DNA from: Serendipita indica DSM 11827
Taxonomy: Eukaryota; Basidiomycota; Agaricomycetes; Sebacinales; Serendipitaceae
Length of the DNA: 64,000 bases
Reading direction: 5' to 3'
Assembly (NCBI GenBank): GCA_910890315.1
Contig: CAJVGD010000001.1
Span: forward strand, 2,356,001 to 2,420,000
Each line of letters opens with the position of its first letter. Within the stretch, counting starts at the first letter, position 1. Positions 1-64,000 of this stretch are shown here, piece after piece. Position numbers and translations under genes: made by a program. The notes below the pieces were generated by a model. The model was not told the DNA's origin. It was given only the letters and a program-made list of their open reading frames with translations, and searched no databases.

Positions 1-1990
1 GGAAATATCTTTCCAACGATCCCTTTCATTTTTGCTGTCAAGCTTTCGCTCTGAGGAAGAGGCAAAGGCGTTTCGGGGACACCAGCATTGGGATCCGGGA
101 CGACTGGGGTCGCGGTTGCTTGGGAGCCCTCGTATGACACTTCGGTTATTCGAGGGGTGCCATCTCGACCAAGTAGGGGCGGCCTTGATGACGGATAGGA
201 TCGAGGGAAGCTGTGGATGGCGGGACCTCTGCTATTGGCTCGAGAAGAGGCATTGACTTGAGAAATCATAGGAGTGACAGGTCTCGAGGCCGGAGTGAGC
301 TGGAACTGTGATCCAGGAATAAGTGTTCCACTTGGGGAGCCGGGAACCCCGTAGCGATCGAAGTTGGCCATAGGTAGTTCGAGGTTGGATGGTATGTCAT
401 CCTCTTCATCTCCGTCATCGTCAATCACGGATGCCGGAGTAGCATAGACTGCTCTCGAGCGCTTAGCCGCTTTCCTGGGAGGCGTCGCGGTCGTACTGCT
501 GGGTGCTTCCGACGTGGGAGGACCGCGCTCAACTTCTATCGAAGGGGGCTTGTCCGGAACATCGTGATCCACGTTTCCATAGTCATTCTCATCCGGGCCG
601 TCCTCGACTGGAACCTCCACGCGCCGCCTCTTTAGGCTCCTTCTCGGTCGTGTATTCTCGACCTTTTTACTGGCGATATACGATGTCGCTTCCTCATCCG
701 AGGGAGCTTGTCGCTTGAGAGTTCGCTTCTGAACATGGTTCTTGTTCCCGAGTTGTTCCAGGGCCGCGACTTGCTCGTCAATTGCCTTCTTGTTGGCAAT
801 ATAAAACTCCTTCCATTGTATAGGGCGCAGCTCCTTTGCCCAAGGTTGGCAATCCTCCTGCGAGTCTTGTCAGATGTGAACTAATACACGGTAACCTACT
901 GACGTAATGGGTCAGATCTTGAATCGTGTCGGCTCTGGACCTGATACTTTCTGCAATGCTTTGCTCTGCGTAGTACTTTGCGAGGAGACGAATTTTTGAA
1001 GCGTTGCTTGGATCTGGCGGCGTCACCTGTCTGGACTTGTGGGATTGTTCTTCTTCGCCATCATCTGAATTTTCAGACAAGATAAGCCGCGTGGCTCTCT
1101 GGTAAGGACGCTGTTGCTTATTCTTAGCCGCAGGTTGCCGTGCCTTGGGTCTGCGTTCACCGTCGTCCTCTGAGCCGGACGATAGCTCAAATGTTGTATT
1201 CTCGGAGACCTTGCGTTTGTTGAGCTCCTTGTTTATGGCGTTGATGTAGTATTTATCGTTTTGCTTGTACTGTTCCCGCCAGCTCTGCCAGCTGTGGTTA
1301 TCATTCCATGGGCTGGCATTCTGAAAAGAAAGGTCAGTTGATCCTCGCGAATGTATAATAGACCGAGTGTGGAGTGTTCCGCGCCCATAACGAGATGAAC
1401 GATGGGGCGGGTATGCGCAGAATGGAGCAAGAGTGAATGGTGTAGTAAATTCTAGTTGCATCACCTGGTCGTCACAAAGAGCTTTCCAAACTGCATTGCC
1501 CATTCGGCCCTTTTCTTCTGGGTGGTTGGTCGCCAGCCATTCGATGAGATGTTGCTTGTCAGCCTGCGTGTAAGGTCGCCGTACGATATGGCTATGGACA
1601 TTCCAAGGAGGATGCAAGAAGATACGGAAAGGTAGATTGTGCACGAACCCAACCACCACCGAGATTCAACAGAGAGACAATTAGCGAGCCATATTCAGCC
1701 AAATTTGCGCGAAAGACGCGTATAAATCTCACGTACGACATGATTAAACGCGTAAACAGCGATCTCTATTGTGGTGGAACAGGTCGCGGACGCGTCAAAA
1801 GGGCGGAGTTCAGAGGTCTGACACCACCAGGCCCCGGGGCGGCTGCTCACAAAACCATCAAACACATACAAAAGTCGAATATTCACTTCATATCTCCGGA
1901 ATAGCGCGTCATTCGAGCGTGCTTTGCCCCAGGCAGTCTCTCTACAGTCAAGCTCGTCATCAGGCATAGAAGTATAGATCAAACCTGATC
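1..1990 (-). CDS. Rap1-type Myb telomere-binding protein, partial (C-terminus off the left edge)
   Basis: Exons read on the minus strand are about 1591-1465, 1320-904 and 857 to the window edge, with introns 1321-1464 (144 nt) and 858-903 (46 nt). The first two exons join into a Rap1 Myb domain: RRPYTQADKQHLIEWLA, then HPEEKGRMGN, then HSWQSWREQYKQN. The Trp spacing and the HSWQSWR motif are typical of the Rap1/TERF2IP Myb domain, which serves telomere length control and silencing in the nucleus. The rest is a long low-complexity tail with basic patches (RRSLKRRR) and acidic runs, still open at position 1. Upstream coding sequence at about 1695-1982 (around RETAWGKARSNDALFRRYE) may be the end of an N-terminal BRCT domain. 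I could not fix the first exons or the start codon. The Myb call is strong; the Rap1 orthology is inferred. Confidence 0.75.
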
Positions 1991-3031
1991 TAAAATTGAA
2001 TTATATAGTTCTCCATTCCCTTTTGGAACCAATCACGCATATCCACGCCTCTATGTACGCAGGCGAGGGGGCTTATGCGGTCTAATCGAGGATAAACAGT
2101 CTGAACGAGTTGTTGTACGCCTCTATCTTACGCGAAAAGGCCATCCATACTTTCAAATGCCCATCTGCTACATGACCCCTACAACCATCCGAGTGCCCCC
2201 ATGGTGCTTCGGAGGGTCAGTAGTACATCCATCCATTTAACTCGCCATCACCTAGCACATTCTATCGTTTATTCTCTCGGTATCTAATGAATCCTCGATC
2301 GTTGGTGAACCTAGAGGCAAAATTGTCGAGGTGGAGGATATTCAACGCTGGATGAGTCGGTGTTTGGGTATATAACCACCCGAGAGACACTTGTTCTGGT
2401 GGGTTCACCTTGACTCTCTCTGCTGCATGCGGTCGGAGGGGAGGTCCTGGGCGACGACAGGCGCCAGAAATCGCCCATGAGCCGGCTTTCCATGCCTCCA
2501 CTCTCTTCCATATGTCGCAATCGACTCCACGAATCCGTACTGTATGAGCTGGCTGACGATGACCAAAGCAAGTACGGCTCCCCCAATCTCCCGAACCGGG
2601 CGCTGCCGTCGCTACCAACGCTCCAGATAATGATTACGGATATGATTGGAGGGGTTTTGACAGCCCAAGCTCTCCTCCATGTCTGTCAGCGCGTTGTAAA
2701 ATGGCGCAGACAAAGGAATCCTATTCTAACCGCTTCCCAATCATTCATAGCCCGTAGGATAGCTCCGAACATCGACGCACCAGGCCTGGAGCCTCTCTTC
2801 ACCTGTCAGATGCGACAAGGTCACAAGGTGCGCTATCAGCGCAGTCTACGACGTTTGAAATCTGATAAATTGCGCTACATTCATATATTTTCGTATTCGG
2901 AATGGCAGGTGGAGAACGGGCGCCTCCTAAAGCAGAGGTTCAAATAAGAGAGCCGATCTCGTTCGAACTCCATCATCCTCTTCCCGTCGTCTGCTATTTC
3001 ACCTCTTTGACCTTTTGATTGAACCCTCTCC
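1991..3031. other. Intergenic, divergent promoter region
   Basis: This lies between the minus-strand Rap1-type gene and the first plus-strand zinc-finger gene. An open frame at 2477-2947 (plus) has no recognisable domain or paralogue in the window, and I did not accept it as a gene. It probably holds both promoters and the missing 5' exons of the Rap1-type gene. Confidence 0.4.
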
Positions 3032-4375
3032 ATGGACGAACACGGTTTACACAACCTGGTCGCGTCTTATTTGGCCTATCTCAACGAAGCCGCGCAATAC
3101 GGATATCCTGGTACGTTCAGGATGTGCCTGGCCAGGGAGAATGTGTATGCTGACAATGTTTCCGAAGCTCAGGGAACTCTGTCGAGCCAGCATTCAGCTT
3201 CTATCTTCAATGCCGACAGCCCAGATCTGTTTCTCTTTGAAAACGATCCTATTCTCGGCGGTACATGCTCGTATAGAGATGAGTTCCTTTGCTTACGTTT
3301 TCCTAGCGGCGTTTCCCGCTTGTAATTCGTCTCACTCGACGGCGCCTATCGGGGGTGTTGAACACTTCTCGGGACCTTTGGGTGAGGGTCAGGTACAATT
3401 AGCCTTTCCCAACCAGCCACTTACGCGTGCGCTTTATTCATTGGGCCTCTACCTGCCAGCACCACTTGCCCTCTTTCAAGAACATTTGAGGACGACAGGT
3501 CCCAGCACAGACTCTATCATGCACTCGGTATCTTCACCACTCGGGATGCCGTCTCCTGGTTCATCCAATAATGGAGCACCCAGCCCTGTCTCCACCGTCC
3601 ACGAGCCTACGGCCATTGAACAGCTGAACCAGCTTCGCGCAGCAAATCTTTTGCGGGAGCAGCGGGAAATTTATGATGACATCACGTGTATCGTCCCGGC
3701 GATCAAGCAAAACTTCTTGGACATACTCGAGGGATTACTGCACAACGAGCCAACCAATCATCAGTTGTCTGGGTTGTTCTTTGTCACGGAACTCCCAAAG
3801 ACGGAACAGGGTCACGGTCGTCGCGTCAGTCCTATGGACTATCGCTGTCTCCTCTGCACGGACTTTTGCGACACCAGAAAAGACAAGGCGATCAAACATG
3901 CACAGCATCATCTTAGGTTGAAGCCTCTTCCCTGCGGGAAATGGTGAGTGGGCTGATTGTCTCCCTTGGCAGTATGGAAGCTGACATCAGCCAGCCCACA
4001 AACATTCCGCCGAAATTGGGACCTCATCCGACATCAGAGGATCGTTCACTCGATGTTTCACCCGTAAGTGCACAGATTTCCGGAAGATGGAATGTTTGAG
4101 GGCTGACACGAATTAGCAAAGGTAAAGGCGGACCACGCCAAAAGCAGGACAGATTCACGCCGACGATTCAAATGTCCCATTTCGACCTGTACGATCTCCC
4201 AAATCTCAGCACGAGGCTGCCACCGTTTCCTCGCCCAACCGCCCTTGCAGCTCCACCAATGGTTGGCAATACCGACGCCTCCCAGGGATCAGAGGTAGGC
4301 CTGCGGTATGGTTGGATCCTTCGTGGAGAATACGATACATCGCTTCCGAGACAGACTAACGCCGTAGCAGTGAGC
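3032..4375 (+). CDS. Split-cysteine C2H2 zinc-finger protein (cluster gene 1)
   Basis: The start is the ATG at 3032 (MDEHGLHNLVASYLAYLNE). Likely exons are 3032-3111, 3166-3260, 3307-3943, 3995-4063, 4117-4293 and 4370-4375, with GT-AG introns of 46-76 nt. The middle is Ser/Pro-rich. Finger 1 is YRCLLCTDFCDTRKDK followed by His pairs (AIKHAQHH). The linker LRLKPLPCGK leads into finger 2, whose second Cys codon is TG + C across intron 3944-3994. Spliced, it reads CGKC-PQTFRRNWDLIRH-QRIVH, a canonical C-x2-C-x12-H-x4-H finger. Unspliced, the frame ends at Trp-stop. Presumably a nuclear DNA-binding regulator. The last, two-codon exon (CAG TGA) is tentative. It is the first member of the family that fills the window to 39 kb. 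Confidence 0.75.
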
Positions 4376-5247
4376 ATTTGTCGAGTCCACCGATCACTGT
4401 CTGGTTCTCTATGTTCAAGGTCTAGAGTCTTTTCCCTTCTCATTTTCATGTTCTAACACCGAAGTAGACATCTAAGAAAAGCTGTCGACACATCTCGGAC
4501 GATTCCCTGTTTTCTAGCTCGATCAAACGGTTTGGTCTCGATGGCGTTTTTCTCTTACTTTTCTCTATGCTTGTTTGCTTCGGACTTTCGATCCAGTATG
4601 CACCTTTCCGCGACCCTGATGACGCTCAAGGTCCCGTTCTGTGTCCCCGAATCCCGTATGTACATTGAACGACCCTCTAAAGAGATTCTGCCTCGAGTCG
4701 TGGAGCCCATGCTCACTGTCTTTGAGCGCCCGCTTATGAATCACAAAGCATTTTTGGACCATTTAAGCAGTCCACCATGCCTCGTCCGCATGACTTGCTG
4801 GGAATTGTCGGAGCAGTGACGCCTCTTTGATTCAAGGCGAATTTGAAACGGTGGGCGTGGCGGAGATGATGCGGGACGCTGCAGTGCATGCAAAGCATCG
4901 CTTCTCCTCAACGTTGCGTGCTTTACAGGACTACCTCCGATTGATCGCAGATGCCCGGATTACATCTGCGCGTGCAAAGTCCAAGATTTGTGAGTGATTC
5001 CGTGTTTGGAAGGTTTGGATGGGTCGAGTCGGTACGCTGTGGCATCCACATTGTTGAATAGAGGTTGTTCGCTTCCAGTATTTCGGAATCTGTAGGGCAC
5101 TATTTTCCAAAGGCAATAGGGGCTTCTGTGGCCGCACCCTTTCGGCGTGTTCACATCTGGTCAACGTCTTTAAAAAGCGGCGTCAGACACCTCGTCGCCC
5201 CGCCAACAAGTTAACCGGTCCACCCTCCCACGTCTCTCCATCAGATC
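4376..5247. other. Intergenic
   Basis: No convincing gene. Frames on both strands here (for example 4532-4819 plus and 4931-5164 minus) lack domains and paralogues. It should hold the terminator of the previous gene and the promoter of the next. Confidence 0.4.
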
Positions 5248-6633
5248 ATGCCGCGAGCGACTAGCAATCGCCAAACCCTGCCATTGTGCAATCATTCAAT
5301 GCACCAGACGCATCCCTGTGTACCCCCTTGCGCCGCTACTACGCCTGTCGGAGCCGCCAGGACTTCTCTCCGTCGTGGGCGGAAGAAGGATCACCACGAC
5401 CCCCCTCATATCCGAGCTCGGATCCTTGCTCTTGGTCGTGAGTATCCCATCCTACGCGATGCGATGCAGCACTATGCTGGCGATCTCCCCGAGTCGCGCG
5501 TCCAGGTCTTGGAGGAATTTGAGAGGTACATTGATGCCGAGGGGCAACCTCCTATTACAAGTGATAAGCAGGGTCAGAAAGGAGGGTCCACTCGCTTCAC
5601 GTGTCAGGTTAGGTGTGGTGTGAAGCAAGAGTCCCCTCCATTTACGGGTTATGTTCCGTGTGGGATAATCAAGGGCTCGCTTCAGAAGATTATGGCCCAC
5701 TTATTCTCGCACTGGAACATGAAGCCTTGGAAGTGTACCTCTTGGTAAGTCCACGGTCTCTGCCTAGTTAGGACTCGACCATGAGCTGACTGGCATCAAG
5801 CCCCAATAGGTCCTACCGCGCTCTTAATGAATTGACACGCCACGAAAATGAGAACCACCACGATACATGGTACGCCTCCATTCCTATGTCTTGCCATAGC
5901 GCCATTACTGAACGGGTTTACCAGCAGCGAACCGATCACCATTTTATCAGTTATTCCAACTCAGACTCTTGTCGACTATGGCATTCAAGGGCCAGAAATA
6001 CAGAATGTCCTCAATACACCAACAAACGTCACCCAGGAATCAGCCTATCATTATTCTGGCAAGATCAACACGGAAGTTTCATTTATCAACCCGGAGACGT
6101 TGCGCCAAGAGCCTATCCTACCCGAGTTTTTCCATGGTGAGAGGTATTCGTCTGATGCATCCTTGTTCTACAGTCATTACGACCATGTGGGTATCGTTGC
6201 CCAGGTATGGAGTTATGTGAGGTGCAGTGGTTTTCACCCATGGAACTGTCCACCACGGAGAGGCAAGGGAAAGACCTCATCACGTCACAGCAGAACACCG
6301 CGCCTCTTACTTTTATTAGTATTCCTATTCTTGGCCCCCTCAAGTGCAAGTTTCTGGCGAGTTTATGAACGAGGGCTACAATCCATTCGAGTCTGCAGGA
6401 TTCCCCAAGGCGTACGAGTAGTGAGAAGAGCAAAGAGAATTTCAACAACGTGTATATGGAATGGTTCTGGCTATTTAGTATTTTGCTGGCACACCCGCGA
6501 GTTGGCCATTGAGGTGATTGTCCCCCCTGAACGGGATTTACGGATCGCACGTGAGATCGATAGTGCCTTCTCAGACTTTGCGGCTGTTTTCCTCTTTGTT
6601 CTTTGTATGCTGACACTTGGAGCCCACCTTTGA
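5248..6633 (+). CDS. Split-cysteine C2H2 zinc-finger protein (cluster gene 2); 3' end uncertain
   Basis: The start is at 5248 (MPRATSNRQTLPLCNH). Exon 1 (5248-5744) contains the pre-finger helix (YPILRDAMQHYAGDLPES), equivalent to the YxGNT region of its paralogues, then a diverged finger 1 (FTCQVRC ... HLFSH). The linker WNMKPWKCTS is followed by intron 5745-5800, which splits the second Cys codon of finger 2 (TG + C). Exon 2 (5801-5869) gives C-PNRSYRALNELTRH-ENENH, a C-x2-C-x13-H-x4-H finger, and intron 5870-5924 follows. The third exon reads SEPITILSVIPTQTL and stays open to 6633, but after about 6130 the sequence looks intron-like and the true stop may be earlier. Family membership is clear; the C-terminus is not. 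Confidence 0.7.
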
Positions 6634-6835
6634 CCCCAACCATCTCAAGGCATTTTGGGTTCGTTCCATCTCGACGCCCGGCGAATATCCCACCGTAAAT
6701 TCTGTTACTTGGAATCTCTACCCGCGACCGTTTGCGAGCCGTCCCAGGCGGGTTTGTTCCGGCCCTCCTTACTGGTCCACTTGAAAGCCATACTCGACCT
6801 GTCTCAGCAGGTACCACTAAAAAAGACGCCCGCGA

Positions 6836-9448
6836 ATGGACAAACAAACCTCATCACTTGGAACCGAAGCACTCTCGCCGTCGATGACTCGCGCCTCCTC
6901 TTCTTCCACAGACTCGATGAGCGCGGCTACACCTGATGGTGATGTCTCCTCGCCGGTCCAGGAGACGCCCGTGTCGCCTGGCTCGCCACCTTCGCATAAA
7001 TTGAAGAAAAAAAGGAGCAAGAAGAATTCAGAGTCGGAAGGTAAACCGACGTTGACACGAGGTGTGTTTGCCGTTTGGATTGCGTGTCTGGCCCTGCAAC
7101 GCCCATCGAGACTGACGCGGATTTTGTTAGCCATCTCCCTCAGCACGTCGTCCATGGTCACACCAATCCTCAATGCGTCTAGTCCACAGCATTCACAGTC
7201 GAGGAAGAAGGCGTCGGGTGCCCCAAGACGCTCGATGCCCGCAACAAAGACATCGGCGCCGGCCGTCGCGGGTCAAAAACCAAAGGAAAGCACGCCACCG
7301 CTAGAGGAAACATCGAGCCCTTTTGACATGGGTGAACTCGCCAAGGCAATCCCTCAGGTCGACACCGAAGTACGCGCAAAGTCTGCCCCGCCAACACCCC
7401 AACGTTCCTATGCCGCTGTCACGGCCACGTCGATCACCAGGGAGAGCTCGCTTTCCAAGCCTATTGCGACAACACGCGGAAAGGCACCCAAACTAGAGGG
7501 GCTGTCACAGCGGTCGCAACCGTATGGACGCCAATCTGCGCAGCCGTCTCACCAGCAGATTCCCTATCGAAAATTTACGCCAGAAGAAAGAAACCTTTGG
7601 GAGACGCTACTCAAGCGTCTCAACGGCGACAAGGCGCATCTCAGCTGGTTGGAAAATGACGCGGGCAACACCGAAACGGCCAAGCTGGCCGTCCTAAAAC
7701 GCATCATTGACTATATGGACCAATATGGCACGATGCCCATGGAGGTCACGATCAAGTCTTCGCCAAATGCCAAAGGGGGCGTCGAAAAGGTCGTCTGTGG
7801 ACCTTGTCGACAGGAACAGCAGCCACATATCAAAGAGTACCCTACGGTACAAAAGGCTGCTGTACACATTACCTCGAATCATTGGGAGATGCAACTTTGG
7901 CTTTGCATTGTACCGGGATGGTGAGTTTTTGCGATCCAAATATATGAGCTACCCTCATTCGTTTGTAGCGGAAAGGCCTTCCGATGCCGTGATGGGATTC
8001 AAAACCCCAAGCGACACATGGAAAAGATGCATCCCAACTGGTCACGACCCAGCAATCCTGATCCATCGATCCATGTTACAAATCCTGGAGAACAGGCGTA
8101 CCTTACTGTTCCATCGACCTCGGGCTATGCCGAATCGCTCTCTGGGACGGAGTATTCAGATCTGAGCGCATCTGTGGGCTCCTATCCAGAGAGCTCAAAC
8201 GGTGGCTATCCCTCGACGTCGTACCAAGCTCCCTATTACACCACCGACCAAGCTCCACAGTCGTCTATACAGCAGAGCCCAGGCGTCTTTGTTCGAATGT
8301 CCAGTGCCACCCCCGCTCCCCTCAAATTGCAACCGCCACTCATGCCCATCATACCAGCCGATCTTCCCGAGCCTTTCCCACTTGGGCCTTCTCCATCTCC
8401 CTCGCGTTCTCAAGGACCCCTTGATGACATTCTGTCCAGGCTGGGAATCGGAGCGTCGCGGGCGCAACAACCAAACCCGACTCTGAAACAAGGTCTGGTG
8501 ATGGTGGGGAATAATCTCACATTGGGTTCAGTTTCACCCTCGGAGATGGCAAACGTGGTGCCGACGCAGGTGGCCAAGCGCCCCAGCCGTCGTGCAACAG
8601 TGGATCTACGTCCGACACAGTCCACGGGAGTGACAATAACGATGGAGCAAACCTCTCTCGGTGTTGCCCCGGGACGGGCTCGAAATGTGTCCAATCCGAC
8701 GATGATGTACACGGCGGCATCTTTCCAGATACCCGTACCACCACAACAACAACCTTTTATACCTCAACTTGGACACATGTACCAGCCAGTACCCACAGGA
8801 CAGATGTATCAACCTCCAGTCTCCGCTCCACAAATGTATCAGCCTCCCTATGCACCTTCGTCTCACTCGGCCTCTTTATCACCCCAGCAGCTCTCGCCTG
8901 GGTATACCCAGTCGATGGGGTACGGGCAGACGCCCGAGTCGTACATGAGCTCGCCACCACACAAGATGCCCAGCACGAGTCCAAACTCGCAACCGCATCT
9001 CCATCTCGCGTACCCGTCGCCGGCGCCCACGCACGGATTCAGCACTTCGCCACCGTTTGTATCTCACATGCCGCTATTGAATAGCACGGCGATGGTGGAC
9101 ACATCACCGTATTTGACCCTGCAAGCGTCTGGACAACAATCGCCTAATCAGTCTTCGCGCTCGTCGCACTCGTCATCGCCCTATCCGCCAATAGACGATC
9201 CCTTGTTAGGATTTGATTTATCCCAAAACGGCCAACGTACTAGTGTTGACGGCGGGAGTGGCGGTGGGCAGTCTCCAGAGTATGTCAAAGGCGAGGGACA
9301 ACCTCCGCTGTCAGCTGCCTTGCTGCAGCCATCGCTAGGCGACCCACTCCAGCTTGGAGGCGCGCCGCCGTCACCCAACAAGGCTGAACCTCTTTCAGCT
9401 GTCGAGATGGGGCAGTTACTCAACTACTTTGACAAGGTACAGAACTGA
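6836..9448 (+). CDS. Split-cysteine C2H2 zinc-finger protein with long Pro/Ser/Gln tail (cluster gene 3)
   Basis: The start is the ATG at 6836 (MDKQTSSLGTEALSPSM). The N-terminus is Ser-rich with a basic patch (HKLKKKRSKKN, a possible nuclear signal). A small in-frame intron is likely at 7062-7130. The pre-finger module reads SWLENDAGNTETAKLAVL ... DQYGTMPMEV. Finger 1 is VVCGPCRQEQQPHIK ... HITSNH. Intron 7921-7968 (48 nt) splits the second Cys of finger 2: CIVPG-C-GKAFRCRD ... KRH-MEKMH, with the PGCGKAF core of TFIIIA-like fingers. The 480-residue tail, rich in Pro, Ser, Gln and Tyr with MYQP repeats near 8775-8850, resembles an activation domain and ends at 9448 (LLNYFDKVQN). A nuclear regulator is the likely role; targets are unknown. 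Confidence 0.8.
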
Positions 9449-9953
9449 ATAACTTTTGGTTGTGACTGGTTCAACGACTAAGTTATTGGGTATCTATCTC
9501 CTTGGACAAGGCGAGAATGTGCTGCTGTGTTGTATTAGTCGTGGATGTTTCTACGGGATTGTTTTATGGAATATCAGGCTATTTTTTCTCTTGCGTTTAT
9601 TCATATCTCTGGTCGAACGAAACCCTAGTCGACGATCTTCAACGACGATCTGGCACTGCTCCACGTACGTGTACTGCCATGATATTCGTGCACGTATTCC
9701 GTTTACTATCTGACCTTAACCAGTTGCTGGGTTTTTGCGCAGCCGTGTGGGTTCCGCTCCCAAACAGCCTATTGACTTCAACTTGACCAGCGTCCTGTGC
9801 ACAGGCCGGCTTTGGACGTTGGCATTCTCATGTCTTTGGAGCAAATATAAAACAGGGTGTCCCGGCTACTCGAGCCATCAGCTTTCGTCCTTTTCGTCAC
9901 TTTGCCCCCCGACCTCCACCGCGTCTGCCTCGTCGAACACAAGCGCGTCGAGT
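9449..9953. promoter_or_regulatory. Intergenic; TATA box of cluster gene 4 at 9843-9852
   Basis: No gene seen. An AAATATAAAA element lies about 100 nt upstream of the ATG at 9954. It sits where the paralogue's TATATAAA lies relative to its own ATG at 12649, and the two leaders share a GCCCCCCxACCxCCGCGTCT-like stretch, so promoter and gene were duplicated together. Confidence 0.5.
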
Positions 9954-12172
9954 ATGTCCAACGCGGTTTCAAAATCGATTGCAGCAATGCTCGCCGTACG
10001 TTCAACAAAGTCCACCGCGCCCGGGGCGCCAGTCTCGACGTCGGCAGGTCCAAAATCCAAACGTACGTCAGGTTGTGCAGAATATGCCAGTTCCAAGGCT
10101 GATAATCTTCCAGCAGAGGCGATGGGAGCGCTGGCTGCTCTCGCTGCGCTGGTTGTCGTCCAGAATCCGCACGTCTCAAAGACGCTCGCACCTATAGCAG
10201 CCTCTGCGGCGGATGCAAGCGTCAAGAAGAGCGAGTTAAGCAAAGAAGGAGAGGAGAAGAGCATGAGCAAACGCATATCGGCATTTATGGAACGAAAGAG
10301 TACGGACAAGTCGCCGTCAACCCCCGCCACGATAGAGACGCTCGTTGCGAACATGGCCAAACTTACTGTCCATGCGGATCAGGGTGAGATGAGCGACCGC
10401 CATCGACGCCAGTTGTCCTCGCTCAGCATCAACCGCGAGTCTACCGAGAGTGCAACTGTGGCTGTCGAAGAGGATGAGGAAGATGAGAGGAAGATGAGGA
10501 AGATGAGGAAGATTACGTTGAATCCTCTTCACCGATTGTCGGTGGCTCTGATTCTACCCAAAGTCTTGGTGCAATGAAAGGGGCCAACCGTGGCGCTCAG
10601 TCACAAAAGAAGAAACGCGGCTCTATTAACGACCGCATTGCATCACATCACCCTTGGGAACCTAGACCTGACGAGCAGGATATGGAGATGTTCCGCAGGA
10701 GATTGGCAAGGTTGCCCAGGTATCTCCAAAAGGTGGTACTCAACTATGGCGGCAACACCCACCGCGAAATGCTCCAAGTCATGTCTCGCCTGGAAGCGCA
10801 TCTTATGGGTGGTGTACTCGAGGTTGTCTACAAGGGGGTAGACGACTACAATCCAACCCCTTCGAAAACCAAAAAAATACGAGCAAACCCGGGTGTCAAA
10901 GAGGTCTATTGCCGTCTATGCGGTGATGGGCACAATTACAAGACTGTCGGACATGCTGCTGCTCACCTTACGGAGCGACACTGGGGGCTACGGCCGTGGC
11001 GATGCCTGACATGGTACGCCCTTTCCTCTCCTTTCCAAACACATCTAACACCCACTAGCGATCAAAGCTTCGCCCACCCCGACCTACGGATGCGTGCACA
11101 TACGGACGTGTGTTCTGCTTCTCATGCTAGGCAAGTTGGACAGGGGCAAGCCTCGACGAGTGCCAACACGTTCGGTAACGTCTACTATGGAGTCTATGCC
11201 GGTACAAGCTCCATTCCTTCCGGACAGAGCCCACCAGAAAACATTGCAGAGCCGAGCTACCGAAACCCAGTGTTCAACCATCAAACGCCCTCAGGCTCTC
11301 AGCAACATCAGCTGCCTGGCCCTCGATCTGGCTCAAACTTTGGCCATACGCCGTCGCCTGATCAACATGAAGCCTACGATTTTTTGTCTCAGCCATCGTT
11401 ATCTCCCGAGGTCTCACCACAGACCTCTCAACCTCCTTATACCCACTTCCAATTGATGAATTCCAACGTTCAACCAACTCCATTGCTGGATCCTTACAAC
11501 TCGCCCGATCATCCACAGATACATCAGATTGCCTCGCCTCAGAGCTACGAGGTTTCGCCCGTCGGACAAGATCCGAATGATGCATGGTTGCATGTTCCGC
11601 CTTCGAGGCTGGATCAAAGGATGATTCCTAACGATGAACGAATGACCACGTTTCCTCCCCCAGGTCTATCGCAGCCTCGGTCTACACGCTTGGACGCTCG
11701 TTCAAGCACGGCATCGCGTGACGAGACAACGTACTCTCTAAGGCAAAGATACGCCGGCCCCACAAACGGATCGCAGAGCGTATGGCAAACTGCTCCTCCT
11801 GTCCAAATACCTCTAGCGCACCCGTCGAACGTGCATGGATTGCCCCACGACGAGCCCGCGAGAAGGTGTATCCTCAAGCGCAACCAGGCCAAGCTCGCCC
11901 CAGCTTGGTCGTCTATCCTTCCCCTGGGGTCCACCAGCCAAATACACAACTACAGTCGACGCTTCCGCCGAGGCAAGATCTTGAGCCGCTGTTCGACTTG
12001 TCGCAATCACGCTTTTGGCCAGGTAAGCGGACAGGCCAATGCCAATGCTAGCGTTACGTGCGTTTTTTTACTTGGAAAAAAAACGTATGGGGCACTTTCA
12101 TTGCGTTGCCTCAACCAACGCTACTAACGATTGGTAGGCAACTTTGACCCCAATCACCCTCCGCCGCAATGA
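9954..12172 (+). pseudogene. Split-cysteine zinc-finger gene (cluster gene 4), frame-disrupted copy of its downstream neighbour
   Basis: The start MSNAVSKSIAAMLAV aligns with MSHAIPNTTAIVVIT of the next gene. Shared landmarks are MSKRISAFMERK (neighbour MKRISGRFER), HADQGEMSDRHRRQ, YGGNTHREMLQV and finger 1 VYCRLCGDGHNYK ... HLTERH. Finger 2 (RCLT-C-DQSFAHPDLRMRAH-TDV-C, a C2HC type) is split by a 45-nt in-frame intron, 11014-11058. The frame changes inside a GAGGAAGAT repeat at about 10480-10530: the upstream frame stops at 10577, while the paralogue-like frame (DYVESSSPIVGGSDSTQSL) continues in another phase. A second change is needed near 11850 to reach the shared C-terminus (FWPG-NFDPNHPPPQ, last exon 12139-12172). 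It may be a decaying gene; sequencing error in the repeat or an unrecognised 44-nt intron are alternatives. Confidence 0.65.
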
Positions 12173-12648
12173 AGAGGTGAGGGCAAGTCGAGAGCTGAGG
12201 ACTATGGACTCGAAACGGACCTTTTCCTACCTCGCATTTGTATCAATTACTTATCGGGTCTCTATACTGTAGGACATTTCTTGGAGCGCATTCGTCTGGG
12301 TGATTATTCTCATAGTTGCTGTATCTAGACTGATTGATAACCCGTCATCTGTCTAATACATCGTGTATAATGGTTTGCCGGGATATCTCGCACCCACCGA
12401 GTGTCTGAGAGCGTAGGACCGACTCATCACGTTAGATAGTTGGGTTGGTCGTAATACACGAGGCATTCGTGCGGCGTTGGTTGGCTGCTGGTTATGTTTA
12501 CAAGGAATTAGGTCGGTGCTAGTGACGGTCAACCTGCAATTTGCTACGGCGCTATATAAATGAACGTTGGCCGGGCGGCCACCCAAATCTCAACAGCTTG
12601 CCCCCCACCGCGTCTTTGCTCTTCAACGGCAAGGACGGGCTCTCGACT
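12173..12648. promoter_or_regulatory. Intergenic; TATA box of cluster gene 5 at 12553-12560
   Basis: No gene seen. CTATATAAA lies about 95 nt before the ATG at 12649, matching the layout upstream of the neighbouring paralogue. Confidence 0.5.
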
Positions 12649-14903
12649 ATGTCACACGCAATTCCAAACACGACCGCCATTGTGGTCATCACGGCTCCGA
12701 CAGAGCCCACGGCTTCTAGCGCGGGGGTGGCGCCAGTCTCGTCCAGTGACGGTCCACAGACCAAACGCATGTCGTTTGCTGGAATTGTGACGGACAAAAG
12801 CGACAAAGGATTTTCCACAGAAACGACAGGATCTCTAGCGGTTATCGCAGCTGGGCCCGTGTTGGTTATCGCACAAGGATGCAATATTCCAAAGACGCCG
12901 ACGACGCCCACGAAAGAGGCAGCCGCAAAAGCAGTCCACACGAGCAAGGGAGGTCAAGAGAAACCTTCTCTGATGAAGCGCATCTCGGGGCGGTTTGAAC
13001 GAAGCCCGTCGCCGTCTGCGATGGAGTCTCTCGTCCTGGGCGTATCCAGGCTCAGTGTCGTCGCGGATCATGGCGAGATGAACAAGCTTCATCAGCGCCA
13101 GTCCTCCTCAGTCACCGACAAGCCCGCGTATGTAAAGACCGGGAAGGAAGCTGGTGAGGCGGATGAGGAAGAATATGTCTATGTCGATTCCGATGAGGGA
13201 GACGACGATGACGATGACGATGAAGATGATGTAGAGACCCCTTCATCCACGGTTAATGGACCTGACTACATCCATTGTCTCGGCGTGCTGAGGGGAGGTC
13301 CGGTGCGATCTAATCCGACGTCTCCGGCAGAGCGCGCGAAGCGCCAGAAGCAAAAGCCTAGATCTTTTGACCAGGTCATTGCCCGTCACCATCCCACGGA
13401 AAAACCTCCCAGTGTCGAGGAGCGTACGTCGCTTCTCCAAAGATGGGAGGCTTTATCGGAGGACCTCCAACATCTCGTACAATACTACGGGGGAAACACG
13501 TATAATTCCATCCTCCAAGTCATATCTCTTGTCGAGAGCCATCCTTTCTCAATTCACGTTGTCCGCAAGACCGAGCACGACTACAAGTCCAAAAAGCCAC
13601 GAGAAAACAGGGGAGTGAAAGGTGTATATTGCCTTCTATGTAATGATGGTACTTCCTTCGCAACCATGGGTCGCGCAGCGGCTCATCTTACAGAGACACA
13701 CTGGAAACTCAAGCCCTGGCGGTGCATGTTTTGGTATGTTCTTTCCTATTTGCGATAGGATTCGGCTAATGTTGGGTAGCGTCGAAAGATTCCCGCATCC
13801 CGACAAGCGGTGGAGTGGACACACCAAAGCGTGTTCTGACTTCTGGGCCCAAATTGGACAGGGGCAGGCCTCGACATGTGCTCGTACGCTCGACATTACT
13901 GAGCGTGGGGCGTACAACGTTATGAGCTCCATTTATCCTGGTCAGGGTGCATCAACAAGTGCTGCAGCGTCGAGCTCTAGGAGACCACCATTCGATATTC
14001 GAACATCTTTTGACCACGATCACAATCCACTGCACCCCTCAGGCTCATATTCATACCCTACACTGTCGCTTAATTCTCATGAGCTGGCCGGCGCCCATCC
14101 TCAAGCCCCCCGGGTTCCCAGTGTCGTTCCGGAAACACAACTTCTCCACAGTCACAACAATTCACAGTCCTTTCGCAGTGCTCCTCGAACACAGCTGCAC
14201 TTGGCGGTGAACTATACACCGAATCTGTCGCAGGATCCACAAGATGGCTCCCTTTCGGGCTATGATGCATCACCTCCCTTGGGTTCGACACCCAGTGATG
14301 GAAGTTGGTACCACAATCCTCCGACCGGACGAGTTCCCCTCCAGCCATATGTACACGCTGAGCAAGTGACTACACCTTCCCCCAGTTTACAGCAGCCCAA
14401 TGTAACGACGTCCATAGCCCAGTATATGACACACCCCACAAGCAGGACGTCGCACGGTGCTGGTACCCCATGGCTACCCGCACAAGGATATAGTTCAGTC
14501 ATGACCGGAACATCATATCCTTTGGCAGAAGCCATGCCTCTCCAGCAAACTCAAGAATACTGGATGTATGAGAATGAACAATCCTATGGCCCTCCCTCGA
14601 GTTTGTCATACCATCATGCGCAGCCCGACCACGCTGCATCTGGGTCGAGTGTCCAACTTCCAGGTTATCCCCATCAACTGGATCCGCGACTTAATTTGAG
14701 CTATTACTCGACGCAGCTTCCGGGACTGGCTCACGGCTCATCGCAATCAGCTTCCCAGGCAGGCAAGGGTAAGTCTATAAACTGACGCGAATGTGAGTGT
14801 TACGTATGTTCCTGCGTACGGAGCGCTCTCATTGCGTTGTCCAACCTGTCGCTACTGACAATGAGCAGCGAATCAACACTCCAACGTCAACCCGCCGCAA
14901 TGA
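12649..14903 (+). CDS. Split-cysteine C2HC zinc-finger protein (cluster gene 5)
   Basis: Intact partner of the gene at 9954. The start MSHAIPNTTAIVVITAP follows a TATA box by 95 nt. Exons are 12649-13733, 13780-14768 and 14869-14903. The N-terminal half includes MKRISGRFERSPSPS and an acidic run (DSDEGDDDDDDDEDD). The pre-finger module is HLVQYYGGNTYNSILQVIS. Finger 1 is VYCLLCNDGTSFAT ... HLTETH. The linker WKLKPWRCMF leads to intron 13734-13779 (46 nt), which splits the second Cys: C-x2-C-VERFPHPDKRWSGH-TKA-C, so the last ligand is Cys (C2HC). The tail is rich in Ser, Pro, Gln and Tyr, and a final mini-exon encodes NQHSNVNPPQ. Probably a nuclear regulator. Unspliced transcript would stop eight codons after the finger 2 Trp. 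Confidence 0.8.
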
Positions 14904-15392
14904 GAATGTCAAGGACTGATATCGATAACGCTTGAGTTGAACATAAACCGCCTTGTATGTATTTCCATTGTTCGTGTTACTTCTATTCTGGACATTTCTC
15001 GATGTACATGCGCCTCGGGGCTGTCCTAGTATTCTCATGGGTAGATCTCAACGGTTTGCATGTAATTTACGACGCGTTATTGCGGGATTTCGGCCCAAAT
15101 GCATCGTGTATAATGCCCCATGTGTGCTCCTGTGATCTCTTTATCGGGGCCGTTCGCCATGGCTGGACCAATTATAAAACGAGACTGGCGCTGTCGACGG
15201 ATGAATCACGGCGGCTTTCACGAGGCGAGCCTGATATGCGGCGCGGCAATGGGTTGCTGGTTGGTTTGCGGGAGCCGAGAGGCTGCTAGTTGACTTTCGT
15301 TGGTCATGCTGCAGCACTGCGAGTACGCCTGGTTTCTATCACTTTGAACCCAACGTCTCCATCCTCATTTTACCTCGATTTTTTGACGGTCC
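14904..15392. other. Intergenic
   Basis: No supported gene. Several short frames overlap here, none with a domain or a paralogue in the window. Confidence 0.4.
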
Positions 15393-16620
15393 ATGGAACA
15401 CGCCCATCGTGCAGGATGCTGGTCGAGTGAGGACGTACACCGTCATTCTCCGTCCGAAGCAGACATTTGGGGGCAGCCTCGGTCACAAGAGCTTCCCGAA
15501 GTGATCGAGACTGTCGCTGGTTTTGAACCGCTGCAGCTGGTTAGAGGCGGGAGAGTGAATCCAATCGTCTCTCCGTCCTCCAAGCCTCACTTGACGATGA
15601 TGAGCGTACATAAAGCACACCCTTATGAGAGGAGATGGAGAACGCGCGCGGATGACCCATTCGCGAGCATGCGATATGAGATTCCTCGTTCCGAATCCGA
15701 AGACGTTGCGAGGAACATTGTGGAAAAGTACTCTCGTGCAGACTCAGAGCTAAACCAGAAAGGCACCGGGCGAACCAAATCGTCTAAGAAAAGCACGAAG
15801 GATTCAAGGTCGACAACCTTGCTCAATCGTGAGCGACAGACGGCGAGGGGGAGAGCACGGGAAGAGGCTGAACCCTGCGATCTGGAGATTGCAGAGGAAA
15901 AGCATCAAGTCCTTATCCAAAACTACAGCGGTAACACCAAGGATAGTAAGATTTTCGCCAGAGAATGGGTGGATGATTTCAGAAATCAGTATGGGTTCTA
16001 TCCTATGCGGGTGGCTCTCAAGACTACCAAGAATACGTCTGGAGAACTGAGGGAGAAACGAGGGGTTGAAAATGTGACATGCATGAAGTGTATGCACCCA
16101 TTCAAGACCGTCCAAGATGCCTCGATTCATATTGTGTCCCAACACATGCAACTGAAGGGGTTTCACTGTCAGTACTGGTAGGTGACTACAACGAGAGATT
16201 TCCTTCTGGCTGACTCTTGATAGCGAGGCGGCATACGCTCGCCAGGACGATTTGAAACGACATTTAAAGACCTCGGCGACATGTTCTCTGAAGAGGAAGC
16301 AGTCCAAGGTCAGCGAACGCCATCAAAAGGAAGGATGGAAGCCCGCACTGGTATCCACTCCTCCTGGCCATAGCGACTTCTGGGTGCCAGTCACGCATTC
16401 CCCCGATTCATTCACAGTGGGGACGGAGCCCACTCATAGCCACTTATCGGGCATTCCGTCCATTCCGTCCATTCCGTCCATTTTTGTGCCATCTTCCAAG
16501 CCATATTATGAATATCCTCCCCATTCTGCGGATAGTATCTCCTATAACGGCACCTGGACAGACAACAAGGTCGCCACACACTGGGCGATTCCGTCATGGA
16601 GTCCACCGATTTCGTGGTAG
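15393..16620 (+). CDS. Split-cysteine C2HC zinc-finger protein (cluster gene 6)
   Basis: The start is the ATG at 15393 (MEHAHRAGCWSSEDVH). Exon 1 runs to 16177. It holds a basic Ser/Lys stretch (GRTKSSKKSTKDSRS), the pre-finger module (VLIQNYSGNTKDSKIFARE, then RNQYGFYPMRVALK) and finger 1 (VTCMKCMHPFKTVQDASIH-IVSQH). Intron 16178-16223 (46 nt) lies in the second Cys codon of finger 2. Spliced, it reads CQY-C-EAAYARQDDLKRH-LKTSAT-C, a C2HC finger. The short tail carries three tandem IPS units at 16450-16482 (GIPSIPSIPSIF), from a TCCATTCCG repeat, and ends PSWSPPISW at 16620. Unspliced, the frame stops right at the splice site (TGG TAG). Confidence 0.8.
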
Positions 16621-17234
16621 CAAATCCGGGGGAATCCTCTCATGGTATCTAGTATATGCTTCATGTAAATCAGGAGCACCAGATTAGACTCAAATATCAC
16701 AGCTAGACGGAGTTTGTTTCTCACGAAGTTTACAATCCATGTAGTCCAGAATAGCCGTCGGCTCCTTCAGTTTCAGGTCGGACTCTCACTTGGATTCTGT
16801 ATGATATATACAAGAATATTTATCCCTGCGCCCCCCTCGGCTGGCCAGAGCGGAGATTGGCGGGCTTACGGAGTTCATTGAATGCTCCCGATCGACAGGA
16901 GCCGCACCCACCGCTAAGAAGGATATGAGCGTCCTCGATTGCCACTTGAGGGCGAACAAACCGGTCCACGGCTTGTTGGCTTCGGTTGATCGAATTGGGA
17001 GTGACCGACTCGCAGCCGTGCAAGATTCAGACTAGCCATCAGCAAAATCCGCGAGCTAGTTGGGTTTAACTATATATTCTCTGCGAGAACGCCATGTGAG
17101 TCGACTTCCATTAGCTACCCCCCACTCCAGAAAAAGTAAATAAGTGGGTTTTACAGTCAAAAGAGACGTTAGATGCTCACAAAATCTGGCAAAAATAGAC
17201 AAACTGGCAGCTTACGGGTCTAAACGCCAGCTTC
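16621..17234. promoter_or_regulatory. Intergenic with promoter block shared by cluster genes 7 and 8
   Basis: No gene seen. The last 250 nt (about 16980-17220: GACTCGCAGCCGTG, then GACTAGCCATCAG, GCTAGTTGGGTTT and TATATATT) have a matching series at about 19020-19260 upstream of the paralogue. The duplicated unit therefore included the promoter. Confidence 0.5.
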
Positions 17235-18340
17235 ATGACGACGCTCCCTCCTGACGACGAAATGGGGTACACCCATTGGCTATATAGCCAAGCAGACTCA
17301 CATATTCACCCCCAGTCTCCCAGTCAAGATCTGGGCGGCCTTAGTCAGTATCAATCAACCCAGCCCGCCCTCTCTACTCACCAAAGACGACAGATAACCA
17401 GGGCGTCTTCAGAGACCCGGTTACATACGATTCATCCGCTAATCTCACGGACCCTCCGGGCCGTATAGAAAATTTGTCTCCTGATCCATCGTCTTCCGTG
17501 GGGAGCTTGGCCAGGGATGACCGCCCACAAACCAGCTACGTCCTCGACTGTCTGTCTCAAAAGTTTCGCGCATCTGGACGCTTTCCTCGGGCCGAGCAGG
17601 ACGCTATCGCCGAGTTCATTTCGAATTTCGACGACCTCTACTTCTATCGATTCGATAGGAGAATTGAAGAGAAGAAGGTCAACGGCCTGCTCCACAGATT
17701 CACGGAGGATTTCGAGATCAGGAATCCGCTCACGCAGCCGTTTACGAAGGACGAGGTTGACGAACTAATGGTCGCCTTTACCCGATTGGAAAGAGGAGGC
17801 AAATCGTTGTGGAACCTTTACGCACCCTTTGTGTGGAAGCTGTCTACGCGTCGGCTGAATCTACTCTACCAGTTCATTTGGAAGATTACTGGTTTGGACC
17901 CATGCAATCGCAACTTTGTTCTGGTACAGAGCGGCAAGAGTTGGGGAAGACGCCTTGTCAGTCTTCGATTCCTCGAGGATTATTGGGTAGCCTACAAGGC
18001 ATTCCCACTGTGCGATGTTAATGATGTCCAGTCGGATCGCGTAAATGCGAAACCTGGTAGGGTGAGATGCCACGCGTGTCACAATAGCGAGGACCCAGCG
18101 ATTCGCGCGAAGAGTACCTTTGAAACTCGGCAGAAAGCGGCCGCGCATGTGAATGCGCTACATGTCCAGGAACCATTCAGATGTGGCCGGTGGTATGCGC
18201 ACGCTCTGGTGTCGGAATCAAAATTTACTGACCTCCTTCATAGCGAGAAGACCTTTTCGCGTCTCAATGACCTCACACGTCATTGGACTAGGGACCGTCA
18301 CCATTCGAACTCGACGAAGGAAACGCAAACGGAAGCCTAA
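17235..18340 (+). CDS. Split-cysteine C2H2 zinc-finger protein (cluster gene 7)
   Basis: Exons are 17235-17343, 17394-18192 and 18244-18340. The start MTTLPPDDEMGYTHWLY is less sure than the rest, because the ATG used by the paralogue at 19257 is absent from the aligned position. Exon 2 begins NQGVFRDPVTYDSSANL and includes the helical region (FDDLYFYRFDRRIEEKKVNG) and RNFVLVQSGKSWGRR, found in both copies. Finger 1 has an unusually long loop (VRCHACHNSEDPAIR ... HVNALH). Intron 18193-18243 is 51 nt and in frame without stops. It splits the second Cys of finger 2: CGR-C-EKTFSRLNDLTRH-WTRDRH, a classic C2H2 core. Intron retention would insert 17 residues instead of truncating, unlike most family members. 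Confidence 0.8.
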
Positions 18341-19256
18341 GGGATCTATCGCCTCGTTTTGACTGAGAATTCCAAGTTCTACTGGTCGATTACATAGTGG
18401 AAGCCTCGTATGGCTCGGACGCAATCAACCAAAGCTGGATCCGAACTTGTGCTCACTTTCTACCGCGCGGACGATGCCTTTTTGGTGAACTAAATTGGCA
18501 TCCAACCTGGTCGAATGGTGATGTTTCACGGGAAAGGCGGATTATGAGAGGGAGCGGTTGAGAGTGTGAAGGAGAAGGAAGACGGTAGTATGGGTAGATA
18601 ACGATGGTTGGGACCCCATTAGCCCTCGAGGCCGGCTTTGATCTGAACCTTCCCGAGGATCACCGCACCTGTGCCACTGTGTCTCTTGTGTCTCCGTAGG
18701 CAAGGAGGAAGTCACTTTGATAACACTACTTAGTTGTACGAGGTGGCTGTTATTAAGTTCATGGCTAATGTGACGTGCAGTTGTGTCATCTTCTCTCTTT
18801 CAAGAGGCAACTATCATTAGTAAATGGCACTAGTATTCGACTGTACGAGATCACTTGCTCCTATAAATAATTCTGGTCATGATGGAGACTGGCATGTTCC
18901 TGAATTGAAGCGTATCTAGCCGTTCTCGATCCTCAGAAGGATCGCCTACGGCTGGGAATGCTGTATGACAATATGGTTGATCGGTTTCCGAAATGAGCCA
19001 ACTCACCGACCCTTTGCTAGTTGGTTCGTCGGCTGAATGAAGTGGGGAAGCCAACTCGCAGCTGTACAGAAACTGGACCAGCCATCAGATAGCTGACTGC
19101 TAGTTGAGTTTTGATATATATTGGTGTATTACTCCTGGGAGACGCCGTCTTTTCTGCCTTCGGACTACCCCCGCAACTTCGAAACTTCGACGATATGTAT
19201 GTGTGGTTAAGATTATATCCAGGGCGACAAATACTCACAGTATCCAACAGTCACCG
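18341..19256. other. Intergenic
   Basis: No gene seen. The 3' half carries the duplicated promoter described for 16980-17220, with TATATATT at about 19116. Confidence 0.4.
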
Positions 19257-20358
19257 ATGAGCAGGCAGTTTGCGGGTCTAAATGTCAACCTCACTCCTGA
19301 TCTTCAAACGGGACACAACCTCAGGTCAGACAGTCGGCCAAACACACACATTCATTCGCAGAATAACAGCGAAGATTTGAGAGGTCTTGGTGAGTACTAA
19401 TCCGAGCAACCTGTCCACTTAACTTACCAAACTTTCAGCTAACCAAGGTGTTCTCAGAGGTGGTGTTACATATGATACCCCCGCCAATCTCCTCGACTCT
19501 CCTGGAGGCATAGATAGCTCATCCCCAGATCCGTCCTCCTCCGTAGGCAGCTTCGCCAGGGACGACAGCCCACCGGTCAAGGACGTTATCGACAATGTCA
19601 TAGCAAAGTTCCGTGAATCTGGATACCTTTCTCCTGCCGAGGAAAAGACTATCGCCAACTTCATTCGGCTGTTTTACACGCTCTACTTCTATCCGTTTGG
19701 CCATAGAACCGAAGAGAGGAATGTCAACGGCTTCCTTGAGAAACTTACAACACAATTTGGACCCGGTAATCCACTGGCAAGTCCGTTCAGTGACCACGAT
19801 ATCGACGAGCTCAAGACCGCCTTTACTCGGTTGGAGAAAGGAGGAAAGTTGTCGTGGGACCTTCGGGCGTCATTCATCCTGAAGTTATCTCCACATCAGC
19901 TGGGCCTACTTCACCTCCTCATTTGGAAACTTACGCGGTTGGACCCGTGCAACCGCAATTTCGTCCTGGTTCAGAGCGGCAAGAGTTGGATGAGGCGGCT
20001 TGTCAGCCTCGTATTTATCGAAAAATATTGGATAGCCAATGGCGTATTCCCACTGAGTGCTATCAACAACGTCCAGTCTGATCGCGTAAATGCAAAACCT
20101 GATGGAGTGATATGCCATAAATGTCACAATAGCCAGGATCCAGCGGTTAGAAACAAGAGCACCTTCGATACGAGGCAGAGAGCGGCGGCACATGTGAATT
20201 CTTTGCATGTCCGGGAAAGATTCAGATGTGGTCGATGGTAAGCGCGCAATTTGCGAGGAAAAACTGAGGCTCACTGACCATCTCCAAGCTCGCGAAGCTT
20301 TTCGCGGATGGATGACCGCACGCGCCATTGGACTAAGAAAGGTCACCATCCAAACTAG
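19257..20358 (+). CDS. Split-cysteine C2H2 zinc-finger protein (cluster gene 8)
   Basis: Tandem paralogue of the gene at 17235. Exons are 19257-19389, 19439-20237 and 20289-20358. The start is MSRQFAGLNVNLTPDLQ. The joint in exon 2 (GLANQGVLRGGVTYDTP) aligns with its partner, as do LDPCNRNFVLVQSGKSW and DVQSDRVNAKP-like NNVQSDRVNAKP. Finger 1 is VICHKCHNSQDPAVR ... HVNSLH with a long loop. Intron 20238-20288 (51 nt) splits the second Cys of finger 2: CGR-C-SRSFSRMDDRTRH-WTKKGH. The protein ends HPN at 20358. If the intron is retained the frame stops at once (TGG TAA), although the partner's intron of equal length is open. Confidence 0.8.
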
Positions 20359-22205
20359 AGGGAATGAAGGCAAACGGACGAGATACGGACATTAACGGGT
20401 CATTTCAACTGGGAACCTTTGTAATACGCAGTTCCTCTGGGTCGATAGACGGTGGAATTGGGGTCCAAAGCTCTGTTTGCACCTCTACGTATGAATAATA
20501 TCTTTTCGAACGCTAGTCATCATCTGTTGCTGACGATACCGAACATATGAGATGAATGAAGGGTCTTGTTGTTCATCAAAAGTATAGACATGACAGTCTC
20601 CGAGTCTTCTCCCACGACGTCAGATCCACATGAGACGATCCTGGGTCGGAAAAGGCCTCCGTGGTGGCAGCCAAGGTCAGCGATACGCCGCACCGCCTGC
20701 CCCCCTGCGACTCTTACCGGGACGTGCCTTGAGCGCGCTTTCGAAAAGAAAGAGGTCGGAAGCCAAAAAGAGGCTGGAATTGCTTTGTCACGAGCTGTCG
20801 AGAATCGCGCACGAGGCGGCAAGGCGACGCGCCCTGCGTTTCGATGGCTCCCCGGCATCTTGCAGAGGGGCCACCGGTAGCCTGCGCAAAGAGCTCTCAT
20901 GTGCAGTAGATCATAATGCTCTCAGTTATTGGAAATAGAAAGCAGGTAATTCACTTAAGTGAGGGATTTCGACCCCCGCAGTTTGGCAGGCAGGGTAATT
21001 CCGTCTTCCAAGTAAGTACCTACACTTAAACATGGACTTCTGTTTACGTTGAGGAGCATTTGAGCCGTCCTTTGAAATATTGCCTGATTTCCTACAGGTA
21101 CCGCAGGTTTCCGATAAGCAAACAGAGTTCAAATCGAGAGCAGGAAGCATACTGTACAGTCTCAGCAGTTTATTGTCTCGAATATTAGTTCTACAGCTGT
21201 CAGAGCCGTCCCACTGCCTCCAGCCACCGAGGCGGATAGGAGCTAGCATAGATCAGGCGAACTCCTAAGAAACTCAAAGCATACACACAATCTGTATTCA
21301 TACCTGACTGAGCCGTCTGACTCAAGTGACTCATCTGCCGGGTCTCATTGGCTGGCTATGGGGCATATAGAAACGCGACCACATCATAAACTGAGTAGGT
21401 ACTCGCTTTATGCTAGGAGGCGAAAGTCGGAAATGCATGCCAAGATTCAGGGTAGAGCTCGTTGACAAGGGCAAGAGTATACTGATTTGAGGTCACGACG
21501 AGTCAATAAATAACTGAATTGAGCATTAGCTCCTGTGCATGCATGCTCATGAATCACCACCGACGGAGGAAAGCGAGGAGCGGACATGCTCGTTCCGGCT
21601 CTTGCGTCCAATTGGCAAATATCGCCATCATTTCGTAGCTCTATACAGTTCTTACATTCATTAGACTAGGGCTTCTTGCCCAAATGTACTCCATTTCGCA
21701 GGGAAGGGTGTCGATATGAACGTTGTGGCAGGAGGTGGCCGATGTACGACGTAAGTATGCCATTTCTCGCGGATTCTGATCGAAGCGTGGGCCGTTCATC
21801 GTGCTGTGATCGTTTGCAGTTTGCCTTGACGAAGGGATTCCGGGGTCGCAACCGCCACTGATTGGCTTTGTGAGTGGGAATACACCGTGCTATATACCAA
21901 TTCTAAGCGTAATTCTAAATGGAATAGAGGCGGTCAGCCCTTTTGCGCGGCGTTAGGGCACACGACGAGCGGTATAAAAGGGAGGAACGTGGAGCCGACT
22001 CCGTATTTGCAGACTCTTCCTGCGTGTAACCTCTTGCATTTCCTTCCATTTCGTGCATGCGACAGCAGCTTTGAAACCTGCTGCGGCTGCCATTCTCTCG
22101 TCCAATCTACTTAAACTCAACCATCACCGACGCCAGCCTCTGGACGCGATCAACCCGTTCCAACAGCATCCCATTTCTTTCTGACGACGCCTGAAGTGAT
22201 CGCTG
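20359..22205. promoter_or_regulatory. Long intergenic stretch; TATA box of the next gene at 21972-21980
   Basis: The best candidate for a small gene is 20587-20938 (plus), starting MTVSESSPTTSDPHET and continuing in another frame with a Lys/Arg-rich helix (ALSKRKRSEAKKRLELLC). It has no paralogue or recognised domain and I leave it open. GGTATAAAAGG near 21972 is a good TATA box 230 nt before the ATG at 22206. Confidence 0.4.
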
Positions 22206-25048
22206 ATGGCGCACAACGCCCACCACCACGACGTCTTTCGCCAGGAGGGCCCTACGCCAGGCGCCGAGCACCACCCAGCCTCTGTGCATGCTCCAACATT
22301 GTCCATGTCGATGAATCTCCGCAATAGCTCTCAAAATTCGCTCTCAGCGAGCCCAATGAGCCCAAGCGCGCATCGTCAAGTTCAAGGTCCTATCTTTGGC
22401 GCGTTTGGCGCGTTCTCGAGTGCAGAAGCAAATGCTGCTTTGCTTAATCAATGTACGTTTTATTCACTTTATCACGCGTAGATTGACAGTCTCGGGCTGA
22501 CTCGTCTTTTCCTGCTGGATGATCGACGGCGCTAGTGATCAGCAGTCACCAAGTGACCTCCCAATCTCCATTTCTCAACTCTAACAGTCCAGCGCCGTCG
22601 ATGAGCCCGACTTACTTCACCCCTTGTGAGTACTTGTCTCGACCCCTTGTAAACCTCCAATTCGTTCCGGCTTTGCATCGCTAAATGTACCACTTCACTA
22701 ACTATTTGCTCCTCTAGCTGCCTCACAATATGGCTCGCCGGACAACCAGGGGACATTCTCTCCCCACCTCGCCACCCCTCTGGATGTCGGCCACTTTAGT
22801 CCCAATCAACACGCGCATCCAGCGCAGTTTTATGTCCACACTCACCGCCTATCTTCTTCCACATCAATAAACAGCATCCCGCCTACTTCTGGAGTGAATA
22901 CTGCGATTCCAGGCAGTGCCAATGCAGCGTTCTTCAGCTCTTCTCCTCCTTCGAGTACTCCGTACTCTACCCTCTCCTCGCCATCTGCACCTGTAGGCGT
23001 GGGTTCATACCCAATAGAGGCACCGCCGCTCTTTTCCTCGTCCAATAATTACCCTGCTGCACATCCTGAATCGATGGACTATGTAATGGCGGAGGGGAAA
23101 CCTGTCCTCACCCGTCTAAATCTGGGCGCGACGGTCCTGGGAGAAGGCGTGATGGCGCCTCTTAAAGGGTCCCTTCCGCAAGAGTCCAAGCAGGCCACCA
23201 TGGCTCATTATCCTTCCCAGCAACACTCGCTGTATGCAGCCTTTGAGCCGCAGTTCGTCCCTCCTCGCCCTGTGCAAGACGCGAATGCCCTCCAGCTCAA
23301 CCCCAACTCGTCCTCTTCTTCACTGGACTCGTCGCAGCCCTCTTTGCCTCTCCATCTCGTCCAACGTATTCAGGAGCTGGAACATCCCGAGGAGCAGCGA
23401 GAAGTCTTCAATAGGCTGCAAGAGTGGACTTCCTCTCTTGATCCGAGACACTACGAGGATCTAGAAAGAATGACGCTCATCGTCAAGATCATGTGCGATT
23501 GGTATTCTCAGCGTCGTCGGCCTGCAAATGCAGACTTGATGTCCTTTGCGGAGGGGCGTTATGGCGCGCCTGGAGAGGCGGCAGGACAAAGTGCTGATTC
23601 GCTATTTGCTTCCCCTATCTCACCTGTCAAGGCGAAGCGCGGTCGTAGAAAGACTTTGGAGGCGTCCGTACCCCTGCCTGCATCCTCCACCGCTGGCCAG
23701 CGAGGAGGTCCCGACTACTACGTCTGTCTATGGCCCAATTGCAAGAAGCCGCCCCTTCAAGCTCGAACAGATCGGGTGCAAGAAGAGACGCTCATCCATC
23801 TCAACCTTAAGACGCATTGCTGCACCTATTGCGATAAGCGATACCTGCGCAATAACGATCTCAAGCGGCATATTGCCAAGAGCCACCACGATCAGACGCA
23901 ATCCAACTTTCCTACGCTTCCATCCACTTCTGGACCACTTTCTGCATTGCAATCACCAGTGGATTCGGTGACAAGCTTGCGGCAACCATCAGCATTGGCT
24001 ACACGCACAAAGCGGCGCAATCCCTACGATCGCATCACATCAACGAATCCTGCAAATTCTTCTGGCACCTCTTCTGGTGTTGCTTCTAGAAGTGCATCGA
24101 ACAGTCCAGTCGTCCAGCGCTCCGCAGTCGGCGCCTCCCCTCGCTCACCACGTTCGCCCTTTCCTCACTTCACGTCCATCGACACCACTTCACCTTCCGA
24201 TTCTCAACTACAAACCGGACTTATGGGCCTCTTCCAACCTCTCGGCGCGGCATCGACAGCATTTCCTGGTCTCAACTTGACCGAGGAGGTAACCTCTCAA
24301 CCTCAATCGGCGATCGTCAATGAATTTGCACAAGACGGGACCTCGCACGAGCGGGTCAATGAGCAGCAGGTATGCACCCACAAACCTGTCGCCGACGTCC
24401 ATCCCGAGGGTCCACTGCGCTCAGTGGACCGCTAAGCCACTCGGTCTTCTCTACCCGTTGGGAAAGCTCCATTCATGGGGTTGGGTAGGGAGGTGGACGT
24501 CGGGGAGAGTGATTGGGCATTGGCATGGCTGATCTTTGCTCTGTTCTCCGCTTTTGCTCCTTCCTTTGACCATCTCCGCACTCCTATCATTATGTTATCT
24601 ATTCAAATTACTTGACGACCTTTTTCGACGAACTTCTTTTAAACGACAGGAATTACACTACCATCCGACCCAATATCCATCGGCGACGACGACGATCAAC
24701 GCTCAGCCTCCGACACTCACGCACCTCGCGCAGGCCTGGACTCCTCCAATGAACGTTTCAATGCCTCAACGACCAATCATTCATTCACAACCGAATATTC
24801 GAGATCTGCAGTACGACTACAGCGCGGCATACGGATCATCGCTGCAGTATGGAGCCTCTTCCTCTGGACAAGCGCCCTATACCGTTCCTTCGCAGTCTGT
24901 GCCTACGACTTCTTCGACTCAACCCACATCGCAGCAGCGTCAGCAGCCTCTTGGACTTTCGTATTCCGATCTGTTTCCGAGGGCTGCCGCCTCGTCGACA
25001 TCCAAATCCGGATCGAATGGCCGTAGATTGACAAAGAAGCGACGGTAG
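22206..25048 (+). CDS. Two-finger zinc-finger protein without the split-cysteine intron (cluster gene 9)
   Basis: Exons are 22206-22452, 22536-22625, 22718-24369 and 24650-25048. All three joins keep frame (LLNQ-LISSHQVTSQ; YFTPSASQYGSP; NEQQ-ELHYHPTQYP). The start MAHNAHHHDVFRQEG lies 230 nt after a TATA box. It has long Ser/Pro/Gln regions and a short basic stretch (VKAKRGRRKT). Finger 1 is YVCLWPNCKKPPLQAR ... HLNLKTH. Finger 2 is CCTYCDKRYLRNNDLKRHI-AKSH (C-x2-C-x12-H-x4-H). Here both cysteine codons are contiguous (TGC ACC TAT TGC), so the intron found in the other thirteen family genes is absent. The C-terminus is basic (RRLTKKRR). Intron 3, 280 nt, is the longest in the cluster and could hide another exon. 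Confidence 0.8.
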
Positions 25049-25412
25049 AGGGTACACAGACTCGCTATTCATTCGATGCTTTGCTCGTGGTGTGGCTCGC
25101 CTCGCACTCTTCACCTTTGCCTGGAGATCCACGCTTACCTACCCTAAGTTTGCCATCATTTCCACACTAATGAACCCGTACACGCCTCTCCATAGGATGT
25201 TTATGCCCTCACAATGACAGGGACTCCATGCTCGTCTGTATCCAATATCAACCTCGAGGCGCACTTTTTGCCCTCTGACTTCTCGAACCGTTGTATTTTC
25301 CTTTGTTTGAACGAATCAAAAGTTTATTGGACGGTATACAGCTGCTAAGGTTTTGATGAATCGTCAATGCGCGGCGGCTTTGCCAGACCCGAACAAGAAA
25401 TCGAGCGGAAGG
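25049..25412. other. Convergent 3' intergenic region
   Basis: Shared 3' flank of the plus-strand gene ending at 25048 and the minus-strand gene ending at 25413. No gene seen. It must hold both polyadenylation regions. Confidence 0.4.
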
Positions 25413-26436
25413 TCAGGGAGAGGAGGCGTGATGTCGCTCCTTGTGTCTTTTGAGGTTCCGTTGATGGCGAATCACGGCACCACTGACGTGCAATGTTTAT
25501 ATGATGAGCAGGTGTAAAGACCAAATGCATACGCACCATTCCGAACACTTGTGGCCTGGGTTCGACTCGTGCTGTTCTTTGACGTGCTTTGTGAGGTCTG
25601 CAGAACGCGTAGACGAAAACTCGCTGCGGATAAGATGAGAATAAAGGCCTGTCAAGGAGGGAAGAGAGCCCTACCAGCCTGAGTGTTTGCATCGAAAGGG
25701 ATAGATTCCAAAATGCTCGAGTATGTGCTGGTAGGCCTGTATCGCATGATCAAGTGTATGGCAGCAGAGAAGGCACCTTTTGGATGTAAACGTGCTCTCT
25801 TGGCCGTTGATGATCCTCTGTTTCTTCGTATTGACGTAGAATGGCTTGACGGCCTTTTTGTACTCGGCAATACTGACGTGAGGGCGAAGGAATAGTCGGA
25901 GGATGGCTTCGTGGTGTGTTCTTAACTCGGGCGGGATCGTGGGCGTGAAGGGAGTGGTGAAGAGGGTGGGGAGGGAGAACGGATTTGCGTCCGTGGGACT
26001 AGATGGGTCCATGTTCTGTGACTCGCTAGAGGCACTAGAGGCAGGTGAAGTGACATTGGAGTTCTCTTGACGACTCTCTGGAGTCTGGTTTACAGACATC
26101 CGTTGAACCCGCTGAGACGTGAATCGTTTGCTAGCGAAAGGATGTCGTTCATCCAGATAGACGTCGGTATTCCCAAGCTTGAATGCGGACGGAACCGTCT
26201 TTTGCTGGAGGTGCAACGGAGAAACAGTAAGTAACGGCGGATTGGGGGAATTCGATGAGTCTAACGGAGCAAAGCAAGGAGGAAGAGCAACTTCGATACT
26301 CGAGAGCGGCGCGTCACACGAGGATGCTGGGTTCGTCCCCTGTGCAGTTGACGGTATGGCCTATTAGAGCAGTTAGTTCGCTTGTAGAGGAAACAAACCA
26401 TCAAAGCACCATTTCCATAGGACATGCGTCTGCCAT
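25413..26436 (-). CDS. Three-finger zinc-finger protein with two split-cysteine introns (cluster gene 10)
   Basis: The minus-strand start MADACPMEM (26436) joins AIPSTAQGTNPASS over intron 26361-26409. Exon 2 is 26360-25675. Finger 1 is KRCLLCCHTLDHAIQAYQ-H-ILEH. The linker FGIYPFRCKHSG leads to intron 25624-25674, which splits the second Cys: C-KHSG-C-EFSSTRSADLTKH-VKEQH. Exon 25623-25537 (87 nt) then ends at intron 25483-25536, which splits the second Cys of the next finger: C-SE-C-GAVIRHQRNLKRH-KERH. The protein ends HASSP at 25413. The 87-nt exon is symmetric (phase 2 on both sides) and holds exactly one finger repeat. It is convergent with the gene at 22206, with only 364 nt between the stops. 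Confidence 0.8.
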
Positions 26437-28302
26437 ACACGCCTCATCGGGTCTGACTGAAATGTTGAAGACGCAAGGCCCAGGCTGGAAGTGCCCTTTC
26501 AAGAAATAAGAATCGAGATCTGCTTCCATGCTTTGAATAATAGAACGAGTGTGAGGTTTAAGTATGCGCATGCCAACTTGAACAACGTCAAGAGTTGGGG
26601 GGTTCGGGACAAGACGACTAGAGACAGCGACCAACACCATTTTGTATCCATTCTACATTACAGGCGTCGAATTGGGTCATTACTTTGACCGGAGCCGAGA
26701 ATGGATTCGCAAACGACTTGCCATATAGTCAGGCTCCCGCGTAGCCGTCAAACGCAAAAGATTGAGATCCGCAACGTCAAATAAGCCTAACATCGCCGTG
26801 TTGTTGGCTACATATAGAGATGAATGACGTGTGAGGGATCCAGAGCTTGCGAGATTTGCGCTCGCTACTGGAGCCGAGTTGGAGATGGGAGCTGATTTAC
26901 GCAGGGCCGCGCCGCAGACCTGGCGCAGAGTAAGGAATGATCCTCACTCTAGAAGCTAAGGTAACGGGCGGTTTTCAGCGGCGTAGATGAATTATCCTGC
27001 AAGGCGACCTCGGGCGACTGGCCGTGTCGTCGCAAAAACAGACATGAATGGAGAGCAAGGCATCCACACCAATGATAAATGAATGACACGTGACTACGCA
27101 ATAATGGCTCGCCAGGAGCCTGCTCGTATTCCTGAGACATGCAACATGGCGACAGGGAAGGAATTTGTTCCGCTTTGGAGCGCCCCTTTGCTTGCGAACT
27201 CGATTTGGCCTCCATTGGTCCGTTGAACAATCGATATGCGGAGCGGGAAACATCATAAATCGACAAATTGTGCTCCCAAACCGTTCAAACAGTGTGAAAT
27301 GTGCGTAGGCAGGCGTCGAGCCGGTGCAGGATCCAAATGGCGGAGAGTTGCAAGGCTCACCTCTCCCATTCTATGATTAAAGAGTCCTAAAAAACCGTAT
27401 CTACTTGACAAGTACTCAATCTACCTGGAGAAAGTCTCACCGCTACTATTCCTTGCGCTCTGAAATAGATGCCTAGTTATGTTCGGACACGAGACGCCTG
27501 CGAGTACTATTGAGGATCAAAAACGTTCAGATTACAATATATGAATGCCTAAGCATACGAATTGCTCCAGAATCCTTCATCCCGACCCACAAAGTGGCTT
27601 GCTTTCGCAGAGATGTTCGAGGACAGTACCTCGACCCACGGAGCTTTCCTTACCCTCACTATACCACTCAGATCTGCGGAGTGACTCACTGGGAAGGCAT
27701 TATTGTGCCCCGTGATGGTGCGATCAAGCGTGGAAGGAGGTATTGGGCTCGCTCATGTTGCGGTTTACCCGATGTATGCGGCCCGGTTCTGGTTTGAGAG
27801 TAGTGGAACTGTGACTTGTACGAGAAACAATCAGATCAAGTCCTTATGCTCATGCAATACGTGCATATACTGAGTCGGTTGATGACTGAACAGCGCTGGG
27901 GCACCTTTATGGATGAATTACAGGAGAAAATGGAATTTGAATGACTCTACAAGAATTCTTCAGTCATCTTTCAGGTGACATTCCGCAAGGACGAGCTTGC
28001 CTATTCCGCCTGCGGGCCGAGCTCACAGGTGAGCCTGACATTCATCGCATCGACTACCACTGCATTGGGCCTCGAAGAAACGACTGTCAGATGGTTGACT
28101 CGAAACTTATGACAGGCGACGTGGCTCCATCGATACTATCTCGCTTCAGATCGCGCCTGGCAGTACCAGTCAGGTTGCCAGGACCGCGAAGGATCTGAAT
28201 CTGTACGTGCAAGCAATATAAATTTTTGCGACCCACAGGTGTGTAAGATAGTCAGCATCGTCCCCTTCGCCGACACCCTTCGTGAATCGCATTTGTCAAA
28301 CT
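26437..28302. other. Divergent intergenic region
   Basis: Nearly 1.9 kb between divergent zinc-finger genes. Frames at 26949-27266 (minus), 27510-27797 (plus) and 27941-28198 (plus) show no domain, no paralogue in the window and no family splice pattern. I see no supported gene. Confidence 0.4.
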
Positions 28303-29551
28303 ATGTCCCAGTCGGAAAATGATCAGCAGACTTGGAACGTAATATCTTCAAATCATCTCGATGCATCCCATCTAGATGACTGGCTATTTGCCGCCTTCCC
28401 AGCTGGTGGCATTGACCCCTCCGCACTTCCCATATCGCACATCATGGAACATCTGCATCTACCTGGATATCCATACGATATCCTTGCCGATAGTTCTTGG
28501 CAATCGTTTTACACTTCCTCGGAGAGTGGACTGACCACTAGCACCGTTCCACCGACGTCGCCTGAATCATTTGGGTTTGGGAATCGTTCCTTTGAAGATG
28601 CAGGGAGTTACTTTTCCTCTGGTCAGTACGACCCGCCATCGACGGATTCGCAGAGCCAGGAGGATTTTGTAGTTAGTACAAACTTACGCGTACTCTGGAC
28701 ATGACTGATCACTAGATAGGCTCAGTTCACCAATAATCTATCTGTTTCTTCACCTCTGGCGCCTATCTCGGCACCATCCGGCCAACCTACAGAATTGTGC
28801 TTGGCAGCAAATTACAACGGGATCCAACAAAATAATTCTGTGTTCGTCCCGGCACTAGAGGCGTTACTGCCGCCTTTCTGTCAAAGTGATCTGCATACGC
28901 TGGACATATCACAGCCTCTTGATGCAGATTCGCATGGCCCAAAACGCGGGGCTTGCCAGCGTTCCATCTCAACTCTCTGCTCGTGCGAAGGCCTCTCCAT
29001 CCAGGATATCATGAATTTGGAGCTCCAGAAGTATCAGGGCTCAAGCCGGGCCCGAGTAAACACAAAAGACTGCCGACTCAAAGTTTTGAGACGATTTCCA
29101 CCCGAGCGTAGGGAGCATTTGGCAAAGATCATGGCGGATCCAGATGCATTCTCTGATATACCACCTGATCTTGTCACCTCCTCACTGCGCCCGGGTGTCA
29201 ATGGCAAGCCAGTCAGAGTATTCAAGTGCACGTGTTGTCCAAATGCCAAGTCCCCATTGCCGTCACGCATGCAAGCGGAGGACCACATTAAGACACACCT
29301 TGGGGTTCGCCAACACAAATGTCCTGCATGGTATGTCGGCTTACATGCCTCTCTTGCCTACTTATCTCTTTATACAGTGGTGTCGGCAGAACCAGAAAAC
29401 AAGACCTCATCATTCACAAAAGAACGTGTGAATCATATAAAAAACTAGTAGTGGGCCTATTTCTCATCTTTCTGTATATGCTTAGCTGATTACTTGTTAG
29501 GCTTCTACACCTCCCCTCCACCAACCGTTTGGTGGGGCAAATGCATCTTGA
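28303..29551 (+). CDS. Split-cysteine C2HC zinc-finger protein (cluster gene 11)
   Basis: The start is the ATG at 28303 (MSQSENDQQTWNVISS); an earlier in-frame Met is less likely. Exons are 28303-28671, 28720-29330, 29378-29447 and probably 29501-29551 (LASTPPLHQPFGGANAS). The N-terminus is acidic and Ser-rich. The pre-finger region includes RRFPPERREHLAKIMADPD. Finger 1 is FKCTCCPNAKSPLPS ... HIKTH. The linker LGVRQHKCPA leads to intron 29331-29377 (47 nt), splitting the second Cys as TG + T: C-PA-C-GVGRTRKQDLIIH-KRT-C, a C2HC finger. If the last intron is not used, the protein stops at 29489 after a hydrophobic run instead. Confidence 0.75.
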
Positions 29552-30158
29552 CTATGGTCGGAAATCCGCCTTATCCTTGCGGAGATTGCGGCTTTCTGCC
29601 CTTAATTAACGATCCATCTGCCTGGCCAGACACTATATCTTCCTTTAATGTGATGAGAAATTATGATTCAGGCTCAGTACGATCTTTCTAATCCACATTT
29701 TCCTCTCAGTTGGCGGTCATAATCATGAATGTGAGATGCCTTGACGTACTCATTCTGATAAGCAGTGTGACCCAGAACAGTGATAATGTGGAACCGAGGA
29801 AACAATTCCATGTGTTATAAAGTTTGTGAATCACGTTAATGTTATGTTCTAGAGAGACAGAACAAATTAGGGCTTGTACCTGGCCCGACCCCGCTGGAGC
29901 CTGGCTCTTGGTAACCACCTAGAGAGAGAAGGAAATCCGGTTGAGAAGATTGGTTCCAAGTACGCTGGTATACGTTCGGGCAGAAAGGCGTCGTGATGCG
30001 GAAAAGTCGGTAGTTAGCTGTCGTGATGATTTCGTTAAAGATAATGTCTGTAAAGTCGTCGGAGGGTCGGTATTTTGGTCATATTTGAAGCTAGAGGTTC
30101 AGAAGATGTCGTTTATTGGTCATTGGGGTGGAAAATTGTGACCATCTGATTGGCAAAG
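29552..30158. other. Convergent intergenic region
   Basis: It lies between the 3' ends of a plus-strand and a minus-strand zinc-finger gene. No gene seen. Confidence 0.4.
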
Positions 30159-31175
30159 TCACCGATAGGGGAGCCTGTACCATCCAGGATGATATTGGGA
30201 GGTTGGAGAGGCGATGGGTCCTTCCTGCTGTGCAACTGTGAATGAAGCCGCGCTTGCGTGCCAGAAACTTGCCGCATCAACCTGGCTCTCGTGCTTAGTC
30301 TTTGATGGTGGAACATACGAGACTAACACAGAGGCCTTTCTATTCGCCTTGCAAGGAGAATGCTTTATCAACTCGTTCTTGCGCACAAAGCCCTTTTGGC
30401 TATACAGGAGATGACGCGCGTACGCATGTCAGCAAATGTAAACCCGCAAATAGAAGTAGACAAACCATGCCGGGCAGATAAAGGGACGTATGCCTACGTG
30501 GTTGTGTACGTGTTCCAACGCGTGGAGCCTACGCCGCATACGTTCGTGACAGTCTCTCCACCGACACTCATAGAATTCTGGGGCACCACGACAGCCTTTG
30601 CCACTCTTCACGCATTCTCCTTGCTGAATTCTATATGGGATGAGTTCGAAAAGCCGTGACGCCAATGGCCAGGGCAAGGAATGCTGGGTGCGATATTCGT
30701 CACTGTGGAGGATGCAGAGCACTGCATCTTGTACATCGGGATCTGCTCCACATTGTTTAAATATAATGCGCTGTTTATCATCCAAAGTCATTAATCTGTC
30801 AAACTCTTGAGCATCGAGCGGGTCGGCACTTGTAAGGTGCGACGGAGAGTCGGATAGGGAGTAAGGCAGGCAGATATTCGGTACGAATGAAGAATATCCG
30901 ACTCGTGCTATTGCTGTGTTGACTGGTTCCTCTATGGAAGTCGCAACATAAGTTGGTGCCGGGAGTGCCGTTGACAAGTATGCATATGAGCTAAACATGG
31001 CGCTCCCATTAGCATCTGCAAACGTGAATATGAAGCGGTGACTATGTGTTGAGAGAGCTGACCATGGACAACAACCTCCCCGGAATGCTCTACGATGCTG
31101 TTAGTGAGCCTCTTGGCGTGGTCTGAGGTTGACAGATGGAGCCTATCAAGATGTAAGCCACAGACACCTCGCAAT
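30159..31175 (-). CDS. Split-cysteine zinc-finger protein (cluster gene 12); 5' end unresolved
   Basis: Exons on the minus strand are about 31160-31063, 31015-30466 and 30399-30159. The first join gives EVVVHDANGSAMFSSY. I could not place the start codon; an ATG near 31240 (MSYPENHAEP) would need a further intron. The body includes FDRLMTLDDKQRIIFKQCG and LPWPLASRLFELIPYR, in the position of the pre-finger module. Finger 1 is YECRWRDCHERMRRRLHALEH-VHNH. The linker VGIRPFICPA leads to intron 30400-30465 (66 nt), splitting the second Cys: C-PA-C-QKGFVRKNELIKH-SP-C. The tail runs to PGWYRLPYR at 30159. A nuclear regulator is the likely role. Confidence 0.7.
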
Positions 31176-33857
31176 CAACAGGGAATCTGTACTTAGGTGC
31201 AATGGTTCTGCGTGGTTTTCGGGATAGCTCATGAATTGAAGCTCACGGCGTTCTTGTAAAGTGGAAGAAGCGTCCTAATAGTCCACCAGAGTCGACTGGA
31301 CACGCCTCTTATTTGTATGCGGCTCAGAACTGATTGAATAAGCTGGAATCTGGGGCCTCAGAGAGTGGCCTTAGAGGCCGGGCAACGTAAGCTACGATCT
31401 TGCACATGTCACTGTCAGCAAAAGTAATTGTGAAATCAGCTGTACAGACTCTGAGAAGACCTGAGTAGAGGCGAGATTCCGTCTCTATGACTTGCAAGGG
31501 AGCATCCTCTAGCCAATCCACATACAGCGCCCTCGCGTTGGGACGACATACAACGGTATCTTGGATAGGCCTTGTCTTCTTTGGGCACCATCAGAAAGAG
31601 AGGGGCCGAGTCAGAAGGCCTAGGTGCATGTTCAGGGGCTCTGTCGTACCTACTCATCGAATAGAGCTAGTTAACCCGCTTGATTATTGATATAGGCTGT
31701 ACATTGAACAGAGAGAGGGGAAGAGGAGTTAGCTATCACGATCGAGACCAGCAGACCGCCTGTTCGAGCGGCCGGTTAAAACTGTCAAGACCAGTGTATA
31801 CCCCGCTGTTCAGGTAACATGGTATATACCTTTCGGGTTAATAGGGGACGCTGAGGTCACTCTCACCCGCAGCTGCACGATTTCTAGCAGCTGAGGACGT
31901 TGACTGGGGAAAATAGATCAGCGACGGCAATATAGGCAAACCAAGGATATCAATAGAGGAAGCCACGGGTCACATTATTCTCCCTGGTGCCTTTCTGGGC
32001 CCCTCTTGAGTCGTCTGATGAGAGTGCATTCATCTTTTCGAGCCACTTTGCTTCGGCAGCCCAACAGTGCAGCTTAATGTGCTGTGACACTGACTAGTCC
32101 AATTTAAGTATAAAGATTGATCGCGAGGATGAATCTGAGAGTCCCCTGAGGGTTGGAACGGGCGGTCAGCGAATACTCTCAAGAGCGATACATAATATTC
32201 CTGGCAAAGTGGTCATATTGTGTCTTGTAAATATATCTTGTAAAAGGCCGCTCGCTCCAATGCGCCTAGTTTTCACATCGCCGGCGCAGTCGCAGCATCG
32301 GGCGCGAAGGCTGTAATGTTGTGCAAAACTTGGTCGAAATCCAAGGCAAAAACAATGTAGAGGTATAGCAGCCGACATATCTGTTATGGTTGATGACGGT
32401 GACAAGGTCCAGGTTGCAGGAACCGAGACAATGCCCCTTAACCGCCTTTGTCCACTGCTTCGTCGGGCATAGAATGCAGCCCCGTTCGTAAGCCTCCAGA
32501 ACCCGCAACTGTGACAACATCAGCAATTTGGAACTTTTGTACGTTGGAGACGCATTTCTGAACATTGTGGTCGTCAACTTTGGTGTGCATGGATCACAAA
32601 CGGCATCGCTCTACGCGATTGGGGCAATTACCATGGAGTATCAGTCTGCAAGTTTTATGGAGTCCAAACTCTGCGAGAATTCACGAGCGTTCGTCCAATG
32701 ATTGATTGACGGATATGAGCGAAGGGGCTGGGGACATCCTTGGAAAGGAATAAGCACCAAAGGGTGCTAATTCTACATGCTCAAGCATCGTAAGAATCAT
32801 AAACATCAGAGCCAACTTGTAGAGACGACCAAAGGCTTGGTTCACAGCTGACGCGTGTCCCTTGGTACGAATGTACGAATTTCGATATTGAAAGTGTGAG
32901 CCAATCCAGTTTGTGAACATTCAGTCAGCTGAGCCCATTCTAGAATAACCGATTCGCCCATTCAGCGCGCCCTTAGATCTCAATCTCGGCTGCAAATATC
33001 GACTGCAAGCTCTCCTTTGTGATGGTCTGGACACCGGTGGGCGCGCATATCGTGTCAAAGCAAAGGATCTCCTCCTCCCAACCGATACCTCGACAGCGAG
33101 TTGGTCCTCCTGTCCTCTAGAATCCACTTTGTACGTTGGCTTTTGCAGATCAAGCTCTTTACTTGTGATACTAATCTTGAGAGCAGATAGATATAGCTAA
33201 CGATTGGCTCGTCCATCCTGTTTGTATGGCCTAAACGTCGAGGTCCGACTTTATCAGGCGACTGCTCCTCGTCGAGCGGTGCGCAGAGAATGTCCCAATA
33301 TTTTGAACATGATCGAGATGTCAGAAGATGAAGGAGAAGCGGCGAAGGAAGGGGTAGAAACAACCCCTCTAGTTTTGAACAGCTCGCCAAGATTGCTGCC
33401 TCGCTGTTGTCGGCCGTGACCGTCTATTCGTCCTGATATGGAGCCCCGAACATGGTGAACGTTTTCAGCATATTCTTGTCTCGATTGATGGCTCGCCAAC
33501 CCAAGCCCCGAACAAACCGCTATCGTGCGACAAATGGTATAGGGCCCAAACCTAAGAAGCCGAACAGAGTAACGCCGCAATCTAGATTTCGGTGCCTGTT
33601 CAGCATTACCAAACCCTCCGCCCGCCGGCACTAAGGACGCCAAAGTGTCCGCTGTTCGCCAGGAGTAGTTGCTTGTTCGTGCAGGGTCGACTATTTGCCT
33701 TCAATGTGGTTTAACCCCGTTTGGGCGGGGGGTTTATTTGGCTCTTTGGGATACATCGATGGGTCGCGCATGGCACACATACTTTGACCTTGATCCACCC
33801 TCGTCGTCGCCCAGAGACTTGACTGCCAGTTGCCGCAGAATTATTCGAGAATAACGA
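31176..33857. other. Long intergenic stretch without a supported gene
   Basis: About 2.7 kb. Minus-strand frames at 32166-32920 include hydrophobic segments and a stretch (LSQLRVLEAYERG) faintly like the LTLRVVALYQRN region of the DUF6533 genes further right. I could not build exons around it, so a decayed DUF6533 copy is only a possibility. Nothing else here is recognisable. Confidence 0.35.
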
Positions 33858-35924
33858 TGAATCATCGTGACGCAAACCCGCCTCGACACCTGGTGAGTTT
33901 GTTCCTCAGCCCATCCCTCAGCCCATCCTGTTATATTTGCGGCTGACAGTCACGGGCATCGTCCAACTCCGTGCGCGCTCCTTGTACGCTGCTCGACTAC
34001 CCAACTTCGACGATTCTCAGCAAGATGGAGCCAGCCGTCCAAGTTCTCAAAGTCCCCGGGAGGAAAGGACATCTGCTGAATCCACTCACAACTTGCACAC
34101 CCGACAGCCATTCGAACGACCGTCTCAGTCTGCGATGAGGTGCACATAATCTGATGTGGATCCTGCGACAGGAGTGCTAACCATAGCGGACGCTTGTCTA
34201 GGCTCATCGAACATGATCCAGGACACTCGGCATCAGCTCAGGGATTTGCTCGTCAGCAGCTGTCTAATGTCGTAGAAGATCCCCGATATATTCCTTACCC
34301 TCACATCTCGACTCAAAACCTAGGTCTTTCTCCATCTTTAATAAGTCATCGCTTGGTCTCATCTCTGTCAAGCCTCAGCACCTTCGATGGAAAACTACTC
34401 GGCATCACTTCACCAGTACAGCATGCAAGGCTCTTCAACAGCTCACCAGTTTCATCCACCCACCTCTACGGGAGGTTCAAACTGGCAATTTTCAAACAGT
34501 ATCGCGGACATGCGGCGAGACACAATAACTCAGGCATCACAGTGAGTATCTGGACATGTGACTGTCTCAAACGAGTTGGCTGACATCATCTTGAGCGATG
34601 CTCTCTCCGGGACAACCCAAAGGTATTCGAGCAGCATGGGACACGGGTCACAGCGACATGGGAACCTATACCCTTCATATCCTCGCCCTCATCGGCATAG
34701 CCAAGGTCACAGTATCTGGAGCGACCCTCCGGAATCTTCCTACGCCTCACCATCCTACTCGCCGGTGAGTGAGCGGCGCGATACAATCCGTCCGTACAAT
34801 CATCCGCTTCAAGATGTGCGTAGGGGAATACCCTCGACGAGGTGCAATCCTCCAGAATTGATAATGCTCAGCTGACTGACCCTGGAATTTCGTAGCGGGC
34901 TGGTCAACGAGCCAAGTCCCTTGCCATATTCAGGAGGGCACCTTGCTGGTTCAATTGCCATTCCACAGCTTGCGTCAACAGAGTTTGTTTGCCCCTCCCC
35001 ATCCATTTGATATCGAAGCGCTGATTTGTTTTGGGTGTAGGCAGCAGCTATACTATGACAAAAATATGTCACATCCGTCCCAAAAGGCCGAATTTGCCGC
35101 TTATCAATCGCCGGAAGCCACCGTCGACCAGGCTGGGACGCCTGCACCCACAGAAGGCTCAGCCGATCCAGAACAGAGCGACCAGGACGAGAGTGAATGG
35201 CCCACCTCCACCGTCGCCTCTGCAACCTCTCCCACCGGGCCAGTACCGAATGGCCCCCGATTCGACGATCAATACCTTCCATCGGGAAGCACTCGTTGGG
35301 CGAGATTTCAAGTTCCTACTGACGTATTTCTCAACCCTCACGACCCAGCGCGTTATCACCTGTTGTATACTATTCGGCGGGAGACGTGGTTTCTTCGTCA
35401 AACAAACGAGCGACCACTTTCGGCAGACGAGGCTGCCCAGATTCCAAACGCCATTCCAGGGGAGTCGGTACTACTTGGGTTTTTTGACAGGTTTACCGAA
35501 CGGGACTCTGGTCGTGTCACGTTTATCTGCACCATCTGTCAGCGGTCATCGCCGAATCCAAAACCATACAACAGACCAGACCGTGCCAAAGTCCACATGC
35601 GCCATCACCTCGAGCAGAGACCGATTCCGTGCACGGGACAGTGCAGAAAGCTCGGTTGGTACGCGTTGGCGTCTCGACCCGTAGACTAGAGCGCTGACCA
35701 AACGCATGGCAGCGCGCAGCGTTTCTTCACTCAGAGTGACCTTTCGGCTCACATTGCTGGCAAGACTGAATCATTGGTCAACTGCGAATGGTGGTATGTA
35801 CAGCGCGACGTGTCGATGCCCTCCTCACCCTTTCTTGTTAGTAATAAGCCACTTCGACAGAAGAATATGAAAAGACACCAGAAATTATATTGTCCGAAAG
35901 CACCGGGCCCATCTCAGCAATAGA
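33858..35924 (+). CDS. Three-finger zinc-finger protein with two split-cysteine introns (cluster gene 13)
   Basis: The start at 33858 (MNHRDANPPRHL) and the next two junctions are tentative. Later exons are clearer: GRLSRLIEHDPGHSASAQ, then SAPSMENYSASLHQYSMQ, then SGTTQRYSSSMGHGSQ, then QQLYYDKNMSHPSQKAEF to 35658. Finger 1 is FICTICQRSSPNPK ... HMRHH. A Cys-rich linker (RPIPCTGQCRKLG) meets intron 35659-35712, which splits a Cys: C-RKLG-C-AQRFFTQSDLSAH. The 81-nt exon 35713-35793 then meets intron 35794-35841, splitting the next finger's Cys: C-EW-C-NKPLRQKNMKRH-QKLY-C. The protein ends APGPSQQ at 35924. As in the gene at 25413, one finger repeat is a symmetric phase 2-2 exon. Confidence 0.75.
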
Positions 35925-36306
35925 CAGCATGGACGGCGTCTGACTCTTGTTCTGTACCACTTTTGCCTTGATCGCTTCCGAGTTCTATCCCAGGGGGATG
36001 TACAGGTATACACTGTACGGAATGGACTATTGTGTTCATTGGACGTTTATCCGACACACAATCTGTACAGTACGCTTGCGACATTGACTGATGACACGAC
36101 CTGTAATCCCCACGAGGCCGCCTAGTTATGGGAGGAAGACACCAGCTGTAGTATGTGTGCTTCCGGCGATACATTTGCTCCGGCCCTCGGCTTGAGAGCC
36201 ATGTTTAGATAAATAGGATTATTGGGTGTCATCAGGAGCTTAAAACGTCCATGTATTTAACTCGGCCCATTATCCAAACAACTACGAATTTGAGTCATTG
36301 TTTGGA

Positions 36307-39170
36307 CTAATGTAACAATTCGTCCCGCAGAATAATATTGGCCCCTCCATTACCAGACACAAAACCCGTGTAGCCATTCAGATGAGATACCTGGGATTTG
36401 TTGACAATATTGGTTTGATTATTGCCGTTGCTAGTAGAAGCAAACACCTGTCCTGCTTCCAGCGCTCCCTCTGAGTAAGCCCAACTATGGACAATGGACG
36501 CTCCCTCGTCGCCAAACCCAAAATCCGGTTGGCCATTCAGAGGAAATGCCTGGGATATATTGGAACGGTTGGTCTGGTCTTTACCCTTGCTAGCAGAAGC
36601 AACCGCCTGTCCTGCTTCCAGCATATCCTCTGTGTACGGCCAATAGGGGACATAGTCCCCTGCTTCATTACCAGACCCAAATCCAGGTTCTCCATTTAGA
36701 CGAGGCACCTGAGATGTATTAGAGCTGTTGGTCTGGCCATTGTCTTTGCTAGCAGAAGCAGCCGCCTGTCCTGCTTCCAGCATTTCCTCCTGGTAAGCGT
36801 ACGGCCAATCGTGGACAGCGGACGCTCCCTCATTACCAGACCCGAAGTCCAGTTGCCCATTCAGATGGAACTCCTGGGATTGGTCAACAACATCCATCTG
36901 GACATTGTTGTCAGGAGGAACAACCGTCTGTCCAGGTATCCCATTGAACGGCCAACACCAGACCAACCACCATTCCCCGGGCTTTGGAAGATTGTTCTTC
37001 ATAAACGCTGAGGCGATGTCATTGTAGAGTGATTGTATAAGACGTGGGTTCCCGAAATCCCGGAAAGCAGGATGACTGGGGAGTTGCTGAGTTGTCGTCA
37101 TGGGCATTGGGCCCACAGGTACAGAGGATCGCGCATCCAACGAATAATGTGATACATAATCCATTGGTATCCCTTCTGGTGGGGTCGAATGAGGGGCTTG
37201 TAAGGAATTCTCCAGGTTTGTCAGATCCTGGGCTTGGGAAGAGCTAGACACCAAAATAGGGTTTCCTGGTGGCGTTGGTGTGTCGTCGAGCACAATCGAC
37301 TGTACTGGCGCATCGCCGTAGCGCCGAGGCGGATGCGCTGGTGGCGTCCTACGAACGCATGGTCGTTTTGGTCCGTTCATAACTGAGATCGAGGTTCCGC
37401 CAGAACGAGGAGTAAGATTGTCGGATGCGTGCGTTTGTGGGGAGCTCCCGCGCGAGTCGGGTGGAGGGGCTTTTCTCTTCGTCGTATTTCGCGCCACGCT
37501 TGCTTGCGCACGCAAAGTCGAGCCGGAGTGATCAACGATGGTTAAAGACTGCAACAGCCTATTCCCATCAAACTCGATAGTTTGCACTTGGTGCTGCTGG
37601 CGAGCCCTCTGCTTGCCCTTTGTGCCAGCGCCGTACCGTCTACCAGAAGTTGAACTGGAAGAGGGAACAGAGTTCTCTCCAGGATAGGATCCGCTTGGAT
37701 GGCAAACCTGGTTCCTTTCGTTTGCTTGCCTTGCTGTTGCTACCTTCGAGGCAGCAGCTTTGGCTACAGCTTGGGCCTGGAGAGCTTTTTTGCACTCTTT
37801 CCTGTGGCGCATCAAGTCCTCAACCGTCTTTCCGTCGTTCCATCTGGGTGATTTCTTGCTGTATACAATAATAGTAATGAGCATGTTTTCTTATATAGTA
37901 GGGAGACCACTTGCCAATCTTTAAGGTCGCACTCGAATCTAATAATCTTTATGTGGTCAAGTAATATATGCCGTGCCATCTCGGCTAAACTCTTCCTCGG
38001 TGTCCCACATGCCCGACAGCCGACTATCTGAATGCCTTCTCTCGTGCCATGCTTGCCCACTTTCTTTGGTTTGCGGACGATATTGAGAGGGAGACATCCA
38101 AAGTAGTCCTTAATATAGCGGAACCAACGCAGTGCTATCTCAGTTTGCCGACCATTGCAATATGATCTATATAGCGTTTCGTGATCTTCATCGTATTCGC
38201 TTCTTTGTAGTGGTTCGTAATCCGATACGTTGAAGACGGGGCGTTGGTTTTCACCGCTCCTACAAAAAGCCTGAATGAGTAAGGGGATGTATCCCGGATC
38301 CGACTCACAAATAGTTGCTCAACGTGGCAAACGTCCACATATCCTTATGAGCCATCACAACATGGTTTACGATGACATTCTTCATGCATGTAGGGAATGC
38401 ACAGACTGCACATCCATACCAGCCTTCACCAGATGCCACATCTGGCGCCTTCAAAGATACTGTTCGGATGACGGGATATTTCTTCTCCTTCTTGAATTTG
38501 TCAAGAAAACGGCTCATGCACTGAACGCCATCATCCCCTGCGTCGAGACGCGCCTGTTCGATGAGAAGATTGTGGAGTCCGAGCTGTCCCTCCCACTCAG
38601 TCTCTGGATCGTCTTCGGCCCTTTTCCCATGGCCCTTCCGAGACTTTGGTGGTCCTGCAGAGCTACTGGCCCCGGCACTTGACGGAAGACCCGTTTGTAC
38701 CTCTGTCGAAGTGGCATTCTGATGTAAAGGACTGGCGCTGAGATGTGCCGAAGGTGCTGCCGTCAGGGGGTAGTCAAAGGAAGATGATGGAGGGATGGTG
38801 AATGTCCGTGGGCTACCGTCAAACATCGATCGGGGAGCACCATCTGACAGAGGGGACACCGTAGAACAGTGGCGCACATCAGCAGTAGGAGGTGAGAGTG
38901 TCGAAGACTCTTGAAAGGATCCAGGTAGAGCGAAGTCTAGCGTAGAGCGCCGGGAGGTCGCAGCAGGGGGAGCGTTCGCTCGGGTATGGCCCCGTTGATT
39001 GCGTCGAGGCCCCTTCGGGTTGTGTTGCGAGGATTCTGAGAAGATAGAGATGAGAATTCAGCAACTGGCAGGCAAGCTTCTCGATTCCACCCACCTGTAG
39101 GAGAGTGGCCTGGAGGGTCAGTCATTTCGTGGTCGAGGGGGGACTGAAACGAGCTGTTGCTTGGTATCAT
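36307..39170 (-). CDS. Large zinc-finger protein with duplicated module, GC-AG split-cysteine intron and C-terminal tandem repeats (cluster gene 14)
   Basis: Exons are 39170-39095, 39035-38309, 38259-37915 and 37858-36307. The start MIPSNSSFQSPLDHEM and all joins keep frame (SPT-ESSQHNPKG; LSNYL-SGENQRPVF). The pre-finger module plus finger 1 occurs twice: LHNLLIEQARLDAGDDGVQ with GCAVCAFPT ... HVVMAH, and HETLYRSYCNGRQTEIALR with GCRACGTPRKSLAEMARH-ILLDH. Only the second is followed by finger 2: C-DLKD-C-KKSPRWND ... MRH-RKE-C. Its intron 37859-37914 splits the Cys codon in phase 2 but has a GC donor (GCAAGT). The tail has basic and Pro/Ser stretches, then 53-55 residue repeats. About 890 residues. 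A frame model starting at 37884 would miss all fingers. Confidence 0.8.
36310..36881 (-). repeat. Coding tandem repeat, three full units of 53-55 codons plus a partial unit
   Basis: Within the last exon of the gene at 36307-39170. Units begin SQ(E/V/A) and run through LNG(Q/E)P-DFGSGNE, a Trp-containing middle (HDWPYAY, PYWPYTE, HSWAYSE), then (M/A)LEAGQ, ASASK and QTN(S/R/I). The fourth unit (SQVSHLNGYTGF) degenerates into the C-terminus. The 159-165 nt unit is diverged at the base level, so it is not a recent expansion. Confidence 0.85.
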
Positions 39171-40042
39171 ATTGTTGAGAAAATGAAGGAGATGCCGTTG
39201 GAACCAAGCTCTTGCTCCAGAATTTGCGGGTTAAGACCTGTCCATAGTCCCGACTAGCAAATTGAGCATTTGCTAGTTGGCTGTTGACTGAGTGAGCATT
39301 GCTAGTCTGCAGCCCCTGAAATTTGAATGGATAGCTAGTTGGGACTCGTCAAAGTCCTGAATCTGCCAGAAAACGCGCTTTCTCGCAGCGTTGGTGGCCG
39401 GTCGAGAGATATCGCGGTCGAGAACTTCTTGCATGGCCATCTAAAGCCAGTATTTCTCACAATGATGACGATAACACGCGTACGCCGCGAGGCTACCGTG
39501 CGCGAATGTAGCCTCGTCGTGATTGGGAGTGGCGAGCTGACGCCCAGCTTGCCATATGGGTCGACAAAGGCTAAAGCGCAATAGGAAGCTACAAGGTACC
39601 TTTACCCAAGTTTCTTAACCTTTTTTGACACTCGAGTTGACGAGCTCACCAGCGAATCTGCCTCCTATTATTCAAACTCCGACCACAGCGCGTTATATCT
39701 GACGAAAGTACAACTTTCTATAGAAGTTGATTTGTTATTATCTGCCCAGTAAATACACTCCAATCTCGGCCATAGATGCCAAATTCGACCGTAGACGGAG
39801 GTTTGTAATCTGCATCTCGACTTGAGATATTCCCGACGTTTCGGAGTACCAACAAGCTTGCGATTGGTGACGCGTAATTCGCAGACGAGAGCTGACGATG
39901 CCGACTGCGGTGAGCGCGGAACTGAATGTCTCCGCAGCTTGAACCCGGCACCATTGCGTGTTCCCCACCAAAGTCTTGATATAAATACCGAGCAAATAGT
40001 ATACTCTCTAAGTTCCATCTCTGAACCCCCAACTACTCGACA
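39171..40042. promoter_or_regulatory. Divergent intergenic region; TATA box near 39979
   Basis: GATATAAAT at about 39978-39986 lies 60 nt before the ATG at 40043. No gene seen otherwise. Confidence 0.4.
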
Positions 40043-40816
40043 ATGTCTACAAATCACGCCCAACTCCCGACATACACCGACTACGATGCCAAGCAGCCAT
40101 TGCTCGAGACTGGCGCACGTCTCAACGAGGAGAACGAGGTCCTTGTAGTCGGTGACGATCGCACCTGCGGTCGTAACGGCCAAGGCTTCTTTGGTCGCAT
40201 GCGTGCTCGCTGTGCTGCTCGTTGCGCAGCCAAGTATGGACCTCCATGCGAGAACGAGAGATGCGTAAAGCAGGCCAGGAGGAGACGTCGTTTCAGACTG
40301 TTCTTCTTTGGCCTTATCTCTCTCTTCGTGATCACGCACTTGCTCAAGGGAGCATATGTATGTCCCGCGACTTGTTTCATCTTTCTTTGCTAACTATCTG
40401 CCAAATAGATGTTCTATCGTCTCCCCAAGCACGTCCACTGCCAGGAGATCACCTCGACCGAGTCCACATTCGACTATGCCCTTCCGCGCAGTCTGATGGT
40501 CGACTACTCGCTCACTGGCACCGGAACTACGTCTATCACCCACTCATCTGAAATCCCGTCTGACCAAGTTTCTGTCCGTGTCGAATTTGAGTCGCTTGAG
40601 GAAGACGAAAAGGTCTACCTCTGCGCTGCCCAGTTCAAGAAGCGATTCCTCGCAGTCGGCGCATACGCAAAAGATCACGAGGGTGATATTCCAAAGGTCA
40701 AGAAGACAACCATTGTCCTCCCCGAGGATGCCAAGGCTCCGAGCATTCGGTTTGGCACCAAGAAGGCTGGGAGATGCGCTGAGAAGATGGTCAGGAAGAG
40801 GATCACTTTGGATTGA
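40043..40816 (+). CDS. Single-pass membrane protein of unknown function
   Basis: Two exons, 40043-40357 and 40409-40816, joined over a 51-nt GT-AG intron with a good branch site (GCTAAC). The product is about 240 residues. The N-terminal 90 residues are hydrophilic and cysteine-containing (RTCGRNGQGFFGRMRARC, GPPCENERCV), then a basic run (RRRRRFR) precedes one hydrophobic segment (LFFFGLISLFVITHLLKGAY). The C-terminal region contains paired charged and beta-like stretches (VRVEFESLEEDEKVYLC). The topology suggests a type II membrane protein with the basic side in the cytosol. I do not recognise the family. A TATA box 60 nt upstream and clean coding structure make it a convincing gene. Confidence 0.75.
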
Positions 40817-41649
40817 TGAGCGTATTGCGCGTCTAGGGGTGATGTCTGCAAGGATGTCGATGAGGTTTTGTAGTATGCTCTATGAATGATAGAGACTATT
40901 TACCACGAATAGCGCTATCATGCCTAGTAAGCTCTAACCTGTGAATACGTTGACGCACCAAAGGGCGCTGACGACTGGGAGTCCGTCAAAGGAGCTAACT
41001 GTCATTAGTGAATTGATCACAGTTGACTACTCTGCTGGATTATGCACTCAACTTCCGATGTTTACCGAGGCTGCTAAAAAAGTGGCACACTAGACTCTTT
41101 GGACTCGACCACCCCAGGGTAACCAAGAATACTCGACGTCTGCGCATTCGGCTGTCGATCAGATGAGCGACAAATTCGCACGGTATACCATTGGAACAGG
41201 CACATAAGACCATCTCTCAAGGCGCGCTGTTTGCGGTACGTATCAAGCTGGGTGAGCTTCGTATTGGCCTAACCTACTCCAAATATGGCCTTTAAAGTCT
41301 TTTCTGCGTCCACAGGATATGAAAAACTCACAGCCAAGAAGATACACATCGCCTTAGGAGGGTACAGCGCGCCCTCGTCTCCCAGAATGGCGCGCCTCTT
41401 CCTGGCTCGAGGGCTCAAAATCTCTATCAGCTGACGCGAGCTAGGCACTGATATCTGTCGGTTGTATGATACAGCATGATATCTCCGTCGTCCCTTGAAT
41501 TGCTGCTGTCTCAGTTTTTGGGCGCGAGACAAGGATATATGAATCGGAGAATGAATAGAATTTCGGGAAAGAGGTTATCTGGGTATTCTAACATGCGCAA
41601 TGAGCGCTTCTTACCCGCGAACGGCGTCCTTGTTCCGATGGTCTTTGTC
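40817..41649. other. Intergenic
   Basis: No supported gene between the membrane protein gene and the promoter of the first DUF6533 gene. Confidence 0.4.
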
Positions 41650-41678
41650 GGCGCGCCTTTGCGGAGGATATAATCTGC
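41650..41678 (+). promoter_or_regulatory. Core promoter block, DUF6533 copy 1
   Basis: GGCGCGCCTTTG, then GGAGGATATAATCTGC, ending about 60 nt before the ATG at 41741. The same order (GC-rich palindrome, GGAG, ATATAA) recurs before copies 2 to 4. Confidence 0.6.
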
Positions 41679-41740
41679 ATCGGGATGTACGCATATTCCC
41701 AGGAAACTCCCACCCTCTCTAGCCTCCAAGGAACTGTGCG

Positions 41741-43139
41741 ATGCCGTTGGCGGAGGTGATTTTCCAAGCTCTTGACATTTCACGGTACTTTGCCTGTGAG
41801 TAATACCTCTGAGATTACTAGGTTGTTCATGATCCCAATCTTTTATCCAATCCCATAGTCGCAGCCGTCACTATTGCCATCTATGACTGGATACTGCTGC
41901 TAAAGGAGGAAGTCAAATTGTTAGGAGGTGCACGGATGTCCCTAGGGAAGATTTTATTCTATCTGGTACGTATATCGTCGTGAGATGGTTCTGTCTTATA
42001 TTCCTGGTAGACGAGAGTGACGACCATCCCCGGTCTCATCCATGGTGTATACAGTCAGTATTCTCCCATCTTCTCCCGCATTCTAAAGCGATAATTTTGT
42101 AGCGCTTTCCCCACTGAGACCTCGTTTAAACCAAAACGTGAGTTTCTCAACCCGGTGTGACTTTATGCTTACGACGAGGTTTGCAGTAGTACGCGATTCA
42201 CATCATTATATCCACAAGTTGACCTATCGATTCCAGCTGCTTCATATTCCTTTGGATATCGCCAATTCAGTGCCTTTTGTCCATCTTCCTCAGCTACTGT
42301 AAGCCGTCTTTCAACTCTGCTGTACGACTGGAGTGTTTAATATTCCTAGGGCTCCTTACTCTCCGCGTGGTTGCTCTATACCAACGGAACCGAATAGCCA
42401 AGATTATCCTCTACTTCAGCCTCATCTCTTGCTACTTGATCGCATTCGGCGCCCTTCTCAGCTGTTTGCACGAATTGTCAAGTAAATGACTCTCATCTCG
42501 GACGCAGTTCAACCTCTAATCTATTTCAGAGAATGCTACCTACGTCCCGCTCGTCGACGTTTGCATGCCGGCAGGCCTCAATTCGCGCATCTCAATCGTC
42601 TTCGAAGCCCCATTGGTCTTTGAAATCATCATGTTCGCTGCGTTAATCTATCGTGCCGTGACCGACCTCAAGTTCCAAGGCTCCTTGACAATGCTGCCGC
42701 TCTTTCGTGTTCTCTATCGAGGTAAAGTTGGTCGACGTGTCGATATGGGTTCTGATATCTGTTCTAGATGGCATTTTGTTCTTTGTCATCATGACCTCGA
42801 CGAGAATATGGAATATTTACAAGGTATCTCTCTCCTGGTCATCCCGTAAATGCTCTGCTAATTCCTGCTTAGTATTCAGAGAGGCCGGTATACGAGGCAC
42901 TTGAGGGGTTATAGTGAGTCGTCTGCGTACTTCTGCGCGAATATCTTCTTACGGGCCATTGTAGCATTATGTGGAGCATTGTTTGTGTTCTCTCGTGTCG
43001 GGTCTATATCAATATCGTCTATGCGGCACGAACTCCACAGCAACACGGCTCCAGATCACGATGGGACTCTATGCAAGACAATGGATATTCCCTCTGGGAG
43101 CTCACGCCACGCAAAAGATCTGATTCTACATATATTTAG
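41741..43139 (+). CDS. DUF6533 multi-pass membrane protein, copy 1, with a 2-nt micro-exon
   Basis: Exons are 41741-41795, 41859-41965, 42011-42053, 42103-42137, 42187-42188, 42237-42298, 42350-42481, 42530-42721, 42768-42823, 42873-42913 and 42965-43139. They sum to 900 nt, 299 residues plus stop. The N-terminus (ALDISRYFA-FAAVTIAIYDWILLL, then MSLGKILFYL) is the DUF6533 domain of Agaricomycete seven-helix proteins. Further helices include CFIFLWISPIQCLLSIFL, LLTLRVVALYQRN, IILYFSLISCYLIAFG and IVFEAPLVFEIIMFAALI. The short tail contains NGYSLWELTPRKRSD. The function of the family is unknown; a membrane receptor-like role is only a guess. Exon 5 is the two bases TA between CAG and GTACGC. 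Without it the frame is lost. Confidence 0.85.
42187..42188 (+). other. 2-nt micro-exon, copy 1
   Basis: TA flanked by GCAG and GTACGC, with introns 42138-42186 and 42189-42236. It completes Tyr (TA + C) between QN and CFIFLW. Confidence 0.7.
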
Positions 43140-44108
43140 TAAAGATATCCGCGTGGTCGCGCTCCAAGCCCAGATTGGACTTGCGATTTGATACTTTGGT
43201 ATCGACGGTGGTTTGTTGCTTGTTCGATCCCTTCTCGTAGATGGGCGACAGCAAGTTGTCCTCGACGTTCTCCATCTCTTTGACCCTCTATCGCCGTCAA
43301 GAACGTTGATACCTGTGGAACTATGTATAATGCATTTGATTAGAATTGCTAATTGATGTCAGTATTGTGTGGGATAATACCCCAGTACGCGGTTCTGCAC
43401 TTGAACGGGGTATACAGTGGTTATTTGACTTGACCTCGACCACTGTGGGGATTCTTGATCCTCGACGCCCGGATATTCTATGGTGGACCGAATTGGTCAC
43501 AAACCTACACAATATACCTTGAGGACCAGCACTTCTGACAACCGCTCGAGGCGCTCCGTTTGCGGGTGGAAGATGGGGACACGCAGCCTACGCTTTGTAT
43601 TGACTAGAATCACTCAAATATAGGTCGTGATAAACCCTTTTTGGGTCCACGAATCATCGATTCTCCTGGATATAGGATGGCGCGCACCGAACTGTTTTGG
43701 CAGTCAGGAGATCTTCAATCATTTTGTCAGTTACAGAGCCGGTTAGCTACGTTGTTCCATTAAAGATACAGCCAGAGTTCTGGACTCGCGTCAGCCCACG
43801 TCGCGACCGTGTTTTGCTAAGTGGCTATTCATATCAGCCCCAGTGCGAACTTCTCTTCATTGTTCACTTCCAATGCACGTGTCTGATATATCATCTAGCC
43901 ATAACCTTGTCACCGTCCGTGACCTGATGGGCTCGAAACGGATAAAGCAACTCAGGACTCCAACCGCGCCGTTGTCCCACGCTTCGGCGGTAAACCCGTG
44001 CAAATCGATGGATAGAAATCGTGTATTCGATATTTCTTGGTACTGCTACCCAATCCGCCGCCATTGTCCACAACCGAGGACGCCTTTCAGTACCGGAGGA
44101 GTTTGTGA
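43140..44108. other. Intergenic part of the DUF6533 tandem unit
   Basis: No gene seen. A stretch at about 43537-43607 (GAGGCGCTCCGTTTGCGGGTGG) has a counterpart at about 46006-46075, 2.47 kb away, showing that the tandem unit included upstream non-coding DNA. Confidence 0.45.
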
Positions 44109-44139
44109 GGCGCGCCTTTGTGGAGGGAATATAATCTGC
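44109..44139 (+). promoter_or_regulatory. Core promoter block, DUF6533 copy 2
   Basis: GGCGCGCCTTTGTGGAGG followed by AATATAATCTGC, about 60 nt before the ATG at 44200; nearly identical to the block of copy 1. Confidence 0.6.
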
Positions 44140-44199
44140 GCCAATGTGAAGCTGACCTCGCTAGAAGTCTCGAGTTTCTTCCCACCCAGGGGTCGCGCG

Positions 44200-45594
44200 A
44201 TGCAGTTGGCCGCGGTGGTTCAAGCCCTCAACCTTGCGCGATACTTTGCCTGTAGGTATCAAATTTGAGACATCTGCACTGCTAACTACCTCGGCGGTCT
44301 CTCTCTAACTGCTCAGTCGCAGCCACCACCATCGCTGTTTACGACTGGATACTCCTTCTGGGAAAGGAAGTCGAGTTAGTAGGGAATGCAAGAATGTCGA
44401 TTGGGAAGGCCCTATTCTATTTGGTACGCGTATCTATATGAAGTGAACCTTTTCTCATTTTCCCCGAGGTCAGAATAACCACCATTCCCGGGCTACTTGT
44501 GGTGCATACAGTCAGTATGATCGATTGGATGCTTTAAAAGTATTCTGAGACTGCAATCGTGTAGCTCTCTCCCCCCTGAGGGCTCGTTTGAACCAAGACG
44601 TGCGTAGCTCTTCGGCCTTTATGAACTTTTAATGACTGCAATGATGCCAGTTGTACGAATTTCTTAGTTCTATGCTCACTGCATAGCCTAACATTTGCAG
44701 CTGTAACATGTTCCTTTGGATATCGCCGATTCTTTGCCTTTTGTCCATTTTCATCAGCTATTGTGAGTCGCTGTCGCAATTCTATTGACATACAATAATT
44801 GCATCCTTAGGGCTTCTTACTATTCGGGTTGTCGTACTCTACCCGTGGAGCCCATTGGTGAAGATTGTCCTCTACATCAGTCTCGGCGCGTGCTATTTGA
44901 CCTCATTTGGGGTCCTCCTCAGCTGTTTGCATGGCTTGTCAAGTATAAATCATCCCTTGTACTCCATCTAGCATCTAACTTGTTCCAGGGGATGCCACTT
45001 ACGTTCAACTGGTCGACCTCTGTATGCCGACAGGACTCAGTTCACGCATCTCAATCGTCTTCGAAGCACCATTGGTTTTCGAGGGCCTTATGTTTGCTGC
45101 ATTGATCTACCGGGCCGCAGTTGACCTCCAGTCTCGGGGCTCCTTAACAATGCTGCCGCTTTTCCGGGTTCTCTATCGAGGTAAGGCTGGTCGACCTGTC
45201 GATGTGGGTGCCCATATCTGTTCTAGATGGTATTTTATTCTTCGTCATCATGACCTCAACGAGAATCTGGAACATTTACAAGGTATTTCTCTCTTTGATA
45301 TCCTTGGGTACTAAGCAGACTTCACACAGTATGTAGACCGACCGATATACGAAGCACTTGAAGGCCTGTAGTGAGTTGTTCGCTACCGCTCCCAGATTCC
45401 TTTTGACGGATCCTCTTAGCATTATGTGGAGTATAGTCTCCGTTCTCTCCTGTAGGATCTACATCAACATCATCTGCGCTGTACAGAAGCCATTGCAAGC
45501 AGGCTCAAGGTCGCAATCCAGCTCTCGGCGAGAACAAAGTTACTCTCTCTGGGAATTCAAACCACCCAGGATGTCTAATTCCGTACAGGTTTAA
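44200..45594 (+). CDS. DUF6533 multi-pass membrane protein, copy 2, with a 2-nt micro-exon
   Basis: The start MQLAAVVQALNLARYFA joins FAATTIAVYDWILLL across a short intron. Exon 4 (44565-44599) is 35 nt, as in the other copies. The micro-exon TT (44651-44652) and the next exon from 44701 give QD-F-CNMFLWISPILC. Later exons encode LLTIRVVVLYPWSPLVK, ATYVQLVDLCMPTGLSS, ISIVFEAPLVFEGLMF and WSIVSVLSCRIYINIICA. The tail is REQSYSLWEFKPPRMSNSV, ending at 45594. Gene structure and length match copy 1 and I saw no break. A membrane protein of unknown function; the family is typically expanded in Agaricomycetes. Confidence 0.85.
44651..44652 (+). other. 2-nt micro-exon, copy 2
   Basis: TT flanked by CCAG and GTACGA. 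It completes Phe (TT + C). Flanking introns are 44600-44650 and 44653-44700. Confidence 0.7.
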
Positions 45595-46458
45595 CGGAGC
45601 ATCTTTAAATCCTCTGCTCTCGGGCATAGGTCCAGCTGTCGGATTCAATACTTTGAAGTCTGCCAGTGAACGGACTACACCCAATTATGAAGATATGTAT
45701 ACTATTTCTGACTGAAAGTGATTGGATGGCATTCGAATTGTACGGAGCGATAAGTCGGCTCATGGAAATTCGAGTCGTTTCTGGAAAGGAGCCATGTACT
45801 TAGATGATATACTTTAATTGAGATCGACCTCGTGATTAAGTACCTCTCTTCTGTCAAAATGCCGCTGATATGACCTGGTGGGCTACCCAAGTGATACGCA
45901 ATAATTTGGACCCGAACACTACGCAGGGGAAATCATTCTCGGTGCTTGAGGAGGCACTCACTCGCGAATTCTCACGGCATGGCTTCAGGACAGGCATGTT
46001 GGACAAGTTCTGAAGGCGCTCCGTTGCCGGATGGAGGCTGGCCGACCAATCTGTACTTCGCATTGACGTGAAGTACTACAATTCTGGTCCTGATAAGCTA
46101 TGTTCATCCGTGAGTAATCAAACCTCCTGTGGAGACAGCGCGCTGAGGTCGACTATGCAGCCTTCTTATTACTCACGAGCTATAGCGGCTTCTCACGATT
46201 GAAGTACTTTTTTCCACCGCTTATCTGATCTAGCACGGACCATTAACTACTTGCGGCTGGCGGGGCTATATGGATAGTCTCCGGTCGCGACGGCATACCC
46301 TCACCGCTGTCCCACATTTCAGACGCACAACTAAGGGGGTGTGCACTCAGTGACAGATACCTGCTGTGTATTCAAGCTGTTGTATCAATCAATATCCTAA
46401 CGACCAGTCCCTAAGGGAGGTGTTTGGTACCGAGGCAGCGCGTCAACTGCACATTCAC
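45595..46458. other. Intergenic part of the DUF6533 tandem unit
   Basis: No gene seen. It contains the counterpart of the 43537-43607 block. Confidence 0.45.
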
Positions 46459-46477
46459 GGAGGGATATAATCCGAGC
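46459..46477 (+). promoter_or_regulatory. Core promoter block, DUF6533 copy 3
   Basis: GGAGGGATATAATCCGAG about 60 nt before the ATG at 46537. The GC-rich palindrome of copies 1 and 2 is degenerate here (GCAGCGCGTC at about 46436). Confidence 0.55.
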
Positions 46478-46536
46478 CGACGTAGAGATGTGCTCCCTAG
46501 AAGTTTCGACCTGCCTTCCCCATCCAGAACCGCCCG

Positions 46537-47921
46537 ATGCAGTTGGAGGTGATCCTTCAAGCTCTCAACGTTTCACGGTATTTTGCATGTAGGTGGTGAC
46601 TCTGGGACTACCTTTTGCTGACCAAATTGTCCAGTCGTCGCAACCACCATTGCTATCTATGATTGGATGCTCCTTCTGAGGACGGAGGTCGAATTGCTAG
46701 GAAGTTCGAGGATGTCAATTGGGAAGGTACTATACTATTTGGTATGTATAAATTGGTCGGATAAACCTTTCTCATAACTCACATAGACCAGAATAACGAC
46801 CATCCCCGGTCTAGTCTACGGTGCTTACAGTCAGTATTTCCTCATCAACTCCTCTGCAGCAGTTTCTAAATGCTGTCTGGTAGCTCTTTCCCCCCTGAGA
46901 TCTCGTTTGAGCCAAGAAGTGAGTGAATCCTAAGCTGTTACTACCGCGTCTCAACTGCAACCAAATTCCCAGTAGTACGCAGTTTGTAGCACTCATCCAC
47001 GGGATGACTTATCGATCTCAGTTGTAACAAGTTTCTTTGGATATCACCGATTTATTGCCTTGTGTCCATTTTTATCAGCTACTGTGAGTCGTCATTTCAA
47101 ACGTCCTGTAGAAGATTGTATTGACTATTCTTAGGGCTTCTTACCATTCGCGTCGTTGTACTCTACCAGCGTAGCTTATTAGTGAAGACTATTCTTTACC
47201 TCACCCTCGGCACCTGCTATTTGATCGCATTTGGAGTTCTTCTCAGCTGTTTGAATGAAATATCCAGTAACTATCTATGTATTGCTCCTGACATCCTCTT
47301 ACGTGTTCCAGAGAATACGATCTACATTCAACTGGTCGACATTTGCGTGCCAGCAGGACTCAACTCTCGCGCCTCAATTGTCTTTGAAGCCCCACTGGTC
47401 TTTGAGGGCGTCATGTTCGGCGCACTGATCTATCGGGCTTCGGTTGACCTCAAGTCTCAGGGGTCGTTGGCAATGCTACCGCTTTTGCGTGTCCTCTATC
47501 GAGGCAAGTTCTGTCGAACCCTCGGTATCACTGCTAATCTACGGCTAGATGGATTTTTGTTCTTCGTCATAATGACTGCGGCTAGAATATGGAACATCTA
47601 CAAGGTCCTCTTATCCTGAAGATTGCCCGAATTCTTAGTTGATTCCTATTTAGTATGTGAACCGACCGATATACGAGGCACTTGAAGGCTTGTAGTAAGT
47701 CCTACCGGTTTTTGAAACCTTCTTACGGTGTTTGTAGCATTATGTGGGCCATTGTTTCTATTCTATCCTGTAGAATTTACGTCAACATTGTCTGCGCGGT
47801 GTGGAAGCCGCTGCCACTGGCCACAAGATCCCCATTCGCTTCTTCACGATATTCCTCTGGGAGCTCACACCATCCCAAAGACTTGAACCCACGCAATTTT
47901 GACGCGTCATTCCTATCATAA
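46537..47921 (+). CDS. DUF6533 multi-pass membrane protein, copy 3, frame-shifted tail
   Basis: The start MQLEVILQALNVSRYFA joins FVATTIAIYDWMLLL. Exon 4 (46884-46918) is 35 nt. Micro-exon TA (46973-46974) plus T gives QE-Y-CNKFLWISPIYC. The following helices match copies 1 and 2 (LLTIRVVVLYQRSLLVK, ISCYLIAF-like TCYLIAFGVLLSC, ASIVFEAPLVFEGVMF, WAIVSILSCRIYVNIVCA). In the tail the copy 1 sequence TATTCCCTCTGGGAGCTC reads TATTCCTCTGGGAGCTC, one base shorter. The conserved YSLWEL is therefore lost and the protein ends GSSHHPKDLNPRNFD ... at 47921. All membrane segments precede the shift, so the product could still fold. The change may be real or a base-call error. Confidence 0.8.
46973..46974 (+). 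other. 2-nt micro-exon, copy 3
   Basis: TA flanked by CCCAG and GTACGC. It completes Tyr (TA + T). The next intron is 46975-47021 (47 nt). Confidence 0.7.
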
Positions 47922-48894
47922 TACTTTCACTCTTGATAGGTTGGGTCCGCGACCCAAAGTACTCGCGAGAACGGACTTTTCTATAAAGCACTGTATAACG
48001 TGTTCTAATGGCGTCATACTATGGTTTTTGGGCTGTAAGAAGTAATGCTTGGATCATGTACGGTCCCGACAGAGACGAAGGGGCCATGTATCCTGGCCAA
48101 CGGAGGCCTGTGTGGTAAAGCTTCTGTTATGTATATACTATATATTGCATTATTGTCAGTCTACACCACAAGATGGGACATAATTCATTGGCAACTCCAT
48201 CTTGTGAAGGGTCATCAAGACGTTTGCCTCGAAACGCCTATTCTAGAGTGATGCGCACGCGAGAAACAAATGTCGTTGAAGTGCATATTACTCGAGACTA
48301 GTAGATGGTGGTGACCTCGCTCGAACCCGACTCCCTTCAAAGTCGCTCATACACTTGCACACAAAATCAACCAAACGATCAGAGACTCGTTTAGCATGGC
48401 CTGAGAGCGACACCCTTGGCGTAATTATCCCAAGGGACATCCCTCGCCCATCGGTAGCGGACATAGGCTCTGCCAATCCAGTACACACGTTCCTATCGAC
48501 ACCTAGGCCGCTTTTTCTCTGGTCTCGTTGATCCCTCTTCCATCACATTTCCTGTGAAATTGGTGCGCATAGCCTCTTTAGGGATATGTACTGCTATCAT
48601 CGCTCACACGCTCAGCAACGAACCGCAATACGAGCGCTTGTAGGTACCGGCGATACGATCTAGCCAGGCGTCGCTTTGCCTCTTTAATGTTCAATATCTG
48701 CTGGGCTGAAATGGCTCAATCCCCGGTCACGGTATCTGTTCCAACCTCGCTGCCATCCCACGCTTGTGAGACGAACTAGGAGAAGCTCCTCACCAGGGTG
48801 AATGGGAACCGTAGTTGCAGCCTATGGTGATATTGATACTTAGTTCACGCGCCTTGTCAACGGGCGAGGTCTATGGTACCGGATGCGACGCCAA
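47922..48894. other. Intergenic part of the DUF6533 tandem unit
   Basis: No gene seen. Confidence 0.4.
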
Positions 48895-48922
48895 GCGCGC
48901 CTCTTTGGCAAGATATAAACCG
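48895..48922 (+). promoter_or_regulatory. Core promoter block, DUF6533 copy 4
   Basis: GCGCGCCTCTTTGGCAAGAT followed by ATAAACCGC, about 50 nt before the ATG at 48974. Confidence 0.55.
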
Positions 48923-48973
48923 CGCATCAAGATTGAGCCAGGTGCTCTGGACGACTTGGGCCGTTTGATCCCG

Positions 48974-50443
48974 ATGCAGCTGACAGTGGTGCTCCAAGCT
49001 CTCAATATTTCGCGGTACTTTGCGTGTAAGTAATAATCTAAGAGAATTCTACTGCTAAAATTCTCGATAAAATCCTCAATTTCCTAGTCGCAGGAGCTAC
49101 CATTGCCATCTATGACTGGATCCTCCTTCTAAAGGAGGAGGTCGAATTATTAGGAGGCACCCGACCTTCGCTTGGGAAAATATTATTCTATTTGGTACAT
49201 ATATTGCCATTAGAAAAGCCCACCTAACGTCTACCAGGCGAGGATAACAACAATCCCCGGTCTAATATATGCTTCATACAGTGAGTGACATGCTGTATTC
49301 TCGCAATTACATCATCTGATCGCAACACCCCAGCTCTCTCATTACTCAGACCTCATCTAAATCAAAACGTGGGTGAACTTTGTGCCAACAGTTGAGAAAT
49401 CTACTTACGATGGGAAATCAGTAGTACAGGCTTCACCGCTATCTCAATGGTCTGCTGACTTCTGGATCTTAGTTGCGTCACATTCCTTTGGTTGTCGCCA
49501 ATCCAATGCCTTTCATCAATCTTCATCAGCTACTGTCAGTCCTTTGCTGCTGTTTAGAATTCGAATGACATCTTTCGTTCAGGGCTCCTTACCCTCCGAG
49601 TAATCGTTCTTTATCAACGGAGCCCACTCGTCAAGAGCATCCTTTACTTCAGCCTCGGTGCATGCTACCTGACCGCGCTCGGTGTCCTCATTAGCTGCCA
49701 ATATAATCTATCACGTATGGCTCTGTCCTCCGCCCTTTCCCGATCTCTAACGCCACTCGTAGAAATGAACACTTACGTCGGATTGGTAGACATATGCGTC
49801 CCCGCAGAGCTCAGTTCGCGCATACAAGTAGTTTTCGAAGCCCCGTTAGTCTTCGAGGGAATCATGTTCTCCACGCTGATCTATCGGGCGTGGGCTGATT
49901 TGAAATCCCGTGGCTCGATGGGAATGCTCCCGCTACTTCGCGTACTCTACCGAGGTATGTTCGCTCATAGTCAGATTTGGGAGCTTACTTTATTCTAGAT
50001 GGTATACTATTCTTCATTGTAATGACTGCGACCAGAATCTGGAACATTTACAAGGTAGGCCCATCTTATACTCGTACATGCGCTTGTCTAATTTTCGACT
50101 AGTACGCAAAACGGCCGATATACGAGACACTCGAAGGACCATAGTGAGATCATCCTCTTTCGCCAGAAATATTTTGCTGAAGGGATCCTATAGCATCATG
50201 TGGAGCATCGTTTCGGTCCTCTCCTGCAGAATTTACCTCAACATCGTCCGTGCTGCACAGAACCTACAGCAAGGAACACGTCCGTCGCAGTGGAGTTCTA
50301 TGCGAGAGCAAGAGTATTCTCTATGGGAATTCACATCGTTCAGGCGGTCGGATTCGGTGCGTAGCCAGAAGGATATAAGTTTGCGACCTGATCTCCCTAA
50401 AGAGTATTCAAGTTCGAGAAGAGGGCACATCAAGCGATGGTAG
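48974..50443 (+). CDS. DUF6533 multi-pass membrane protein, copy 4, with a 2-nt micro-exon
   Basis: The start MQLTVVLQALNISRYFA joins FAGATIAIYDWILLL and PSLGKILFYL. Exon 3 gives ARITTIPGLIYASY. Exon 4 (49334-49368) is 35 nt, and micro-exon TA (49422-49423) plus T gives QN-Y-CVTFLWLSPIQC. Later exons encode LLTLRVIVLYQRSPLVK, GACYLTALGVLISC, IQVVFEAPLVFEGIMF and WSIVSVLSCRIYLNIVRA. The tail keeps REQEYSLWEF and then extends to SSSRRGHIKRW at 50443, making this the longest tail of the five. No break seen. Function unknown. Confidence 0.85.
49422..49423 (+). other. 2-nt micro-exon, copy 4
   Basis: TA flanked by TCAG and GTACAG. It completes Tyr (TA + T). The next intron is 49424-49472 (49 nt). 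Confidence 0.7.
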
Positions 50444-50644
50444 AACCATAGATACATGAACGCAGGCGAGAGGATCAGAATGGACAATGCAGATTCCCAA
50501 ATTTGTATACAAATATGTGTATTAGCATTGGTAATTGACAATAGTAAATTGTATAAAATTGGCCTGTGATCGTGAAAACTGGAGATTGGCAAACAGTTTT
50601 CGACTCTTAACTCCCGACGTCGTCCGTCCCTCATCGCCAGAAGC

Positions 50645-52543
50645 ATGAGCAACGTGTACCCTGAAGTAGACTGGACAGAGTGGAATCTAGACGGCGAGCT
50701 CCCTGAGGAGCAGATCCATACGAACCAACCGACTACCCACCACCCGCAATCACACTCACCGCAGTCGTCGGGTCAGGGTGTATATCTCAATCATATCTCT
50801 CCGTGGAGCTATAATTCGCCCTCACCAGGACCCTTGATAACCCCGTCTCAGCATGCAACTCCACGACTATCACCGCAGCCTTCTACAATCGGCGGCTCAC
50901 CGCGCAGCGAATGGGCTCCATCTCCTGGACTCATGATAACGACTTCACAAGCTACAAGCCCGGCGTTTTCATCGATTGACATACACTTCTCCAAGCCAGA
51001 ATCAAATAAAGCCCGCCTGAAGTTTGATCAGAGCCGCCCTCGAAGGAGCCGAAGCACGTCTGTCTCGTCTACGAAACGCATTGCCCCACTGTCAACCCTA
51101 CACGAACGCCCCGCAACTTTCATCAACCCTGCAGATTTATGGATTCTTTCTGGCCGAACCATCCCTAATTTATCACGAGAGATACTCGCTGGAATATTCA
51201 TACATTATGCGCATGGATTAGCCTCTTACAGTAAGTCTGTTGATTACTCTCGAATTCTTCGGTCAGGCCGTTACCGCCTCGAAACTTTGCTCTTGGTCTG
51301 TCGCCATTGGCACACTATCGCGACTCAGACGTCGGGATTATGGGAGGGATTCTACATTTTCATAGACGATCTCAGAGACTTCGAGACTTGGAGACGCCTA
51401 GCGAGAGTTCGAATTACTCGCTTAAATTCACATCCAGACTTGAGCATATCTATAGTCCTTGGTCCACCGGTGTATCGAGGATTGTCTCTTAGGCTATACT
51501 CGGTGCTCTCGGAGGCCAACTTGGCGCCAATGGGCCAGGAGAAGGCGCACCAGGCGGTCTCATGCTTACGGGAACTCGCAGATCTAGTCAGCGTACTTGC
51601 TGGTATTGGGAATACTTTGGCAAGCGTCTGGAGAAAGTTCTATTTAAGTTTCCCCCTTGAACATAGTGAACTAGTTTCACAGCTGTCTGCGTCGCAATTG
51701 TTAGACGCGGAAAAGTTCTTGGACCAAATACTCGGCCGAGAAATGAAAGCTTTGGAGCATATCGAGCTCCGAGGTCTGAGTTGGCTTCGCCCTGAGCGAA
51801 CGACAGATCCATCCTCCAAACTGCCGTGGGCCCTGAACTGCGCTATGGGATCCTTGAGAGTGATTCATATGACAAATTGCTCTCTTCCGTGCACTCCTGA
51901 CATACGCTCTGCACAAGAATTGCGTTTCGACGAGTGTACTTTTTGGAACGACGTGCCCTTCAGCCCGAGGAATATTGCGGCAATGCCCTTAAACTCAGAT
52001 AATGCCCCTGATTGGATCAGGATACTTGGCTTGAAACCTATCATACATCTTTCCCACTTGCATACACTGGCAATCGGTCCACTACATGCTGTAATCAAAC
52101 TCAACGTTCCGTCCCTTCGCGTGCTTGAGGTCATGTACAATTCTTATAACTACATCTCTTCACTCTTCTATTTATCAGGCATTATAGGGGAAAATATTGA
52201 AGAGCTGCTCTTCTCACCGCGGATCAGATCACCTTTACCCACCGACACTCACGAAGTACCAGGATTAGAGGAAGTTAAAGTGAAGATTGTATCATTCTTC
52301 AGGAGAAGCCGCAGTATAAAGACAATACGAGGCCCCGATGACCTCCTTAATCTGGTGCTTGCTTCCGTGTATGAACTGCGTCTATCGTCACCAAATATGG
52401 ATACTATCTTCGAGGGATTGACACTCAGCACTAACTATGGCCATCTGAGTCCGCTCCTGCGCCTTGGTGGTCACGAGGACGCTACAAGACTTCAGTGGAT
52501 TGCTCGGCAAACCTTTGGCAAGGAGCTCTTCAATTGGTCGTAA
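50645..52543 (+). CDS. F-box-like protein with Ser/Pro repeat N-terminus
   Basis: A single exon of 632 codons starting MSNVYPEVDWTEWNLDG. The first 130 residues are Ser/Pro-rich and contain WSYNSPSPGPLITPSQ and EWAPSPGLMITTSQATSP, the same repeat type seen many times in the F-box genes at 58-62 kb. A basic patch (RPRRSRSTSVSSTKR) follows. The F-box-like region is about residues 175-245 (PNLSREILAGIFIHYAHG ... LETLLLVCRHWHTIA). The rest has LRR-like beta/alpha spacing (LEHIELRGLSWL, LHTLAIGPL, LRVLEVMYNS). Such proteins are usually substrate adaptors of SCF ubiquitin ligases. The substrate is unknown. It lies between DUF6533 copies 4 and 5. Confidence 0.8.
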   Translation: MSNVYPEVDWTEWNLDGELPEEQIHTNQPTTHHPQSHSPQSSGQGVYLNHISPWSYNSPSPGPLITPSQHATPRLSPQPSTIGGSPRSEWAPSPGLMITTSQATSPAFSSIDIHFSKPESNKARLKFDQSRPRRSRSTSVSSTKRIAPLSTLHERPATFINPADLWILSGRTIPNLSREILAGIFIHYAHGLASYSKSVDYSRILRSGRYRLETLLLVCRHWHTIATQTSGLWEGFYIFIDDLRDFETWRRLARVRITRLNSHPDLSISIVLGPPVYRGLSLRLYSVLSEANLAPMGQEKAHQAVSCLRELADLVSVLAGIGNTLASVWRKFYLSFPLEHSELVSQLSASQLLDAEKFLDQILGREMKALEHIELRGLSWLRPERTTDPSSKLPWALNCAMGSLRVIHMTNCSLPCTPDIRSAQELRFDECTFWNDVPFSPRNIAAMPLNSDNAPDWIRILGLKPIIHLSHLHTLAIGPLHAVIKLNVPSLRVLEVMYNSYNYISSLFYLSGIIGENIEELLFSPRIRSPLPTDTHEVPGLEEVKVKIVSFFRRSRSIKTIRGPDDLLNLVLASVYELRLSSPNMDTIFEGLTLSTNYGHLSPLLRLGGHEDATRLQWIARQTFGKELFNWS

Positions 52544-53653
52544 TAATATCTTTGATATACTGCCTTTGCATTTAATATCAGATATTTCAAAACACCATCG
52601 TATCTCTGTCTCGAACATCCCAGTGTTCAGTGTGCGAGGTATACAGCGTTTCAGGGCTTTCCTTCGATTCTCGGTGCTTACGGAGTAGACTCGGCCAATT
52701 ACGATAGTTCCCTTTGTAACTAGGTGGATTTATTGATGCGTGACGTAGATGACTGGAGCCTTACTGGGCCTACCTCTGTGCTCACGCATCCTGGGGGGAT
52801 CACCTAATATATAACGCTGTGGGTTTCCACATATAACTCACCTCTTGTCTGATAGATCTGACCATCTTATTTGTCGCTGTAAACTCTTTCCGCGTCTGAA
52901 ATACATAAAGGTAGATCCCCCATCTTTGCCAAGTATTTGCCCTAAATGAATTTACAGTGACCTGTTCAACTCTGATTCTGGAGGTATTCGAAGGTATATA
53001 GTACTTCTCGTGCCGAATCTATCTGAATATCGTTCCTGCAGCCAAGACTCCTTGAGTGACAGAGCTCAGCGGTACGACGGGTATCCCAGAAATCTTGGTG
53101 CGGGCGTTTAAGCCGTCGAATGATTATCAAACGGTGTGCCTCTGAACTCACTAGGCCGTTGGTTGATGTCATAGACATCTTAGGATTCAGTCATGGCTCT
53201 CCCAGGCGGCTTATATATCATTTATAGTCATTAGAAACGCATTTAGGTGCATATATTTGGAATTAGTAGAGCCCGTCGCCATCTTCGTTTCCCATCAACA
53301 CGTATTTTGCCTGAAGCAGCTCTAGTATCGTTTACGAAACATATAGAGTTCTCTATGGTGCATAATTAACACGTTGACGCGTGTGAAGCTTGGGCCATAC
53401 TACCCCAATACGACTATTTCTGCGTAGCACCTGATGAAAGCGCGCATAGTGTCGTCATTGCGTTCAATGCGACGCATAACACCCATCAATGGGATCCATT
53501 CACTTCAGCGCTGCTAGCCGCAGGGATCCCACGGCCCCGAAGCGAAGGGTCCCAGGCTTGAATATCAGCATAGACTCGCTCATCATTTTTTTCTCTTCCG
53601 CACCCTTCTTCTTCTCTCCCGCACCCTATTCGTTTATCTCGTTCTCCTCGGAG
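52544..53653. other. Intergenic
   Basis: No supported gene. The TATA block seen before DUF6533 copies 1 to 4 is not present upstream of copy 5. Confidence 0.4.
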
Positions 53654-55218
53654 ATGCTAGGAGAACGTGCCATTTCCAGCGGGTTTCTGCAAGAGATTCT
53701 CAAAATAGCCGTCGCGCTGAATCTCACGCGGTATTTCACCTGTACGCGTCCAGAGTATCGTGCGGAGATGAATAACGAGTAACATTTGTCATGTATAGTT
53801 GCGTCTACGACGATAGCTGTCTATGATTGGGTGTTGGTGGTGCCAGAGGAAGTTCGCTACTTGGGCTCTGCACGATTCTCGCTCGGAAAGATTTTGTATT
53901 ATGTGGCGAGTTGTGGTTATACGGGTGCTATTCAATGCTGATACCTTTGTAGTCACGACTTTTGACGGTACCGTCGCTGATATTCGCAAGCTACAGTGGG
54001 TTTCTTACCGATGACGACCAGTTCAGGCGGTCTAACCAAATCTAAATAGTACTCTCTGGTGCAAGAGCACGCTTGAGCGAAACAGTGAGTCGTCCATTTC
54101 GTTCTATGTTGTTGCCAATAAAGGGCGGATCTGTTTCTAGATGTAAGCCGGTCTAGTCTCAAACACAGTTTGGATGTCTAAAAGAATGCAATAGATGCCA
54201 ATGGTTCGCATGGTCGACTCCAATCACCGTTCTCTTGGCCGTATTCGTCAGTTACTGTACGTCCGTTGATCTCTCAATGCCTTGTCGCTGATACCAGAGG
54301 ACAGGGATATTGACACTTCGCGTCATCGTACTCTACGAACGACACAAGATTGTCAAAGCGCTCTTGTACTTTACGCTCTTTGCGAGCTACGGGACCGCTC
54401 TCGGAGTCCAGGTCAGCTCCATGTACAAACCCTTGCGTAAGTTTTGAGTGCAATCGAGGTTGGGTGCTCACTAGAGTGAACAGGAGAACAGGAGTTGTAC
54501 AATGCGCCGACGGACATGTGCGTCGTAGTGAGCAAGAGTCAGCGGACCCAAATCATCTTCGAGGTCCCGTTCGTATTCGAGGTGACGCTCTTCTTGTTGC
54601 TTCTTTATCGAGGGTGGCATGACTACAAGGCGTCGTGGGGGCTCTCGACGATTCCCGTCATTCGTATCCTCTATCGCGGTGAGTCTTGTCTTTATGGGTA
54701 AGGACTGGTACTCAAGGTTATAGATGCGGTCATCTTCTTTATCGTGACTACGGCTGTGCGAATATGGAACATCTATAATGTACGTTGCTTGCCTCGGTGG
54801 TGGTGACGGCTAACGCGTGCCTGCAGTGGGTAGCAAGGCCGGTATACGAAGTGTTTCAAGGAGCCTAGTGCGTCTGATTCCTCTTGAGTCTTATGTATTC
54901 ATGAGCCGCTGTTAGTGTCATCGCAAGCATCGTCAACGTCCTAGCGTGTCGGATATACCTCAACATTCTCTGCGCCGCGCAGAGTCCTCGTGTCCAAGAG
55001 CTCACTCAAGGACTTGGGGGTACCGTCGGAGACGAAGAAGTCACCCTACAGTCGATACGGACGGTTCCTGGTCAGCGGTCGGTACGTTGTGTCACTTTGA
55101 ATCGCTACTAGATGGCGTCATATTGATCGACTTTTTGCAGAGAGACCGGCGTGTTTTACGAGATACGTACGGCACGGGGTCTACTTTCGACGACGACTAT
55201 CACGGTTCGTCGCGGTGA
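53654..55218 (+). CDS. DUF6533 multi-pass membrane protein, copy 5 (diverged), with a 2-nt micro-exon and a probable GC-AG intron
   Basis: The start MLGERAISSGFLQEILK leads to VALNLTRYFT-FASTTIAVYDWVLVV. After GKILYYV the exon ends at GTG, followed by GCGAGT. Only a GC donor here keeps the conserved next exon in frame (SRLLTVPSLIFASY, compare TRVTTIPGLIHGVY). Exon 4 (54050-54084) is 35 nt. Micro-exon AT (54141-54142) plus A gives ET-I-CQWFAWSTPITV. Later exons give WILTLRVIVLYERHKI, IIFEVPFVFEVTLFLLLL and NVLACRIYLNILCAAQ. The last exon encodes RDRRVLRDTYGTGSTF and ends at 55218. It is well diverged from copies 1 to 4, yet it keeps the micro-exon architecture, so that structure predates the recent tandem duplications. 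Confidence 0.75.
54141..54142 (+). other. 2-nt micro-exon, copy 5
   Basis: AT flanked by TCTAG and GTAAGC. It completes Ile (AT + A). Flanking introns are 54085-54140 and 54143-54194. Confidence 0.65.
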
Positions 55219-56214
55219 TTAGGAATTCTTCGCTTGCTATTATGACAGATCAACGTGCATTGCGGTAGAGCTATAACTATACCCCTCATCCTGCTGGATG
55301 CGTGTGACCACCAGCTGGCTTGACTCGCAACTATTAGAAGAAGTGGAATGTAGAAAAACCCAAGATTCCAAAGAGAATAACAGTAGCCTCGCGTGTTTGC
55401 AGTATTCTGAGAAATAGCGCAATCCCACGTGCAAATGTCGCTTTCAGGCTTTTATCGGAGAAGAAGGATCGCCGGACCAATGAAATGTGCTTGATCTATC
55501 CTTTATAGTGACGATCTTTGGTTGCTTCTGGTCCTGTCGCGGAATGGGTAGGCCACCCGACAACTAGTGGCGGACCTGGGACGCGAGGATGTGAAAATAT
55601 TGTGTGCTTACGTGGTAGTTTCTCGGTGATTTGGGGAGAGGACGGGATGCGCGAATCCGGACCTGTATATTTACGTATATGTTCATAAGCGCTCTTTGCC
55701 TAGGGCTGGAATAGAACGATTGCATCGCCATGATTAGCGACGACTTCTGTACTTTTTGTTTGTGCATAACGATAAGGTCCTGGCATCGCCTCGTTGAGAT
55801 TCTTGGCAGAAGAGTTGATGGGGGGGTGAAGACAGGAAACGTTGTAGACGCTCGTTGACAGCATGCGGATGGGTGGCTGATCTAGGCGTTGTGTATTCTT
55901 ATCTGCGGACCGGCCTCGAGTATAAAGGCATGTCATCCACTCACTCTTCGGCCTTTGCATGTCTGCCCGTCTCTGCTGACAATCCGCGTTATAATCCCAG
56001 AGTCGTTGACGGCCATTAGCTCGTGGATATCTGCAGTTCTCCCACATCTTCGGCCATTGTCCTCTGCCACTCCCGGTTCTACTTTGTTTGGTACGTTTGC
56101 CGCTTTCGACTCTTGGCCTCCCCCACCCGCCGCCCTTCCGCCCTTCACGAGGGTCATTCCACTGTCGTTTACAACTTGTTGCCATATACCCCAACAACAA
56201 AATCACCTTGAATA
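55219..56214. promoter_or_regulatory. Intergenic; TATA box at 55920-55927 upstream of the GH88 gene
   Basis: GTATAAAGG at about 55920 lies 290 nt before the ATG at 56215. The intervening sequence is pyrimidine-rich and reads as a leader. A frame at 55889-56215 has no domain and I did not accept it. Confidence 0.4.
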
Positions 56215-57971
56215 ATGACTCTGCTCCGACTTTTTGTTGTCTGTGTCCTGAGTACACTCGTACTGTGCTCAGAGATGCACGACACCCATCCACTCCACAA
56301 GAAACACGCTAACCCGTCTCAGCCGCACAAGCACATTGCCCGCAATCACCTCCACAGACTCTCCAAGCGCAAAAAGATGCTCGCGTCTGTCCTGCCATAC
56401 TCGCCAGCCTCTCCACTCATCACCAGTCCACTCATCTTTGACAAGTATGCCAAATCCTCTGCTCACTATCAGTCAAACGTCTTCCCACACCTCACCGCAC
56501 CCTCGGGCGCATGGGAGATGGAGACGGCAGATTGGTGGACATCCGGTTTCTATCCGGGCACACTCTACCTATTACACGAACGCAAGACGTTTTGCACATC
56601 GTCCTCCGCCGCCGTCGGAAGAAACGGCGCAGACGTCGACTGGTTAACGCGCGCTCGTCAGTGGAGGTTTGTCGCTTTTTCTTCCCGGAGTTGCTTATCC
56701 CCGCTATTCCAAAACATTCCGACTGCACATTCACACGCGCCCACTCTCCGTTTCCATGAATACTGATTCCGGCTTCTCGATAGCAATGGCCTCGGACCGC
56801 TCCAAAAGAAAAACACGGTTGGCCACGACACGGGATTCCTCGCATACCCATACGTCTCCGAACTCGAAATGTAATGTTGAGATACCAAACCGGGAAAAGT
56901 ATTGCTCACAGAGTCCAATAGCAATCCATCGAATCAAACAGCTCTCGAGGGCGTGAGAGCGTTTGCACAACTCCTCGCAGACCGCTTCTCTTCTGTCGTC
57001 GGCTGCACACGCAGCTGGGAAAGTAACGCACCCAATTTTTTGGTACGCTTTTGTTGGTCTGGCACAGCCTTGAAGGGAAAGGGTGGCTGGGCTTGGCATT
57101 TCAGATTTTTATTGACGGACGGCGCGATAGGTTATTATGGATAATATGATGAACCTGGAGCTTCTATACCTGGCCGGCAGACTGTTCAACTTGCCGCATT
57201 ACTTTGACATTGCCAATGCGCACGCGACGACAACGTCAAAGCATCACCTCCGACCGGATGGTACGAGTCCTTCCCTCCAAGATGTCCGGTTCTATTCGCT
57301 CACTCAGCACACAGCGTCGTCTTACCACGTCGTCAACTACGACGAGAACACGGGTGCCGTCACGAGACGATATACCGCCCAGGGTTTCGCAGACTGGTCG
57401 ACGTGGTCTCGTGGACAAGCGTGGGGGCTCTATGGGTTCGCATCCATGTACAATTTGACACAAAATGCGCTCTATCTCCATACGGCGCGCGCAATGGGTC
57501 AACGATGGTTGACGCGTCTTGCAGAGGATCCGTCTGGTATCCCGAAATGGTCCGTCTCTCTCTCTTTCCCACACAGTACTTTCGTTGTCTTACTCGTTGT
57601 GGTGTAGGGACTTTGACGCGCCAGAGCCCGCGTCCAAGGACACGTCTGCCGCTGCCATTGCGTCCACTGGGTTCCTGTACCTCTACCACGCCGAACTCTC
57701 GACTTCAAACTACACTGGTGCCGCGTTTTGGCGTGACAGTGCACTCACTGTCCTCTCGCGCACGGCCGACCGGTATTTCCAGCAAAATCCGCAATGGGAC
57801 GCCATTCTCTCCAATGGCACGTCGAATCATCCAAGCGGCAAGGTCGATTCGGGTATCGTCTATGGTGTGTTTCTCCTTGTCGGTCATACCTAGCTCATGC
57901 GGTTTGTAGGCGATTATTATTTTGTCAAGGCCGGGAATATGCTCCTCAACTTGGGTCTAGCGAGCTGCTGA
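56215..57971 (+). CDS. Glycoside hydrolase family 88 (unsaturated glucuronyl hydrolase), possibly frame-broken
   Basis: A signal peptide (MTLLRLFVVCVLSTLVLC) indicates secretion. Exons are 56215-56666, 56784-56870, about 56900-57042, 57131-57260, 57315-57549, 57608-57864 and 57910-57971. GH88 landmarks in order are ADWWTSGFYPGTLYLLHE, VGHDTGFLAYPYV, VIMDNMMNLELLYLAG, RPDASSYHVVNYD, TWSRGQAWGLYGFASM and DSGIVYGDYYFVKAGNMLL. The family removes unsaturated uronic acid residues left by polysaccharide lyases. Between exons 2 and 3 (56865-56900) the reading frame meets a stop (CTC GAA ATG TAA), and the only apparent intron there would be 29 nt. This is either a two-indel lesion making a pseudogene, a sequence error, or an exceptionally short intron. 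Everything else is intact. Confidence 0.75.
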
Positions 57972-58287
57972 GAAGATCTGGTTCTCTGTCGATTCATCAT
58001 GGGCATTTTGCGGTCACGGCTTACCGACGACGCAACGCGGTTGGCGTCATTGGATGAACTTTTGGTGTATTAACGAATTGTATCACGCACTAATAGAGAA
58101 ACGCCTTAGAATGATGCATTACGTAAACCGTGATTCATTGCCACGTCCTATTACTATCCGGAGCCTAATGTCCTTACACTGTATCAAAGAAGACTATGGT
58201 AAAGAATGGGCCTTATGGGCGTTCCAACCTCATACACCTGGGTCCAAGATTCTGAACTTGACCTTTATATATACCCCTGGGTGAACG

Positions 58288-60405
58288 CTAGTTTTGCCGA
58301 GATCCCAGTGAATGACCAAAGTGCTGAATCGCGATATAATTGAGCTGCTCTGCGCTTTCGTTACCTGTGAGCGATATTTGCAGCGTACATACGCGCTTCC
58401 TACCACCAGTTGAGAATGGGTACATATTTTTGTCGTGCCCGTAGTCTGCTTTTGGCTCGCTCTGGAGCTGAAACAAAGTGAGATATGTGGGCTTGTTGAT
58501 GAATGGCAAAGAAGAAGAGGATTGCTCGAATAAAAACCACAGGATAGCGAAAAGGACAGTACTGGGGGCTTCGATGACTTGGATTTTCTTCGCGTTTGCG
58601 AAGAGTGCGGCAATAGCGTCCTCGAGAATATTTGTCGGTTCACGTAGTTGAGCATACGGAAAGCTCAGATCCAATATAACGAGTCTGTGTAGGCTCTCTA
58701 ATGAGAGGTTGGATATAGCAGAGAGTGCCGTCGACCCGTCATCCCACCGCGTTATGAGTTCGAGTGTATGGAGGGATGGCAGGCAGAGAGGGATGATGCG
58801 CGTGGTGAGCGGACCAATGGTGAGAGTCTGTAGATCTGCCCACATTTCCGCCTCTATAATGTCATTTGAGTGCTTTAGCTGACCCACTGGCACCCATTCT
58901 TCCTGTTGGAAATCCCACTGAAAGCAATCTTCGAGATGGACCTCGTGTGCTTTGCCAAGACCCGGGAGGCTTGGGAGAAAGCAATCGGATAGAAGAATTG
59001 TCTTGAGTGAGTTGTTACGCGTTTGGAATATTGGTGGAATTTGGGAGTAGTTAAAGGTAGGCCTTGTAGATCTGGTCCACCCGACATGTTCCAACTCGAG
59101 TGATTCGAGGAATCGCAGGTCAAGGTTAAATATCGTGTTGAGAAGCGAGTTAGCTAAAGCGCGTGCGTTGCCATTGAGGTGACTCATGAATGTGACAAAG
59201 TTGGGTGGCATGGATAGTCGAAAGCTCCTATACCTACAACGTGAGACCACCCCATTGAGCTCCGTCATCAAGAGAGCCACACCCCCTAGATAGGCCAGAA
59301 CGCCTCCATTGAAGTGATGGTTATCGTCAAAACCACATTTTGACTTGGGTGAGACGATGTATTGTTGGCCTTGGATACTGATATCTGTTAGAAATCGGGC
59401 GCGAATACAGTATCTTCGAATCCGTGCCATCCACTTGTTGACATCGTGAGCATTGACAAGCGTGATATAAACCTTGGCCCATATACTCTCGTAGCACTCA
59501 GCTGTGCATTTCCAGTATCTGCATACTTGAAGCAGTGTTTCAGGGGTTGCAAATGGGGAACGACTGGTGTCCCGCCGCAGATTTTCTGCATAAAAGTCGA
59601 ATATTCGCTGAAGAATGCTTTGAGGTAGATTATTAACGTGGGATGAGCCGTTGAGAAAAACATTGAAGAGGTGAACGATCTGTCTGTCTGGCACCAAATA
59701 GTTGGTGTCCAGTAAGTTGAAGCCTTCGACACCATTCTCGTGTAGTGACAACACCGGAGATTCGTCTAAAACAGTCAATCCTGGGAGAGGTTTTGAGACA
59801 GGTCGAGGAGATAATGGGTTAGCAGAGGAAGGGCCTGTGTGTAGACCAAGGTGCGAAGTGGCAAATGTCGCAGGGTTTCGAGGGAGAGCTTCAAGGCGAT
59901 AATTAAAGGGCACCGCCGGAGAAGCCTGTTGGGATGTAGTTATCATCATCCCTGGTGATGCACTCCAGTTGGTGTACGGAGAGGCCCCGACAGAGCCCAA
60001 AGGCATATACTCAGGTGATGCCTGTTGTGATGTTGTTACCATGAAAGCAGGAGAAGCCGAGTAGTTGCTCCATGGCGAAGCTTGAACGGATGGCGAGGCA
60101 TTGACAGAGCCTAATGGTGTATAAAACGGAGTCGACTTCTGCGATGTGGCTCCCATAAGACTAGGAGAAGCCGAGTAGCTACTCCATGGCGAATAGGACG
60201 CATCATTTGGCGAGGCGCCGTAGTCTATATGCCGCTGCGGCGCGCGAGGTAATGGTCCTGGATCGTTATCGTACCCCTCTGACTCCTCTTGACTCATGAT
60301 AGGGACTATTTCATCCATTGGGCCGTCGATATAACCGTACCAGGAAGGCCCAGATTCAGAAGAGACGGTTAAAGTTTGAGCACCACTCTTCTCCCTCTTC
60401 ACCAT
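58288..60405 (-). CDS. F-box-like LRR protein with SASPxxMxTTSQQ repeats, intact copy
   Basis: A single exon; the ATG at 60405 (MVKREKSGAQTLTVSSE) is preferred over an upstream non-ATG frame. The N-terminus has three or four copies of a Ser/Pro repeat (YSASPSLMGATSQKSTP, YSASPAFMVTTSQQASP, WSASPGMMITTSQQASP) separated by PLGSVxASP. The F-box-like region follows at about residues 255-320 (NNLPQSILQRIFDFYAENL ... LLQVCRYWKCTAE). LRR-like segments come after (FLESLELEHVGW, LKTILLSDCFLPSLPGL, LQTLTIGPLTTRIIPLCL). The C-terminus is NESAEQLNYIAIQHFGHSL. A likely SCF ubiquitin-ligase adaptor. It is convergent with the GH88 gene and part of a duplicated unit with the copies at 60692 and 63763. Confidence 0.8.
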   Translation of the reverse strand: MVKREKSGAQTLTVSSESGPSWYGYIDGPMDEIVPIMSQEESEGYDNDPGPLPRAPQRHIDYGASPNDASYSPWSSYSASPSLMGATSQKSTPFYTPLGSVNASPSVQASPWSNYSASPAFMVTTSQQASPEYMPLGSVGASPYTNWSASPGMMITTSQQASPAVPFNYRLEALPRNPATFATSHLGLHTGPSSANPLSPRPVSKPLPGLTVLDESPVLSLHENGVEGFNLLDTNYLVPDRQIVHLFNVFLNGSSHVNNLPQSILQRIFDFYAENLRRDTSRSPFATPETLLQVCRYWKCTAECYESIWAKVYITLVNAHDVNKWMARIRRYCIRARFLTDISIQGQQYIVSPKSKCGFDDNHHFNGGVLAYLGGVALLMTELNGVVSRCRYRSFRLSMPPNFVTFMSHLNGNARALANSLLNTIFNLDLRFLESLELEHVGWTRSTRPTFNYSQIPPIFQTRNNSLKTILLSDCFLPSLPGLGKAHEVHLEDCFQWDFQQEEWVPVGQLKHSNDIIEAEMWADLQTLTIGPLTTRIIPLCLPSLHTLELITRWDDGSTALSAISNLSLESLHRLVILDLSFPYAQLREPTNILEDAIAALFANAKKIQVIEAPSTVLFAILWFLFEQSSSSLPFINKPTYLTLFQLQSEPKADYGHDKNMYPFSTGGRKRVCTLQISLTGNESAEQLNYIAIQHFGHSLGSRQN

Positions 60406-60691
60406 ACCCAGATACACAAATGAAATGACTACGAGTACACTTCAATATAGTAACGGATCTGAACTTTAACATCCAGGCCTCACATCCTCTGGTCAAATTT
60501 CAGGCTACTCTCCTCGATGGTCTTCCAACCCTCGCTTACTCGTAACTCAGCATCGTTGGATGAAATATTAGTGTATTAGTGAGTTGTATCACGCACCAAT
60601 AGGGAAATCTCTGAAAATGACGCGTAATGTAAACGCGGTCTTTCAATTCTTACTACATGAATGACAGGGATTTGATCGGTATACGCTATTG
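60406..60691. other. Duplicated flank between F-box copies
   Basis: The left part resembles the 5' flank of the next F-box copy (about 62750-62880). The right part (about 60545-60660: ATCGTTGGATGAA ... GCACCAATAGG) resembles 58040-58140 and 63580-63690. The repeat units therefore abut here. Confidence 0.6.
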
Positions 60692-62749
60692 TTAGAGGGG
60701 AATATGACAGGGAAGTGAAACACGAAAGTAATTAAGCGCAAGATCATTGAGCTGCTCTGCACTCTCGGTGCCAGTCAATGACACCTCCAGGTTCTCCTCG
60801 CGTTCGCGTAGAGTGAGACCTTTTGGTTTATCGACAAATGAAGGAGGATGTGCATGCAGAAGGTTGAGAATGCCCAAAAGGAGAACTCTCGGGCCATCAA
60901 TATATCTAATATTATTCGCCTTCGCAAAGAGTGTGGTAATTCCGTGCTCAAGGCCGTATATTGTGGATTTAGCGGGCCGTCGGAGAAGAGGATGCCTCTC
61001 ATGTGACATAATGAAGGTTTTCAAGTTCCGTAGGGAGAGGTCAGAGATAAAGAGGAGTACTGTAGATACGTTGGAGACCCCGATTAGCTCTAGAGTATGC
61101 AAGGAAGGGAGGGAAAGAGGAATAATGTGCTTAATGAGCGGACCGATTGTGAGTGTTTGCAGGTATGGCCAGATTTGCATTCCTGAGTGGCTATTTGAGT
61201 CACTTCTCTGGCAGATTGGCCGCCACTGTCGACTTGGTGGGTCCCAGTAGTGACAGTCTATCAGGTGGAGCTCGTTGGAGTCAACTAGATTTGGAATATG
61301 TGGGAGAAAGCAATTCCGTAAACGAATTATTTTGAGTGAACTCCTTAGTCCGAATATATATGCAATTCGGCGGTAGTCGTAGCCCCTGGGTAAAATCCAT
61401 CCAACATTTTCCAGCTCAAGCGATTGGAGGATTTGCAGATTAAAGTGGAATATGACACTGAGGTTCATGCTCGCTATCACTCTTGCATAGTCATCGAGTT
61501 CCTCAATGTGTAGGACAAAATTGGGTGGCATGGAGAGGCGAAAGCCGTTATACCTACAATGAGGGCTGCTTTTATGGATCAGCGAAGCCAAGGTAGCTAT
61601 ATCCCCAAGATTGGGTAGTACCATCGCATTCTTGAGTTGACGGTGACCGTTCGAGCTAATGAGTCGCCGATCTTGGATACTGACATCTGTTAGAATCGTG
61701 CTCGAACGGAATATCTTTTAATCCTCCCTATCCACTTTATAACGTCACGTTTGTCAATAAGCGTAATGTAGACCTTTGCCCATATACTTTCGTGGTGTTC
61801 GGCTACATTTTTCCAGTGCTTGCAGACTTGGAGTAGTGTTTCAAGGTTTGCAAATGGAGAACGACTTGCGTCTCGCTTTAGGCTGTCCGCATAGACGTCG
61901 AATATTCTCTGAAGAATGTTTGGTGGAAGGTTACTAGCGTGTTGTGAGTAGGTATGGGGATCAAGTGAAGGCCAGGTGATTCCATTAACCCATTCATCAC
62001 GGCTAGCTAGTGCCGACGAGCTGGCGTCCGGGTTAATGACGTTATCTTCAAGAGAACGCTGTAGAGATCCCACTGGACCAAGTGGAGGGAATGAATATTC
62101 GTCAATTACTGTCAAGCTTGGGAGAGGCTTGAAGACCCGTCGACGAAGCCGGTCACCCAGGGAACTACGTGCGTGGGTCAGTCGGCGGAGGGGATAATGG
62201 CGTGAGACGGTTAGGAGCAGCTTCGAGCGCATGGACCGATACTGCTGGAGATGCGTATTGGGACGTAGTTATCATCATTCCCGGCGATGCGCTCCAGTTG
62301 CTGTATGGAGACGCATTGACAGAACGAAGCAGTGTGTAGCGGAGACACCTGCTGGGATGTTGTGATCATGAGGCTAGGTGAGGCCGAGTAGTTACTCCAC
62401 GGCGAAGCGTGAGCGATATACGGAGAGGCGTTGACAGATGGCGTATGGTGTGGAGCCGACTGATGAAAATTTGTCCCTATGAGACCGGGGAAGCCCAGTA
62501 GTTGTTCCATAAGGGGTCCCGTGCGACATACGGGGAGGCGCCGTGTTCTACAAGCAGTTGCGAACCGAGAGGTGAGCGTCCTGGATCACTATCATGATTG
62601 AGCGAGTCCCTTGACCAGTAATCAGAATGATTGAATCCATTATGGTCGTAGATGCAAATGCAGCGATGAACGCACAAGCAAAGAGACGTCAAAATCTCAG
62701 AACCACTCACCTCCCCTGTATTATAGTTACAAGGACAACGAAATACCAT
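60692..62749 (-). pseudogene. F-box-like LRR gene, frame-disrupted copy
   Basis: Collinear with the intact gene at 58288-60405. The N-terminal repeats (YSASPSLMITTSQQVSP) are spread over two frames between 62749 and 62211. The F-box part (LPPNILQRIFDVYADSLKR ... LLQVCKHWKNVAE) is in the frame 62232-61690. The LRR part (LQSLELENVGW, LKIIRLRNCFLPHIPNL, LQTLTIGPLIKHIIPLSL) is at 61624-60692. At 61690 the intact copy reads CGATTTCTAACAGAT and this copy CGATTCTAACAGAT: loss of one T creates an immediate stop. Further changes lie near 62210 and 62500. At least three frame changes make it a pseudogene, though the C-terminal 310 codons remain open. Confidence 0.75.
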
Positions 62750-62904
62750 GTCGAGTACACTTCACCACACTAAAAGTCCGGCCATTCACGTTCAGTCCTC
62801 ACACCCTCTCCAAAGTTTAGGCTATTCTCCTCGCTAGGGTCTTCCGGCTCTTACCAAGTCGTAGCTCAACATCGTCGTGCCATCAAATCAAATATAAAGA
62901 AAAC

Positions 62905-63515
62905 GAGCTGTCACGAGACGGTACCGTTCAAGGATCAGCCTCTGGGAGAAGTGGGCGAGCGTGGGTCCCTATGAGATTGTGGACATGTACAACTTGACAC
63001 GGAACGCACTATATCTCAAAACAGCGCGTGAAATGGGTCAACAGTGAAAGACACGTCTCATAGAGGACCCATTTAGTATCCCGAAGTGGTCCACTCCCTC
63101 CCTAGTGATACTCTCTTTGCCTGACGTTGGACCAAGGACTTTGATGCACCAGAGTCCGCGTCAAAGGACACGTCCGCCGCTGCCGTCGCGCCTACAGGGT
63201 TCCTGTACCTCTACCACGCCGAACTTGTCCAATGCGAATTACACCGGTGCCGCGTTTTGGCGCTACAGTGCGCTCATTGTCCTCTCGCGCACGACTGATT
63301 GGTATTTCCAGCGCAGCGGAGTCCGCAAAAGGACGCCATTCTCTCCAATGGCACGTCGAATCATCCGAGCGGCAAGGTGAATTCGGGTATCGTCTACGGT
63401 GCGTCCTTCCTTGTCGGTCGAAACTAGATTGAGTGTTAATGGGTTTGCAGGCGATTATTAGTTCGTCACCAAGGCAGGGAATATGCTCCTCAACTTGGGT
63501 CTAGCGAGCTGCTGA
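62905..63515 (+). pseudogene. GH88 3' remnant from a segmental duplication
   Basis: Matches about 57355-57971 of the GH88 gene: NLT(R/Q)NALYL(K/H)TAR(E/A)MGQ, then the exon starting FDAPES(A/P)SKDTSAAA, then ANYTGAAFWRYSALIVLSR, then the final exon. Only the 3' third of the gene is present. Stops and indels are scattered through it: TGA after MGQQ, TAG in the last exon (GATTATTAGTTCG), and frame changes near 63105-63230. Non-functional. Confidence 0.8.
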
Positions 63516-63762
63516 AGTTTGGTTTCCTGTCGATTCATCATGGGCATTTTGTAGTTACGGCCAACCTACGACGTGACGCTCTTGGCATCGTTGGGTGAAC
63601 TTTTGGTGTACTAACGAATTGCATTACGTACTAATAGGGGAATTCTCAGAATGTAAACGCAATATCGTGATTCATTGCCAGGTCCTATTACCACAAAAAT
63701 GAAATAAAAAAACAGAAAACGTAGTGCCCTGTAGCGGCACTATCATCTCGCCAATTTCCAAA

Positions 63763-64000
63763 CTACACCCCGTCGGAACGTCTCAGTGGACGGCCAAAGT
63801 ACTTGAGCGAAATAGTACTGAGCTGCTCTGCATTCTCGTGACCCCTGAGCTGAATATGTTGCTTGTAGATGTACTCCCAGCTGAGAGTTGGGCCAGGCTG
63901 TCGCGCATGAGCTGTATTTGAGCCTTGGTGTCGTCCCCGAACAGGGTGAGGCCTGTTTGTTCGTTTGTGGATGAGAAAGAGGAATAGAACCGCTGGAATA
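63763..64000 (-). CDS. F-box-like LRR gene, C-terminal end only (runs off the right edge)
   Basis: On the minus strand the end reads KQHIQLRGHENAEQLSTIS, LKYFGRPLRR, stop at 63763. It aligns with the C-termini of the two copies to the left (LTGNESAEQLNYIAIQHFG; LTGTESAEQLNDLALNYF). The rest lies beyond position 64000, so I cannot say whether this third copy is intact. Confidence 0.6.
   Translation of the reverse strand, partial: IPAVLFLFLIHKRTNRPHPVRGRHQGSNTAHARQPGPTLSWEYIYKQHIQLRGHENAEQLSTISLKYFGRPLRRSDGV

What the first reader, a model, noticed from the sequence alone, without database searches (positions are those of the whole stretch)
42103..54195. A 2-nucleotide micro-exon conserved in five DUF6533 membrane-protein genes
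In all five copies a 35-nt exon ends in frame and the next obvious exon begins with one extra base before a conserved Cys codon, so two bases are missing. Between them each copy has an AG-NN-GT site: CAG-TA-GTACGC (42187), CAG-TT-GTACGA (44651), CAG-TA-GTACGC (46973), CAG-TA-GTACAG (49422) and TAG-AT-GTAAGC (54141). It is flanked by two introns of about 47-56 nt. Including the two bases restores the frame in every copy and gives Tyr, Phe, Tyr, Tyr and Ile before the Cys. The rest of the intron sequence has diverged, so its persistence in copy 5 argues for selection. Two-nt exons are extremely rare.
Basis: partly seen in the sequence, partly recalled or inferred. Interest (0 to 1): 0.9.

Follow-up and report, generated by a model that had tools for sequence, protein, structure and literature searches.

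The report
Two-nucleotide exon in fungal membrane genes
Five related fungal genes each appear to carry an exon only two letters long, without which the protein cannot be read correctly; one-letter exons are already known in plants and another fungus, so this is a rare, well-supported new example that still needs an RNA test.

Summary
Five tandem DUF6533 (PF20151) genes each have a 35-nt exon 4 and an exon 6 that cannot be joined in frame, with AG-NN-GT between them at the stated coordinates. With the 2-nt exon all five read as 11-exon genes of 299-323 aa. The other 40 modelled introns are 43-65 nt; without the micro-exon one intron of 99-110 nt would remain, and it splits into 49-56 plus 47-52 nt. 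Among the internal exons, single introns, nested introns, retentions and direct joins enumerated, only the 2-nt exon restores the frame in all five. The one other path shared by more than two copies, skipping exon 4 through a donor 4 nt downstream, works in 4 of 5, needs a 179-195-nt intron and uses a weaker donor. Flanking introns have mostly lost similarity, yet the site persists. Weak points: no RNA, no relative outside the window, no branch-point enrichment, poor sites in copy 4, a 1-base loss in exon 3 of copy 2. One-nt exons are confirmed in Arabidopsis and Fusarium, so this is a new member of a known, very rare kind.

The parts
41741..43139 (+). Copy 1, DUF6533 gene: 11 exons (41741-41795, 41859-41965, 42011-42053, 42103-42137, 42187-42188, 42237-42298, 42350-42481, 42530-42721, 42768-42823, 42873-42913, 42965-43139), 299 aa
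   Evidence: gene model; PF20151 E=3.4e-12
42187..42188 (+). 2-nt exon TA, copy 1 (codon TAC, Tyr81)
44200..45594 (+). Copy 2, DUF6533 gene, 11 exons, 299 aa in the model with exon 3 at 44469-44514; exon 3 has lost one base and its splice sites are uncertain
   Evidence: PF20151 E=7.5e-12
44651..44652 (+). 2-nt exon TT, copy 2 (codon TTC, Phe81)
46537..47921 (+). Copy 3, DUF6533 gene, 11 exons, 301 aa; intron 8 has a GC donor
   Evidence: PF20151 E=2.5e-10
46973..46974 (+). 2-nt exon TA, copy 3 (codon TAT, Tyr80)
48974..50443 (+). Copy 4, DUF6533 gene, 11 exons, 323 aa
   Evidence: PF20151 E=5.1e-10
49422..49423 (+). 2-nt exon TA, copy 4 (codon TAT, Tyr80); weakest splice sites of the five (acceptor 2.0 bits, donor 2.0 bits)
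53654..55111 (+). Copy 5, diverged DUF6533 gene (43% identical to copy 1), 11 exons, 318 aa; intron 2 has a GC donor; exon 1 and the 3-prime end are less certain
   Evidence: PF20151 E=2.2e-11; identity
54141..54142 (+). 2-nt exon AT, copy 5 (codon ATA, Ile92)
42138..42186 (+). Intron 4, copy 1 (49 nt); equivalents 44600-44650, 46919-46972, 49369-49421, 54085-54140
42189..42236 (+). Intron 5, copy 1 (48 nt); equivalents 44653-44700, 46975-47021, 49424-49472, 54143-54194

Best explanation
Each of the five DUF6533 membrane-protein genes has a constitutive 2-nt exon (exon 5) between two ordinary short introns of 47-56 nt. The spliceosome most likely recognises each intron separately (intron definition) and removes them one after the other. 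The acceptor AG of intron 4 and the donor GT of intron 5 lie only two bases apart, so, from general knowledge of splicing, the bases read by the two recognition complexes overlap and both introns cannot be handled at once. Whichever goes first, the two bases end up attached to exon 4 or exon 6 before the second step. I favour intron 4 first, because joining exon 4 slightly improves the donor of intron 5. The two bases complete the codon just before a Cys that all five proteins share, at about the start of the third hydrophobic helix. Shown: anatomy, frame, exclusion of the enumerated alternatives as an explanation for all five, purifying selection on both sides, persistence of the site while introns diverged. 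Inferred: that the exon is really spliced in, the order of splicing, and the role of the Cys.
For: Exact anatomy in 5 of 5 copies. Frame-restoring internal exons with flanks of at least 30 nt: the 2-nt exon is found in all five and is the only one in copies 2 and 3. Others exist in copy 1 (14 nt), copy 4 (5 nt and two of 8 nt, all with GC donors scoring -7.7 or below) and copy 5 (8, 23 and 32 nt; the 8 and 32 contain a stop); none lies at the same place in two copies, and all have a poorer site on at least one side. Single GT-AG introns of 38-130 nt that start in or after exon 4 and keep the frame: 5, 1, 1, 0 and 9 in copies 1-5, no pair of donor and acceptor positions shared. Direct exon 4-exon 6 join gives a premature stop in 5 of 5, one codon after the junction in copies 2 and 3; retention of intron 4, intron 5 or both gives a premature stop in 5 of 5. 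Nested-intron solutions within 12 nt of the exon ends: 0, 0, 11, 0 and 14, none shared. Intron length: 40 other modelled introns are 43-65 nt, median 48; the merged intron would be 99-110. The site is beyond chance and persists while intron 4 has lost detectable similarity in all 10 pairs. pN is below pS in all 10 pairs upstream, in exon 4, in exon 6 and downstream (last 45 alignment columns left out of the downstream part). The donor of intron 5 scores 0.3-1.1 bits higher once exon 4 is joined, in 5 of 5.
Against: No RNA evidence and no relative outside this window (searches found none in prokaryote and virus collections; no fungal collection was open to me). Branch-point-like motifs are not enriched in the ten flanking introns: CTRAY 2 of 10 against 1.8 in shuffles, although the 40 other introns are enriched (16 against 7.5); of five patterns only TNAC stands out, 8 of 10 against 5.2, P=0.047 uncorrected. 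Splice sites at the micro-exon are mediocre: the acceptor is the best internal AG in 2 of 5 copies (1, 5) and the lowest-scoring in copies 2 and 4; the donor is the best internal GT in 4 of 5 and third in copy 4, whose two sites score only 2.0 bits each. Skipping exon 4 by a +4 donor is in frame in 4 of 5 copies, and a GC-donor path 29 nt into intron 4 is in frame in copies 1 and 5. Copy 2 carries a 1-base loss in exon 3, and the model used for it itself takes the +4 donor. The Pfam model ends before the micro-exon residue, so it does not test it.
Confidence: 0.87

Rival explanations
1. Exon 4 and the micro-exon are both skipped: a donor 4 nt downstream of the exon 3 donor is joined to exon 6, giving a shorter in-frame protein (..YS[H/D/G]C..) as the main or an alternative product.
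For: In frame without a stop in copies 1, 3, 4 and 5, and it is the only in-frame single-intron path found in copy 4. The copy 2 model itself uses the +4 donor, though joined to exon 4.
Against: Intron would be 179-195 nt, about three to four times the others; the +4 donor scores 1.5, 4.8, 4.0, 1.3, -2.8 bits against 6.8, 6.8, 6.8, 8.3, 5.9 for the normal one. A GT at +5/+6 is part of the donor consensus, so its presence means little. Not in frame in copy 2 under the model used. Exon 4 keeps exactly 35 nt in 5 of 5 and pN<pS in all 10 pairs.
Confidence: 0.06
2. Each copy uses its own different single intron or small insertion, and the shared AG-NN-GT is a coincidence or relic.
For: In-frame single GT-AG alternatives exist in copies 1, 2, 3 and 5, and GC-donor or exon-skipping ones in all five.
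Against: No GT-AG path that keeps exon 4 is shared between copies, and copy 4 has none. In the wider list, besides the +4 skip, three donor/acceptor positions coincide in copies 1 and 5 only (GC 29/0; skip 34/0 and 34/57, with a GC donor in copy 1 and GT in copy 5). All change the length of the protein next to the shared Cys, except one in copy 2 that uses a GC donor two bases into the intron, whereas the 2-nt exon gives equal spacing there in five of five.
Confidence: 0.03
3. Direct joining followed by +1 ribosomal frameshifting, or the genes are decaying pseudogenes with a 2-base lesion.
For: Copy 2 has a 1-base loss elsewhere.
Against: A direct join read without a shift stops one codon later in copies 2 and 3; downstream pN<pS in all 10 pairs; neither idea predicts AG-NN-GT in the right place in all five.
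Confidence: 0.03
4. The double intron is a stwintron (nested introns, inner removed first), leaving no exon between.
For: Stwintrons are known in filamentous Ascomycota, and splicing there follows intron definition (PMC6616335, passages read).
Against: Nested solutions keeping the frame within 12 nt of the exon ends: none in copies 1, 2, 4, and none shared between 3 and 5.
Confidence: 0.01

Closest known systems
One-nucleotide exon of Fusarium CYP621A P450 genes (Nelson & Syed 2026, PMC12940212; first two of three parts read)
   Same: Fungal nuclear gene; out-of-phase exons repaired by an ultra-small exon in an over-long intron; in a conserved motif; conserved in many related genes; missed by automatic annotation.
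   Different: 1 nt (AG-G-GT), Ascomycota, orthologues across species, confirmed by RNA reads. Here 2 nt, variable bases (TA/TT/AT), apparently Basidiomycota, tandem paralogues in one genome, no RNA evidence.
One-nucleotide exons of plant APC11 and VPS55 (PMC4674806, PMC8831610; passages read)
   Same: Ultra-small exon with no room for exon definition; intron definition proposed for APC11.
   Different: Plants, 333 nt before the APC11 exon, 1 nt, experimentally tested.
One-nucleotide exon between two group II introns of a fungal mitochondrial rnl gene (PMC12308204, passages read)
   Same: Two adjacent introns separated by a minimal exon in a fungus.
   Different: Mitochondrial group II introns, no spliceosome; RNA gene, 1 nt.
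Stwintrons of filamentous fungi (PMC6616335, passages read)
   Same: Adjacent short introns removed by consecutive reactions under intron definition.
   Different: Nested, with nothing left between them; no nested path fits all five copies here.
Micro-exons of Phanerochaete P450 genes (PMC1184071, passages read)
   Same: Basidiomycete multigene families with frequent introns of 45-55 bp and very small exons.
   Different: Shortest exon reported there is 6 bp.

Membership tests
Ultra-small (under 3 nt) constitutive exon | Flanked by AG and GT with two introns of normal size | tested here: met
   5 of 5; introns 47-56 nt against 43-65 in 40 others
Ultra-small (under 3 nt) constitutive exon | Needed to keep the reading frame; no enumerated alternative explains all copies | tested here: met
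   exon 4 skipping works in 4 of 5
Ultra-small (under 3 nt) constitutive exon | Conserved while surrounding intron sequence diverges | tested here: met
   five paralogues; intron 4 z<2 in 10 of 10 pairs, intron 5 residual similarity in 3 of 10
Ultra-small (under 3 nt) constitutive exon | Branch-point signal in both flanking introns | tested here: inconclusive
   no enrichment over shuffles for four of five patterns
Ultra-small (under 3 nt) constitutive exon | Present in mature mRNA | not testable with these tools
   no RNA data
DUF6533 (PF20151) membrane proteins | Match above Pfam's gathering score | tested here: met
   39.7-46.7 bits against 24.1 in 5 of 5
DUF6533 (PF20151) membrane proteins | Seven transmembrane helices | tested here: inconclusive
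   simple hydropathy finds 6, 7, 6, 7 and 7 peaks in copies 1-5; seven are predicted for the DUF6533 protein SNB1 (PMC10949477, passages read)
Stwintron | Inner intron interrupts a splice signal of an outer intron | tested here: not met
   no nested solution in copies 1, 2, 4 and none shared by 3 and 5, within 12 nt of the exon ends

The most novel reading that the evidence does not exclude
A constitutive 2-nt exon, to my searches the first in a basidiomycete gene family, has been carried through at least four duplications, so its splicing is robust: the two bases change within a hydrophobic or aromatic codon (TA, TT, AT) while AG and GTA around them are kept. The pair of introns would be an obligate stepwise unit in which the first removal places the two bases and completes the site for the second.
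Probability: 0.55. Interest if true: 0.6.

Novelty: new member of a known kind. Interest (0 to 1): 0.5.

Why it matters
If true, it adds to the single nuclear fungal case under 3 nt that my searches found (Fusarium, PMC12940212), and does so on five natural copies with different bases and site strengths, which makes the sequence needs of such an exon directly testable. It also means that gene models of this family made without the exon would be frameshifted or truncated near the third helix, so surveys of DUF6533 proteins, which include the fruiting-body protein SNB1 (PMC10949477), may mis-model some members.

Tried and rejected
Relatives elsewhere: two scans of genome contigs and two of viral contigs gave no relative; a profile search of solved structures gave none. 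No genome is held for the window, and no fungal genome, protein or RNA collection was available. Branch-point motifs did not help. Other DUF6533 copies in the window: tblastn at E 1e-3 printed no match outside 41700-55300. Metagenome scans were capped at zero and were not tried.

My first models were wrong and were corrected: copy 1 start off by one base (corrected in 13), copy 5 exon 7 acceptor (corrected in 14), copy 2 exon 3 (first model, alternative; the alternative was used in later counts).

Literature: searches for 2-nt, 2-bp or two-nucleotide exons, micro-exons in fungi and basidiomycetes, smallest or shortest exons with fungal, intron definition with microexon, and stwintron or micro-exon listed no paper that I could see to be about a 2-nt exon in a fungus. 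Searches matched more papers (12,811, 22 and 876) than the 20, 12 and 40 listed, and the library holds open-licence papers only. The source of the statement on 2-5 bp exons in Arabidopsis, Drosophila and humans was not read; I know it from PMC12940212. Passages without bearing were seen in PMC3990503, PMC4014442, PMC11121469 (a functional micro-exon in Trichoderma; its size was not seen), PMC12409088, PMC8042270, PMC8624252, PMC8208691 and PMC8955403.
Full report
What was checked. The finding describes five DUF6533 gene copies in which a 35-nt exon and the next exon cannot be joined in frame, with an AG-NN-GT site between them.

Gene models. I modelled each gene by hand and translated it. Each copy has 11 exons and 10 introns. 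With the 2-nt exon the proteins are 299, 299, 301, 323 and 318 aa. All five match Pfam PF20151 (DUF6533) above its gathering score, with E-values from 3.4e-12 to 5.1e-10. That model is only 46 positions long and its match ends before the micro-exon residue (81, 81, 80, 80 and 92), so it supports gene identity and not the micro-exon. DUF6533 is described as basidiomycete-specific (PMC10949477, passages read), so the window is probably from a basidiomycete; this is inference.

Intron lengths. The eight other introns of each gene, 40 in all, are 43-65 nt with a median of 48. Intron 4 is 49, 51, 54, 53 and 56 nt and intron 5 is 48, 48, 47, 49 and 52 nt. Without the micro-exon the single intron would be 99, 101, 103, 104 and 110 nt, outside the range of all 40. 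Among the 40, two have GC donors and one, in the copy 2 model, ends in GAG.

Alternatives. Internal exons with flanks of at least 30 nt and the right length to restore the frame were listed for each copy. The 2-nt exon is present in all five and is the only one in copies 2 and 3. The others are 14 nt in copy 1, 5 nt and two of 8 nt in copy 4 (all with very poor GC donors, one with a stop), and 8, 23 and 32 nt in copy 5 (the 8 and 32 with a stop); none lies at the same place in two copies. Single GT-AG introns of 38-130 nt that start in or after exon 4 and keep the frame number 5, 1, 1, 0 and 9 in copies 1 to 5, with no pair of donor and acceptor positions shared. A wider list with GC donors and exon 4 skipping gave 7, 10, 8, 1 and 24 further paths. 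One type is shared by more than two copies: a donor 4 nt downstream of the normal exon 3 donor joined to exon 6, in frame in copies 1, 3, 4 and 5. Three other positions coincide in copies 1 and 5 only (a GC donor 29 nt into intron 4 joined to exon 6; skips with a donor 34 nt into intron 3, GC in one copy and GT in the other, to two acceptors). One GC path in copy 2 puts Val in place of Phe and so keeps the spacing, but uses a GC two bases into the intron. The +4 skip is not in frame in copy 2 under the model used; by my arithmetic it would be under the other reading of its exon 3. It needs an intron of 179-195 nt and its donor scores below the normal one in 5 of 5. Direct joining of exon 4 to exon 6, and retention of intron 4, intron 5 or both, all give premature stops in 5 of 5. 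Nested introns (stwintrons), within 12 nt of the exon ends, give no solution in copies 1, 2 and 4 and none shared by 3 and 5.

Chance and conservation. Placing AGNNGT so that both introns are 43-65 nt happens in 4.0, 2.2, 5.6, 4.6 and 13.2% of shuffles for copies 1-5, and YAGNNGTR in 1.1, 0.5, 1.6, 1.0 and 2.2%. Real GT...AG stretches of the same lengths in the window give 182 of 2408 and 47 of 2408. The product over five copies is about 3e-7 and 2e-10 in the shuffle test, but the copies are related, so these products understate the chance. Treating copies 1-4 as one event and copy 5 as a second, the real-sequence rates give about 0.006 and 0.0004 by my arithmetic. Against simple shared descent, intron 4 cores have no detectable similarity in any of 10 pairs, and intron 5 cores only in three (1-3, 1-4, 3-4). 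Synonymous change is high even among copies 1-4 and saturated in many pairs. The encoded residue is Y, F, Y, Y and I, before a Cys present in all five (alignment).

Coding constraint. pN is below pS in all 10 pairs for the part before the micro-exon, for exon 4, for exon 6 and for the part after it, the last 45 alignment columns left out. This argues against pseudogenes and against a different frame in exon 4 or exon 6.

Results against or neutral. Branch-point-like motifs are not enriched in the ten flanking introns for four of five patterns, although they are in the 40 others; the fifth, TNAC, gives P=0.047 without correction. The acceptor before the micro-exon is the best internal AG in copies 1 and 5 only and the lowest-scoring in copies 2 and 4; the donor after it is the best internal GT in copies 1, 2, 3 and 5 and third in copy 4. 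Copy 4 has weak sites on both sides, 2.0 and 2.0 bits. Copy 2 has lost one base in exon 3, and either of two splice choices brings exon 4 back in frame, so copy 2 may be less sound than the others. No relative was found outside the window, and no RNA could be seen.

How it most likely works. From general knowledge of splicing, the donor complex reads about three exon bases, and here these overlap the acceptor AG of the previous intron. The two introns must therefore be removed one after the other, each recognised across its own short length (intron definition), as argued for the Arabidopsis 1-nt exon (PMC4674806, passages read) and as described for fungi with short introns (PMC6616335, passages read). 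Removing intron 4 first changes the base at -3 of the intron 5 donor and raises its score slightly in 5 of 5 copies (0.3, 0.3, 1.0, 0.3 and 1.1 bits). This is a weak hint for the order. The Cys after the micro-exon residue and the one in a later D-x-C motif are both present in all five proteins (alignment). From general knowledge of seven-helix receptors, a Cys at the start of helix 3 often pairs with one in the second outer loop. If so here, the exon lies next to a residue needed for folding. That is inference only; simple hydropathy gives 6 or 7 peaks, and SNB1, a DUF6533 protein, is predicted to have seven helices with the N-terminus outside, while its authors note that it does not fit the GPCR classes (PMC10949477, passages read).

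What is known. Single-nucleotide exons are reported with experimental support in Arabidopsis APC11 (PMC4674806), in plant APC11 and VPS55 (PMC8831610) and, with 18 RNA reads, in Fusarium CYP621A (PMC12940212); a 1-nt exon between two mitochondrial group II introns is described in another fungus (PMC12308204). The Fusarium paper used the same reasoning as here: out-of-phase exons, an intron more than twice the median length and a candidate site in all genes. [quoted passage not shown] The present case is therefore a new member of a known, very rare kind. My searches listed no 2-nt exon in a fungus; three of them showed only part of their matches, and the library covers open-licence papers only.

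Noticed in passing
44469-44514: Copy 2 exon 3 has lost one base against the other four copies. A GAG acceptor with a donor shifted by 4 nt, or a CAG acceptor 5 nt downstream, both bring exon 4 back in frame; the first keeps most of the helix 2 sequence.
   Followed up: partly
42054-42063, 46830-46839, 49281-49290, 53996-54005: A second GT 4 nt after the exon 3 donor would allow an in-frame product that skips exon 4 and the micro-exon in copies 1, 3, 4 and 5.
   Followed up: partly
47504-47548 and 53906-53952: GC donors (GCAAGT, GCGAGT) in intron 8 of copy 3 and intron 2 of copy 5.
   Followed up: no
2477-38877, both strands: Many ORFs end in a shared pattern, seen by eye, of the form C..C...H....H....(F/W).C..W, such as 10574-12127, 12541-13758, 15393-16181, 28795-29448 and 34943-35689, suggesting an expanded zinc-finger-like family. 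Five ORFs of this region were scanned (10574, 12541, 15393, 22894, 34943) and none passed a Pfam cut-off.
   Followed up: partly
50645-52543 (+), 58288-60417 (-), 60692-61624 (-): Long ORFs that look like F-box/leucine-rich proteins by eye (recalled likeness), one of them lying between DUF6533 copies 4 and 5; no Pfam match at E 0.01.
   Followed up: partly
57137-57607: ORF with a weak match to glycosyl hydrolase family 88 (E=2.5e-5, below Pfam's cut-off), perhaps an exon of a split gene.
   Followed up: no
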